Assembly (NCBI GenBank): GCA_037783545.1
Contig: JBBELK010000454.1
Coordinates: 1,178,001 to 1,242,000 of the forward strand
From: Henricia sp. BOLD:AAB3569
Lineage: Eukaryota; Echinodermata; Asteroidea; Spinulosida; Echinasteridae
Direction of reading: 5' to 3'
Length of the DNA: 64,000 bases
Part shown: positions 1 through 64,000 of the stretch, one piece after another
Layout of the letters: each line of letters opens with the position of its first letter
Position numbering within the stretch: position 1 is the first letter of the stretch
The notes under the pieces: generated by a model
Database searches by the model: none
What the model was told of the DNA's origin: nothing
Seen by the model: the letters and a program-made list of their open reading frames with translations, nothing else
Translations under genes and position numbers: made by a program

Positions 1-144
1 GCTGGGCCCAATTTTGGATTCTGCATTGATAGAAGCTTGCTAGATCAACTAGTAGGAGTTGAGAATATTTTGGCAGCTCTTTGAACAGAAACAAACATCA
101 CAAAAGATGAATTGCGCTGACTTCTTCTTTTTTGACTGGACTAG

Positions 145-324
145 GAGGCCAACAAAATTCCAGGCATTGGAACCCGCCTTGCAGACAAAATCAGCGAGAT
201 CATGGAAAGTGGCCACCTGAGAAAGATAGACCACGTCTGTGGAGGAGAAGACATGAAGGCGCTGGACTTGTTCAATAATATCTGGGGAGTTGGGCCCACT
301 GTGGCTCAAGAATGGGTTCAAATG
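145..324 (+). CDS. POLL: POLL exon a: helix-hairpin-helix region
   Basis: Sixty codons, phase 0 at both ends, preceded by a ctag acceptor and followed by gtaaga. It reads from [16 protein letters not shown] to [17 protein letters not shown]. It holds the end of the 8-kDa domain and the start of the fingers, including both DNA-gripping hairpins and the SGHLRKIDH match to vertebrate pol lambda. Confidence 0.95.
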
Positions 325-3300
325 GTAAGACCTCTAGAAAAAAATGTTTCATTTCATTTCATTCTTGTTTACCCTGGGTAAATGGTTTGGTATACTTTCA
401 CTAATGCCCATCAGTTTATATATGGGTCATTCCATGAAGTTGTGAAACAAAGTGTGACATTTCTTCATTTCCACAAAAATGGTCAATAAGAGAGAAATGA
501 ATCACCATTTATATAACGATGTTGCATGATGTGGTGGCTTACACTGTTTGGGGGTAATTTGGGAGTCTTCAGTGTTGACATTTTGAGTTGTGCCATTTTG
601 AATTATTTAACAAAGTGATGGTTGTGGATGTAACTTGGAAACCAATACAGTTCAACTGCTTCACTCCAACTACAAATTTTTTCATGTTGAATTTGAAATA
701 AACACACAGTTCTCAAACTAAACAATCCTTTTAAATTTAAAAATGGTTGTGGATGTAACACGGAAACCGTGTTCCTCAACTTCATGGAATGACTCATATA
801 GTTAAAAAACGGAAATGCAAATAATACTCTGACCGAAGAATTAAGGAGGCTGAGAAATGTAACGTGTATGACCACCTCTTGTGGCAAGGCTGACTGCTAG
901 CCTCTGTAAGAGCTGCTGAGGCAGGGTGTGCCACTCTGCCTGAAATGCGTTCCTGAGCTCCTGCACTTCTAGGGTTGTTTGGGAAACACTTGGATCCAGT
1001 GGTCAGCTCAACCCATGCAGGTTGAATCAGGTTGAAAACTCAACAAAATGGGTTTTCTGAGAGCCCTTAACTACAGGATTTTCTTAGAAACGGAAAATGT
1101 CACATTTCATTTACTGTGGGAATCACTTTGTTAAAACAAATCCACTTGGACCTGTATGAAATCACTGAAGCATAACAGTCTTGAAAGCGATACCAAAGTG
1201 GTTGGGCGATCAATGCCTTGTTATCCACAAGTTCACTGTATTTGACAAATACTTGTTTACAATACAAATTTGGGCTAGAAAGGTTACTAATCTTCCTCCC
1301 CTCCAATTCACAAACGTCTTATTAAATAATCACACTTAGGGCCTTCGAACTCTGGACGATGTGCGTGAGAAAGCTAAACTAAGTCGGCAGCAGAAGATTG
1401 GCTTGAAGCACTACGATGATTTCTTGCAACGTATGCCAAGGGAGGAAGCAGGAGAGATTGAACAAACCGTAAGTATAAGGCTTTGGAATTCAATGCTGAT
1501 TAACTGTGTTTGGACATTTTGCATTTGTGGCCTTGTGAGTGCACCAACACCACACAGCCACCTTGCTTTAGCCTTTAGCCAAGACAAATGTGTTAAAGGA
1601 TCAATACAGGCATTTCACAATACAGGAGTCACTAAGAGAAAGAATACATGTATGGGAAAAAAGTTGACATGAGCATTGTTAAACATCTGATGCAATGGCA
1701 AAATCTCAGCTCAGAGGTCTCTAAATCTAATCCTGATGAGGACCACATGATTTTTTTTTTTTCTGTTATAATTTTGTGGTTATTTCTGTTGCATTTCTGT
1801 GGTGATTTGATAATGTTTTTGTGACTACATAATTATAATAAAATGTTTCATTACCCCCTCAGGTTCGTGAGATGGCAGTGAGCATAGACCCCGGTATGTT
1901 AGCGGTGGTCTGCGGTTCATACCGACGTGGCAAGTCAACTTGTGGGGATGTTGATGTTCTCATTACCCACCCTGATGGCAAGTCACATCGAGGAGCGCTC
2001 GGCAAGATACTGGATGGGTTACGGTATAAAGGTGAGTTCAGTGGGATTATGTTGGATTCTTTATTGGCTTGTATTCAACCCTTTGGGGAGAAATGTGCTG
2101 AAATTAAAGGAGCGTGTCCAGATCACATTTTTGAACCCCCATTTTTCCCATGTGTGATGAGATTTTGATACCATATCATTTGTCATATTTTTCTCATTAC
2201 AATTCTGAAATTTCGCATTCTCAATCCGTAATCCGTATATTTTCAAGGATATCGTCAAAAAACAACCGATGTTTAGTAATCGAATTTATCTGGTTCCATT
2301 AAGCAGTGCACATAATTTCACCAACATTTTTTCTTCCATATCCAAATTGGAGATTGCACTTTCCCTGTTTTCTTCCCATGGATAGTATTTTGGGGAGGTA
2401 TTTTATATGGAGCACTAGAGCACTTGACTCATAATTTAATATTGTGAGTGCGAGTCCCATTGCAACCAGTGTCTTGTGCCCTTGGGCAAGGCACTTTTCC
2501 TAACTTGCCTCTCTCCACCCAGGTGTTTAAATGGGTACCATGCTGGGAAGGTAAACAGACTCGCTGTGTGGGAGGAGTGGCGAACCCCCCACAAACTTGA
2601 CAGAAAAGTCTGACCCCCTCGCTAACCGAAGTCATTCCCATCGTGTTTTGAGATTTATCGACAGGTAAAGATGTTGTTCAGTTCATGAGGCCATAGACTG
2701 TTTATATGGTGTGTGTAATAGTTCTCTGAAATTTGAAATAAAAAATTAAAAAACCAAGGGGCGGTATTCAATTAAAAATGTGGATTTAGTAAAAACTTTA
2801 CTTAGTATTAGCTTGGTTAAGCAAATTTAGACCTATCTCATATTCAAATGCCATCTAAGATAATTACTTTAGTAAGTAAAACTCTAAGATAATTGTGAAG
2901 TAAAAAAATTACGCAGGGCACAGAACTCGCTAAACAGCCAATCGAATACAGCGTGAGACGCGCAATAAACTACGCCTTCCCATTATTCATTTTTGTCGGC
3001 AAAATCATGGTAAAACCACTTCAATACCAAATGTTCTTAAGTATTGTTTTGAAGTGAAAAACTTATGAATTCAATACCAATTTTGGCTAAGAATTTTTCT
3101 TCAGGCAAAAACTAAGTAAAATTCTTGTATATTTGGATTATTGAATTGAATACCACTCCAGAAGACATAAGGGGCACACATGTGTCCTGTTTTAATGGAA
3201 TGACCCACATTACCTAATTCCTATTGTGAGATTTTCATTAGTGCTGTGTAAGCTCAAAAGCCTTGCACTACGTGACATTTCCTTTTTTAAATTAATTAAT

Positions 3301-6300
3301 AATCAGTCGCACTAAACTAAAGATATACAGTCCGTGATTCTCAACAAATTATTATTTTTTTTCTCTGACCGATTTTCAAACAACAAAACATTTTATGGAG
3401 CTGTTAAGCACAGAATTGTGCTTAGCACAATATTTTTAGCTTGGCAAAAAATGAATTACCAGCCAAAATCTATTCATGTTGATTACGATTGACTGATATT
3501 CTGCTGAGTGCTAAGTAAGAACACAAGTCGACATACAATTTTGGCCAGTATAATTTTTGCAATTATGCAAAGCAAATAAATGTTGTGCGCAAAGCAAATG
3601 TTTGTGCTAAAAAACTCCATAAAATGGCCCCATGTTTTGTCTGTTCGTTTATGAAAATGCTTGGTTTTGGGAAATCATTCTGCTGTTTATATGTATAATG
3701 CTGGGGATCTCACACCTATGAATTGTATTTATAAGCAATAAATTATGCAGTATGCGTACACATAGACTTGCCAGATGTTTAATAAATCAACAATAAACGA
3801 TCGCTAATTATTGATTTTAGGATATAACTTTCATTAGTCTCACGCATCAAATGCATACTGACATCTTGCATTCAATTTGTGACAAATAACAACAGTAAGA
3901 AATATGTGTCTTTTGCCTAGAGGGAATTTAGTTTGACGTGTTATTCCCTGAAAAAAATGTTTGAACAGCAGCTTGGTTTGTAAAAGCATCCGGATGTCGT
4001 GGGTTTCTTTAAACAGTTTCTATTTTGTTTTAGGACAATTCCGTAAATTCAGATTTACACCTCAGAGACTTTGAGGGCTTGTAATGCTTTACATATTCGA
4101 GTTGTTTGATTTTAAACATGTTTTTTAAGCATCATTGATAGAAGTGTAATTCCTGAAAAAGTGATTGTAATACTATTCTCAGTAAGTGTGTAGGGTCCCT
4201 TATTGAGAATGGCATTACAATCAGTTTTTCAGGAATTATACTTCCATCAATGATGCTTGAAGAACATGTGTTTAAAATCAAACAACTTGAATATGTGAAG
4301 CATTACAAGCCCTCAAAGTCTCTGGGGTGTAAATCTGAACTTACAGAATTGCCCCTTAGCCTCTCAGCATTTTCTTTGAATAAAGATTGGGTATTTGGAC
4401 AGTTTTATAAAGTTACTTGGAAAAAATTAGCATTTGAAGAAAAAAACCATGAAGTTACCAGACAGTTAATCTGCCGACTAACTCAACGTTTTGCAGGAAA
4501 TGACAAAATGACAAACTGTTATTCTTTCATTTTTGTTCCAGGTGACCTTATATAGAAACAAAATTAATTAGTTTTCATTATTCTGCACAATGTCACTGAT
4601 GACGTCAGCAGTCAAACAAATCATTGTCAGTTGACAGTTTCTTTATGACTTCCTGTGAATGTGAATTATGCCAATTTGCGAATCATTGCCCTCTCCCTGT
4701 CCTGGTCGAGGATAATGTAGCGTTTCTATGGCAACGGCCAGTGCCCGATTAAATTCTGATCAGTTTTTCGGTTCTGCACTGGTGGATATCGGGAAGTGCT
4801 ACATCCATGATAAGATACTCGTCGAAATGTTTTATCTACAGGAAATATGGAGACATGGTTGATTTCCTTCCTCCATGGTTGATTAAAGAAAAATGGTGGT
4901 AAGAGTTTGGAATGTGCAGATTTGATGAAAAAAACCAACAAGATTTCGAGTGGGGAAAAATTTAAGATTTTGTGAGGAAACACTGTCTCATATGTTTTGC
5001 ATACGAGGTCTGAAGCCATGATCAACTTCCCAATTCTTTCCAAAATGGTAATTGATCAGGTGAAAATCCATATGAGAACAGTGGTGAATATGGCAGCCAT
5101 TGAAACATTTTGACAGCAATGAAAAAATAATTGAATATAGTCGATCATCTATCTTGCCTGTTAGTAAAATGCAGTCGATTTAGTGCACGGTTGAAATTTC
5201 CGTTCTGTTGTTTAAAATATTTAGAAACGTGTATCTTCTGAATTATTTGTTCGTTTTTTTCATTCTCGGGAAATTTCATCCTTTGAATGCATACAGTTGC
5301 CACGTTAAAAGCAGAGGCTCGTCAATGCGCGCGTGAGGCCAAATTCGTGCCACGAAATACGCAGCTCCATACCTTTTCTATGGAGCTGCGTATTTCGTGG
5401 CACGAAGTTGGCCTTATGACGAGCCTGTATCTTCAATGGATGTAAAAATTAAACTTAAAATTATTTCAATATTTAATCTTGGGAGTTTCGCACTGTTAAA
5501 TGCGCGTGCGCTGACCTAAACCGCGAGCACGCAATGCGTGCGTGGGCGTAAATTTTACTTTGCAACTTCCGTTTGTACAGTTTTCTTTCTTATCGTGCTA
5601 TATTTTTGAACGCAAATAGCATTTTACAAATAAGCATGATTTCGGGCTCTGTGAAACGATATAGTGCCACTTTAACCAATGTATTCCCCTTTTACCGAAA
5701 AGAAAATATCCGTTTTAGGCAATTCAATTAGCCTGTTGCGGCGTGACTGCTTACGTCAGGCCTACGTAGACGAGCGAGGGGAAAAAATGAACAGAACAAT
5801 TGGCCCTGTCGTCCTATGTCTTTTTACGCGTAGCTCAGACTGACTTCAATTCCGAATTCAATTTATCGCCGTATCAAAGCTGACTGGGATATTTCGTTAG
5901 CACCGATTTCTTAAAAGCCTATTCGCTATATCATCTGATTTGTAACACGACTCTCCCGCGCGTTAAAAGCTTTTAGGCTGACCGTGGCAATGAGCTGCTT
6001 TGTACGTGAAAGAGACACGCGTTGCGGATTTGCGTCCCGGGATTTGCGTACGTAGTGAATTATTCTACAGAACACAGAGTAGGCCTACTAAACGCAGGGG
6101 TGTTGTACGTTATAGCCACCCACCCACACCCCCTCCCTCCCCACTACCCCCCCCCCCCCCCCCGAAAAAAAAATAGCTAAATTTTCAATTGCCCCTTATT
6201 TTTAGAATATCAATAACGCATATTTATGTCTTAGCATCTTATCATTTATTCATGTGTAATTTACCTCGATATTGTTTTATTTAAAATTATTTTGATTAGT

Positions 6301-9300
6301 CTAGCACGTGGTAATTAATTCGAATTTTTTTAATTTCTAACTACACGGTATATTATTCGCCAAAGCGGTCCAGGTTGAGAGTCGTCCTCAAATTTCGCAT
6401 TGTGCCATTTTCTGGAAACCACAGCTCTTGCTTGTGTATCAAATTAGTGTGTTTTTTACTTCCCCTTTTAACACTGGGAATTCCTGGCAATAAAATATTC
6501 GCGCTAAATCCAACGAATTCTAGCGAACGGCGAGCAAGCTTTCCCCAGAAAGACAGTCCGTATGCGTTCAGCTGCTCGTTCAAGTATGAGAAGACAAGAG
6601 TAGTTTGCATTCTCAAAGAAACGAACAAAATATTGTCTTGCCCAGTTGCGCACGCATGCAACACCGAAAAGGGTTAAGTTCTCAGGGGAAACCTGAAAGG
6701 AGTATACCAATGTGCCTCCTAGCTTAGCTGCCCGATATGTCACTGATCTCAGGTTTGGATCCCGACGAGGATCATGCATATGATTTTGTTTTTATCTCAT
6801 CCCATTTAAAGAGTCGGTTGTGTACTAATAGACCAAACACTTAATGACGTCATAGTTTGTTCCCTAAGACTCCATACACTATGCACACATGCAAACAAAG
6901 CGTGACGTCATCATGCATTAAGTATAAATTATTGGCAACACTGATTGATTGATTGATTGATTTATTTATTTGATATCCAACAGCGGAGATCCGCCACTCA
7001 CAGGTATCATGAAAACGAAAACAAAAACTTAAATATACTAACTTACAGATTATCTGTGATTGACAAGCTGGACTAAGTGATTTTTCGAGAAAAAAAAAAG
7101 GCTTTTATGTTAAAAAGGTCTTCTTACGTACGCGCGATGGCCCAGAAATTTATTATGTATGTACCGGTACATTGGAATGTCCGACGTAATGTTCGGCGAA
7201 AACAGTCTTGACGAGTGTCTTGTAAACGTCTAGATTGCAAGAAATTGAGACATTGTGAGAGGGCAATTTAGCGAAGGAGCGGGATGGGGAAAGGCCCTTC
7301 CAATTGCACGGTCGTGTGGCGGCATGTTTAGAGGCAGGTTGACGTTCCTTTTGGTCGGTAGCGATATTGTTCAAGGTTCAGAAAAGGTCATTTAAATCAC
7401 TCCAAAGTGTATTGACCCCTTCGAACACGTGCGAATACGCCATTTTGGGAGTCAAATAATGCTGAGTCATTGTGGAAGCGATGTGCGCGTGCGCGTTATG
7501 TGTGTCTCTGGCGGGCGTAACGCGGTTTAATTCACCAATAGGAGCCTCATCATAGCGCGTTACGCGCGCTATGGACATACACAACGCGCACGCACATTGC
7601 TTCCACAACGACGCGGCATTATTTGACTCCCAAAATGACGTCTTTGGCACGAGCTCAATACATGACACAATGCAATGTCTACACATCTTGTTTCGAAAAT
7701 TAGAATGTGAAGTTTCTTTTTTTTCGAAAAGCGCGGAACATTCCGCGCATATTTTTGAACAGCTGTCCGTAATAATTTCCGGTGACGTAAAACACCACTT
7801 GTCCTTCGAATAGCTATATTCTACGGGCATTTTCCCATAGCCTTGTCCAAGGTCAACAATCTGTACCATCTGTTGATGATGTAACCTTACATAGACTGTT
7901 GCGGACGTTCAAACTGTATAGTGTTTGTTATATACTTATGTATTTCCGTCATAAACGGTTGTATATTGTACTTACATAATACCAGTTTCATATAAGTTGC
8001 CTATGTAATTTACATGTACAATCTATATACAAGGAAGGAAATACATATTTACTTTGTAAGGAACAGGATTGCAGTTATACCCTTCTGAGGACAACTTTTT
8101 TTTCTCCAAGTCAACAAAAAGTACGTTCCTCTTTCTCTAGATAAGGAAGTAGTTTACAAGTTTAGAAGGTACATAAATCATATACGGTCATCATCACAAT
8201 ATTTGACCCCGAGACATCTTAAGCGGGCCTACGAATTCTTAATTCTACGAATTAGTACGATTATCGGAGACTGCCTATAGACTCTATACACACAATCGTA
8301 CCAAATCGTACCCAATCGTAGCTAATTCGTGGCCAAAATCGCACAGTGGGAGGCCCGCTTAAAGCATGGTTTCCATATTAAATCGTATGGAAACAATGAA
8401 GTAAATGCTTGAGAAATTCGTTCAGAGAAACAAAAATCAAATTTGATGACAACCACGGACAATATAACTTTAAGATTTACAGAGATTCAATCACAACAAA
8501 TCAAATTCAAGCAAAAATCGCACAGTGGGAGGCCTTTTCCAATCGCATCTAAGAATCTAGTTCTGCGCAAAGGGGACATTCACAATTATGTTGCATCCGG
8601 CTGGCAAAAAAACTGTACAAATATCATGAAGGACAACCCTGCGTGAATTAATATCACAACTCTCTGTGGAACAAAGGGCAACTAACGTCCAAGGTGTTCC
8701 ATCGGCCAGGGCTGAGTGTGTTTGCATTGTAATATCATTGTATTGTGATATCGAATACAATCATCCCAATTAACTGACGTCAGCAACAGTATATAGCAGA
8801 TAAATCTCTCTTATAATGATAACATTTAATTGTGATTTTGCTGTCCGTAGATAACCTTGTGAACTTCCGGATCCACATTGAACCTTTTCGCGCGTAAAGT
8901 TGACTCGCGTCGCTTTGAGAAAAATCGGTGCTGTGGAGGGAATTTATTGTGAAACGACGCACTGAAAATCACAGAATCACAAAAACACTTCCCGCCCATT
9001 TTGATTGTGGTTTTCAGTGCATCGTTCTACTCCAAATTCCCTGCCACATCGTTTTTTTAGTTTTTTTTTTAAAGCGATGCGCGTCGCATTTATGCACGAA
9101 AAGGCTCGGTATCAATTCACCTTTCGTCTGTTTTGCTCTGTGCACCCTGGGCGTGGGGCTAGGTCGGATTGTCCCCTTGTCCTCTACAAATAAGCGGTGA
9201 CGCGTCCCCCTTATCAGTTTTGGGACGCACATCATTGATCCCTCGCAGGACGTACAAGGGTCAAATTGGTGCGACATTTGCCCCGTGAACATAAAAGAGG

Positions 9301-12300
9301 AACGGGAGGGTTTTCCCCATTGGTGATTTTTCTGTAAGTTTACGTCCGGTTCCTTTACCATTTAACCCCCACAAAATAGGGAAAACTTATAGTTTGACAT
9401 GATCACTTGTAGTGCTGCAGGGCTCGTTTAACCGCAGTGCTATACGTCCTCCGGATGGGATGCAAAGCACCTTAAAGTATAACGTCTCAAATATAACCGC
9501 AGTCAAAACACTGCATGGGTGACGTTGATTAGAAAAGGCCACATTTTGATCGATTCTGTGTGAAAAGTTGCGATTAATTTTATTTTTTTATTAAAACGGA
9601 CGTAAAATGCAGGTAACATTTTCCGTTCCAATGTTTTGTGACAAAAATGTCTCAATAGTGGCATTCTAGTGATGCCTTAGCTGATTCATTTAGTAGAAAA
9701 CGTTCAAGAGGATTCAAGGGGTGCGCTAACGTGACAGGATAGACACTCCCTTTTAATATTGTGTTTTGTCACATGATCATAACATTGTGCATTGGCCGAA
9801 ATGGAGCAAAGGTGGGGCAAACGCGTTCGTGTTTGTGTAAAATGTGACAGCATTAAAAAACATGACCAATACATGATGTATGTTGTACTTAATTGCATGG
9901 TGACTAACTTCCGCATGTTTCAGGGCTTTATATTAAAGACACATATTGCATGCAGCCAATTACCAAAGCTTGGGAGCCAGCCAACAAACAAAATAGTCCA
10001 AACATTAATTTGTTTCCTTCTTTCCATTTGTTTGCAAGTTGCTTTGTCCAGCACTGCAAAAACAGTATGTGGTAACGCTACATCGAACATGTACTTTGAA
10101 GTGAGCCTCGTTTCGAGTGTGATCGAGCCTCGTTTTGAAATATATACAGTCAAATATGTTTACATACTAGTGTATAGACCGTATCGAATAGCCGCCATGA
10201 TCTTGTGGGGCAGTTTCTTTGTTCCTTGACGACATGCATGGTTAAGGTTGTAGATATTGTCCTTATACATTGTTGAACCGGTTCAAGTAACAAAAGGTGC
10301 CCCACAAGATGGCAGCTATTCGATACGGTCTATACTGATGAAACGAAACAGTGCATTGTGAAATTGACCATGGAGGAAGAAAGAGAATTAAACAAACTTT
10401 GGTTGTTTAATTTCAATGGTGATTAGGCACCATATCAGATATTGCGTTTGTGAAATTAAATGACTCTTTGCTGGATTTTCCCGACATTAAACATCCGCTG
10501 TCACGGTTTACTTTCTGTTTCATCATCTGTCTAAATCTCGTCAAAATCGACTCAATTGTCAACCTCTTTTGTGACTCATGAACTTGATAAAGGCGCAGGC
10601 TCGCATGTAGTGACTTGAATATATACACGTCACCGTGTTGGCACGTAAGGGCATATCACTGCATGACGTCAATTATTGGCTGGTAAATGGCGCGTGTACT
10701 TGCTAGTTCCTGCTGATTGTAAGCTGTAAGGGTCTCGGGGTACCAGTTCCAATTTGTCAATCTCGTGACTGTGTTGACAATGCGTGTGTACATTACACTG
10801 TGAACGTTATAAAAGAGCGAGGTTCGGCGTGTAGCGGCAGATTCAATTCAGAGACATCAGAGAAAGAGCTTGCTCAAAATTTTGGCTTGTTTTCAACTAT
10901 TTTACCGAGCGTTTTGACATATACACAAACCATGATGGCACCCCCAACAGCAATCATGATGAGGGCCTGCAGAACACAAACTACGACACCGAGTCGCCAG
11001 CGTGTCCGGCGGAACGCCATGGCCGACGTGACGACCGGAATCACGGCGGACCAACTCCAGGCCCTGGAGGCCAAGGTCCAGACCTACATACCGGACTTCT
11101 TCAATCCATCAACGGCCACATCGGCAGCCAGCGACGGCCTGATGGGCCGGCGAAGGAATGCGGTGGCCAACGTGGTGGAAGGGCTCAGCCACCACGATTT
11201 GCATCATCTGGAGGACTTAGTCCGAACAACTTATAATGATACTGATTTTGAGCCATCGGATGACGGGGAGGATGCCTGCTTTTCCCCCACCAGTATTTTC
11301 CCAAGCCCCGCTTACTACGAACGCCGCCGCAACGCCCTGGCCACCCCACTCGACCCGGAAACACTGCAGAGAATGCAGTCACTCCACAACTGCCGAAACG
11401 GGTCAACACACCCTGCGTGAACTTTGAAAAATGTCGACACTTTCTACTGCAAAAAACAAACATTATGGGTGTGCATCTGCAAGCGTCCGATACAGTGCCT
11501 TTGAAAAACATGGGAACAAAACTCGCCACCAAAAATTGACTTTATTTTACTACAACTCGCCGACTGGTGGCGCTTTCAGACGACCCAATCAACCACTTAA
11601 ACCGCAGCTGTCGGACCCATTTCCTTTTCTGGGGTCTTTCCGCCTGATTGGAGCAGGAACCCGATTACCATGACGACCGTGATGACGTCAACAGAGCAGC
11701 ATACCAGGACAATGTGACTGTCTATGGTCATACAGACAATCACCCTTGTGAAACTCCACAACATGACTTTCACTTTCACACCAAATTTTGATATTTCTCA
11801 CATGTTCGTATGACTCATATGTTGTTATTGTGATGGTCTTATTTATCAACATGTTTTTACTAAGTGTAACCGCATGATTGTGTAATGGTAATACAAACAA
11901 AAACGCCCACCGTCACGCCTAAACGAATGTAAATAATATAACTATATTTTTTCACCAAGTTTGGTTATTTCTCCTACAAGGGCTGTTATTCGTCATTGGT
12001 ATTTTGTGGGCGTCACAAGTTGTAAACTTGTTTTGACCAAGATATACCGATTGATTGTGTAATATTATTAACAGCGGAATACACACTATAAGACAGGGTT
12101 ATATAGTCGAGTCCATCTCAAGTCTATCACTAGTCCAAAGCCGATAAAATCACAAGTCCGTGACAAGTCCCGCACAAGTTCGTCACAAGTCCAGTAACAA
12201 TAAGCAAAGTTCATTTAAGTAGCTTGTGACTTGAATTAAGACCCAGGGACTTGTGGTGGACTTGTGAAGGCTTGTGAGGACTCGACTACAACCCTGCAAT

Positions 12301-13584
12301 TACTGACAATCATTTTCCGCCAAAAGAACCATTACTTAAGTTAAATTTTTGATGTGAAACTCTGAAATTTCCTCCCATGTCGTTGTAACAAACCATAAAA
12401 ATGGAATTGATAATACAGTCGAACAATCGAACCTCGATATCAAATAGAACATTTTGCACCACCGGCGGTCGTGACATTTTAGGTCCACATTTCCTGTTTT
12501 TTCTTAATTGTTTTCTTTCATAACACACGTTTCCTGTTTGAACAAGGTAATCCGCAAAGTCCAAAGGACCTCTCTTGTAAATGAGATTTGACTGTATATA
12601 TGAAGGAACGTGCACTGTGTTTTTCTGTAATGAAACTGCAGAGACCGTTTTAAAAACATATCTACACGTAAAACGTTGCTTGTATTTATTATTTTATTGA
12701 AATGTTATATTGGCTGGCCCAAAGGAAAATAAACATGAACAAGAATTGTGATTTCTGAGTGTATGCTCTAAATGTTTGTGTTCTATGAGTGTATTCGGTT
12801 TTTAAAAAGTGCAGAGTGCACTTCAGGCACAGTGGCGCACCCTGCCTCAGCGGCTCTGGAGGCTGGTCCGTATTAGAGACCACAGGAGGTGGTGACGCAC
12901 GTTACTGGCTAGTAAAATATGTTCATCGCTCAGCCACATATGGTGCACGACATGAGACCGAGTACTAAAACCCACTCCTCCCCTCTTTCCATTGTTCCCC
13001 CATTGTCGCATTGTGTGTCAAACATCTAAAGAATTTCCTTCCCGGGCTACTTTCGAGCGCGGCACCAGGGATCCCTGGTGCACCATGGTGCTCGCCCGAA
13101 AGCGTGTTGGTGCACCAGATGGTGGCACCAACTGCTCCCGACCTCCGAGTCGTCGGGACAACTGGGAGACATGCGCAGATGCGCGTACTCGTGCATGAAT
13201 CGGCAAAAATGACTGGCGCGTCGTAGAATGATTCTGGAAATTTGGATTGATATTTTGAATGTTCAAGCTTCCACATCGAATGCAAATGTTGTAAATATTT
13301 TCATGATTTATTTTCATCAGATACCTGTGATTAATTTTGTGGAAAACTAAGCTTTTATTAGCGGGAATGTAATCTTTAATGACCGTGGTGCACCAGGGAT
13401 CCCGATAACGCTTTCGGGCGCGATTGTGTGTACGCATGTGTGTGACGTAACGTTCCCAACGCCAATGTGCACCAGGGACGAGCGCTCGAAAGCAGCCCAG
13501 GTTGTAGGGAGGGAGGGAGGAGGGGTTGGGTCGTGCGTTAAGAAGGGGAAGAGTGTGTTGAGGTATAGCGACGGGGGGAGGGGG

Positions 13585-13617
<33 letters not shown>

Positions 13618-16600
13618 GGGGGGGAGTTAACTCGGTATTCTCGTGCAGCATATAATGACTATAGTGAATGGGGACAATAGCAAACACAAATTCCCCATTT
13701 GGCAATAAGTGAAAAAAATGTACACGTACACATTAATTTTGAAATTCGAAATTAATGCGGGTATTTTTTTCAATGCTTTCTTATATTCATTATTTCATAT
13801 ACATAACAATAACCTTCACATGCCATTCAACTTTTCCTTTTTGTTAAATTAATAGGTGGAGACACTATAACGCACGTACAGCCATGCATATTTTATGTAA
13901 TTCGGACGCACATGCACAATGCAAAAACATCTAGTTTCCAACGCAAGTGGGGTATTAAAGATGTATATATTTCCTTATTTGTTGTGATTTTTTCGTAATA
14001 TTCTTATCATAAATTAATTTTTAGACATGCTTCCACGCAGGGAGTCGGTGGAAACCAGCATATTGCTGTTCTGACTTATCCTGCGTAAATATATGAAATA
14101 AATAAATAAATAAAATGTATTGTCCGTGCGTTTTGGGTGTGGCACCTCGGAAATTTTTGTGGTTTTTTTAAATTGATATTTTTCTAGAAACATAAAGTAT
14201 AACGTTCTTCGCTTTCAAATGAGACATCAACGAAAAAAAAAACCGACCAACGTTTAGTTATCAAACAATTACTGTTGATCCGCCAATAATTCAACTCTCG
14301 TTATAAAATAAAGTTAATGCTGACAATATAACTTTAAAGGTTTATCATCTCTTTACCTTGAAAATGAAAAAATGACATTTCTTTTTCGGTTTGCTGGCGT
14401 TAGCAGCATTCGAATGAAATTTCTAATAAAGTAACACCTATAGCAGGGGGCACCGGTAAGAAAAGTTGCAGACATCCACTACGGGGGGTATATAGGTCCA
14501 GTCGTTTTTATACATATTTAAAGTCTGAGATCGCGTATACTTCACCAAAATTATTATGGGAAGTACCCTGCGCATGTCTGGTACATGATATATACATAAA
14601 GTCAGTGGATGTCTGCAAATTGTCTTACCGGTACCCCTGCCTGCCTATATAGGGGAAGATATGGGATAAAAATTACCAAATCGTTTTTTTTGTACCTTTT
14701 AAATTTCGGGGGGAAATGTAGTAACGGGGACTTAGGCCTCGACCTATTATAATAGATTTCACATTATTAGTACTGCAGCAGCCTAATGTTTCAGATGTTG
14801 ACCCATTGTATTACGTCACGCGTCTTTTTATTTGCAAATTTTATCACAAAAGAAAGTCCCGAGACCCCCTTTTTTCGATGTCGATTTGAAATTGCTCAAT
14901 AGCTCAGCTGCATCATGGTAGTCCACGCAACCGTGGAATAACACCATAATGGTTTACATATGAGACAATTCTTAGTAGATGAAATGCAAATTTTGCAAAA
15001 ATTCTTGGATGCTTTTATGAAAAACAAAACATTCGTCAAACTCCTTCCGTGAAAAGCTTTAATGTCCTTGATGCAGCGACGAGATAACAACATTTTCCGG
15101 TTGCCGCCTCAGGGCGAGCTCGACCGGGAGTCCTGCCTAACTTAATGCTCGGTCACGATTCCCCGGGACTTGCTTGATTCAAGCGAAAGGGAGTCGCCAG
15201 ATTACACAGAAAATCGCTCTGTTTATTGGCAGAGAAATCACGATCTGTACACGGGTTTCGTCATCACGGCACTAGACACTGACGTGAGGTTGGAATCAAT
15301 TATGCGACAATCGGGTTTTGGTTGCGCATGCACGTCAGTTATTGTTTTCTCATTTCGTCAAAACAAACATTCAACCAATTTACTTTGTCCAGTGTTGTCA
15401 TCTGTTATGTTGAATTGTTTTTTACCCCTCTCCCCCTTCCCCTTCCCCCTAAAAATGTACTTTTCAGATGAATTAACTAATTTAAAGTGTTTCCTGTCGC
15501 TACGTCCACACACACGAAATTCACAACCAAGTACAGCTCTGTAAGCTAGATGACGTCATATCTTTTGTGCAAGTACGTCTACATGACATAACGACTTCAT
15601 TAAAGTTTTATCGGCATGTTTGAAGGAACGCGTCAGTCATCTTGCCGAACATCTTGCTTCGGCAAGATAATGCCGTGCCTAGACTGCTGACCAGGGCATA
15701 CCGTTACTTGCGTCCCGGTTAACTCATGATGTACTCATGTAGCAAAAGTAGTATAATAATAATACATGTACATGTATAGGCAATGAATTGTTTTGCCTGA
15801 AATAAAGCCCGGTTCATACTTCACGAGAAAGCGAAGATTCGCGCAAAAATTAAGTTAAAACTATAGTAATTAAACTTTCTGCAAATTCGCGGCTCGAAAA
15901 CTTTAGTCGCTGTGATGCGAATTCACGTTCGCTATCGTTTGCTTTTGTTCGCTTTCGTGTAAAGTATGAACTGGGCTTTAATAAGATATGGCGGAGATGA
16001 TACCGTGGATAAACGCCCTTAAAATCTTTGGTTTCTTTGTGTTTGTTTGATAGGTTTTATCACTGACGACTTAGTGAGACAAAGCGAAGATGAAGATGAA
16101 CAGAAGAAATATATGGGCGTCTGTAAACTCCCTGGTCAAAACAAGAAGGTATCAAAAGAAACCACGTATATACCATTTTTTTCCCTTATTTTTTCCGAAA
16201 AAAAAGCCCCATTTGTACTTTATAAAACAATGGAAATTTCATGCATTTCGTGTCATTGGGAATCGATTCCGGGACCACAAACCGGTTGAATTATTACTGA
16301 CACACGTGATGAAACACGTCAGTCATGAATTGTAAATCCTTCTAGACTATGTTATTTATTATTCATAATGATGACGTAGTACTTACTACTGCTGTGTGCT
16401 TCATGTTGTTGTACAGTCATTCCAGTATCGCAGGTGGGATATCATCGTGGCACCGTACAGCCAGTACTACTGCGCTCTATGCACTTTACCGCGAGGAATT
16501 ACGTCAATTATGAATAATAAATCCCCCATGCGCGACTATGTGTTGAAGTACTTATTTAATATTCATTATGATGACGTAGTACTTACCATGTGCTCTGTAC

Positions 16601-17784
16601 ATTCCAGTATCGTAGGTTGGACATCATCGTGGCACCGTACAGCCAGTACTACTGCGCCCTCGTGCACTTCACTGGATCAGGCCATTTCAATCGATCTATC
16701 CGATTACTGGCAAAGAAAAAGGTTGGAAAATATTCCCATTAAAAACCTCCACTTTTACTCATGTTTCACTCTTTACTCATTTTAAGACATAATTCTCGTC
16801 AAATTCTGGTATGTCGAAACATAATTCCATTTTAAAGGTGTATTAAAAGCAATTAAGCATACTTAAAAACATGTTTTACAAATTGTATCCAATCAAGGTA
16901 ATTCTAGTTTACAATTTGTGCCAAATTCAAAAGAATTGAAGGATTACATAAAGTGTTAAACTTTCTACTTTCGGCCATTTTTAGTGTGCCATTAATTATT
17001 TATGAGTTGCATCGGTTCTATTAACATGTTTTGTTACTCCTGGATCGAGAATCTAGTATTTTATTCGTGTAAAGCCGGCCTCCCACTGTGCGATTTTTGC
17101 CACGAATTTCCTACGAATTGGTACGATTATCGGAGACTGCCTATATACTCTGCACACAATCGTACCCAATCGTAACCAATCGTAGCTAATCGTACCTAAT
17201 TCGTGGCCAAAATCGCACAGTGGGAGGCCTGCTTAAAGCGGGCCTCCCACTGTGCGTTTTTTGCCACGAATTTCCTACGAATTGATACGATTATCGGAGA
17301 GTGCCTATAGACTCTACACACAATCGTACCAAATCGTAGCTAATCGTACCGAATCGTGGGGAATTCGTGACAAAAATCGCACAGTGGGAGGCCCGCTTAA
17401 AGCGGGCCTCCCACTGTGCGATTTTTGCCACGATTCCCCTACGAATTGGTACGATTATCGGAGACTGCCTATAGACTCTACACACAATCGTAGCCAATCG
17501 TACCCAATCGTAGACAATTCGTGGCAAAAATCGCACAGTGGGAGGCCTGCTTAAGACATCAACGAAATAAGGACATGCCAAAAATGTTATCAAGTAATCT
17601 TTAATGTCATTATTTTCTTGAATTGCAGGGCATGTCACTCTCTGAGCATGCGCTACGCACGGGTGTCATTAGACGCGGTCAGATCAAAGTTCACGAGGGC
17701 ACGCCCCTTCCGGTCACGTGCGAGGAGGACATTTTCAAGCATCTGGGGTTGGAGTACAGACCTCCAAAGGAGCGTGGTTATTGA
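145..17784 (+). CDS. POLL: DNA polymerase lambda, C-terminal six coding exons (gene continues upstream)
   Basis: Family X DNA polymerase that fills short gaps in base excision repair and non-homologous end joining in the nucleus. Six exons join in frame: 145-324, 1340-1468, 1863-2031, 16054-16148, 16608-16721, 17629-17784, giving 280 residues that align end to end with the last part of vertebrate pol lambda. Visible landmarks are the helix-hairpin-helix [11 protein letters not shown], the second hairpin with NNIWGVGP, the CGSYRRGK nucleotide-binding segment, catalytic aspartates in [13 protein letters not shown] and RRLDIIV, the [11 protein letters not shown] segment, and the C-terminal [13 protein letters not shown] before TGA. 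The BRCT domain and the dRP-lyase lysine would be on upstream exons not in the window. All introns are GT-AG. Intron 3 is very long (14 kb) and contains another gene. Lambda rather than beta is indicated by [12 protein letters not shown] and the C-terminal end. Confidence 0.96.
325..1339 (+). other. POLL intron 1 with a hairpin element
   Basis: Intron from gtaaga to cacttag. It holds the inverted-repeat element at 419-800; the rest (801-1339) shows no gene-like or repeated structure that I can recognise. Confidence 0.8.
419..800. mobile_element. MITE-like element with 24-bp terminal inverted repeats
   Basis: Ends TATATGGGTCATTCCATGAA and its inverse TTCATGGAATGACTCATATA bound about 380 bp with no coding capacity. 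A segment GGTTGTGGATGTAAC occurs twice inside. The TA-rich junctions suggest TA target duplication, but this is not certain. Confidence 0.65.
1340..1468 (+). CDS. POLL: POLL exon b: fingers subdomain
   Basis: Forty-three codons in phase 0, from [14 protein letters not shown] to EAGEIEQT, flanked by cacttag and gtaagt. [20 protein letters not shown] is the most conserved part and matches the lambda-type rather than beta-type sequence. Confidence 0.95.
1863..2031 (+). CDS. POLL: POLL exon c: palm with first two catalytic aspartates
   Basis: The exon has 169 nt and ends in phase 1. It contains [24 protein letters not shown] carries the two metal-binding aspartates equivalent to human D427 and D429. 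The donor gtgagt opens the 14-kb intron. The split glycine codon is completed by the exon at 16054. Confidence 0.96.
2105..2405 (+). repeat. Interspersed repeat, copy 1 (second copy at 28316-28650)
   Basis: About 300 bp that align along their length with 28316-28650, sharing CCAGATCACATTTTTGA, TGAGATTTTGATACCAT, TCTGAAATTTCGCA and TTCCCATGGATAGTATTTT. The left end TAAAGGAGCGTGTCCAGAT is the inverse of the right end of the other copy, so the full element has terminal inverted repeats. This copy has lost its right end where the SINE at 2408 begins. Confidence 0.7.
2408..2640 (+). mobile_element. tRNA-derived SINE
   Basis: It carries a degenerate tRNA-like head with a B-box-like GTGCGAGTCCC, then the conserved body segment GCCCTTGGGCAAGGCACTTT and CTCTCCACCCAGG. 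The same body appears at 36840-37395. The head is eroded and there is no clear 3' tail. Confidence 0.65.
2758..3159. mobile_element. MITE-like element
   Basis: Left end GGGGCGGTATTCAATT and right end AATTGAATACCACTCC are imperfect inverted repeats bounding about 400 bp of AT-rich non-coding sequence. Several internal TTACTTAGT-type motifs recur in both orientations, consistent with a longer folded hairpin. Confidence 0.6.
3385..3630. mobile_element. Hairpin MITE, CCATTTTATGGAGCTG type
   Basis: The ends CATTTTATGGAGCTGTTAAG and CTCCATAAAATGG are inverted, with internal GCTTAGCACA and TTACCAGCCAAAAT. It is a diverged relative of the elements at 23827-24097 and 26788-27255, which share the GCTTAGCAC and AGCCAAAAT blocks. 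Confidence 0.6.
4032..4356. mobile_element. Long near-perfect hairpin element (about 150-bp arms)
   Basis: The left arm begins AGGACAATTCCGTAAATTCA and the right arm ends with its inverse TACAGAATTGCCCCT. The arms share inverted blocks for the AGACTTTGAGGGCTTGTAAT, CAAACAACT and AGGAATTACAC regions, with a short centre near 4185-4205. High arm identity suggests a young insertion. The open frames across it are by-products of the arms. Confidence 0.8.
5305..5436. mobile_element. TTAA-type hairpin MITE, copy 1
   Basis: It is a palindrome around GCAGCTCCATA...TATGGAGCTGC with arms GGCTCGTCA, GAGGCCAAATTCGTGCCACG and GAAATACGCAGCTCCA. The left flank is TTAA; the right end reads CTTCAA where the family has CTTTAA. 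Related copies are at 31997-32116 and 54885-54983. Confidence 0.75.
6116..6166 (+). repeat. C-rich low-complexity tract
   Basis: Cytosine-rich run ending in about 17 consecutive C and then an A run. It is simple sequence with no other content. Confidence 0.9.
6838..6925. repeat. Small inverted repeat with a CRE in each arm
   Basis: ACTTAATGACGTCATAGTTTG on the left faces its inverse in CAAACAAAGCGTGACGTCAT...ATTAAGT on the right. Each arm holds TGACGTCA. It is probably a small MITE rather than a regulatory module. Confidence 0.5.
6941..6972 (+). repeat. (GATT)n and TTTA microsatellite
   Basis: Repeated GATT followed by TTTATTTATTTG. It could be the tail of an old retroposon, but no body was recognised in the following bases. 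Confidence 0.7.
7430..7650. mobile_element. Hairpin element
   Basis: The arms CATTTTGGGAGTCAAATAAT and ATTATTTGACTCCCAAAATG, and GTGCGCGTGCGCGTT with its inverse AACGCGCACGCAC, are separated by a short centre near 7540. The opposed open frames in this stretch mirror each other and are not genes. Confidence 0.7.
8219..8362. mobile_element. TTAA-flanked hairpin MITE with shortened left repeat
   Basis: It is flanked by TTAA at both ends and belongs to the family seen three times at 17069-17554. The right end has the full GCACAGTGGGAGGCCCGC; the left end goes from GCGGGCCT directly to ACGAATT, so about 20 bp of the terminal repeat are missing. A lone terminal fragment of the family lies at 8513-8536. 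Confidence 0.8.
8875..9115. mobile_element. Imperfect hairpin element
   Basis: CCTTTTCGCGCGTAAAGTTG then GCGTCGCTTT on the left faces AAAGCGATGCGCGTCGCAT then GCACGAAAAGG on the right. Inner arms such as GGGAATTTATTGTGAAACGA and TCGTTCTACTCCAAATTCCC also pair. Confidence 0.6.
10175..10333. mobile_element. TA-type hairpin MITE, GACCGTATCGAATAGC family, copy 1
   Basis: Terminal inverted repeats TAGACCGTATCGAATAGCCG and CTATTCGATACGGTCTA bound about 158 bp. Second copy at 58907-59054. The inner parts also pair (TGTGGGGCA with TGCCCCACA). Confidence 0.8.
10664..10679 (+). promoter_or_regulatory. CRE (TGACGTCA) and inverted CCAAT upstream of the nested gene
   Basis: A full palindromic cAMP-response element, the CREB/ATF consensus, is followed 3 bp later by ATTGG, an inverted CCAAT box. 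It lies 137 bp before the TATA box of the PKI-like gene. TGACGTCA occurs several other times in the window, including inside MITEs, so the functional reading is inference. Confidence 0.5.
10808..10815 (+). promoter_or_regulatory. TATA box of the nested gene
   Basis: TATAAAAG, a consensus core promoter element, lies about 117 bp before the chosen ATG. Transcription would start near 10838-10846, where TTCAATTC resembles an initiator. Because the frame upstream of 10932 runs through this TATA box, the longer frame start near 10800 is unlikely to be used. Confidence 0.65.
10932..11420 (+). CDS. Intronless nested gene: three-repeat PKI-like (PKA pseudosubstrate) protein
   Basis: 162 residues, no intron, nested in POLL intron 3 on the same strand. 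The start ATG has good context (ACCATGATGG) and lies after the TATA box. Codons end mostly in G or C, unlike the AT-rich intron. The protein is three diverged repeats: VRRNAMADV (25-33), [10 protein letters not shown] (72-81) and [10 protein letters not shown] (130-139), each followed by a leucine-spaced segment ([34 protein letters not shown]). An acidic stretch ([11 protein letters not shown]) and Pro/Ser segments link repeats 2 and 3. Arg-Arg-Asn-Ala-hydrophobic is the core by which vertebrate PKI occupies the PKA active site, with Ala in place of the phospho-acceptor, and PKI also has a leucine-rich export signal after it. No signal peptide or membrane segment is seen. The PKI Phe10 and Arg15 equivalents are not at the expected positions, so PKA inhibition is inference; that this is a real gene is well supported. 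Confidence 0.8.
   Translation: MMAPPTAIMMRACRTQTTTPSRQRVRRNAMADVTTGITADQLQALEAKVQTYIPDFFNPSTATSAASDGLMGRRRNAVANVVEGLSHHDLHHLEDLVRTTYNDTDFEPSDDGEDACFSPTSIFPSPAYYERRRNALATPLDPETLQRMQSLHNCRNGSTHPA
11683..11690 (+). promoter_or_regulatory. Second CRE, 3' of the nested gene
   Basis: TGACGTCA lies 263 bp after the stop codon of the PKI-like gene. It would fall in the 3' untranslated or flanking region. No polyadenylation signal was found close by; the first clear AATAAA downstream is at 12728. Confidence 0.3.
12094..12296. mobile_element. Hairpin MITE, CAGGGTT...GTCGAGTCC type
   Basis: The ends CAGGGTTATATAGTCGAGTC and GACTCGACTACAACCCTG are inverted. The interior is built from repeated CACAAGTCC and GGACTTGTG motifs in opposite orientations, so the element folds along its whole length. 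Confidence 0.75.
13043..13500. mobile_element. Inverted-repeat element with CACCAGGGATCCC ends
   Basis: Left end GGGCTACTTTCGAGCGCGG and right end GAGCGCTCGAAAGCAGCCC are inverse. GTGCACCAGGGATCC and CGAAAGCGT motifs recur near both ends in opposite orientation. About 460 bp, non-coding. Confidence 0.65.
13572..13630 (+). repeat. Poly-G tract
   Basis: A run of more than 40 mostly uninterrupted G. Length in the assembly may be unreliable. It lies in the POLL intron on the sense strand. Confidence 0.95.
14093..14116 (+). repeat. (AAAT)n microsatellite
   Basis: Short AATAAATAAATAAAT run with no other recognisable feature. Confidence 0.85.
14443..14640. mobile_element. Hairpin MITE, GCAGGGG...ACCGGTAAGA type
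   Basis: Terminal repeats near GCACCGGTAAGAAAAGTTGC and the inverse of GGATGTCTGCAAATTGTCTT bound about 200 bp. A one-ended relative, GGGGTACCGGTAAGAATTTG, is at 26348-26395. Confidence 0.7.
15803..15980. mobile_element. TA-type hairpin MITE, AAAGCCCGGTTCATAC type
   Basis: TAAAGCCCGGTTCATACTTC faces GTATGAACTGGGCTTTA. Inner arms (CGAGAAAGCGAA with TTCGCTTTCGTG) also pair. It ends 73 bp before the POLL exon at 16054. Confidence 0.75.
16054..16148 (+). CDS. POLL: POLL exon d: palm loop region
   Basis: The exon has 95 nt. After completing the split glycine it reads [16 protein letters not shown] then [15 protein letters not shown], matching the human segment FLTDDLVSQ...KYLGVCRLPG. The acceptor is gatag and the donor gtatca. 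Confidence 0.94.
16316..16680 (+). repeat. Tandem duplication spanning POLL intron 4 and the start of exon e
   Basis: Two copies of about 182 bp in direct order. Each carries ATGATGACGTAGTACTTAC, then CATTCCAGTATCG, then the exon start. The left copy is eroded downstream. The right copy supplies the working acceptor and exon at 16608. Confidence 0.8.
16426..16486 (+). pseudogene. POLL: Truncated duplicate of POLL exon e
   Basis: After an intact acceptor (cattccag) it reads [18 protein letters not shown], identical in most residues to the true exon at 16608 including the catalytic aspartate, but with Leu to Trp. It then loses frame by one base at CTCTATGCAC and diverges, with no donor. Splicing to it would disrupt the protein. 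Confidence 0.8.
16608..16721 (+). CDS. POLL: POLL exon e: third catalytic aspartate
   Basis: Thirty-eight codons, phase 0, from [15 protein letters not shown] to [10 protein letters not shown]. The aspartate in RRLDIIV is the third catalytic carboxylate (human D490). Human YFTGSAHFNRS is [11 protein letters not shown] here. The acceptor attccag lies in a duplicated block, so two near-identical acceptors sit 182 bp apart. Only this copy has a full exon ending in a donor (gttgga, a weak match to consensus). Confidence 0.95.
17069..17554. mobile_element. Three head-to-tail TTAA hairpin MITEs
   Basis: Three copies (about 17070-17236, 17233-17400, 17397-17554) each have GCGGGCCTCCCACTGTGCGA ends and an interior built from CGATTATCGGAGA and repeated AATCGTA motifs. 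Neighbours share one TTAA at 17233-17236 and 17397-17400; the right-hand end is followed by TTAA at 17551-17554. The TTAA target and inverted ends are typical of piggyBac-dependent MITEs. No transposase gene is nearby. Confidence 0.85.
17629..17784 (+). CDS. POLL: POLL last coding exon: thumb and C terminus
   Basis: Fifty-one codons and TGA, after the acceptor cttgaattgcag. It reads [20 protein letters not shown] through [20 protein letters not shown] to PPKERGY, matching the human end at PYREPAERDW. It starts only about 75 bp after three tandem MITEs. Confidence 0.95.
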   Translation, partial: GMSLSEHALRTGVIRRGQIKVHEGTPLPVTCEEDIFKHLGLEYRPPKERGY

Positions 17785-18483
17785 TTCGTTTTGGCGGGAC
17801 AAAGTTTCATTTTGCCTGAAAGAGTTGTTACATTTTACTTTAAATTTTAATGCAAAAATTGAGGTTGCTTAGATAAAGATGTATGTGATTTGGTACGATT
17901 GTCTGATTTGATACTTTCAAGACTGTTTAATTTCGTCTTTAATCAAGTCCATTCATTGCTTAAAACAAATTCAGTTATACAGGAAACGTTTCAACAGAAA
18001 ATATTCGTACAATTTTTTTGGTAGTCCTCCGGTACATTTTTGATACATATTTTCATTGTTTTTTGAGTTTTCAGTATATGTCACGAAATGTGCAAAATTT
18101 GTACTTTTTACGTGTTCGTGCATGTGGAGAACGTGTAATTCAACTCAACAGGGGGCGCTAAACAGGTTTAGGGAATGATGACACATACACTGGCATACAT
18201 GCGCGGCATCAGCATGCCGGCAGAGTATTCTAAATTCTGCAGAATTTCAAAATTTTCAAAGATTAGATGAAAGCGGCGTCTCGAACTTTGTTAGCTGCTG
18301 ATACAAAGTGCAATTCAAATACATGTACATACATAAAATAATCAAATGGAAGGTGGATTTGTCGATGTGTATATAGAACTAGAAAGTATGATTCATTTTA
18401 ATGGCATTTGCTCAGGCTATCAAGCGAAAGTAAACATACTGGCAGCAGTTTTAATGTTGCCATTGTGACTAACGGAAATGAAT
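17785..18483 (+). other. POLL 3' untranslated and intergenic sequence
   Basis: AT-rich, with no gene or repeat recognised. A clear AATAAA close to the POLL stop was not found; AATAAA-like sequences first appear near 19074, beyond the SINE. Confidence 0.6.
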
Positions 18484-18489
18484 GATCAT

Positions 18490-18523
<34 letters not shown>

Positions 18524-18863
18524 TCTTTCTGGTATTCATACCAAGGATTCCTCAATAGTGCTCATTGCACTGTCACTCGGAAGCGTGAGGAAACCCATGA
18601 AGAATTAGAATTAGACCTGGCCAGAGACACCGGGGATGATCCCCCTTGCTCTTCACGAAATAATGCTCTGGGATCTTTAGAGTGCGTTTCCATTACCTAA
18701 CACACTGGACCAACGGCTTTACATCCCTTCCGAAGGATGGAGCAAGTATGGTTGAGTGCCTTGCCCAAGGGCACAGGTACCGTAGCCGTGGGGAGGTTCG
18801 AACCTGCAACCCCAAGTTTTCACCTATGATTGCGAGTCAATGACCTAAACCGCTCGGCCACGT
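18484..18863 (-). mobile_element. tRNA-derived SINE, minus orientation
   Basis: On the minus strand the head reads CGTGGCCGAGCGGTTTAGG (A box) and GGTTGCAGGTTCGAACCTCC (B box). These resemble a tRNA with a long variable arm. The body has the inverse of TGCCCAAGGGCACAGGTACC and ends in (AAT)n, seen here as TTATTATT at 18489-18523. The copy at 24171-24534 is the same family. Confidence 0.85.
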
Positions 18864-18991
18864 ATAGAGCCTTTGCATGGGTCGTCATGACAGGAGGCAG
18901 TCACATTGTCACTCTGTGTCATGCATGAGTAGGCACTTTGTGGATCATGAAAACCTGCCCCGTGTCATGGCTGCCGGTGCGCAAAAGGTCT
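18864..18991. mobile_element. TA-type hairpin MITE, TGCACCGGCGGCCATGACAG family, copy 1
   Basis: It starts at TAGAGCCTTTGCATGGG directly against the SINE head and ends GCCGGTGCGCAAAAGGTCT. Internal landmarks of the family are CAGTCACATTGTCAC, GCACTTTGTGGATC and CATGACAGG. Other copies: 20443, 23365, 25743, 28040 and 44029. Confidence 0.75.
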
Positions 18992-19417
18992 GTTCACCAT
19001 AATTATGCATGGTTGAATTTGCGCTCCAGTAGCTATGGTAATGGTTATTTTATTACATGTATTTTATTGAACTAATAAAATAATATTTTAAATAGAATCG
19101 AGAATAATATTTGAACATTGTAGACTATTGTCCATCCTGTTCCATAGCTTAATAAAATAATTGAATGAGTGAAGTGTTTTTATTATATGTCAAAATATGT
19201 ATGGATTTTATAATATGGATTTTATAATAAATTTGCGGCAGAGTCATTCAAAAAGTCATTTGTACTGGGAATATTTTGTAGACAAAGAGAGAGTTTGTTG
19301 TAATCGATTACAGGCTGTATACTGTTGTCTACAGACAGTTTTAAATGTCTCCAGGGAAGAGTCAGTTTGTACATTACTTGGTGAATTTGTTGTCGGGGCG
19401 TGTCATGTCACTTTTAT

Positions 19418-19494
19418 CCAATGAGTACCGAGCGGCCCCCGCCCCCTCTTGACCCCCGGGCGGCCCCCGCCACATATTTATAAGAGATGTTAGC
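19418..19494 (+). promoter_or_regulatory. Probable CK1 gene promoter
   Basis: CCAAT at 19418-19422, GC-box-like CCCCGCCCCC around 19437, and a TATA-like TATTTATAAG at 19485-19494, all in the expected order. They would put the transcription start near 19515-19525 and give a 5' leader of about 390 bases. The leader contains upstream ATGs, so a leader intron is possible. Confidence 0.5.
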
Positions 19495-19903
19495 CTACAA
19501 AAACGACAACGAAACCAGCTGTTTTTGCCATACATATCGATTCAATCCCAGTATGAATACAGGGTGTGTCACCAAAATGTGTCATTCATTGAATAAAAGC
19601 ACACGGCGTTGGTTTCAAGGTCATTTGTGATATCATTTTGGGTCACGTCAAAAATGGTGCCGTCGTTTATTCGCTGGTTCGCGATTCCAACTATGCGCGT
19701 AATCAATACACGAAACTGCCGCCAGGTACAGGTACGGGTACCCGCCAACAAATATGCGAAAGACAACTCATCGCTGCAGAATTCTGTCGCAAAAATATTC
19801 AAAACTGCCAAAAATTACAACACTCTGCCCTGAGAAATATCATTAACGAGCTGAATGATGTTTGATAGATGTGGGAGAAGTCGTCAGCTGTATTGTGAGC
19901 GCC

Positions 19904-20029
19904 ATGTCTAACGGCAGAGGGCAGAAATACGAGTACACAGTCGCTGCGGGCACCTACAGTTTGGTCAAGAAAATTGGGAGTGGATCGTTTGGCGATATTT
20001 ATCTCGGTGTAGATTTCACGACTGGGGAG
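19904..20029 (+). CDS. CSNK1A1: CK1 exon 1: start and glycine loop
   Basis: Forty-two codons, phase 0. [18 protein letters not shown] leads into [17 protein letters not shown] and ends at TTGE before gtaaac. The ATG has context GCGCCATGT. A frame extends upstream without another ATG. Confidence 0.92.
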
Positions 20030-23000
20030 GTAAACATTAATAATTCTCGATTGGATAAGCGTTTTTACCTAGCCATTGCTACGTTTTCTTATAATGGCAC
20101 ATTATCTGTCAGAAAGAGCAAACTCAACGTAAAATCCTAAATTTAGGAGCGAAAACTTGAAGCATTTACTCAGGAAAACAATTTTTAGATCAGCCCATGG
20201 TTTTCTGCACAGCACAGGATGCACAGCACAGGGTCCAAATGCAGTAGCCCTAAAAATAGGGCTGTAAATTGCTCGCTTTTCAAATCTGACATATTAGAGT
20301 CGCTGTAATAAGTCAGATTTGAAAAGCGAGCTGTTTACAGCCCTATTTGTAGGGCTAGCAGGCAGTCATAAACTGTTTTACACAATGATATACATGTATT
20401 TTTAGCAAAATGTTTAACAATTAGTCATTTACAATATCTCAATAGACCTTATGCACGGCGGCCATGACAGAGGGCAGTCACATTGTCACATGCACGAGTG
20501 AGCACATTGTGGATCTATTGTCACATCAAAACCTGTCCTCTGTCATGGCTGCCGTGCATAATGTCTATTATAACCCTAGAATAAACAGCAGTTCATCAGT
20601 GGCTTATAAACATGATTAATTTTGTAATCTTGTGAATGGATATTGTTGCAGTTGTTTGAGATTTTCAGAGTGATTTTTCTGTTAATTAACAGGAAGTAGC
20701 GGTTAAACTTGAACCCAAGAATGCCAAGCATCCACAGCTACTGTATGAGAGTAAACTCTACAAGATTCTACAAGGAGGGGTTGGAATTCCAAGAATACGG
20801 TAACATGATCAATTTAGGGGAAAAAAATAAATAAAATTAGTAGTGACGTGGGCTGCATTCCAAATCTGCAAACATTGCAAACATCTGCAACAACAGGTAC
20901 CTGGCTTCCTATAGACAAGTGCAGAAAAGCACTGTAACCAGTGGCGAACGTACGTTGGCAATGTTTGCATTAGTGGAACACAGCCCAGGGCAGCTGTTGC
21001 TAGGGTTGCACACAAGTAAATAGGGCTCTCATAGAAACCAATGCTAAATGCCAAATGCCAAATTTTCAAAAATCATTTAAAAATACTCAACTCTCTCAGC
21101 TTAGGACAACAACCAAAACACTAATTGAAGTCTCATCTTTTCAATTCTGTTCAATTTTATGAGGGTATTAATCCGTCACCTTTATTCCCTAATTTCCACT
21201 TGAAACAAAACTACCACTGCAACAGTGAAAATTACTAAACAGACCAGCATCCATTTTGGAACAAAAAAATAGGGCCACTTTTAGGAGCTACATTGTCCAA
21301 ATGTTTATAGTTGGAAGAAAAAATACCCCACATCGCGGCGATGGCCATATTTTACAGAAGACCACACTCGTGTAGCTCGCAACTTTCTCTAATAAAGAAG
21401 AATTTGAGGGCATACAAAATATTCATGAGCTCGGCGCACAGATCTCTGCCCATTTACTTGGGTGCACCCCTAGAGAAGTTCAAGTGCCAACTGAACTTTA
21501 AACAGCCTGTAACTTGACCAAGTCTTGTTGAATTGTGAGAGCCTGCAGAGCCATGTGGTGGTCGTGTTTCTTCAACTATCTTAAAGAGTGACAGACTATT
21601 TCTATAAACTATTTTCGTTTCCAAACTCAGATGGTTTGGGCAAGAGAGGGCCTACAGTGTACTAGTCATGGAGCTCCTCGGGCCAAGCATCGAGGATCTC
21701 TTTATTTTCTGCCGTCGGCACTTCACTATGAAAACAGTGCTCATGTTAGCCGATCAGGTCAGTATAATACACATGTACTAAGACACGCCCGCAATGTGTA
21801 TAATGTCTTAAAGAAGTTACTCCGAGTAAACGAAGCTCTCACGGGGTGAGTGTGTTCTTGTGAGTGGTAGTGCGTTCTGAAAGGGTAAATGGTGGCATGA
21901 CTGGTGGAGCCAGATTCAGGCCTTGACATTAACCGGGGTTACCGAGGCCAATGGCCCTATGCCCTGCCGAGTTGACCCTGATGCCCCTGATGCCCCTTCA
22001 AGATATACATTTTTCAAGGCCAACTTGGCCAGCATGCCCTATCTTCTTAAATTTCATGAGGCTTGTATACACTAATAACCAGTACACATTTGGTACAAAG
22101 TTGGCCGTGGTGCACCTCCAGTTGGCCTCAGTGTCCTTTGAAATTTGGACAAAATTAAGGCCGGATTAAACTGCCCTTTATTTTGATAGCGTTGAGGTTT
22201 TCAGATTTATTTAAAGTATAACTGGTAAGGCTCAAACCTACCAGCCAACTGTCGGATAAAAATAAACGGGTGATTTCTAACACTGTTTTTGTTTTTCTCT
22301 TCTCCGTTATCTACAGGCAATAAGTCGAATAGAGTTTGTTCACAACAGAAATTTCATCCATCGTGACATCAAGCCAGATAATTTTTTGATGGGCATCGGG
22401 AAAAGTTGCAATCAGGTAAACTTAAAAATATTGCAACTCTTGTTCAAATGAAGAATACCTACAACCTTAGTGTATCATTTGCAAAAGTTGTTAACTAGTT
22501 CCCTGATCGACAGCCTTGTGTTTATATTACACCCATATACTGCCAAACATTATCACGAATCGGTGTTCTTTCTTTGCAGGTATTTTTAATAGATTTTGGT
22601 CTTGCCAAGAAGTATCGCGACAGCAAAACGCGACAACACATACCGTACCGAGAAGATAAAAACCTGACTGGGACAGCAAGATATGCGAGTATCAACGCTC
22701 ACCTTGGAATTGAACAAAGGTAAAGACACAGACTGTGGTTAGCACTTGATTTTGAGGGTGCATTTAGACATCAGAAATTGTGACCATTATTATAAATTAA
22801 TAAATACCTTAGACAGTTTACGCATCCCTATCGGCCGAGAGCACGTCACGTGGGCAGTTTTAAACAGATGATAAAGGCCCAGTCAGTCTTAAACACTTTT
22901 AAGCCTATGGCTCGCGGCCGCACCCGCGCTCTGGTCGTCGCGTATGAAACACACATACAGAAACTGCACGCTCCCAAAAGCTAATTGCACTGTGACAAGT

Positions 23001-24840
23001 ACCCGGTCATGTGCGTGCGCATACAACACGCTTGCATTACGTGACAACTCGCGTACAGCTAGCAGTTCATACGAACGCGGTGTAGGTAAAGTGAATGCAA
23101 AACATGGCAAAACGACAAGCTAATTTTGATGAGTTTTACCTATTTACACGAAAAAGGTTTGGCAGAAGGCACTGGCGATTATCAGCGTCCTGGCCCCTAT
23201 CCGGTTTAAAACGTATGTTTAAGGTTTCGCACTGTGTGAATGTACGTGTACATTTATCAGCTAAATCTGCCAATGCTCCCAGAGTTACGCGTCACGAGAA
23301 GTGCATAAAGTCATGATGTATCAGTATCCGTGAGAAACCTCCCTAATGTATTGGCGGTACATGAATAGAGCTTTTGCACCGGCAGCCATTACAGGGGCAG
23401 GTTTTCATATTTAAATGAGGTGACAATAGATCTACAAAGTGACTACTCGTGCTTGATGTACTGTGATGTACTGCTCTATTACAGCTACTGAAAGGTATAA
23501 CTATTGGTGTGTTTTTCTTGCATGTAGCCGTCGAGATGACCTCGAATCACTAGGCTACGTGTTGATGTACCTAAACCGAGCCCAGCTTCCTTGGCAAGGT
23601 TTGCAAGCCGTCAACAAGAAGCAGAAATATGAGAAGATAAGCGAGAGGAAACTAGCCACACCCCCGGAAATCTTGTGTGAGGTAAGACACTAGCCACGCC
23701 CCCTTCCCTAGAAACTCTTGTGTATGGATGTACAACTGAGAAAAGTATCCAACACTGTGCACCAAGAGAAGTGCCAGTGTGAGTTAGTTGGTAGAGCAAC
23801 TGCCTGAGGTCTCGAGTTAAAATCTAGGGGCCAATTTCATGGAGCTGTTTTGCAGCAGATTTTGTGGTAACGGAGGCTCCGGCTATTTCATGGAGACTGT
23901 AACCTTAAGCACCCTAAAACATTTACTAGGTTCAGAAACAAAAATTTGCTTAACACTGGTGACGCAACAATACCCGTTTCTATGCACGCCATGCCTATGC
24001 ACGCCGCGGCCGTGAAATAGCCTTTACGTTAGCACAACTGTTCTGCTACAGTAAGCACACGTCAGCTAGCGCTTAAGCAGCGCCATGAAATTGGCCCAAG
24101 ATTTTGTTGCACATACCAGACAGTTTTTGTGAAACATCCTTATTTTCGTAGAGCTGGCCACAGTACATGGGGTACTGTGGCCGAGTGGTTTGGGCCACTG
24201 ACTTGTAACACTCGGGTGAAACTTGGGGTTGCAGGTTTGATACCCGGCTGTGGTACCTGTGCCCTTGAGCAAGGCATTTAAACACATTTGCTCCATCTTT
24301 CGGAAGGGATGTAAAGCTGTTGGTCCAGTGTGTTGTGTAACGCACTTAAATGATCCCAGGGGCACTCTTTCGTGAAGAGTAAGGGGATTCCCCGGTGCCT
24401 CTGGCTGCCAATGGCACCACCTACCCATGTGTCTCGATGTTTAGGTGGAGTATTAGCTTCGTAAAGACCCATTATAATGTGAAGCGCATGTGAACATATC
24501 CATATGGAATATGCGCTATATAATAATAATAATTTGGTTCAAATAAATTAGATAATTTATTCTGACTGATTCATTCTTTGTTCTGTAGGGTTATCCTGAG
24601 GAGTTTTCCCACTACCTACGCTACTGCCGAGACCTCCGATTCGACGAGGCGCCCAACTACATGTACCTACGCCAGTTATTCCGCGTTCTCTTCCGTAAAT
24701 TCAACCACCAGTACGATTGCACGTTTGATTGGACGATGCTGCGCCAGCGAACAATCCACAATCCCATGTCGGGGGTTCCTATGGCGCCCTCGCCGATGGG
24801 TGCGAGGCAACATGAAAGCAGGACCAAGACGAAGTTTTGA
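19904..24840 (+). CDS. CSNK1A1: Casein kinase 1, alpha type (complete, seven exons)
   Basis: Serine/threonine kinase that primes substrates such as beta-catenin and period proteins. Exons 19904-20029, 20693-20799, 21631-21757, 22317-22415, 22580-22719, 23528-23681 and 24589-24840 join in phase to 334 residues (human CK1 alpha has 337). Visible features: glycine loop [20 protein letters not shown] lysine, [79 protein letters not shown] in place of APE, and HQYD.TFDWTML typical of alpha rather than delta/epsilon. All introns are GT-AG. Start chosen at [11 protein letters not shown], matching alpha length. Several usually invariant positions differ (for example [18 protein letters not shown]), so this may be a diverged paralogue rather than the main alpha orthologue. 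The short basic C tail ends TKTKF. Confidence 0.95.
20241..20359. mobile_element. Compact hairpin with about 50-bp stem
   Basis: AGTAGCCCTAAAAATAGGGC then GCTCGCTTTTCAAATCTGAC pair with GTCAGATTTGAAAAGCGAGC and GCCCTATTTGTAGGGCTA. Loop of about 22 bases. It sits in the first CK1 intron on the transcribed strand, so its RNA would fold strongly; most likely a MITE. Confidence 0.75.
20443..20567. mobile_element. TGCACCGGCGGCCATGACAG family MITE, copy 2
   Basis: TAGACCTTATGCACGGCGGC to GCCGTGCATAATGTCTA, the best-preserved pair of ends in the window for this family. The TA ends suggest TA target duplication. In CK1 intron 1. Confidence 0.8.
20693..20799 (+). CDS. CSNK1A1: CK1 exon 2: catalytic lysine
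   Basis: [18 protein letters not shown] then [17 protein letters not shown], 107 nt, ending with two bases of a split arginine codon before gtaaca. The lysine in VAVK binds ATP. Confidence 0.94.
20850..20986. mobile_element. GGGCTGCGTTCCAAA-type hairpin MITE, copy 1
   Basis: GGGCTGCATTCCAAATCTGC to GTTTGCATTAGTGGAACACAG, with a conserved core GCACTGTAACCAGTGGCGAAC also present in the second copy at 53001-53142. In CK1 intron 2. Confidence 0.75.
21001..21472. mobile_element. Inverted-repeat element, TAGGGTTGCAC...AAGTAAAT type, copy 1
   Basis: TAGGGTTGCACACAAGTAAAT on the left faces ATTTACTTGGGTGCACCCCTA. The body shares GAACCAATGCTAAATGCC, GACAACAACCA and TTCTGTTCAATTTT with a diverged copy at 26474-26765. 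In CK1 intron 2. Confidence 0.65.
21631..21757 (+). CDS. CSNK1A1: CK1 exon 3: hinge and helix D
   Basis: [20 protein letters not shown] then [18 protein letters not shown] and LADQ. The acceptor is aaactcag and the donor gtcagt. RRHF replaces the commoner SRRF or SRKF. Confidence 0.94.
22317..22415 (+). CDS. CSNK1A1: CK1 exon 4: catalytic loop
   Basis: [20 protein letters not shown] then [13 protein letters not shown], 33 codons in phase 0. HRDIKPDN carries the catalytic aspartate and metal-binding asparagine. Donor gtaaac. Confidence 0.95.
22580..22719 (+). CDS. CSNK1A1: CK1 exon 5: DFG and activation segment
   Basis: [20 protein letters not shown] then [20 protein letters not shown] and HLGIEQ. 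The split serine codon AG|C crosses into the next exon. SIN is the CK1 substitute for the APE motif. Confidence 0.95.
22720..23527 (+). other. CK1 intron 5
   Basis: Intron from gtaaag to catgtag. It holds one eroded MITE at 23365-23485. The part 22800-23340 is richer in CG than its surroundings but shows no convincing exon. Confidence 0.6.
23365..23485. mobile_element. TGCACCGGCGGCCATGACAG family MITE, copy 3 (eroded)
   Basis: TAGAGCTTTTGCACCGGCAG, CAGGTTTTCATATTTAAATG and GACAATAGATCTACAAAGTG match the family; the right end is degraded. Confidence 0.65.
23528..23681 (+). CDS. CSNK1A1: CK1 exon 6: C-lobe
   Basis: [20 protein letters not shown] then [20 protein letters not shown] and [19 protein letters not shown] is the conserved basic segment. 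Acceptor catgtag, donor gtaaga. Confidence 0.95.
23827..24097. mobile_element. GGGGCCAATTTCATGG-type hairpin MITE
   Basis: GGGGCCAATTTCATGGAGCT faces GCGCCATGAAATTGGCCC. The centre differs from the copies near 27 kb; GGCTATTTCATGG and CCGTGAAATAGCC inside form a second inverted pair, so one element may sit within another. Confidence 0.7.
24171..24534 (+). mobile_element. tRNA-derived SINE, full length
   Basis: A box TGGCCGAGTGG and B-box-like GGTTTGATACC lie in a head resembling a tRNA with a long variable arm. The body has GTGCCCTTGAGCAAGGCATT and CTTTCGGAAGGGATGTAAAG, and the tail is GCGCTATATAATAATAATAA. In the last CK1 intron, sense orientation. Confidence 0.85.
24589..24840 (+). CDS. 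CSNK1A1: CK1 exon 7: end of C-lobe and short tail
   Basis: [18 protein letters not shown] then [33 protein letters not shown] and a 30-residue tail with [12 protein letters not shown], ending TKTKF and TGA. Acceptor ttctgtag. The tail is shorter and more basic than in CK1 delta. Confidence 0.95.
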
Positions 24841-25246
24841 GGGACTGGTGCGAGTCTAGTGTCGTGGACTTTTGACATGGTTGTTTAAGACTGCCCTGTT
24901 ACTGTAAGATCTCTTGATAACCGCACCAAGTCGCCATTAAGTGGTAACTTTCCCAACACCACATGTGGCCAGTTACTGAACTATACATGGTGCGTATAAA
25001 CTGCATGCCTTTTGTTCGTTGTTCGACGTGTTTGCAATAATCAAAGTAAAAATAATTTGCATGATACACAACTTAGATACGTCAGGTTGTGCAGCGCGCA
25101 TACCAGTTGATGCATAGCGCTCATGCAAATTACAAGAGAATTAGATTAGTGAAGCCACAATGCACGTGATCATGAATAATTGTTTTAACCTGCCTTAATA
25201 TCTAAAAAATCATGGCCGTTTTTAATGAGCAAAAAAAATACATTTT

Positions 25247-25252
25247 AATAAA
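25247..25252 (+). terminator. Candidate CK1 polyadenylation signal (proximal)
   Basis: AATAAA 407 bases after the CK1 stop. Confidence 0.35.
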
Positions 25253-25723
25253 TAGTTAAATTTTACTAGCACTTTCACTCGAGTATAAAAATCGTCTTTC
25301 ATTTTTCTCTTCTTGAAATTTAACATGTTACGTAGTATAGTATACCCAAGTCTAAACTAAATCGTGATTCGGAAATTAAGCACATTTCTGCCTGCTGTGA
25401 TTTTGGAAAGACAAAAGAGAAATGTCCAAAAGATTTAGGGGGAAAACAGAATGATGTTTATGTAAGTAAAGCTTGCAGAAATGTATATATTGTACACAGA
25501 TATTTTATATTTGTATTCAAGACCTCATCTTGAGCTTGCAAAGCGACTCCTTGGCAATACTGCTGGTCTTTAAGACAGACTCTAAAAGTCATGCTAGACT
25601 GTAGTTGTATTCATTTTAAAAGTCTTGAAGACACTTGCATACCTGGAGGAGATTTTAGTGCGGTTTATTTTTTAGGTTTTTAAAAGATAGAAAAATTTAG
25701 TTCTGCACCTGTTTTCATTTTCA

Positions 25724-25729
25724 AATAAA
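25724..25729 (+). terminator. Candidate CK1 polyadenylation signal (distal)
   Basis: AATAAA 884 bases after the CK1 stop, shortly before a MITE at 25743. The intervening 3' sequence is AT-rich and free of recognised repeats. Confidence 0.4.
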
Positions 25730-25742
25730 AATTAAAGGTGTA

Positions 25743-25876
25743 TTGTCTGTTTATGGCCGACCTTGACAGGGGCCAGTCACATTGCGTCATGCACGAGTAG
25801 GCACTTTGTGGATCTATTGTCACATCATTTAAATATGAAACCTGACCCTGTCATGGCCACTGGTACAAGGGGTCTA
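25743..25876. mobile_element. TGCACCGGCGGCCATGACAG family MITE, copy 4
   Basis: CCTTGACAGGGGCCAGTCAC, GCACTTTGTGGATCTATTGT and CCTGTCATGGCCACTGGTAC identify the family. Ends are moderately eroded. Confidence 0.7.
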
Positions 25877-26473
25877 TCGACCTTGATAATTTTTGCAGTA
25901 GGTTGACATTATCTTTTCACCCCTTGCGGCTGAAAAATTCCACAAACCATGCACAAACTATCCAAGTTTGTATTTCATAACTTCTGCGTTTTTCGACATC
26001 GGCTGTGATCACAAACAAAGCACCTTTACCTTTTATAATTACTGGGTATTTAACTGATTGCCTAAGATATTCAACAAAATCTCTGAGATTGTTCTATAAG
26101 ATTTAAACTCATTGAATTTAATTGCACTGTTTGATAATAAACAAGCATGGAACTTGAGTAAATTTACTGATATTTTGTTTAATTAGATTTGTTCGTCCCT
26201 TTCTCACCCAATTGATGGGCTGAAAATACGAATTTTATTTGACAATGTAATGAAGAATCGAAGTGTGACTTCAGATGTTGCAATAATGGTTATATGGAAA
26301 CGAGCAATTTTAGGTTAGAACATGGAGGAAGGATGGTTAGAACAAGCGGGGGGTACCGGTAAGAATTTGCAAGTTGACTGGATACCACTTACGGCGCCCT
26401 CAACGTCGCCGCTGCCAAACAAACGTAGAGTGCGCTCTTCAGATTAATTGATACGTGTATGGCCAGGGCCGAG

Positions 26474-26765
26474 TTGGTGCAACCAACTAAATCGAGCCTC
26501 TATCAGAACCAATGCTAAATGCCTGATTATTTAAAAATACAACTCTCAGCGTCTCGGGACAACAACCATAATACTAATTAAAGTCTCATCTTTTTAATTC
26601 TGTTCAATTTTGTAGGAGGAGTACGGCACCTTTTTTGACTAATTTCCACCCCAAGAAAAATAACCCCAGCAGGAGTAATTTCTACAGCAGATCACACTCG
26701 AGACGGGTTTCGCGAGTTAGTATACAAATGCAATTAAATCAAGTAACAGATCTCGCCAGTTAGTA
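26474..26765. mobile_element. Diverged copy of the 21001-21472 element
   Basis: Shares GAACCAATGCTAAATGCC, TTTAAAAATAC, GACAACAACCATAATACTAA and AATTCTGTTCAATTTT in the same order as the copy in CK1 intron 2, with deletions. The right border is approximate. Confidence 0.6.
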
Positions 26766-26787
26766 CAAATTGTCAACTAACCACTGA

Positions 26788-27028
26788 GGGGCCAATTTCA
26801 TGGCGTTGCTTAGCACGAAAATTTGCTTAGCACAGGATTTGTTTGCTTTATAAAATGGATTACAAGCCAAAATTATACACCAACTTGTGTTCTTCGCAAG
26901 AGTAGGAGAATACCTTGCAATACACATCACTTACGATTTTGGCTGGCAATCCATTTTTTGCAAAATAAAGCAAACAAATCCTGTGCTAAGCAAATTTTTG
27001 TGCTAAGCAACGCCATGAAATTGGCCCC
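26788..27028. mobile_element. GGGGCCAATTTCATGG hairpin MITE, tandem copy A
   Basis: GGGGCCAATTTCATGGCGTT faces AACGCCATGAAATTGGCCCC, with paired inner blocks GCTTAGCACAGGATTTGTTT and AAACAAATCCTGTGCTAAGC. About 240 bp, well preserved. Confidence 0.85.
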
Positions 27029-27029
27029 T

Positions 27030-27256
27030 GGGGCCAATTTCATGGCGCTGTTTAGCACATAAATTCGCTTAGCACAGAATTTCATTACTTTGTAAAATGA
27101 GTTACCGTACCAGCCAAAATTGTATGTCAAATTGTGTTTTTAGAAACAGTAGCAAAACATCAGTAAATACACATCACATACGATTTTGGCTGGCAACCCA
27201 GTTTTGCGAAATAAAGCAAAGAAGTTCTGTGCTACGCAAATTTGTATGCTAAACAA
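27030..27256. mobile_element. GGGGCCAATTTCATGG hairpin MITE, tandem copy B
   Basis: It begins directly after copy A with GGGGCCAATTTCATGGCGCT and has the same inner blocks (CCAGCCAAAATTGTATG, CGATTTTGGCTGGCAACCCA). The right end is lost after GCTAAACAAG. Confidence 0.8.
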
Positions 27257-28039
27257 GTTTATTTTGTTCCAGCCGGTGCTCGATCATACATTTATGTGCT
27301 TTCTCTATTCCTAGAATCGGAGGCTGGGAGTATGCACTCTCTACGAAAGCGAAAATCCCCCATTATCCACTCGATATTTGACTGAAAATTGCAGATCATG
27401 TACATTTCGTCGTTTCGCGAATTCGCCGTCCAATTTCAGCGGATTGAAACACATATTGGAGGCTTTCGTTTGGCGTAAATCTCACCGCAAACACTCGCCG
27501 TGAAAATTCAGTCTTAGAAGATTTCTTTTGATCGCTTTAAAATTTTCATAACCGTGCCAACTGGAGCGAAGTTAATTCGTGGCGATCGACAGTTTCGCGG
27601 GAAAGAGGCTTACTTTGATTTATCTTGCGTCTCGATTCAAAGCAACCAGAGGCGAGGAAACGCGAAGGATTGGACGGAAAACAAATATTGTATCAGTCGT
27701 GGATAAACGCATCCTGAGATCTCTGGGAATTTCCACTCTGCAAAGCGACGTTAGGGAGTGCGTTAAAGGGGCACTGTTGCAAGAGGATGGGATAAACGGG
27801 GTCTTATTTAGAGGCAAAATTGTCCAACATGCCATACGATCTGCGCGTGTCCCTACAGATGGACGACATGCAAAATGGTCTTAAAGGCAGGTATCCGAAA
27901 TAATAAGGCAACATTTGAAACGATGGTCCAAAAAATATAGGATGATCCCCACAATTATTCCTTATTCACAACGTGTCGTTTGACTGTCTTGCACGCTGCT
28001 GCTTGTTTATGTAGCACGCGGACTGGCGGGACAATTTGC
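27257..28039 (+). other. Unique sequence, no recognised gene
   Basis: Relatively CG-rich block without repeats. It carries a 101-codon open frame at 27579-27884 beginning with an alternative codon; its composition does not look like a protein and it lacks a good start. It could be regulatory. Confidence 0.5.
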
Positions 28040-28184
28040 ATAATTCCTTCGGTGACCATGACAGAGGGCAGGTTTTCATATTTAAATGATGTGACAATAG
28101 ATCCACAGAGTGCCAACTCGTGCATGACGCACGGTGACAATGTGACTGCCCCCTGTCATGGCCGCCCTTGCAAAGGGTTTATTC
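28040..28184. mobile_element. TGCACCGGCGGCCATGACAG family MITE, copy 5
   Basis: GGTGACCATGACAGAGGGCA, CATATTTAAATGATGTGACA, CTCGTGCATGACGCACGGTG and CCCTGTCATGGCCGCCC match the family in order. Confidence 0.75.
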
Positions 28185-28315
28185 CTTTGGCGCAAGGAGC
28201 TAATGTCGAGCCGATTGTATGTGCTCGAATTGTCTTACGGTCGTCGTGAGGTTGTACGGCATAATTCCTGTTTTGTTTAAACATAGTTAGTTAAATTTAT
28301 GCTAATTTATGTTAA

Positions 28316-28650
28316 CAAACGTGACCAGATCACATTTTTGAGCCTCTCATTTTTTTTCCATGAGTGTTGAGATTTTGATACCATGCTGTGTGTCATATTG
28401 TTCTCATTACCATTCTGAAATTTCGCACTCTCAATCTGTATATTTCTGGGGATATCGTAAAAAAACCACCGAAGTTTAGTAAACTAATTTGTCCGGTTAC
28501 ATAAGCATTGCAGTAATTACACCGACCTTTTTGCCTCCACATCCAAATTGGGGATTGGAAATTTTCTTCCCATGGATAGTATTTTAAGGGTGTATTTTAT
28601 ATTTTAGAACGAAATCCATTTTCTAAAAAACATCTGAACACGCTCCTTTA
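28316..28650 (+). repeat. Interspersed repeat, copy 2 (see 2105-2405)
   Basis: Aligns along its length with 2105-2405 and keeps the right end CATCTGAACACGCTCCTTTA, the inverse of the left end of copy 1. The pair therefore defines a MITE-like element of about 340 bp. Confidence 0.7.
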
Positions 28651-29805
28651 ATTTATGCTGAAAAATTAATTTAAGAGACAAAAAATTCAAGGGACGTTCG
28701 GGCACAGTGTACACTTTCAGTTATAATTATTATTTGTATATAAAATAGCACAAAAGGCCAAACTTTGCTTCGACAATAGGAGGATAAAATTGTACAGTAT
28801 ATGTTTTGACATAAAAAAGATCTTCAATGTCGTTTAAAAACCTTTAAATGATCAAGACGTGAGATGATCATTAGCGGTGGCTGTGTCCGTGCAAGATAGC
28901 TGGGTCGCTTCTTTCGTTCGTGCCCGCAGCAAGTCAAGATTGAACCGAATGTTCGTCTTAATTAAGATCGTGCTTCACTAAGACGGCAAGGCGATTTATC
29001 CTCCAAACCGGATGCAAAAGGGGGTAGGGGATTGGTTCCCTAGCGGTGTCATCTTCGTGAACAACCCGATACCTAGCGATGCCTCGCACACCGAAGGACC
29101 TACATTATACTAAAATCACGCACGTTTTCGGGTGAAATATTGACGATCGCCATTTTAGTTTACACAGCGGTTTTCCTAATTCCCGTGGCGAAATTGTAAA
29201 GTTTGGTAATAAAGACACGTAGATCCTAGTATCTGGGGGGATTGTTAAGAAATTATACAACATAAGCTTTTGCTGCAATGTTGAAAAATGGATGTGAATG
29301 TCTAGGGGTTACAGCTAATGTTTTTACAATGAAAACACGGACATATTTTAATTCCCTGACCGGAACCAACTTCAGATGAAAGTAAATTGGAGCATTGTCA
29401 GGTCATGGAAAGAACCCCAACTGACTCGAACCTGTTCATGGATGTATAGCCGATGGGGAAAATATGTGATGCGACCACGCAATACTTGGTTTAGGTGTAA
29501 ACATTTAGTTATAAGCCTATGTGTACAAATTAAAATTTCCTTTTTTTTGTGCAAATTAAGGCTTCCAAAAGGGAAGTAGTAGGAAAATGACCTTTTTGAC
29601 CCCATCAAGCTTCGACGATTTTTTTAAAAATCTCGAAACCATAGCTATGTTTTGTAATCTGTTTTCGTACATATTGGATCAATAAACATATATTTGCCTT
29701 AAAGATTTTTATTTTTTACTAATAAATGTATAGGCCCTATATGAAAATTTAAATATGAAAATATTAGTGATCTATAGTATTTTCAGTATCTTTATAAAAA
29801 TCTGA
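28651..29805 (+). other. Intergenic sequence, no recognised gene
   Basis: No repeat or exon recognised. 28870-29110 is CG-richer than its surroundings; the rest is AT-rich. Confidence 0.5.
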
Positions 29806-29997
29806 AAGAGTGAAATTAGGGACTAAATGTTTTAAAGTGAAAATCTCTCTTAGATTGAAAAAGTACCCCTTCAAGTGACAACTCGAGTGAAATTTCAATC
29901 TATCGGAGTGAAGGAATTTCACTCCAAATCTTCTTGTCCCTAATTTCAATTAGAGGGAGTGAATTTTCACTCAAATAGAGTGAATTTTCACTCTTAG
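29806..29997. repeat. Cluster of GAGTGAAA / TTTCACTC palindromes
   Basis: The motif GAGTGAAA or its inverse TTTCACTC occurs about eight times in 190 bp, several as the palindrome AGTGAATTTTCACT. Outer segments GAGTGAAATTAGGGAC and GTCCCTAATTTCA are inverse, so this may be a folded MITE. Confidence 0.65.
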
Positions 29998-31996
29998 GAA
30001 TTTAGAGAGCAGATATTTCCAAAAGACGCCCGTATTTGGCATGGCGTTCAAGCGATTGTAACTTTCAAGATAAAACTCGTATTTACATGGGGTACGGGAT
30101 ATAATCATTGTCGACCAAAATCTTCTACTGCGGTCATGCACTACATACTGAACTGTGTTCAGAAAACACCTAGCGCGCCCTCAAGAGTTTTTAATTGTTC
30201 ACGTCAAGATCGTTGGTCGCACGCGTTAGCAGCCCACACATTTCAAAACGGTGGTCGTGATTGCGAGTTGTCTCATTGCGTGGTCTCATCTCGCTCGGAG
30301 GAGTTGTGTTTCATTCCAAGTCTTCCGCGCCAATATCCTGCGTTCAGACGGAAATGGAATAATCTGGCGAGGATTGCCAGCCCAAATGTGTGCGGGGATA
30401 TCGAACAGAAACTGGAATTTTGTGCCGAGTTTTCTTCGAGGATGAGATAAAAATACCAACGAAATTGTTGGGAGGCGATGATGGAATTAGACTGATGATG
30501 TTCGCGTGGTCTTTCGCTTCGACAGACGGTAGGTAATTGGTTTCGGCATTTCAATAACCCAGGTGGCCTGATTTGTTTCTATGCCACGGAGTAATTTTGT
30601 GATTGCTCAAATTAAAGAAAATGATGATGTTGTGTATCCACCAACGCAAGATGAGATTTCCATGGCGGCAAATCTGGGCCATTGCAATTTGTTGATGTCA
30701 GCTTTCGTTGCCATGCTGAAGTCATCTAACGAAAGCCTCAATGCACAAGTAACTCGGCGACATGCGTGTTTGCTCTATACACTCTTTGCAATTTCGAATA
30801 AGGCGTAATCAATTTTTAATGAGAAAATTAACCCAGAGTGTCCAATGCTATTTACGTCAGCGACTGTAGATTTACACGTAACTTTAATAAATCGAAAGAT
30901 TTACATTATCACGTCGGCCAAAATAGCCAATATTATTATTGACATGGACCTCAAATTATCGTTGAGACGGGGGCTATCAGGGTTACATTTGTACCTGATC
31001 AGTTCTAAACAAGGTCAGATAAGTGTGGCGCCATTGTTTCTTGGTTCACTTATTTGCTTTCATATTCATTAAAGATTCATGGTCTGCACACATGGCCTTC
31101 AAAAACAAATGTACAACGTCACGTTTTTTTTCTTTCAAAGTGAAATCAGCAATTTCCACAGGCAATACACCTTTAAATTTCAATTGAACTTGGAAACCTT
31201 TCCGTTAAGCTAGCGGTAAACCGAAATACACTGTAAGGAAACAAACAGACAGTGCTTTTTGAAATTGGCAATTTCCCGACCTTGACGGATCTGACTTTTT
31301 CTTGAGACAAGCTAAAGCTGATAAGAGACGGCTACAATGGTCTCAGATCACTCATAGATTCAACTTGCCCCGCTGAGTGTTAGCGTAGGTTACGGTGAAG
31401 AGTAACGACCTTTGATGCAGCAAAATAGATTCATTCTTGAAACGACACTGACAGATTGTATAACGTCTTCAGCAACAACCCTTAATGCGTGATATGCTTG
31501 TCTTTTTCAGACGAGCACGCGCGTGTAGTATAGATTGGCATTACATGTATAACATTTAAGGGCGTGTTTGTTTCAGACGAATCCTAATGTGCAAAGATCT
31601 GCACTTGGTCATCTTAGCTGTGATCCTTCTCGAGAGATTTCCATGTGAGTAAATTGTGTCGTTTCAATTCTCATGGACAACAGATACAAACAAATAAAGG
31701 TTTTTCACTTTGCGATGATGTCATGGGTGAAATTTGATTCAAAAATTCGCAAAATTTGTAAAATTAACTTCTGTTCACGTGACTTGAGATCCTCATTGAG
31801 AGCAGTTTCCTTTGTTTCCGTGCGGCGACACATTTCGGGATCTGGATTCGGATCTGCAACGATAGAAACACGTCCAAAAATGATTTCACACAATTGGTGT
31901 AGCGTCGCGCATTGTGCGTACTGTAGTCATACATACGCGCAGCACGTTAGTACATTACGCACTAGTTTCAACTTTGTAGGCAGTAGCCCCGTAGAC
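29998..31996 (+). other. Intergenic sequence, no recognised gene
   Basis: No transposon or exon recognised. 30140-30550 is a CG-richer unique block with short open frames on both strands and no splice or start context supporting a gene. Confidence 0.5.
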
Positions 31997-32116
31997 TTAA
32001 AGGCACAGACTCGTCAATGCACGCGTGAGGCCAAATTCGTGCCACGAAATACGCAGCTCCACGCCTTTGCTATAGAGCTGCGTATTTCGTGGCACGAATT
32101 TGGCCTCACGCGTGAT
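31997..32116. mobile_element. TTAA-type hairpin MITE, copy 2
   Basis: TTAAAGGCACAGACTCGTCA begins the element, with arms GAGGCCAAATTCGTGCCACG and CGTGGCACGAATTTGGCCTC. The right terminus is cut short after CACGCGTGA. Same family as 5305-5436 and 54885-54983. Confidence 0.8.
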
Positions 32117-33012
32117 GTAATCGATTATTCTCAAAGCTCAGCCATGTCTTCAACAAAATGTGTTAACTTGCCAGGACGTCTTAGCAATTAAGCAACCTCA
32201 ATGTGCTACGCCAAAAAAAGTGTGCTCAGCAAATTTATGTCCGTGCTATAGAAAAACAAATCTTCCAACATTTCCTTGGCGGTAATTCTGGGCCAATTCG
32301 GTGTCAACTTTCGTTGCCATTTCAATTACTTTGAAAAGAAAAATCTAGACGACGGCACTCAGCTAGCCAGCTCGTTAAAACATAACCCGAAACCGTTGGT
32401 TATTCTCGAGACAGTCAAATGTTCCCTTTTCGTGGGCTCCCGCGAGCAAATCTGGCAGAGTGCCTTGCGCGAAATAGCTTTTCGAAATTTCAGTCCCGTG
32501 CCCACACTCATGTTTGAAGTAGCTATTGGTGATTGAAGTGCATGGAACCAGTGCATATGATCTTGGGTAGCACACATCTTGCGGGTGGTGCGGTATGGAG
32601 AGAAAGCGCGCCAATATACGAGGAGACAAAGCGCGCCAAAAACGGGCACGCAGAGCGCGGGAAGATGTTTCAAGTGGCGCAGTCTTGCGTGTTGGGGTGG
32701 CCGTGTACACGAGCCAGCGCGGACATAGAGGAGGCTTGGAGTATGCCCTATGGGGCATCAAAGTTTGGGCGGAAATCTTGTGAACGCCCTCATTTCATGG
32801 AATGTGGATTCTTTTTCTGGTTGTCGGTTTTGTACGGCTGGCAAAGAGTGGTGCTCTCGATCGGTGCGTAGTACGTTGTAGCGTGGGATTACATAGGCCT
32901 ATATTTTTTTATGTTCTGGATAATTGGCGTGTCAACACTTTTTTCAGGCGGAAAATTAAAATTCGTTCTTGCCAGATTTTACAGACAAATAATTAAATAA
33001 AAAATAACTGTG
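32117..33012 (+). other. Intergenic sequence, no recognised gene
   Basis: Overlapping short open frames on both strands near 32276-32871 conflict with each other and none has recognisable content. Confidence 0.5.
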
Positions 33013-33318
33013 AAGGTGCGTTCACACTATCGCGGAAAAATCACACTTTTGCGCTGCGCTTACCGCATTGCATAAGCTCCCAATGGCCGATTATTCCAAA
33101 ATAGAAAATTCCACTCTGGTAGCTTGGGGCTTCTCTGATACCTCATTGGCTACGCGTTGGAAAGGTCAGCGCACCGCGGTCAAAGTTCAACAGATTTGAA
33201 CTTTGACCCAGCTCAAAAGTTTTGCGCGTCGCGATAGGCCGCGCACAAGCGGCAAACCAGTTTGTGTACAAACCAATGGAACAGTGTGATTTTTCCGCGA
33301 TAGTGTGAACGCCCCTTA
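33013..33318. mobile_element. MITE with GGTGCGTTCACACTATCGCG ends
   Basis: Terminal inverted repeats of about 32 bp, AGGTGCGTTCACACTATCGC against GCGATAGTGTGAACGCCCCT, enclose 305 bp with no coding capacity. Confidence 0.8.
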
Positions 33319-34422
33319 ACACACGATATTTGTTTATTTGCTAATATCGGATTAGCGTGTCTGCTGCCACCAAGCGTTTAAAAAGTGCCAATTCATACGT
33401 AGAGTGCTTATTTATGCCATTCAGAATTCAAAAATAACGTAAAAGTAACGATGCCGCTGCGTAACCTTATTATTGTACAGAGTGTATTCAGAGTGTAACC
33501 AGAGTGCTTTAAGGTAAATAAGTTTGGAACTCGATCCGCATTTGGGCGTCGATGGTTTACCATCGTGATCGGTCGTGGCTAGCTTGACTTTGCATTCAAG
33601 CCGGCCATTTTGAGGAATTAGGTTTCCTCGAGTCAATATCACCTGAGCAAGCTTGCACGATACTCGAAACATTTTAGAGTAAATTCGGCCGATTGCCTTA
33701 CCACTTGGCCGGTCCATGTCGATAATGTGGCGGTAGTTGAATGAGTTGTAACCCAACCACGTCTCGAAAAGTGCTTTATCTCAGAATTTAGAAGTGATAA
33801 TTCGATCGTTTCCGGCACCTATTGGAGAGAAATTGTCGTTTTTGAAAATCTCATTTGTAGAATTATCCAAGCGCATGCAGAAAACAGTGATATTGATTTT
33901 TGAAAAGAAAAAGTAACGTGTGTATAGTTTCTGTCATCATTAGGGCCTACTACAACTGCAGGTTTGAACTGTTGTGTGTGTTTTACACGTAACTGTTTCG
34001 TGCTACGTAACACTACAGCATGTTCCATTGTATACTGTTTAATGCTGCACTGTATTTGGTTGGGAGCGTCCGTCGTTTGTTGGTCGTAAAGGCGCCTCTG
34101 ACTCGCTCACCGTCCACGCATGCAAACGTGTCACGTGACACCAATCAGGTGTCATTAGAGCCTTTCCAATTGGCCTAAAACGTGCGTGAGCATGATAACA
34201 GATGGTTTTCTCCCAAAACCGATCGAAGAGTCGAGACGGGGTTAAAACAGGAAATCAAGCGGAGTTGAAAAAAGGAGTGATGTAATTGAGTTATCTCCCT
34301 AAAATGTCGGCTAAATTGACGAAGAGCTACACCGTCGAAATTATTTCACTCGGTGCGATAAAATCTTTTCTGCTCTCGTGAATGTTGTCATAAGGTGCGC
34401 CACGGGCAAGCTTGAGCAATAG
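33319..34422 (+). other. Intergenic sequence, no recognised gene
   Basis: No repeat found. A minus-strand open frame at 33421-33756 is discussed under rejected items. Confidence 0.5.
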
Positions 34423-34463
34423 CGTCCTTCAAACAACGGAAACTACCCGTTGTTTGAAGGACG
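34423..34463. repeat. Perfect 17-bp inverted repeat with 7-base loop
   Basis: CGTCCTTCAAACAACGG and CCGTTGTTTGAAGGACG flank AAACTAC. No run of T follows, so there is no sign of a terminator-type signal. Too short for a typical microRNA precursor. Confidence 0.85.
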
Positions 34464-34571
34464 TTGTTTGAACTATACCTAAAATGCCACAACTGACCGG
34501 CAAACTTAATTAAGTTGTCAAATCTTCCTTGAGACGACCAATCTTGCTTAAGATGTCCAATTTGGTGTCGG

Positions 34572-34601
34572 TGGGTCATGGGTCATGGGTCATGGGTCAT
34601 G
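34572..34601 (+). repeat. (GGGTCAT)n short tandem repeat
   Basis: The heptamer GGGTCAT recurs about four times in a row. Confidence 0.9.
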
Positions 34602-35399
34602 CGTATAGTATACATGTATGAAATTTATACTCCAAACTATTTTGTAAAAATATTGTGGTGTATATACATACCAAAATGGTTTACTCAATATATTCATGAA
34701 ATCCCACGGCTAAATCTGAATACATGCTGGGCAGTGTACTTTACTCAATCTATGCTGAAATCACTTCCGATTTGCCCAAGGCCCTAAACTCTTACACCGA
34801 CCCTCGGTTTTCCGCGGGCCCTGGCGGTATCTTCTGGGCCATCCCTGACCGTACATTACCCCCATTTCACCCCGCGCCTGCTGTCAATTTCCCTCGGTAA
34901 CTTTCTCGTGCTCGCGGCAGCAGCTTTCCAGCATAAAATGGCAAGACCTTATACGTTCTTTACTTTCATACATGTTAGTTATTCTTTACCAAAATCTAAA
35001 CTAAATTGTCGAGTAAAAGTTCTAAAGATATTGTACAAATATTACCCAGAATGCTTCGCGCGAGATGCGTGTACACTGAATCATTTGGCTAGCGTCTTGA
35101 ATTTGCACATTATGGTAAGTGATGAAGCCGGCTACTTAGCGACTAGCATTGTTTCATGCCTAATTTTAAGATGTTTCGAAGTTTCGTCTCGGGTTCCAAA
35201 ATGCTGTAACAGTGCGCATGCGTAGAACGACCACACGGGGGTCGCCATGTTCTTTGCTGTTACGAATATAGAAATGCCAGATTTCTTACCCAGTTGTCAA
35301 ATTTACCCGTAATTTGCCTAAGCAATGGCTCTACACTAAAAATCACTAATTATATGCTTTGTAGAGGATATGCTTTAGCCGACAACTCAATATTTATAG

Positions 35400-35424
35400 C
35401 CAATTACCATGGCAACCTACGTCA
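35400..35424 (+). promoter_or_regulatory. CCAAT / X-box / CRE-like cluster
   Basis: CCAAT (35400-35404) overlaps ATTACCATGGCAAC, a good RFX X-box, followed at once by CTACGTCA, a one-mismatch CRE. The same order occurs, inverted, in the arm of the element at 54089-54311, so this could be a relic of that element or a true RFX/CREB/NF-Y module. Confidence 0.35.
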
Positions 35425-36022
35425 TACTTCAGCTGTCTATAATTTACGCTTGATGAAATTGCCTCCAACTGTAAAAATCATTTTTGACTTCTTAATAATT
35501 CTGACAATTATTTAATTTGATGAAAACGCTCAAGTGACCGTGAAATTACAAAATAAGAACAGAAAACCAAGTAACTTAACGCACAGCGCATCTTTCTTTT
35601 TTTCAGGGCAGAACTTAAATTGATTTTTTCCATGCAGAATTAATTTTCTCTGTTTTTTTTCTCAAATCGTGGCCACAATACCATGAATACTGTATATATG
35701 CGCTTTCTCAACTGCAACTGAAATTCCCGAAACCTGTCTTTAAGGGCAAACTGTCGGCCTAAGACAAGCGCCCGGCTCATTTCGGAATCCTTTGAAAATT
35801 GGTTTTCAGAAGCTACGTTCGCGCTTGAATTTTCCTGTGGAAATTGCGAGGATCCCGAAAAACATCTCGGGGCCGAATAGACTATATAAGCCGGGCTAAA
35901 TCTGAGGGCCCGAAATGCAAGACATATCCGTGTTGATTAAAGCGTGGCTGGCTTAAAGGGGCATTGAGACCTGTTCGGTTGTAAATATTATTTAGCTTGG
36001 AGTACACATGAGTGAACGACCG

Positions 36023-36174
36023 TTTGCCATCTTGCAACATGAAAAAACGCCTTGTCTACAGACTGCTTATACTACTCTTACTCTGGAGTAAATGTTTTAA
36101 GTGCAATACGAATAATTTTGTGAACCGGGGACCAGTGTAGACAAGCATTGCTGTACCTGTAGCAAGATGGCGGA
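36023..36174. mobile_element. Imperfect hairpin element
   Basis: TTTGCCATCTTGCAACATG and CCTTGTCTACA on the left pair with TGTAGACAAG and GTAGCAAGATGGCGG on the right. Confidence 0.5.
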
Positions 36175-36839
36175 TGCATTCCTATATTTTGTTGCATATC
36201 CAACCGTTGCTGTACAGTCAACAGAGATCGTCAGTGCTTTACATAGGCCTATACCTATAATCCTGAACGGACTTTAAAAACATTTCGGACAGAAATCGTG
36301 GAAATTAATCTTTAAATCACACCACAATAGCACACACACATCTCAATATCTTCCTTGACATTCGAAACATGTTGTCGCCGAACCAACAGCATTATGTCTT
36401 GACAGTTTTGCCCTCGGTCTCAAAATGTGCAGGTGGCACTACCCACAATGGTAATTGTCGTCGTTGAAAGGAGAAAAATTGATTCGAGGTTGAAACCGGA
36501 AATTTAAATAATTGCATGTTGGGCCGACAGCCCCTGGCGGGGAAAGAATGAATGTTTAAACCTGGGACATTAAGTAATGTATACGCGTTGGTTATAATTC
36601 GTTCTAGTTCCCTATAATTTTAGCGAAATATTGTATTCCTATCTCACGGCAGATATTACTTGCAATCTGAATTTTGTATGTTACTGCGAACGAATTTATG
36701 AATTACAATAAGCACCTTATTTTGTTTCCGGCAAGAAATAAGTATCAAAATTAGCTTTGTTCAACATTCATAAAAATACAGAGTTTCGACTAGTGTTTTT
36801 GGTGTATTTATTTTAAAACAGTATTAGCCTTAACCAAGA
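36175..36839 (+). other. Intergenic sequence, no recognised gene
   Basis: AT-rich, with no structure recognised. Confidence 0.5.
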
Positions 36840-37407
36840 TGCGTGTACCCTTGGGCAAGGCACTTTGCCATAGGTTTCCTCTCTCCACCCAGGAGTAAAT
36901 GGGTACCTGCAAGGGTTGCAGCCGTTGAGTGCTTGTGTCAGGCTGCCAGGGCTGCATACTCCCCAGGGAGTTGTGCCCAATGACCAGGGTAATAATGTTG
37001 CCTCTCTCCACCCAGGAGTAAATGGGTACCTGCAAGGGTTGCAGCCGTTGAGTGCTTGTGTCAGACTGCCAGGGCTGTGTACTCCTATGGAGTACACAGC
37101 CCAATGACCAGGGTGATAATGTTGCCTCTATCTACCTAGGAGTAAATGGGTACCTGCATGCAGGGTTGTAGCCCCTGAGTGAGTGCTCGTGTCAGGCTGT
37201 TGGGGCTGCATACCTGCCCAATGAATGTTGCCTCTCTCCACTCAGGAGTAAATGAATACATGCAAGGGTTGTAGCCCCTGCCAGGGCTGCATACTCCCCA
37301 GGGAGTTGTGCCCAATGACAGGGTGATAATGTGTAAAGCGTCATCAGTATCCCACAGGATATATATGTGCGCTATATAAGATACCATTATCATTATCATC
37401 ATCATTA
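36840..37407 (+). mobile_element. SINE with a fourfold internal tandem repeat
   Basis: It begins with the SINE body segment ACCCTTGGGCAAGGCACTTT. Then four units starting CCTCTCTCCACCCAGGAGTA follow at 36878, 37001, 37125 and 37231, with lengths near 123, 124, 106 and 100 bp. It ends in the family tail GCGCTATATAAGATACCATT plus an ATC-rich run. Single-unit relatives lie at 2408 and 24171. Confidence 0.8.
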
Positions 37408-38560
37408 CATGTATGTAAACAAATTAACAATGATAAATCAAATGTATACACGATAGACCACGACATGTCCTTAGTTGCAAATTAGCCTCAAACGAGCTAG
37501 TCTGTTTGTATACTGATCCTTGTAAAATCGGTTGCCATCATCCGGAATGAAGGCCACGAATTGGTTGTCAAGGAAAAATCCGAGGTAATTTGTCAATTCT
37601 GATGGCGTAATATGAGATGAATAATAACAAATGACGATGGACGAAGAATGAAATTGCCAATGCACCGATTTATAGAAAGTAGGGAGACTTATATTTATGA
37701 TAGCAAGGTTAAAGTCATGTCATGGATACAGGAGAAGGGTTGGCAGCAGAAATCGGTACATTTATCATCTTATATTCATGCACACTAAAGATATTCTTGT
37801 AAATGACCTTGTCTCCTTCAAGAAGAATTTTGTCCACTTTAAAAATGTCATTTATTTATAATGTATTTAAACAGTTTCAAACGCATATTTTGTTCAGACT
37901 ACAGAATTATCGGTTAATCTAAGTAAAACAATTTAAAGGGCCTGTGACATCCTAAACAACTTTGTGCCTAAGCTTTGCTTCATAATGACGGATTACTTGT
38001 TCAGCAAGACATACTATTGTTCGTTTGAATGTAAAATCAATAAAAGGTGGCCTTTTTCAACTTTGAAGATTTCACTGCAATAAATCACAGACAGAGGGCG
38101 CTGTTTTGAGTGCATCACATAAGGAAGACAGAAGGGAAAAGTTAAGAAAAAACATAAGACTTCAAGTTGGACTTGTGGCAAATTGCTGCAGTTTCTACCC
38201 CCAGTAAAACAAACTCAAACAGCCATGGATTACAAAAGTTTCAGAAAAATTGAGAAAAATGTGGAATCTTTTGTGCACAGTTGAATGTGATTTTCCTGTG
38301 TTTGCCTCTTGTGACATAGTGACCTTGGTCATGAATATGCATGTTCGCATTAGCATACAAACTAAAAACCTTTTGTTTTAACCCCCAAAGCAAGCTCAAA
38401 ATAGGATTTTTATGACTTTAACTGAGTAGAGTGGTTTTAAAGCATATATTTCATCGATAAAAATCCTAAATAGTAAAAATATTATTCAGCTAAGGACAAC
38501 ACTGCGCATGCCGGTCACGTGAGAACTTTGGTCCAATCGAGTTCGTCAAAGGTCAGCAGT
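37408..38560 (+). other. Intergenic sequence with a low-level repeat
   Basis: 37936-38470 resembles 41635-41830 in places (CATGAATATG then TTCGCATYAGCATA), suggesting a diverged interspersed repeat. No gene recognised. Confidence 0.45.
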
Positions 38561-38738
38561 GGGCCTGACACATCGATACATAATCACTCGATAAGGTATG
38601 CAATAGCAGTTGGTTATACCATGGAGCTGTAGCTCAATGGTTATACAAGAATTGTATTTGGGATGTACAATGGCGGACGGTGGCTTCAATTTTAGACGTC
38701 GTTGCTGCAACCAGTGATTATATATCGATGGCCTGACA
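38561..38738. mobile_element. Hairpin MITE, GGGCCTGACACATCGATA type
   Basis: GGGCCTGACACATCGATA with TAATCACT on the left pairs with AGTGATTATATATCGATGGC on the right. The tRNA-like GAGCTGTAGCTCAATGG inside is not followed by a tRNA fold. Confidence 0.55.
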
Positions 38739-41700
38739 TATTGACCGTTAGGTCGCTGTGGCGGGGCACTCAAATTGGGGCACACCACATAGTTCCAAAC
38801 GTATAGGGTCTGTATAGTTCACTCGTGTATGACGCGTAATCCCCGCTGTCGGTTTTCATTTCGCACGAATACCTGTCTGATTGTTTCCTTTATTTCCCAT
38901 GTGTCTCTCATGCGACCGACCCAAGAACACTCTCTCGGCTTGGAGATCAAATGCTCAGCAGTAAGCATTACATCGGAATACTTAACCAGCCATCTTTGAT
39001 TTCTCACGGGGCAATACCTGACGTCATATATAGACTGGTATTTCGGATTTGAATGGTTTTGCACCGACATGCTGGACACCAGTTTTAAGGCTTTGTCCCC
39101 TCGAGGTGGGAAGGACTGCGTGCAAAATTAGAGGATAAATATTATCGAGGTCAAAAGGTCAAAGGTAGCAGTAGCCGCAAGTATATAGCCTTTTGCGCGT
39201 AACCTTCGTATACGGCTGCATGGCGCCCCGAATTCTTTCAAATTGAGGTGCAGCTTAAAGGTGCACATACATGCCATTGCTACGTGGTGCAAGCCAATGC
39301 CTTGCGACCAACAATATGGTTGCTTTATGCCATTCTTTCCTACCGTGAATACGGTTATTCATTTTGTTTCCCCAACGGTTGAAAATTTGGATCCGAAACA
39401 TTCATGCTAGCACTGTTGGCATGTTGTTCCCGGACTTCCCCGGACAACGCGCGACCTCTGTAACAGATATGCTAATAAGACTTGATGATAGACTACCAAG
39501 AAACTAGGCCACATCCTTCTCAAGAAATATTTAAAAAAATATTCGATACTGGTACGTTTAGCCAGAAACTCGAGAATGAAGCAACATTCATGTAATTATA
39601 CGCCCTGCACATCTCTTCCCGAGCGCGAGGAAAGAAAATCAAACCTACTTTACGTGATCCATTCCCGACCGGAAATAAAGTCACGAATGATGCGATTTAA
39701 ATGGAAGATGGCAAATGCATTCTGATTCAGAGTGCATGCTGTCTAACTTCGATGTCTGAAATTTTCAACAGCACGAAAAATATGATTTAGGCAATATAAT
39801 TAGATTGTGCCTCTCCGTGCAAGATCAGCGAACTGTTATGGAAATGCGTCTTGAAGGGCCCGTAATGGACATTATGAAAGGCTGAACGAATTTCTGACTT
39901 TGGAGACACGAGTGAAAAAATCAGAAAATCTTTAAATGCCCTGGCGATGTGAATCGAATTAAACCACGCGTACGCAACTCGGAAAGACGACTTTTTAGAA
40001 AATTTCTGGCGTAGCCGGATGCCCTCTTTCTGCGTATACCGATTGGGGCTATTTTAACTCGGCAAAATCATGTTCAATTGCTTTAGGAAAGAGCGGGAAA
40101 ACTTGAAGCAGCTGCACCGGTTGTAGTACTTATTTTCTGTGAGACGTCACTTTTGCAATTTGTCGTTTTGGCAGCGGATTGTGCTGCGTCGCCTTGGCGA
40201 TAGTCATGCAGCGCAATTCGCGCGGAAATTTTCGGCTTTTTAGCGCCAAGTCGCCAAGGATTCGCTATTTTGCAGACTCGGGAAAACACATTGAGTATAG
40301 ACTTCGCGGCAGATTTAACGAGAGAACTTGATTTCGTTTCGCCTGGTTGAACTTGGACATAAAAAGTCACTGACGTTGACCCGGCAAGCCAAGCAGAAAA
40401 ATGTTAATTTGACGCAATTTCGTGTTAAAATGCACATTTTTAAAATTGAAAGCGAGTGGCCATTTTGTAAAAGTCTAAACCCACTTTGACGTGCACATGC
40501 TTATTTAAAATATTTTGTAACAAATTCTTTTTAACACATTTCAAATTTGTTGACAAACACATTTAAAACCACAAACAAATCCAAAGGACAAACACAACAC
40601 ATATTTCTGTAATATACTCTTGGTTCATGGAGATGCATTCTTCATAAAAGTTGAGCTCTGTTGATGCAAAAGAAAATAAATGTGGTGTTTGACATTGTAA
40701 TATTATACTTTAAATAAGATGTTATACACAATTACTTGGACACTTTGTTTTCAACTGCTTGCAAGCAGTCCACCGGGCTTTAACAAACAATCAAATGAGT
40801 ATCACTGCAGCCAACTATAACCGGCGACGTCAACCATGACCCGTGCCCAAATCCCTGATGATTTCATCAACTCATCTGCCTTAATAAGATCCCTATCACA
40901 CGGACGTTTCCTTCACGAGTTGATCCGAATGGTGCATGCATATTCACCTCACCGTGTCCTTTCGTTCCTCATTGCCAATTTACATGTTGTTTTTGACTTT
41001 CTTCAAGACGATACCGTACCTTGCCCTCGGCCCTCGGGGAGGCCGAGGACCTGCTTAGAATATTCCCCCCTCGGGCGCAGTTTTTCAACCATCGTTGAAT
41101 TTTCAAATTTCTTCCCGTGAGAAACTTATATTCTCTCTATGCAGTACTAGGTGTTGCTATATCGCTGCGTTATCTTGATATGCAACCAGAAACCCGTGGG
41201 AGCCGATCGGGGCATGTACGCACATGCAGTTAAATCCAGATCATATCTAAACATGGTTCTAGATTTTTGTTTCCAGTTTCGGGTATCATGTTTTCTTCAA
41301 TTGTCATACGTACCTTCCGCTCAGAATACGAGACAAAACAGTGAAAGACCAATATGTATAGCGTATACAGGCAATTTATCAAATGGTATAAAGTCAGATT
41401 ATTAATTCTCCACAACGTTTGGCCTTTATCCAAAAGGCAATGGCTTAAACAAGATCAATTAGACGTCTAAATTTTAATTATTTTCGTCAACACATTTCCG
41501 TCCAGTGTTCTTTAGTCCCAAGCGATAAATGTACTTATCTGCATATATCTGATTCTGTAGAAAACATTTGCATGTTTGTTACAAAAATAAAATCCTTGAA
41601 TGTCAATCTTTGTCCATGCATGGAGATTCCACTGCTGTATAGGTGATGACATCACAGCTGTACTCATGAATATGGAAATTCGCATCAGCATAAAAACAGA

Positions 41701-43167
41701 AAACGTACAAATTTAGCTCACAACTGTTACCGGCAGTGCATGAAATTGACAGGACCATGTAAAACTATCATCTTTTAACAAATAAAAATCATATTTCGTG
41801 GCCTTTAAATCCCACATATTCAATTTAAGATGCTGACTAGTGTGTGTTATCTACTCACAATCTCCTCTAAGTTGAGGTACAGAGAATCTTTGCCCCCATA
41901 ATTTTCCCCCTGACAGACCATCATTACTCGACCCGATCGCTTATTAAACCCAAGGAAATCCGGATTTTGCTTTGCCCAGGGACACCATCTATAATCCTGT
42001 CTTAAACTCCAACGCGCACTCTGCATGCATACTGCACACAACCCTCGCCCTTCAAAGCTCGTCGCACCTTGTAACATCGTAATTAATAGGATGAGAATTC
42101 TCGGTCCGCTAAATTAAAAGAAGGGATTTATATGTCTGGCTGGTGGAATAGTTCTTAGATTCCGTGTCCTAGTGCCAGTAACCTAAATAATACGCTCTAG
42201 TACGAAATGGTGATGTCAACTGAAGCATTGTCTTGTACACAAGAATCAACGCTTTGGTGCACATGAAATATCAGACCTTTAATTGAAATATCGTCTGGAC
42301 AATGTTTCAATGAATAACACAATACAGCTTTAGAAGATGAAAACTGTGACTACATGTAATTATTGGCATGTTTACAATAATCTCCAGGGCTTGTTTTCGT
42401 GAACACAACCAGAGACATGTTTCTGACGTAACTGCGAAATCAACCAATTAGCAACCAATGGGCAGTTTTGGGCGTCGGTAACAGAAGTTGTTCATTGGTC
42501 AAACCATGTTTCTGTCAAAAACAATGTTTCTGCATGGTTATGTTATGGTCGCAACAAACAGGCCCCAATAATCAATGATATCGACCAACCATTGTCAGAA
42601 ACACCTGACTTTTTTTCCGTCGAAAACTGCCTCGTCCAATTTATGTGACATTTAATTTCTCCACATTTATAGATTTTTATTGAATATAGATAACCCATGA
42701 ACGCAATTCAAGCCATTTTCAGGGACAAACAGCCAGATATGGCGCTGTTCGTATACAAAATGTTAACTATAGTTCTTTTCAATTTCGAATATATTTATTT
42801 ACATGGTGTGGCCATCTTATAGGCCAGGGAGCCTGCTGTGCGTCTGTATGTGAGGAAAGACATTTTTATGTAAAAACATCTCGATTTTCTTTTTTTTGTT
42901 AAACACAGAATCTTGACATTGTAATCTTCCATACATTGAATACGATATTGCATTAATTCGGCTATTTGGTTTTCGAATCTTTGCAAACGGTATACAAGTA
43001 TACAACCTCCCTTTAACTCGTGTACGGCAGACTATGGTGCTATAATTCCTGTGTATATGCACCACCACTTGTCCGGGTTAAAGATGCTTGGGGATGGTGG
43101 AGTAATTACGAAGCCTGTGGGCGGTTTTATTCCTTAGGAAGTCCCGGGGATGATTGGGGGGGAGGAA
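38739..43167 (+). other. Intergenic sequence, no recognised gene
   Basis: 4.4 kb with no clear transposon. A CG-richer unique block lies at 39960-40380. Scattered short open frames lack starts and splice context. Confidence 0.5.
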
Positions 43168-43169
43168 TG

Positions 43170-43204
<35 letters not shown>
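43168..43204 (+). repeat. Poly-G tract
   Basis: About 33 uninterrupted G. The proline- and glycine-rich open frames across it are artefacts. Confidence 0.95.
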
Positions 43205-43205
<1 letters not shown>

Positions 43206-43329
43206 TTCTCCCCCGTGTCTCACCGCGCCATATTCCGGCCCTCCGGGTACCCCGTACTTTAGAATGATCCCAAACATTACTACGCGCCGTGTTGACTTTG
43301 TGATTCGACGATCGTGAAATAACATTCAT

Positions 43330-43517
43330 AAAGAGTAAAGACAAAAAGAGACCAAAAATAACCCGGCGTGTTCCAGAATGTGATGAAATGAAGTCGCACT
43401 GACGAGTGCTACTTAAGGAGAATAAAGAGTAAAGACAAAAAGAGACCAAAAATAACCCGGCGTGTTCCAGAATGTGATGAAATGAAGTCGCACCGACGAG
43501 TGCTACTTAAGGAGAAT
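43330..43517 (+). repeat. Recent 94-bp tandem duplication
   Basis: Two adjacent copies begin AAAGAGTAAAGACAAAAAGA at 43330 and 43424 and differ at one base (GCACTGACG against GCACCGACG). Confidence 0.95.
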
Positions 43518-43670
43518 GTGACTTGAAGACATCTTTTGAGTGTGTAACGGGAGTACGGTAAGACGTCACCGGGTTACGCGAATAAAAATAGAAAGGAGAG
43601 AAAGAAATCCTGGTTGTTTATCCTCGTTTTGCAACCAAAAAATTAATACGAAGATCTGGCGAGGGAAATA

Positions 43671-43685
43671 CCCCCCCCCCCCCCA
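43671..43685 (+). repeat. Poly-C tract
   Basis: About 14 consecutive C followed by A-rich sequence. Confidence 0.9.
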
Positions 43686-44028
43686 CCCCAAAAAAATCAG
43701 ACGTGAAAAATAACAATGACTCTGATGAGAAGTACAAATCATATTTTGGCCGTCTGACTTTCGCGAAATTGAATTCAGTTGGTTTCGTGTTACACACTTG
43801 TAAAATATTGGATTACGCATCGACAGTGTGTCTTTTTGAATATTCATGCAGATACTGCTGAGGATTTTACAATCATCTGTGAATGTTTTTGAAGCCGTCA
43901 TAGGGAAACACTGATAATATGACTATTTTGTTTTAAATATAAGCTCAAAGACGCGCTACAAATATTGCCGGTATTATGGTTATATTTACTTTTCAAACCA
44001 ACGCCAAGTGCCAGTAATATACCATTTG

Positions 44029-44403
44029 CACCGGCAGCCATGACAGGAGGCATGTTTTCATATGTAAATGATGTAACAATAGATCAACAAAGTGCTGTAC
44101 TCATGCATGACGCACGGTGACAATAGGGACCATTAGAAATGGTACGCGTATACGGGAAACGTATGCGGCTGGGAAAAACTGGATGGTTGTACCAACAGTT
44201 TGCGCGGTTATTTTGTCTGCACAGCATAGGTAATGTGACTTTTTACATTAATATAACCATGTACACATCCGCACATTTCTTGAACAGCCACGTAAAATTG
44301 TGATATAACGACCCAGATTTTGCAAGCCGCACACGTTTCCCGTACGCGTACCATTTCTAATGGTCCCTAATGTGATTTCCCCCTGCCATGGCCACCCGTG
44401 CAA
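44029..44403. mobile_element. TGCACCGGCGGCCATGACAG family MITE, copy 6, interrupted by a second MITE
   Basis: Left part TTTGCACCGGCAGCCATGAC to GACGCACGGTGACAATA, right part TAATGTGATTTCCCCCTGCC to GGCCACCCGTGCAA. The pair rejoin as one family copy around the insertion at 44126-44367. Confidence 0.8.
44126..44367. mobile_element. TA-type MITE nested in another MITE
   Basis: Perfect 25-bp inverted ends, beginning GGGACCATTAGAAATGGTAC and ending with the inverse, enclose 242 bp. TA flanks it on both sides (44124-44125, 44368-44369), as for Tc1/mariner-type targets. Confidence 0.9.
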
Positions 44404-44993
44404 TCAAATTTGGAATCTTTGCACGTTCGAAATTGTGGCTTTAATGTTTGGAGTGCTCGATTTTGATGTTCTGTTCTTTGAAGCCAAATTTAATTATATG
44501 GAAAATAAACGGTCATCTCAGAAAACAAAAGTTTTAAAACAAATTTTAAAAATGAAATTAGCTAAATTATCACAAATTTTTGCACCAAAACGAGACCCTG
44601 TCTTTAGTACTTATGCGTGACGCTCATGCCTGATTGATAATGCCCGCGAAATTTGAAAACTACACGCCGCCACGTGCGACTGGAAGCTTAGTCATATCTA
44701 AGCACCGAGGATTATATCTTCGCCACCATCAGACACCGACCGACCCACCTGTCATATAGTACGTTGACTTTTGCCAGACAAGACGAGGCTTACGGCGCTT
44801 CTTCCGGTGCACAACTTTGAAGCTTCTAGCTATCCTAGATTACATTAAGCCCGTCACCTACTGCTGAATCCCTCGGGCAAAAATGTGTCTCCAATCCATA
44901 TTAATCGAATCAAGGGATACGTGCATTTATAAACGAAAACGCACATACACAAAGTGCCAGTTTGGGAGACGGCGCATATCATTGGAGGAGACA

Positions 44994-45039
44994 TGCGCGT
45001 TGCGCGCGTTGCGCGCGTTGCGCGCGTTGCGCGCGTTGC
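44994..45039 (+). repeat. (TGCGCGCGT)n minisatellite
   Basis: A 9-bp unit repeated about five times. It is purely alternating pyrimidine-purine over long stretches, a sequence type prone to Z-DNA. Confidence 0.9.
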
Positions 45040-48000
45040 ACACATTCAAATCTGTTGACTTAAAGGCCCAGTGGATCATTTGCAATGACCCCAAAAAGTA
45101 ATCAACGAGTTTACAGGGGAAAAGTTCTGAAAGTAAAGATTGTATTAATAGCAACTATCCAATGAAAGGTTTTCGCTCAAAATGATATAATTTTACCAGA
45201 AAATAATCCGTAAAGATGAAATTATTTAGATCGTTTGCAAACGATTTACTTATTTTTGGTTCGCATCTACACGGTCCAAAATGCATGGGCGCTGTGTACT
45301 CCGTGTGCGTGTTCCAAAGCGATGCATTTTTATGGATCGCGCGCACACGCAGTATGTGCGCCACAGAGTGCATGACGCAAGCCACACAGTACCCGATCAA
45401 CTGAGAACGAATATTTGAAACACCCCGCCAAGACCAGAAAAACGCATAGGCCTATGGGTTTTCATGTTTTTTTTAAACGTGGTACATGTGACAAAGCTGA
45501 AATTTCTTCGGATGAGTTTGTTGATGTCTTTCTTTCGATTTATAATAGTTTTATTCGCAGAATCGCTCAAAAACAGATCATCTCAGGGCCTCTAAAGTGC
45601 ACATATAGGAAACGAGTGCACGAAAAGTTTGTCCAAGAGTAGTGCATTTGAAACCGTCTTTTTCGAAAAAGAGACGCTTCGGCATTTCAGACACAAAATA
45701 TTTTAACGATTCTAGTTACATTTCTAACAATTTCACTCAATAACGAATATCTGAAAAATAAAATAAATTAATCTTAATGGTAATAAAATTCCATGAATTC
45801 CAGAGCAGATATATTTAGTTCCGCCAGAGACATGACTTACCATATCATGTTACCAATAATTTTAGTACCTCTTCTGCTTTCATATCGAACGACATATTGA
45901 AGATGTACAGACACGTCTCCATAAAAAAACCTCAACACACGTTGACATTGTCTTTTAATTTACATATTTAAAAACTTTTAATATTTATTTGAGGTTAAGT
46001 TACAATAGAGTACAAACGGTTACGCGTCGACCAAAGGATAAACACAATGCTCTGGTAGACCTACTATACAAAACGCTTTTGCAAAAACAAACAAGATTTT
46101 TATATTGGGCCTATATTTTCCGCTCGGGTCAAAAAAGGCCAGCAAGTTCCGATTTCTCGGCGGGCTGATTTGTAATTTTGTTTCAATAGACTAGACTTGA
46201 GCGGTTGCCATGGCGACGCATATGTGAAATTGGCGAAAAGACACCTGGAGCCTCGGGCGCAGTTTACTGACAACCAAGCCACGTCCTTTTTTGAAAGAAG
46301 AAAATTATCGATTGATCAAGAAATGACCAAAATCGAGATATGTTCTGGAGGGATGAATAAATTACCTTTTCCTGTCTCCTCTGAGATATAAATATTCTTG
46401 TTTTGCACGCAATGCAAGTTTAGCTTTCTGCTGCGCGCAATGACAGCCTCTGGGGAAATTTGCCATAAAATTTAGGTGCAAATGTGGCCTGTTCTTCGTC
46501 TGATACAATTCGGTCAATATTATGAAAATTACTAAAATAGGCCAAATTAAGCTGAAATCCGACTTGGAAACAAGAGAAAGGTTTTATTTTCTCAAAATTA
46601 GGATTTAATAAGATCCATATAAATTATATTGTGGAGATTTGGCAAAGTAAAACAGGTTACCATCTAAAATTTCATGTCATTTGTATTGCGTTTGACTGGT
46701 ATACGCTGCCATTTAAAGTCACACTAAAGTAACTGCAATATTCTGAATTTGGGTGCTAGTATTTTACGGTTGGGAAATAATAATTGCCAAGCACGAATTT
46801 AAAGGTAATACATATACAGGATTGGTAATTACCCTCGAAAAAATGTCTGAATTATTATCTAAAAGCTTACTTGTTATAAAGATGGTAATGGTAGGATTCA
46901 TCCCGTGAAATTATTTCGTCTGAAGTGCTCCTATTCATGAGAAAAATTACGAAACTATTAAAAATCTCCAAAGATCGCCATGCATGATTGGGTTTTTAAT
47001 GTTTTCTGAAGTATTACTGCATCTATGTGGCTAAAATGTCTACAAGGTTGTTTTCTCGACCTATAGCTTTCACTTACCAGTGGAAATCACGCCATTCTTA
47101 ACAGTTTACTAAACATGTATATTATACCTTTAAGTGATGTTAGATATCCCATTTCATATGCCTTTTATTATTTAAGGTAAGCTTATGCGTGGTCAAAATG
47201 GCTTTGCAAACTCCTTTAACCACCCAAGGGGATATCGACTGTCTGTTGCACACCGCCATTAAGTAGCTACGCCAATCCGCTAATATACAAACCATTGAAA
47301 ACGGAAACATTTCAAACAACGAACGGTATCAAAGCTGACAAGGCTGTGTCCCCGTCGTGCAGTCAACGCGACGCGAACCAAATCGAACGCGACATTCGAA
47401 CGCGAACATACCTCCCGTTCCGCAATGTCTATTTACTGCGCAGACCGTTCGGCTGTCACTACGTGCAGCTTAAATACGCTGTATGCATTGACATTTCAAC
47501 CCTTTGGGGAAATCTTTCCCCTGGAAAGCAAAGTGGACGGATCTTTGCCTATAGTTAATCTGTCAAAAATGCATGTAGTCTGAAATTTTGGCGGGAACTC
47601 AGCGGTCGCTCCGTCGTTTGATGGAATTGACGTTAGTACGAGTGCCATTTATACCCGCGTGTATATTTCAAATCGAATTTAGTTGTTGAGTGATTTTTGC
47701 TGGAAAGGTATATATATGCAGGACTTAATTTAGCAGTTGGGAAGAAAGCATCGGAGAATTGCGAGAAGGAAACTAGACTTGAGACTGATAGGTCTATATT
47801 TAATGGCCTTGCGGATCAACCAATGTACTCTGCTGAACCAATCTGCTTTAACATTTATTCGACCTAGTTTGGTGCCGTCAGTGGGCCGTCTAAAAGATGT
47901 CAACATTTTCACAGTTTTACAGAGCGGATATTAATTTTTCAAGACCTCCCTCCCTACCTCGAAATACCACATAAAATGACGTGTTTATTTATGCTCAGAA

Positions 48001-49787
48001 AAAAACTGAGGGAAAAAATGCGGTAATTACTTTCTGTCTAGTTCTCTGGCTCAATTTGGTATAAGTTTGGATGCTTCCAGCGATGATCGCCCGACTATTC
48101 AGAAATGAATAGGCCTACATGAATTTCATTTTTCTCGAAAATTACAATACATCATGCAGCGTGATTGACAGGATAGTTCACAATGTCACTCGTCTGCATG
48201 CAGATAAACGTATTTATGACAACCAGACTGGTAAATATGGAAAACGTGACTATGAATTGAGGTTTTTGGTGAAGCGATCGGGGCAAAAAATAAATCTTTG
48301 TATCTAAATCGCACGAATCCATGGGCTCTTTTTATCAAGTGTCTAAAACACCCCCGTTTTGCCGCTAAAACGCATTTGGGCGGGCGATAGCTATCTTTTG
48401 GAGGGGTTCATGACGTTGTTTCCCGGCGGCTTGTTTCACACGATACCGCTACTCAACACCCATCTCGTCTGATTGCATTAAGGGCAAGAGGTATAGGAAT
48501 ATTCAGCCGCGAGCTAAGTAACATGTGCACGCGTGACGGGTTTTTACTGGACAGGTGGCGGCGAAAATCTTGTCGGTCGCGTCCTCCAATCGTCGCTTGA
48601 AAAAACAAAAACCCAACAAATTAGTATAGAAGATTGTGGGGCGGGATTTCTGGGGCGCGGTGAATACCCTGTGGCGGGACGAAATATGTTTACAAAAGGC
48701 GCGAACTGCGGTATCGTTCTCTTTTTAAAGCAAATTAGAAATTGTCATAACCCGGTTAAAAACGCAATCTTGAAACAGTGCTTTTTCTTAGAACCTGATC
48801 CAACCTGAAAGAGGAAAAGGAAACAAATTAAACCACTTCCTAAAAATTAATGTCAAACGCCTCTCGTTCTGCAATGACGCAAAACCTTATGAGCACATAA
48901 AACCACATACAAAATCTTGATATAGCAATCTCAACAAGCATGATTTATTATTTGTTCCGCTACATTTCTGCAGGAAAAGAGGGTTTTATAAAGTGTGTGC
49001 TACGGTTATTGTGTCCATCTATATACAGAAGCATTAACCTTTGAACACGTCGGTATTTTATTAGGTAAAACAGCATTTAATATAGCCGTAAAATGAAACA
49101 ATAAACCAATTACCTTGGAAGATCAATCGCAAAATGCTAACAATACACGCCCCACTTGGGTTGTAAATCATCAACCCACGTTCATTGCAAGTTTAATCGT
49201 TAATTTTATGGGCACAAGCCATCGGAGATTACGGTTTTCAACTCAACGTTTCTCGTCACCGACACCCGAAATTCAAACCTTCGTCGCCGCAATTCCGAAT
49301 CACGGAATGCAGATTCTATTTCCAGAAACTGAAACTGTCTTTAATCCTCTCTGCAAATCCGCGGCTACGGAACATCTCCGAAACATGTCTGTCTTAACCC
49401 TGCTTGGGGGGAAAAGGGGGGTTTGGCACGGGTCTAAAGGGGGCTATATATAGGTGATCTATATATGACATCTTCGGTAACAAGACGCACGTCTCGGATC
49501 CTATCTGAGACCCACATCATCCACGGGACGTGCAAGATTCTCGGCGGGGAAGGAAATGGGCAGCATTTTTGTCTTAATGAAATTTTAATTGAAAAGGTTG
49601 GATTTCAAACGTGGGCCGACTGTGGAAATACAATCGAGGGAAGATGTGACTTTGTAATTGTATGCCGTGGATTAAGCGTGTCTGCATTGCATCTAGCTTA
49701 ACTGTTTAGTTGGTCTTGGCGTTTTAGGCCTGGGCATTTTCGTGAAGCTGGCAAACACAAAATTTGTGTTTGCCAAATTTCAAATTA
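45040..49787 (+). other. Intergenic sequence, no recognised gene
   Basis: 4.7 kb mostly unique. It contains an X-box-like GTTGCCATGGCGAC at 46204-46217. No transposon with clear ends was found, and short open frames (for example 47295-47558, 49115-49453) have no recognisable content. Confidence 0.5.
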
Positions 49788-50075
49788 CACCCGTTTCATA
49801 TACATGCGCACCAGAGTCGCGCCGAACTAATTGTATTACGAGCGACTCGAGTCGCTCCGATTAAAATTTGGTTTCAGACAGGCGTTCTTAATGCGAGCCG
49901 TGCACACATTAAAGATCGACGTCTGAAACCAAGTCGCTCTTCAGAATGGAACAGTCGATCTTTCGACTTCTGGCGAACCAAGTCGCTCCAAATTGTTTCA
50001 TACGTCGAACTTAATTCAAATATATGGGATAATTTAGTTCGGCGCGGCTCCGGTGCGCCAGTATGAAACGGGTGG
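49788..50075. mobile_element. MITE with CACCCGTTTCATA ends
   Basis: CACCCGTTTCATATACATGC, GCGCCGAACTAA on the left pair with TTAGTTCGGCGC, GTATGAAACGGGTG on the right. AGTCGCTC and GACTCGAG-type motifs repeat inside. Confidence 0.8.
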
Positions 50076-51021
50076 TGAGACTTGCAACCTGTAAAATTCA
50101 GTCTCGGAAGGGTAGGACAATTCTAGTCTGTTTTTCAATACTTTTTTACCGTTTTTAAACACGCGTATTTTCTGCGAATGCTGAACGCTTTACGCGCAAG
50201 ATCACATGTCATTTCTGTTGCGGTAAATTGTGCGTTCGCCGTGCGCGTGTTTCGTCACCACGCATTTCAGTCGTCGCCTGCATTTCAGTGGCGTGCTCAA
50301 CTTGTGCGTTTACGAACCTTGCCAGTCTATCCCGAACCATATTCCCAAAGTAACCATGCACTTTGTTCTTGTTGGGGGCTAGGAATTCATTGCGAAATGG
50401 CTTGCTCATGAACACATGCAGCACAACCCAGTGCAGGAATCCAACTCGGTGAATGGACTGTATATATTTTGTACAAGGTGTGTTCATATTTTTTATGTAT
50501 CACTCTTATACAATGCGCGCCACTGCACTGGCTATGCCTTTTGCATTTGGCTTTTCGATGTAAATCTGACAAACCATCGACCCCTGTCTAATACGCAAGC
50601 CGCTCCAGCCAATATGGATTTATTTTTCCCATCGTCTAGTATGTGACACATTCACAAGATAAGAGATTTGCCGGTGTGGATGCCGGCTTATTATGACGAG
50701 GGCCCGCCTATGTACACGCGGCTTTGAAAATCAAAAACTGGTGAAAAGGCACCGCACTCAAACTAGACAGTCGTGAGCATTTGTAACACCCCTGTGCACT
50801 TTTAATCATGTTTGCGGAATCTGCTAAGCGGAAACGATTGGAATCGATCGCAAGAGGATCTTGGGGGAATTTTAATATTACTTTCCTCGCTCGTCCAGCT
50901 TCAATCTCACAAAGAGTCAAAATCTCGATATACAATGACAAATATTATTGTTCCGACAATGTTTCGCGCTGACGAACACATCTGCCTGTAAAGCATTAGT
51001 GTACTCGACCGACCGCACACA
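50076..51021 (+). other. Intergenic sequence, no recognised gene
   Basis: Nothing recognised. Confidence 0.5.
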
Positions 51022-51152
51022 TGAGCCTTTTTCCAAATCTCGACTTGGGCTCAGGCTCAGGCTCAGGCTCCGGCTCCGGCTCCATGTAAACCACATGAAG
51101 ACGGAGACGAAGAAGGAGACGGAGACGGAGACGAGATTTGGAAAAGCCCCAT
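51022..51152. mobile_element. Hairpin element with simple-repeat arms, copy 1
   Basis: GCCTTTTTCCAAATCTCGAC at the left pairs with GAGATTTGGAAAAGCCCC at the right. The left arm interior is (GGCTCA/GGCTCC)n and the right arm (GGAGAC)n. Both arms would pair only loosely. Second copy at 52836-52937. Confidence 0.8.
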
Positions 51153-52835
51153 GTTATCACTACTTTGGATGTCAAACGAAGACATTTCATTAATCAAAAC
51201 AATGAGGCGCGTTGCGCGTGCAAGACACACGCGACGCGCACGCACACAGATCACCCAATGAGGTGCCTAAAATGACGCTATATACACAAGTAGGTACTAT
51301 TTTTCTACGGTGCGAAACAATACAGCACCAACTCGCTGCGCGCATTGATATAGTAAAATACTTTGCGCGTCTTCCCTTTTATAACTTTGAGTTGTTTGGT
51401 TTTTGCGGGGAGTGGCTCCAAAAATTCATATCGAAAATAGACACAGGCTAACAAAATCCCAAACACTTTAATTTCTTCCGTGAAAATGCGCGAGAACAGG
51501 TGATTTGATTTTAGCGTGCAGAGGCTTGGCTTTGACGCGTTGTCAACGCTCGGGGAGCATCGTGTGTCTATTGGGCATGTATAATTCCGATATTATTTGA
51601 TCAAACGGGCGGAGAATGCACTTTTCTTTCACATTTACGAGCGCTGATAAATCTGTTAGTTCAACTCGCCTCGGGGTTGAGCGAGGCAGGCTTCTACCGG
51701 ATGGGAATCATTTTCCAACTGTGGACGCAGTATAATAAAAAAATAGATAACAATAAATTTCGGCATTTCAACGATTCTTTCTTTTGATTAACGAACGCGC
51801 ATTTGACTTTGTTTATGCTTTTATATTTACGTTTTGGGATAGATCCAAGCTTTTATAGGGTGTGCGGAGTATGGAGTGTTCTAATTCTATAACTACGAGA
51901 ACGTGGTTCCAGTTTCAAGAGGGCTACATTTTCTGAATGCAATGTGTTGTGATGCTTCGCTTTGACAAAACAAACCAGAGTCACTTATCATTTGGAGTGA
52001 TTCGTGTAATGAGTGGCCAGCTTGCGCATAAACACTTAAGATGGCCACTTGTAATCGTATAGCGATTATCATGCGGCGCGAAAAATACCGAGTAGGCCTA
52101 TTAATGTTAAGGCACATACATGTAGTTCATAATTATAGTGGTGTGGCTAAGGTTGCTGGGAAAAAAAACATATGGCTTTGAAGTGGTCAAATATGGCCGG
52201 GAAGCACTGTTATACCATTTCAGTGTGAAAACCATTAAGGCCTCATGTTTGGTATATCTTTGAAAGCCCATTGTCATTCGCATTAACCCAAAATGTCACT
52301 TGTAATAAAACATACACCCGCTCTGCCATTACGAGATGTACTTTGTTGCAACGAGAGAAGGTTAATTTGCCATTTTGTTGACGTCTTCCATAGTCAGGGA
52401 ACATAAAAGATTCAAGGGCAAATGTGTCAAGCTGTATGCTCGTTACCAATCTGGCCGCTAATGCACTCCGAGTGATTTCCCAACGGTTGCCAATGTTCAT
52501 CTCTCGTTCTATTTACGGGCTGAAAGTACACGGAAGACGGTTAAACAAAAACTATAATGCCCCGTGTCCTTCGCTGTTTTCAAGAGCGACAACAAGGCTC
52601 AGTTCTAGAAGCAGCGCAAGTCAATGATTGAACAGGCCTGTATATTTCCTTGAGAGCGACTGAGTGAGGGAAAAAAGGAAACGGTACAGGCGCTGTGGTA
52701 TTTATTTGTGATAACCACCAACAGTCAGCTAGTGGACAGTCGTCTTCTGTTAACGCAGAATGTTTCCGGTACGCGTAATACAGGGAGTCTGGTTACACGG
52801 TGTCCTTGCAATATATATATTGTAGCAAGGAGATC
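51153..52835 (+). other. Intergenic sequence, no recognised gene
   Basis: Nothing recognised. Confidence 0.5.
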
Positions 52836-52937
52836 ATGGGGCTTTTCCAAATCTCGGCTTCGTCTCCGTCTCCATCTCCATAGGGTTTACATGGAGCCGA
52901 AGCCTGAGCCTAAGTCGAGATTTGGAAAAAGGCCCAT
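52836..52937. mobile_element. Hairpin element with simple-repeat arms, copy 2
   Basis: GGGGCTTTTCCAAATCTCGG to CGAGATTTGGAAAAAGGCCC, with (CGTCTC)n-like and (GAGCCG/GAGCCT)-like arms. It is in the opposite orientation to copy 1 and has shorter arrays. Confidence 0.8.
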
Positions 52938-53000
52938 AAGTCATTATATACATCGCCCACAAATCCACCAAATAATACCTGTGCCCACATCACAACTCCA

Positions 53001-53142
53001 GGGCTGCGTTCCAAACACGCGAACATTGCAAACGTTCGCATCGTTCGCCAACAACTGGTACCCGCCTTTTATAGACTAGTGCACAAAAGCACTGTAACCA
53101 GTGGCGAACGTTGGCAACGTTCGCGTGTTTGGAACGCAGCCA
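53001..53142. mobile_element. GGGCTGCGTTCCAAA-type hairpin MITE, copy 2
   Basis: GGGCTGCGTTCCAAACACGC faces GCGTGTTTGGAACGCAGCC nearly perfectly. The core GCACTGTAACCAGTGGCGAAC matches copy 1 at 20850-20986; this copy is better preserved. Confidence 0.85.
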
Positions 53143-54088
53143 AGGTCTCTGTGCGCAACGGAAGACTTTTAAGGCGCTTGGTGGCAGCAAATATCCCGCG
53201 GTTCCTTTATCTTCGTCAAATTCAGCATAAGCACAATGACGTAACAAGCATCCGATGTGGATTCGTTTTGATCAGCTGTCAGCATATCTGTATCCTCTGT
53301 ATCCCCATATTATAGACTGTATACATGTATATAGAAATTTCAAATTAATTGTCATCGAAAACGAGTCTCGGTGCTTTTTGTAATAAACTTTACAAATGAA
53401 TAGACGCATGACGTAATAATGGCTAAGGATCTGGAACGAGGCTAAGAGTGCTAATTTGAAATCTGCCAACCCGATGAATATTTCAGGCCGAACTCTCTGT
53501 AATAGTGCATCGCAAAATAAACATTAGCTCCTAAATCATTGAGTGAACGCACACATGTTTGATCACATTATGTAAGCCAAGCCATCTCCCCCTAAAACCT
53601 GCATAGATGTATGTATACACGTGCTACGACCTTTTTAAGAAAAACAAAAATCTCTGATGCGGAAAATTATTCAACACATTAAATCAGAAGCACAAACTCT
53701 GCCACAACGAGCCGACTGACAATCAAAATTCAATTTGCTACGTATCAATTATGGAGGCCACATGCATGGCGCCATTGGACAGCAAATGCTATTGCGGACG
53801 TTAGAGACCTTAATCATTAAGAATAGCGTCCGCGGCATACATTGCAAGAGTGATTGCCATACACATCGGTTTTGTTTAACCTATATGACTAAGTGAAATG
53901 TATGGATTGATTCAATTTTTATAAACGATCGAAAATGAATATCCATCAACTTAAAGATGGACTGTCCGTGTTTAGGCCGATTTGGGCGTAAACAATATTT
54001 AAAAGTTAAATTGCTATTTTTCTAGATTATAAAAAGTTATCGGCTTTTATTTGGTACCAAGAACGTAAAATTCAGTTAAGGATTAATG
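53143..54088 (+). other. Intergenic sequence with a small hairpin
   Basis: GCGGACGTTAGAGACC then AATAGCGTCCGC near 53795-53840 form a hairpin. A related ATTGCGGACGTTCGGGAACG with GCGTCTGCGGCATA is at 54713-54763. Otherwise nothing recognised. Confidence 0.5.
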
Positions 54089-54311
54089 CCTGTCGATTAA
54101 AAACAATAAATAATAGACTACTAAAGTGTGACGTCAGTTGCCATGGTAATTGGGTCTAAACATTCGCTGGTAATCTGAAACGCCCATTGGTAAAGCGCAG
54201 GGAAACAGTTCACTGGTTTTAGTGTAGACCCAAAAACCATGGCAACACACAAAGGGTGACGTTTCACTTTAGTGCTCTATAAAAGGCAGGCCCTGCTTTT
54301 TAATCGACAGG
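54089..54311. mobile_element. Hairpin MITE carrying CRE and X-box-like sites in its arm
   Basis: CCTGTCGATTAAAAA at the left faces TTTTTAATCGACAGG. The left arm holds TGACGTCA (54129-54136), GTTGCCATGGTAAT (54137-54150) and ATTGG; the right arm keeps a degenerate AACCATGGCAAC and GGGTGACG. Length 223 bp. Confidence 0.75.
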
Positions 54312-54522
54312 GTTATGACGCAAACGTACATGTGCGCGTACGTACATGTATATGAACGTAAGCGCATATACGTACGTACATGTGAAGCCCGTTTCAAAAA
54401 AAGGCTTGTATCTCCAATTCCCGAAGTTTTCGTTACAGAGACACGTAAGCTTTCTAAATTCGTTCGCTTGTGTAAATTAATTTTGTTTTACCCTTTCACC
54501 CAAACCCAAATTCTTAATCTTA

Positions 54523-54672
54523 GAGATGTCAGTTGACGGTCAAAATTTGGCCTGAAATCTCAGGAACTTTTGCCTGAAATGTGTATAAACATATGCAGTT
54601 ATGTACAGACGTAGACGAACAAAATGAAAAAGCCTGAAATCAGGCAATTGCCTGAACTCTGACATCCCTGTT
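54523..54672. repeat. Interspersed repeat, GGCCTGAAATC...GACATCCCTG type
   Basis: AGAGATGTCAGTTGACGGTC and CTGAACTCTGACATCCCTG are imperfect inverse ends; GCCTGAAAT occurs three times inside. Confidence 0.5.
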
Positions 54673-54884
54673 AATCTATATCATCGAAGAAACTTTAAGC
54701 CAAACCAATTTCTATTGCGGACGTTCGGGAACGTATCATGCAGAATGCGTCTGCGGCATAAATTCTAAGGGAAGTATAGGGCCTATAACACAAACATCTA
54801 AAAAGGTAAATGGTGTGCGACTGTCTAAAAGATATTGATTTGATCTTCACGGGTCAATTTGTATAGATGACCGAAAGGAATATG

Positions 54885-54983
54885 TGTGCCACGCAATACG
54901 CAGCTCCATAGCAAAGGCATAAAGGTGCGTGTTTCGAGCACGAAATTGGCGGGCGCGCATTGCTGACGAGCCTGTGCCTTTAA
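54885..54983. mobile_element. TTAA-type hairpin MITE, copy 3 (left end lost)
   Basis: TGCCACGCAATACGCAGCTC and the right terminus TGACGAGCCTGTGCCTTTAA, which keeps the TTAA border and so defines the family ends. Confidence 0.75.
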
Positions 54984-57900
54984 TCTGTACCTGAAAACAC
55001 AAAGTCATGCCAAATCGGCACAACTGAGCCTCACATGAACGTTGACTGAGATTGTGCAGTCATCCAGAAAATACATTTTAACCTTTCAAACTGATTTCTA
55101 CTTCCAGGATCGGAGATTTACTGCTGGCCCTAAACAACTCTTGGAGGGCGCTATATAGGCCCTATAGTATGAATATTCATCCCCAATGCACCAATCAAAA
55201 GACACAAAATCATTGCCATATATTGGGACCGTCTCCAGATGCTGCAGCAACAGTGTATTTTTAACAGCCGGGAGAAGATTTGCGGGATTGGTCCAAAATG
55301 AGTACTAACAGAAAGGCAATCTCCCCGATCGTCATCAATTAGGTTGACAAATTGAAGATAAACAGAACACGATGCTCCGTTGACATCACACCGCGCGGGA
55401 AGAAACACGCAGCTAAGTCACTCTTCAAACAAGCTATTTACACATTACCGCGGATTCCGGTTTGTTTGCAAACATCAAGTGTTTGCTACACGAAACATGC
55501 CAACCGCTAATATTTACAGGACTGTGATTAATAAAACAAAATTTAAAAAACGGGTTGTTTGCTGCGTTGCGTATTTGCGATCATGGTTGAATTAACACTT
55601 TAAAAGGTTCGGCGAGTGGCACGGTTAATATCAAATCCAAAAATCAATGTTTGATTTTATTTAACAAGACAATTACTATAACAATACGCCAAATATAACA
55701 CACTATTCAGCTCGTCTAACCTTTTAAAAAATTGGATTATTTTGAAATTTCAACATTTGAAAATAAGTCTAGTTACTATACTTGTTAATAAAGGCTTAAT
55801 TAAAAAAAATTTATTTCAAAATTAAAAATGTTCACATTCACAAAGAAGGGATTACGTTACAAATTTAATCAACAAGTTTACAATATCAAAGAGAACCTTT
55901 CATTGGTTCTTTCACAGTATGCTATCCATGTACAACCAATCAGAATAGCCCTTCCACAAGTGCCGCCAACTGGTGTTGTGCCATTTTCTAAAGTTTTCAT
56001 TATCAACATTCGGAATGCAAATCACGGTCACCGTTAAAAGTCGTCCCTTTGTAAAAAAAAAATTGTATAAAGATTTTCAACTCTATGTCTTGTCTCGAGT
56101 GCTGCATGTTTCTGTGTAAACTATACAACCTTGCTTGTCAACCGATGGCGTGATTCTTTTTGAAATATCAAAAGGCTTTATTCAAAGTAAACACAGCGTC
56201 TAAATGGCCACATCAATTCCAATTTCTCCATAAATGCCAGTGTCAGCTATACGCGACAATCTCTGGAAATTCACAGATTGCCAGTTTTAGCTTCAATTCC
56301 CTCGGCGCGTGTTTGAGTATTAAGCGGCTCTCGGAGATAATTAATTGGGAAATTCAATCAGATAGGGCGAATGGATAGATTTGATGCTATGTGCACGTTT
56401 GAGAATTGGCTAGATTCGGACTGGTGATGGGGAAAGACGTGATATGGATGGATATGAAATGCTCGCTTAGGGGATATTCTGGTGTGAGTTCCCGTTGAGT
56501 TACATGTAATTAATAGGGACATCAGTATACTTATTGTTTTCAAAGTTTATCCTTGTTTTGAAAACAGTCTGGCAAATTTCATGAGGTAAAATAATACTAC
56601 AGAGTTGAACATTTTAGCAAGTTGCTATGATGAATGTACCTACCATTTAAAATATAAACATCTGCCGACTTAAATTCACATACGCGTGATGGGCCGGCCA
56701 TGCACAGTAAATTAACAATACTACCAGCAACTGTTTCCGACGTGTATTTTACCTTGAAGCCAAAGGGAATAGAGCTGCAATCGTTACTGGTTCATGGTTT
56801 TACAGGTATGTCAAACCCCACGAATATGCATGTCTGGGTATTTCAAGTTTCACAGAGCTCTAAAAATAGCCTATACCTATTTTCTTCGTAACATTCTAAA
56901 ATTGGTCCTCAATCGTAAATGTATAAATGGAAAAAGAGGGTACTAATCAATTTGCGAAGATACGGAATATGCAAATTTGCGTCCTTGCATTCTTATTTTT
57001 AAACAATGTGATGTTTTCTAGCCAAGAAAATAATTTTTCCCTGGTATCTTTCATGAAACCTGAAGATGGCGTGCCTCCGTTTCCTTCGATAAAACCACGG
57101 AACGCCTCAAGGAGCGCAATATCGTACCAAAAAGGAAATGTCACTGCGTTCGTTCCCCTGGGCGCGTGTTAGACATACGGTTTGACCGGAGACGAAGAGT
57201 CGCGTAGGACTAAAGAATGAGACAAAATACAGGTGTTTTTCACACAATGATGCCTTTTGTGAGCGTTGTGAGAGATAGGTACACATGATAAGTTTACACG
57301 GAGGCGTTGAGTATATCGCTGGCAGTTGATCGCGCTTAAGACGTGTGTTTTTCCGCCGTAGGGCGGACGAGACTGTCAAAGAGCTATTTAACATTTCTCT
57401 AAGATGCCTAGATGCAGATTATAAAAATATAAGTCGCCTTCAGAATGTTTAGATAGTTGGTGACCTTTGGCGATTGCTTCAATGACTCTGATAATACAGA
57501 AAGATTGACAAGTCAGAAATGTGTTAATTGAATGAACTGAAAATCAATTTTTGTTCGAGTAGAAGAAAATAACTAAGCCCGATGGGGACATGTTGTATTA
57601 GTTTAAAAACAGAAAGATCATGAGTAGGCAAACATGTTCCACGTAAGAAATTCCAAAGAGATTTGCCCTGGATCTGTGAGAAATGGTGCCCCAAAAACTT
57701 GATCCTCCCTGGAAATGTGTAAAACTGTTGAGATTGCCAAAATGGTATCCCAAAATGCCACGCGGTCACATGTCTGCAACTGACGCTGCTCATTGGTCGA
57801 AACCGTGATTACGTCAGAAGTACTGTTTCCTGGTTACGGCCGCGAAATTAAGGCCTATAACACTTTGTGGAAATGAGGGCACACTATCACACAAATGTCT

Positions 57901-58906
57901 AGATCCGTATTAGGAGAGTTACGACATAGTACGTACAATACTCCACCAATTTGGAAACAAAATGGTGTCCACAGACCATAAAACAAAACATTGCACTCCT
58001 TTTTATTTCCTATAGTATACAAAGTTGGAAACAAAATATAGTAACAAAGTTGGAAACAAAATGACTTCTATCAGAAGTTGTCACCACGAAGTTCTCTTCC
58101 TCAGTGGCGCCAGCTGGAGTGTACTGACCGTGCGTACATCGCTCCCTTCAGGCACCAGCGCTATGACATATTGTATTGATATAACGATTACACCGCACGG
58201 GACTGGCTTTTATTATTTTTGTACATGATATAGTCACATTTTATTAGCTCGAATGGTTCAATTGTCACAGGTGGTCCATAGCGTCTGCACGCAATACCTC
58301 AAGACACTCCAAGACCATTCGGAGATTGCGCTCATCCCTCCAAGTGTAATCAATTTAAGTTGACCTTGCAGTTTGCAATGAGCTTCAGGTTTCATAAGGC
58401 TCAACTCAACCAAACAGCCCCTCCAGTCTCGGCATTTATCAAAATGCCGCAATGTATGGATTTTCTGCCATTGCAAGGCACTTTAAGTACAATCCCTTAA
58501 AGGAAGGGATAACACTTGCAAAGGGTTGCCTAACTCTGTACGCTTCATGTAAGTCGCCATCTTTTGCAGTTTGGCGCTCGAACTTGAGAGGGCGTGAGTC
58601 AGGACACAACAGATTTTTACATACTTCACAGCGTATGGGAGTCGGGAAACAAGGCATCAATCTTGACATCATCTATGCAATCGTTGCATGGTTGACGTCA
58701 TCATCCCTTTCAAAATTTCAAATATGGCGCAGCACATATAGTTGCAGAGTTTATCATCAAAATTAATTGGGTTGCCAACGTTGAAAACAAGATTCCCCGA
58801 TTCTCATTAAGGTTTATGCAATATTTTTGATTAAACTCGTCGATAACTTTAAACAAGACTGGTGTCCCTTCTTTTAAAGCTATATTCTTCCCAAACATCC
58901 CTGCAA
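54984..58906 (+). other. Intergenic sequence, no recognised gene
   Basis: 3.9 kb of mainly unique sequence. A short direct repeat ACAAAGTTGGAAACAAAAT occurs twice at 58019-58065. No exon or transposon recognised. Confidence 0.5.
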
Positions 58907-59054
58907 TAGACCGTATCGAATAGCCGCCATTTCGTGGGGCACATTTTGTTACTTAAACCGTTCAACAATGGAAGCACATATTATGTGCAACCATACACGT
59001 CCTCAAGGAACAAAGAAACTGCCCTGCGAAATTGCGGCTATTCGATACGGTCTA
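58907..59054. mobile_element. GACCGTATCGAATAGC family MITE, copy 2
   Basis: TAGACCGTATCGAATAGCCG faces GCTATTCGATACGGTCTA. Same family as 10175-10333, with a different centre. Confidence 0.8.
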
Positions 59055-59576
59055 TAGGCCTATTTGTAATTTCAACTCATTTATTAAAGTTTAACACCAT
59101 GGTCATTGTTAAATACAATTAGTGTAAATTCACAATTATAACCTCGATATGATTTCCGCTGAAACACACACTCTAAAATAACTGGGTAATATTTACCCAA
59201 AGAAGGTCGAATTATCAACTGATACCGTTGGGCTTTTATTGCCTAACGGTATTGGGTAATTTCCGGCAACAAATTGGTTAATTTTCCAACAAATTTACCA
59301 ACTTTATCTATAGCTAAACACCAATTGTTGGAAAAAGTGGTATTGCCCAACTTTTTTACACAACTTTTTTGTTCACCCAAAAGCTCCGAAACTATTGTCA
59401 AGGACATCAAGAGGTGTTTTTTTGCAATTATAAACAGGCGATTTTGGAAAATCATGGAAAATAAGACATTTAAGACTTGGCAAATGATAATATGAACATT
59501 TCAAACTTTGATTCTTGCTTTAAATATGAAAAACAAACTGATAAAACAAAACTCCATAGACTCTGGTATCACTTAC

Positions 59577-59684
59577 CCGTTTTGGTGTATCCAGAGGGGA
59601 AACTATCACCATCTCCTACGGGGCTGAGACGCGGACCTCCGGGGCAACTGACGCCAGGCACCCGCTGACCGAAACTTCCGACAA
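59577..59684 (-). CDS. Candidate isolated exon, product unknown
   Basis: On the minus strand a 108-nt segment lies between a strong acceptor (pyrimidine-rich TTTTTTACCCCAG) and a consensus donor (GTAAGT). One frame is open throughout: VGSFGQRVPGVSCPGGPRLS then PVGDGDSFPSGYTKTG, entering in phase 2 and leaving with one base. The segment is GC-rich against AT-rich flanks. The length is a multiple of three. No homology is recognised and no partner exons were identified, so this may be chance. Confidence 0.3.
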
Positions 59685-60582
59685 CTGGGGTAAAAAACAG
59701 AACAATCAAATAAAACCAACATGTTCGAAATGGCCAGACACAAATCGTACTGTAATTCTGGTCTGGTTAACGACCCTTTCATATCAGGCTACATATCTAA
59801 ATGTTGGACCTAATTAGGGACTAGCCGCAAATCGAGACGTCAAGTCCGCAAAGCCCATGTTGGCTCTGGCTCATGCTACTTCGGCTAATAATTGTCCATG
59901 CAGTACCATATTGTTCACTACAGAAAGACTGGAGTCAATGACCGAACCCGGCCCTTACACCGTCTCGAATGGAGGCTAAATTGCGACAGTTGTGGATGCA
60001 ATTCATAGCCATACTTTATCCAAATGTAATATTATATATTATTATAGTCCTCCAGAATATAGCACTTTGCGCTCAGATCCGTTTACAATCGATTCGTAAT
60101 TTTCCCAATGGATATTTTGCAAACATAGTCGATATTTCTTCAATGCACCTCAGCGGATTATTCAAATCAAGTTTGAAGTTGGCGCCACGCACGTTCGCTT
60201 CTATACTATAGTGCTGTATATCAACACCAATTTTCCATCCCCAAATCAAATTGGTTATTGCCAATAATAGCCATCATTGTATAACCCAATGCTATGATAA
60301 AACCCTCTCTATTTAAGCGTTTACAATTCCGACATAGGGCTTGGCTGATCAGCTACAATAATGGGCTTAAATAGCACCCGAATTAGAAGCATATACTTTA
60401 ATTTACCTGCACTTTAAAACGCACCGCAAAATGCACCTTGTGCATAATGCATGCGTAAACGACGACAATACTCTGTGTTAATTCGGTGCAATCTACAAAA
60501 CGTACTACACGAATAATTTTGCAACACGGAGGGAAAGATACCATTTTGTTTTCAAATGCTTGCAAATACCTTTAACCGACCA

Positions 60583-60679
60583 CCCCCCTCCCCCTCCCCC
60601 GCCCCCCCCCCCCCGCCCTCCCCCGCCCCCCCCCCCCCCCCCGCCCTCCCCCCCCCCCCCCCGCCCCCCTCCCTCCCCC
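60583..60679 (+). repeat. C-rich tract (poly-C with CCCTCCC breaks)
   Basis: Nearly 100 bases of C with scattered G and T; G-rich on the minus strand. Confidence 0.95.
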
Positions 60680-60968
60680 AAGAAAATCTCCAAGGGATTC
60701 TTTGGATACTTTAGGCACAATAAACTTAAGTTGCTTTAAATGTCTGGATTAAATGACGCGGCAAATCCATGCTCCCGGCCTCGCATTTCCACTTAGGGAA
60801 TTTACGGAATTAGGGGAAACTTCTTTTGTCTTGAAAAATTCATGACAAAACCGTACATTACAGTTCTGTCGTGTTTTTTTCTATGATAAATACACGATGC
60901 CGTCAAGTATAGTTCAGTGCTTGTTTATATTGCATCAATGGCGACGAAATGTCTGATATTTGAATGTA

Positions 60969-61208
60969 CACTGAACAAAATTATAAACGCCCCATGACTT
61001 TTGTGACACTTTGAAACTTTTATTAGCCTTAGAGGTTGCAAAATATATTAAATCATACAAAATTCATTTTGTTGTTCAATATGCTGCAGATTACTGTCCG
61101 TTAGAATAACCAATTTGTACAATCATAAGTCAATATCAGCTCATTTATGGTCGCCCATTTCATGTTACATAAATAATTTACATGGGGCGTTTATATTTTT
61201 GCTCAGTG
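60969..61208. mobile_element. TA-type MITE with CACTGAACAAAATTATAAAC ends
   Basis: CACTGAACAAAATTATAAAC then GCCCCATG on the left faces CATGGGGC then GTTTATATTTTTGCTCAGTG on the right; 240 bp. TA precedes the left end. Confidence 0.85.
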
Positions 61209-62661
61209 TGCGTGTGGCTGGTTTTCACATTTTCTGAATTTCATTTGAACGACGAGTAAATCGAATGCATAATACATAAACTATTTAACATAACATTAGA
61301 TACCTCATAAAATGATTAGCATATCTGATTAGCATAATGAATGGGAGGTCAGAATACCGAATTAAATGCATGAGTTAATAAATACCCATAATCAGGTACT
61401 AATTTGTGTATTGTTATTTTTGTTATGTTAATTAGTTATATTGTGTTTTTTTGCATTGTTCATAATCTAAGAATGTCAAGATCCTGCACACTGCTTGGAA
61501 ATGCAAACATTTTGGTTTGGTTGTCACTACCATAGAAAGATGAGCGACTGCTCTTAAAATTGGCAAAAACAATGTACGGAACCGCAAGCAAGTATACAAA
61601 CCATATAACTTGCACTGTCCTTGTGCAAAACCCTGCCATACATAATATACACAGAAAACTGATAATTATACACGTTAAGGGTATGCTGCGTTTTCCTCTG
61701 CAAAGAAAATATCAAATTTGACTCAGACCTATTACATAACAATCGGCAACGCAGCAGCTGTATAAAGCAGCACCATGGAATTATCTCACCTGCATAAAAA
61801 CGTGACGCGACAAGGGCAACGCGACACCCCTCGTCCCAAACGCCTAATTTACCAGGGAATATTTGACATATGTGCGTTATTACCAGCACTTAAATGCCGT
61901 TATAGAAATGATTACCCAATACCTTGAATTCATGCCAAGGAGAACAGGCATATACAGTCGAACATCGAACTTTACCATTCGTCATTATTGTCCGATGCAC
62001 GCTGGGCTGTAATTCTGAAATTCCCAGTCGTGGCATGACGACGGTGGAATGAATGGAATACCGCCGCGCAGAGCCGTGAACAAGGAGAGTTGCGCGACAA
62101 CCTATGATTACTGCCGGCATTTTGTGTCCAACAACCAATGCAATGAAGAGAAGTGTTCAACGATTGTTGGCGTATCGTGTGACAAATAAATTTACAAAAA
62201 TTGATTGCATAATCAGAAATTGGCATCCTCAGAATAAAATATTATATGTTATTGTCAAATTGGTTGCAAATGCTACGAAAATTCCACACATTTTTCAGTT
62301 CTACAGTCAGACATCTATTTATAGACTATATTTAAACAAATCTCTTTATAAAGCTCTTTCTCTTTCGTTTTATGGCGGCGGCCTTGGACACAAAATGGCG
62401 TCCAGCATGGACCACGTGACTAGACTCTGGGCTACTGTTACGGAACCCGACAGAGTGCGGTATGCCACGCACGTCAAAGAGCCAGTAGTTCGTACCAATG
62501 AAAATCCAATAAGTAATATTACGTCCCGTATGCCACTGCACCCCCTGTCGTCAACCAAAGGTTCCCCTACAAGTCACCTCGGAATACCCGGCCTCTAAAC
62601 ACGGTCACACAATTTAGTGCGGTATATTAATGATACATGTGTCTTCTTATTGTGTCTACAG
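61209..62661 (+). other. Intergenic or receptor 5' region
   Basis: No transposon recognised. A 164-codon open frame at 62104-62598 is the longest outside the named genes but has no recognisable domain and mixed composition; treated as chance. Confidence 0.45.
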
Positions 62662-63325
62662 GATCCAAGATCTCACGTGTTCTGGAGGACTTTGGTAGTT
62701 AACCAGCTAGACTGCTTACGTGAGCCGCAGACTAGACATGGCAACGTGAATCGTTACATGCCACTGGACGTGGAAATGTGAATAATTGCCGGCTCAAATG
62801 GACCAGCGTCTGTTGGCTTTCAAACGATGTGACAACGCACCATACCCAATGTCCTATAACTGCACAGCTGAAATGTTAACCATGAGTGTTTGCACCGTGT
62901 ACCACGAGATGATTGTACATTTAGATTGAGAACGGAGATCACACGGTGACTGCCATTTGGCACGATAATTGTCATCAGCACGGCGGGTACAGAGAGCTAA
63001 TCTACGGGCGTGTTGTTTCATCTGAGGATGGCATTGCATTGGTAGGGTTGGTGAGGTGAAATAGAACAGCGTACGCCGGCCAGCCCCGCCGGGCATTTGT
63101 AGGGAATCGGGATCATATATTTTGCTTCTACCCTGTGAAGTGCAGGGTAACTTATGCGCGAGTTGTGAGTGTTGGCTCATAAGTATGAAATCGCAGGGAG
63201 AGGTGGTATGATGTACATGTCTGTTTGTAACAACGTGTGTGACAGCTGATGACCCCCATCGACTTGCTACCGAGATGGTCAGCTATGAACACGATGCCAA
63301 CTACGTGGTGCGACCATCTGCCACC
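62662..63325 (+). other. Probable 5' untranslated region of the receptor gene
   Basis: A good acceptor (TTCTTATTGTGTCTACAG) ends at 62661 and nothing interrupts the following sequence as an exon up to the receptor start. This is inferred; the leader exon upstream was not identified. Confidence 0.3.
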
Positions 63326-64000
63326 ATGGCAGTGGTCTACAACCATTCGCTCGTCACTCCTAGTCAGAGCGGATTTAGCGAAGATCTGCCTGTCTTTAAC
63401 AATCGCTCCGTGCCCGTTCTGGTCCTAATCAGCGTGGTATTGTTCCTGATTATCGTCATGACCATCGTGGGCAATATCTTCGTCATCATGGCTCCCTCCG
63501 TCAACCGTCGCCTCCGTAACGTGACCGGGCTCTTTATTGTCTCTCTCGCTGTGGCGGACTTGCTTCTCGGGATACTCGTACTTCCCTTCAGCGCCATTTT
63601 TGAAGTCTGGCGCTACTGGCCCTTTGGAGCCGTCCTGTGCAACCTGTACGTGTCATGTGACGTCATGTTTAGCACGGCGTCCATTTTGAACCTGTTCGCC
63701 ATCTCTGTTGACCGGTATGTTGCCATAACGGACCCCATGGCGTACCCCCACCGAATGACCCGGGGTAAAGCTCTGCTCATCATTAACATCATGTGGGTCG
63801 TATCTATCTTCATCTCATTCTTACCGCTCCATCTTGGCTGGAATACTGAGGATGGTAAGGTTCAGAATTACCGAAACCCGGACCAGTGCTCACTCGAGTC
63901 CAATAAGTGGTACAGTCTGATCGATGGCGTTGCTCTATTCTTCCTACCCCTAACTGTCATGTGTGGTTTGTACCTTAGAATCCTACTTATAGCTCGGCGT
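63326..64000 (+). CDS. Aminergic GPCR, histamine H2 receptor-like (5' part, cut by window end)
   Basis: 225 codons to the window edge, single exon so far. The start at 63326 has a perfect Kozak context (GCCACCATGG); an in-frame ATG at 63275 would add 17 residues. A 28-residue outside segment has two N-glycosylation sites (NHS, NRS). TM1-TM5 are visible: GN at 49-50, LAVADLLLG (D78, position 2.50), SCDVMFSTAS (D112, 3.32, which binds the amine), DRY at 129-131, IMWVVS, and FFLPLTVMCGLYLRI with P208 (5.50). C105 and C188 form the expected disulfide. NRRLRNVT, LLGILVLPFSAI, TASILNLFAISVDRY, LHLGWN and the TM5 aspartate D200 (5.42) are H2-like. Position 5.46 is Leu where human H2 has Thr190. H2 receptors couple mainly to Gs and cAMP; ligand here is inferred. 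Confidence 0.9.
   Translation, partial: MAVVYNHSLVTPSQSGFSEDLPVFNNRSVPVLVLISVVLFLIIVMTIVGNIFVIMAPSVNRRLRNVTGLFIVSLAVADLLLGILVLPFSAIFEVWRYWPFGAVLCNLYVSCDVMFSTASILNLFAISVDRYVAITDPMAYPHRMTRGKALLIINIMWVVSIFISFLPLHLGWNTEDGKVQNYRNPDQCSLESNKWYSLIDGVALFFLPLTVMCGLYLRILLIARR

Follow-up and report, generated by a model that had tools for sequence, protein, structure and literature searches.

Within a large intron of a DNA polymerase gene in Henricia sp., an uninterrupted frame of 162 residues contains the tetrapeptide RRNA three times, beginning at residues 26, 74 and 132; the next residue is Met, Val and Leu, respectively. These cores resemble the pseudosubstrate sequence of PKI, the inhibitor of PKA, which raises the questions of whether the frame encodes a protein at all, whether such a protein belongs to the PKI family, and whether it could act on PKA. 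In the window (the whole stretch of 64,000 nucleotides that was analysed), the pattern R[RK][NGQA]A[MILVF] occurs four times over the six frames: three times within the 162-residue frame and once elsewhere, as RKQAL. When the protein was shuffled 200,000 times, one RRNA[MILV] appeared in 255 shuffles and two in none. The frame and its three motifs had been described in an initial annotation of this DNA, and their coordinates, reading frame and sequence were confirmed.

The features of the locus are collected in Table 1. The nested frame lies on the same strand as its host, a family X DNA polymerase gene, and three of the six polymerase pieces pass the Pfam cut-off. The host is presumably POLL rather than a sister gene, since PF10391 is named for polymerase lambda and the pieces are like human POLL. 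Nesting in a POLL intron, as initially proposed, is supported by the ~14-kb interval between the two palm pieces, which would be an intron of a POLL-like gene.

Upstream of the frame, no ATG occurs between the putative TATA box and the start codon (10816 to 10931), and the start codon has A at -3. This arrangement fits a gene with its own promoter, and the TATA box and Kozak context that had been claimed are both found, the former as a consensus match only and the latter as this A. On the plus strand, no AATAAA was detected from the stop codon to 12728 (about 1.3 kb scanned). A perfect CRE palindrome, TGACGTCA, precedes the TATA box by ~140 bp, with an inverted CCAAT (ATTGG) nearby at 10675, and a second CRE-like palindrome is situated downstream of the frame. 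The window contains 11 copies of the same octamer, where 0.96 would be expected, mainly between 4600 and 15558. Seven of the 11 occurrences are in the host intron, which makes up 22% of the window (P = 0.003, a post hoc value), and other loci of the same genome have three in 60,362 bases. The upstream CRE and the concentration of such sites in the host intron would suit a feedback by cAMP, but they are no proof of it.

Table 1. Positions of the nested frame, its motifs and the pieces of the host gene within the window
Feature	Position	Strand	Basis or remark
Polymerase piece	145-324		PF10391, 29.4 bits, just under cut-off 29.8
Polymerase piece	1340-1471		PF10391, over cut-off
Polymerase palm piece	1863-2030		PF14792, 3.9e-16, over cut-off
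Intron of POLL-like gene holding the 162-aa frame	2031..16055	+	edges approximate; lies between palm pieces 1863-2030 and 16056-16139
CRE palindrome, upstream	10664..10671	.	sequence match
Putative TATA box, TATAAAA	10808-10814	+	consensus match only; 117 nt to ATG
Uninterrupted coding frame, 162 aa, including stop codon	10932..11420	+	ATG 10932, TGA 11418-11420
Core 1, RRNAM, then A-D-V	11007..11021	+	motif scan, core alignment
Repeat 1, core and stretch aligning with repeat 2, residues 26-60	11007..11111	+	shuffle-tested alignment
Core 2, RRNAV, then A-N-V	11151..11165	+	motif scan, core alignment
Repeat 2, core and stretch aligning with repeat 1, residues 74-109	11151..11258	+	shuffle-tested alignment
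Core 3, RRNAL, then A-T-P	11325..11339	+	motif scan, core alignment
CRE-like palindrome, downstream	11683..11690	.	sequence match
Polymerase piece	16056-16139		PF14792, 0.007, under cut-off
Polymerase thumb piece	16605-16706		PF14791, under cut-off
Polymerase piece	17629-17781		PF14791, over cut-off

Coding potential and internal repeats

The GC content at third codon positions of the frame is 0.67, compared with 0.41 in the flanks, in agreement with the GC-rich third positions noted in the initial annotation; positions 1 and 2 are also raised (0.58 and 0.52). The region was divided by a codon-blind segmentation, in which the maximum-likelihood GC-rich segment was sought within 9,000-12,900 (segments of 100-1,500 nt, in steps of 3). 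The two best segments were 10936-11419 and 10930-11419, followed by 10963-11419, 10930-11422 and 10936-11422 at a resolution of 3 nt, and the base composition of the region accordingly shifts at the start and stop codons of the frame. When the whole window was segmented on a coarser grid, 10941-11420 ranked second among the eight segments listed, after 60571-60720 and closely followed by 13381-13620, a segment overlapping a G run. Of the 41 ATG frames that reach 80 residues, the nested one contrasts most strongly in GC with the sequence on either side (22.6 log units; runner-up, 13.7).

A second line of evidence comes from the codons of the cores. The three pairs of RRNA cores differ at 4, 2 and 5 of 12 nucleotides, and the amino acids are unchanged every time. 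Under random placement of the differences, silent-only changes have probabilities of 0.002, 0.09 and 0.0003, respectively, for pairs that are not independent of one another; in pair 2-3, a single Arg codon contains two changes, for which reason path-averaged counting scores one change as non-synonymous. Over 25 codons from each core, comparison of repeats 1 and 2 gave a pN of 0.40 and a pS of 0.55, so that strong constraint is apparent for the core alone.

The agreement of the GC segment with the start and stop codons, combined with the silent-only differences among the cores, makes it very probable that the frame is coding. The initial claim of a coding, intronless gene is supported: the 162-codon frame is very likely a real protein-coding gene, which is apparently without introns. 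Frame length was discarded as evidence of coding, for the window contains three longer ATG frames (163, 164 and 172 residues). Such equally long frames, and the empty orthologue search described below, are what would be expected of a chance open frame that is no gene. This is very unlikely, however, given that the limits of the GC segment coincide with the start and stop codons, that the cores differ only silently, that the layout is promoter-like with no upstream ATG, and that repeats 1 and 2 can be aligned at the protein level.

With the cores included, the alignment scores of pairs 1-2, 1-3 and 2-3 were reached by 0, 7 and 41 of 5,000 shuffles. Removal of the RRNA core leaves an alignment of repeats 1 and 2 of ~31 residues with a score of 37, which none of 10,000 shuffles equalled, whereas the scores of repeat 3 without its core against repeats 1 and 2 were reached by 2,345 and 7,343 of 10,000 shuffles. 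The stretches upstream of the cores gave no alignment among the repeats (scores reached by 1,987 to 6,773 of 10,000 shuffles). By these alignments, the protein contains a pair of homologous modules and one further core, the third repeat showing no significant alignment outside that core. The three homologous repeats proposed initially hold for the first two; for the third, the proposal is unsupported beyond the core.

Relation to the PKI family and search for relatives

PKI proteins have a single core within about 75-76 residues, and a Phe at P-11 contributes to their inhibitory activity. The nested protein has three cores in 162 residues. Its likeness to PKIA, PKIB and PKIG (PF02827) consists of the R-R-N-A-hydrophobic core: Arg at P-3 and P-2, Asn at P-1, Ala at P0 and a hydrophobic residue at P+1 are present in all three cores, and core 1 also agrees at P+3 (Asp) and P+4 (Val). 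On the other hand, P-6 is occupied by Q, M and Y, and P-11 by T, A and P, so that neither Arg at P-6 nor Phe at P-11 is found in any of the three. A search with the PF02827 profile, which the initial annotation had proposed, gave no match with E of 10 or less, either for the whole protein or for any of the three repeats (curated cut-off, 25 bits); as controls, human PKIA, PKIG and PKIB scored 105.5, 90.9 and 110.7 bits. The nested protein would therefore lie outside the PKI family by sequence, and the initial claim of PKI-family likeness, taken as membership, is not sustained. Weak matches to other Pfam families (E 0.18 for the protein and 0.11 for repeat 1) were below their cut-offs and were dropped. 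A profile-profile alignment of the three repeats with the three human PKIs was restricted to 12 columns about the RRNA core, with a probability of 12.7 and P 0.0023, and was not counted as homology.

The genome assembly (740.7 Mb, 2,104 contigs) encodes a PKI of its own. A genome profile search located the PKI family at contigs C171 and C266 only and left the nested locus unmatched; the same search gave no PKI match in 14 control genomes. The PKI exon (MAEVATTLTDFTSTGRAGRRNALPDIL...) is of the ordinary one-core type, has both the P-6 Arg and the P-11 Phe, contains a core that reads RRNALPDI, and aligns with human PKIA across 47 residues. The exon peptide is identical on the two contigs, and the DNA is 91% identical over the aligned bases. 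The exons of PKA-C are likewise found on two contigs, and the presence of PKI on C171/C266 and of PKA-C on C105/C216 might mean that both haplotypes were retained in the assembly. The POLL exon and the nested gene occur in one copy each, and no relative of the nested gene was found elsewhere in the genome.

The nested gene might have originated from this ordinary PKI by duplication or retrotransposition, with two cores added later by internal duplication, an origin that would be compatible with a pseudosubstrate function. Core 1 (RRNAM-A-D-V) is close to RRNALPDI, the nested frame has no intron, and the whole repeats, cores included, align with the PKI exon with scores reached by 81 to 87 of 10,000 shuffles. 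However, the similarity does not extend beyond the core. In six comparisons of the stretches upstream and downstream of it, the scores were reached by 993 to 7,561 of 10,000 shuffles. After the cores, where PKI has a leucine-rich nuclear export signal, leucine-bearing stretches can be recognized by eye, but they align with the genome PKI at chance level. Retrocopies, moreover, usually arrive without a TATA-like promoter such as the putative one upstream of the nested frame. Descent from PKI is thus a possible but rather unlikely origin.

A search of 5.8 billion proteins returned 93 candidates for the whole protein and 32 for the repeat alignment, none of which had E <= 10. The search requires shared five-residue words and a length of 0.55 to 1.75 of the query, and distant relatives could be missed. 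The absence of orthologues from related species had been named beforehand as an argument against the initial reading; none was found in this word-limited search, which counts partly against that reading. The same database is rich in animal proteins, for an alignment of PKI found 804 proteins in it, and among the best 120 of these 804, all those printed with an organism name are from vertebrates. In viral and prokaryotic collections the pattern matched 2 and 31 stretches, respectively, none of which was confirmed, and in the PDB the best E values were 0.26 for the protein and 0.39 for the repeat profile, with no PKI among the matches. Neither a three-site PKI nor a study of an invertebrate PKI gene is among the matches listed in the open-access literature, in line with the earlier remark that a three-site PKI is undescribed, and a stand-alone three-core protein was likewise not seen among those matches.

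A candidate PKA pseudosubstrate and its alternatives

The target of such an inhibitor is encoded in this genome. In the PKA-C exons at C105, the equivalents of E127, E170, L198, P202, E203, L205 and E230 are all kept (7/7 inhibitor-contact residues checked), at positions that were assigned by residue numbering. Together with the ordinary PKI exon, these exons imply that the PKA pathway is present. The inhibitor site of RI-alpha is Arg-Arg-x-Ala-hydrophobic, the same pattern as that of the nested cores; the nested protein differs in having no Pfam match to cAMP-binding domains.

The consensus for PKA inhibitors is given as R-R-X-(A/G)-hydrophobic in a study of ARHGAP36 (PMC5059767), and all four of its fixed positions are matched by each of the three cores, with P-1 Asn as in PKI. 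The initial suggestion that the three RRNA cores resemble a PKA pseudosubstrate is thereby borne out at the level of the motif. Charged residues, especially the P-3 Arg, are described as required for high affinity (PMC6514771).

Several known proteins offer precedents, as far as the accounts cited here describe them. In SMO, similarity to PKI is restricted to the pseudosubstrate region, as it is in the nested cores, and SMO binds and blocks PKA-C; it differs in being a membrane receptor with one site that acts after phosphorylation by GRK2/3, and its lower affinity for PKA-C has been attributed to the loss of the P-6 salt bridge (PMC13186710). Because SMO inhibits with core-only similarity, the nested cores alone could suffice for an inhibition of weak to moderate strength, possibly assisted from elsewhere. 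The sequence RRGAV of ARHGAP36 follows the same consensus, and a 25-residue ARHGAP36 peptide binds PKA-C, but this is a large RhoGAP-family protein with one site that also directs PKA-C to degradation (PMC5059767). The account of PDE7A1, in which RI of PKA is also termed a pseudosubstrate, describes two PKA pseudosubstrate sites at the N-terminus, said to block the substrate site of the C subunit (PMC6143667). Multi-site pseudosubstrates would thus not be wholly new, although the sites of PDE7A1 are two and are carried by a phosphodiesterase, whereas the nested protein would be small and stand-alone with three.

On balance, we favour, with modest confidence, the view that the nested gene encodes a lineage-restricted orphan inhibitor of PKA with three pseudosubstrate cores. 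Such a gene would yield a small, probably flexible protein. In each of its R-R-N-A-hydrophobic cores, Ala would stand where a substrate has its phosphorylatable Ser, and the core would fit into the cleft of the active site of a PKA catalytic subunit; a single molecule could then bind as many as three such subunits, or quickly rebind one. We infer transcription, flexibility, binding, inhibition, stoichiometry and CRE feedback from the sequence. Against this view are the lack of a PF02827 match, the missing P-6 Arg and P-11 Phe, and constraint shown for the core alone, as well as the absence of an orthologue from the search, the absence of AATAAA within 1.3 kb after the stop codon, and the failure of repeat 3 to align beyond its core. 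In a more elaborate form, which we consider speculative and rather improbable, the protein would be a sponge for PKA with three heads and would be inducible by cAMP: its level would be raised by CREB at the CRE upstream of the TATA box, up to three subunits would be held by weak cores, and a steep, titration-like negative feedback would operate beside the ordinary PKI.

The natural PKA inhibitors that we met outside the regulatory subunits have one core (PKI, ARHGAP36 and SMO) or two (PDE7A1). If the three-core inhibitor is real, animals can make multivalent kinase inhibitors from a minimal five-residue core alongside an ordinary PKI, and the locus would provide a natural test of whether the contacts that PKI makes at P-6 and P-11 can be replaced by a number of weak sites. 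It would, in addition, exemplify a new coding gene inside a polymerase intron.

A real gene could alternatively use RRNA as a structural motif or as a binding motif for another partner, the repeats being helix pairs in which the basic core opens a helix and contacts nucleic acid or some other molecule, without any action on PKA. The missing P-6 and P-11 determinants and the unmatched PF02827 profile would be in keeping with this, and single-sequence AlphaFold2 places RRNA in helices, with the pairs H22-34/H39-52, H69-83/H87-101 and H126-136/H142-155. The confidence of this model is too low to count, however (mean pLDDT 44.7, with no residue at or above 70), and it was put aside. A non-PKA motif would also leave four exact residues and a hydrophobic one recurring three times in the order of PKI while the remainder diverges, and both the P0 Ala and the hydrophobic P+1 suit PKA; we therefore consider it unlikely, and retain the three-core pseudosubstrate as the preferred reading. 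Peptide precursors commonly contain repeated units, and each N-A is preceded by a basic cluster (VRR, RRR and RRR) at which peptides starting with N-A could be released, but the first 16 residues are, by eye, unlike a signal peptide and repeat 3 has no conserved peptide body after its core, which makes a precursor highly improbable.

Other features of the host gene region

A dispersed element with inverted ends is situated at 12094-12300 and recurs in at least 39 further places of the genome (the best 40 of 3,074 candidates were scored), with identities of 76-94%. In the host gene, 16375-16500 contains a decayed second copy of the exon at 16605-16706, the frame of which is lost after 19 residues; this looks like a tandem exon duplication in the POLL-like gene. 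Immediately before the last POLL exon, 17070-17554 is a tandem array of three copies with a period of 164. Downstream of POLL, the exons of an apparent casein kinase 1 gene, which seems to start at 19904, were recognized by eye at 19904-22705, where the Pfam kinase match is weak (E 0.11).
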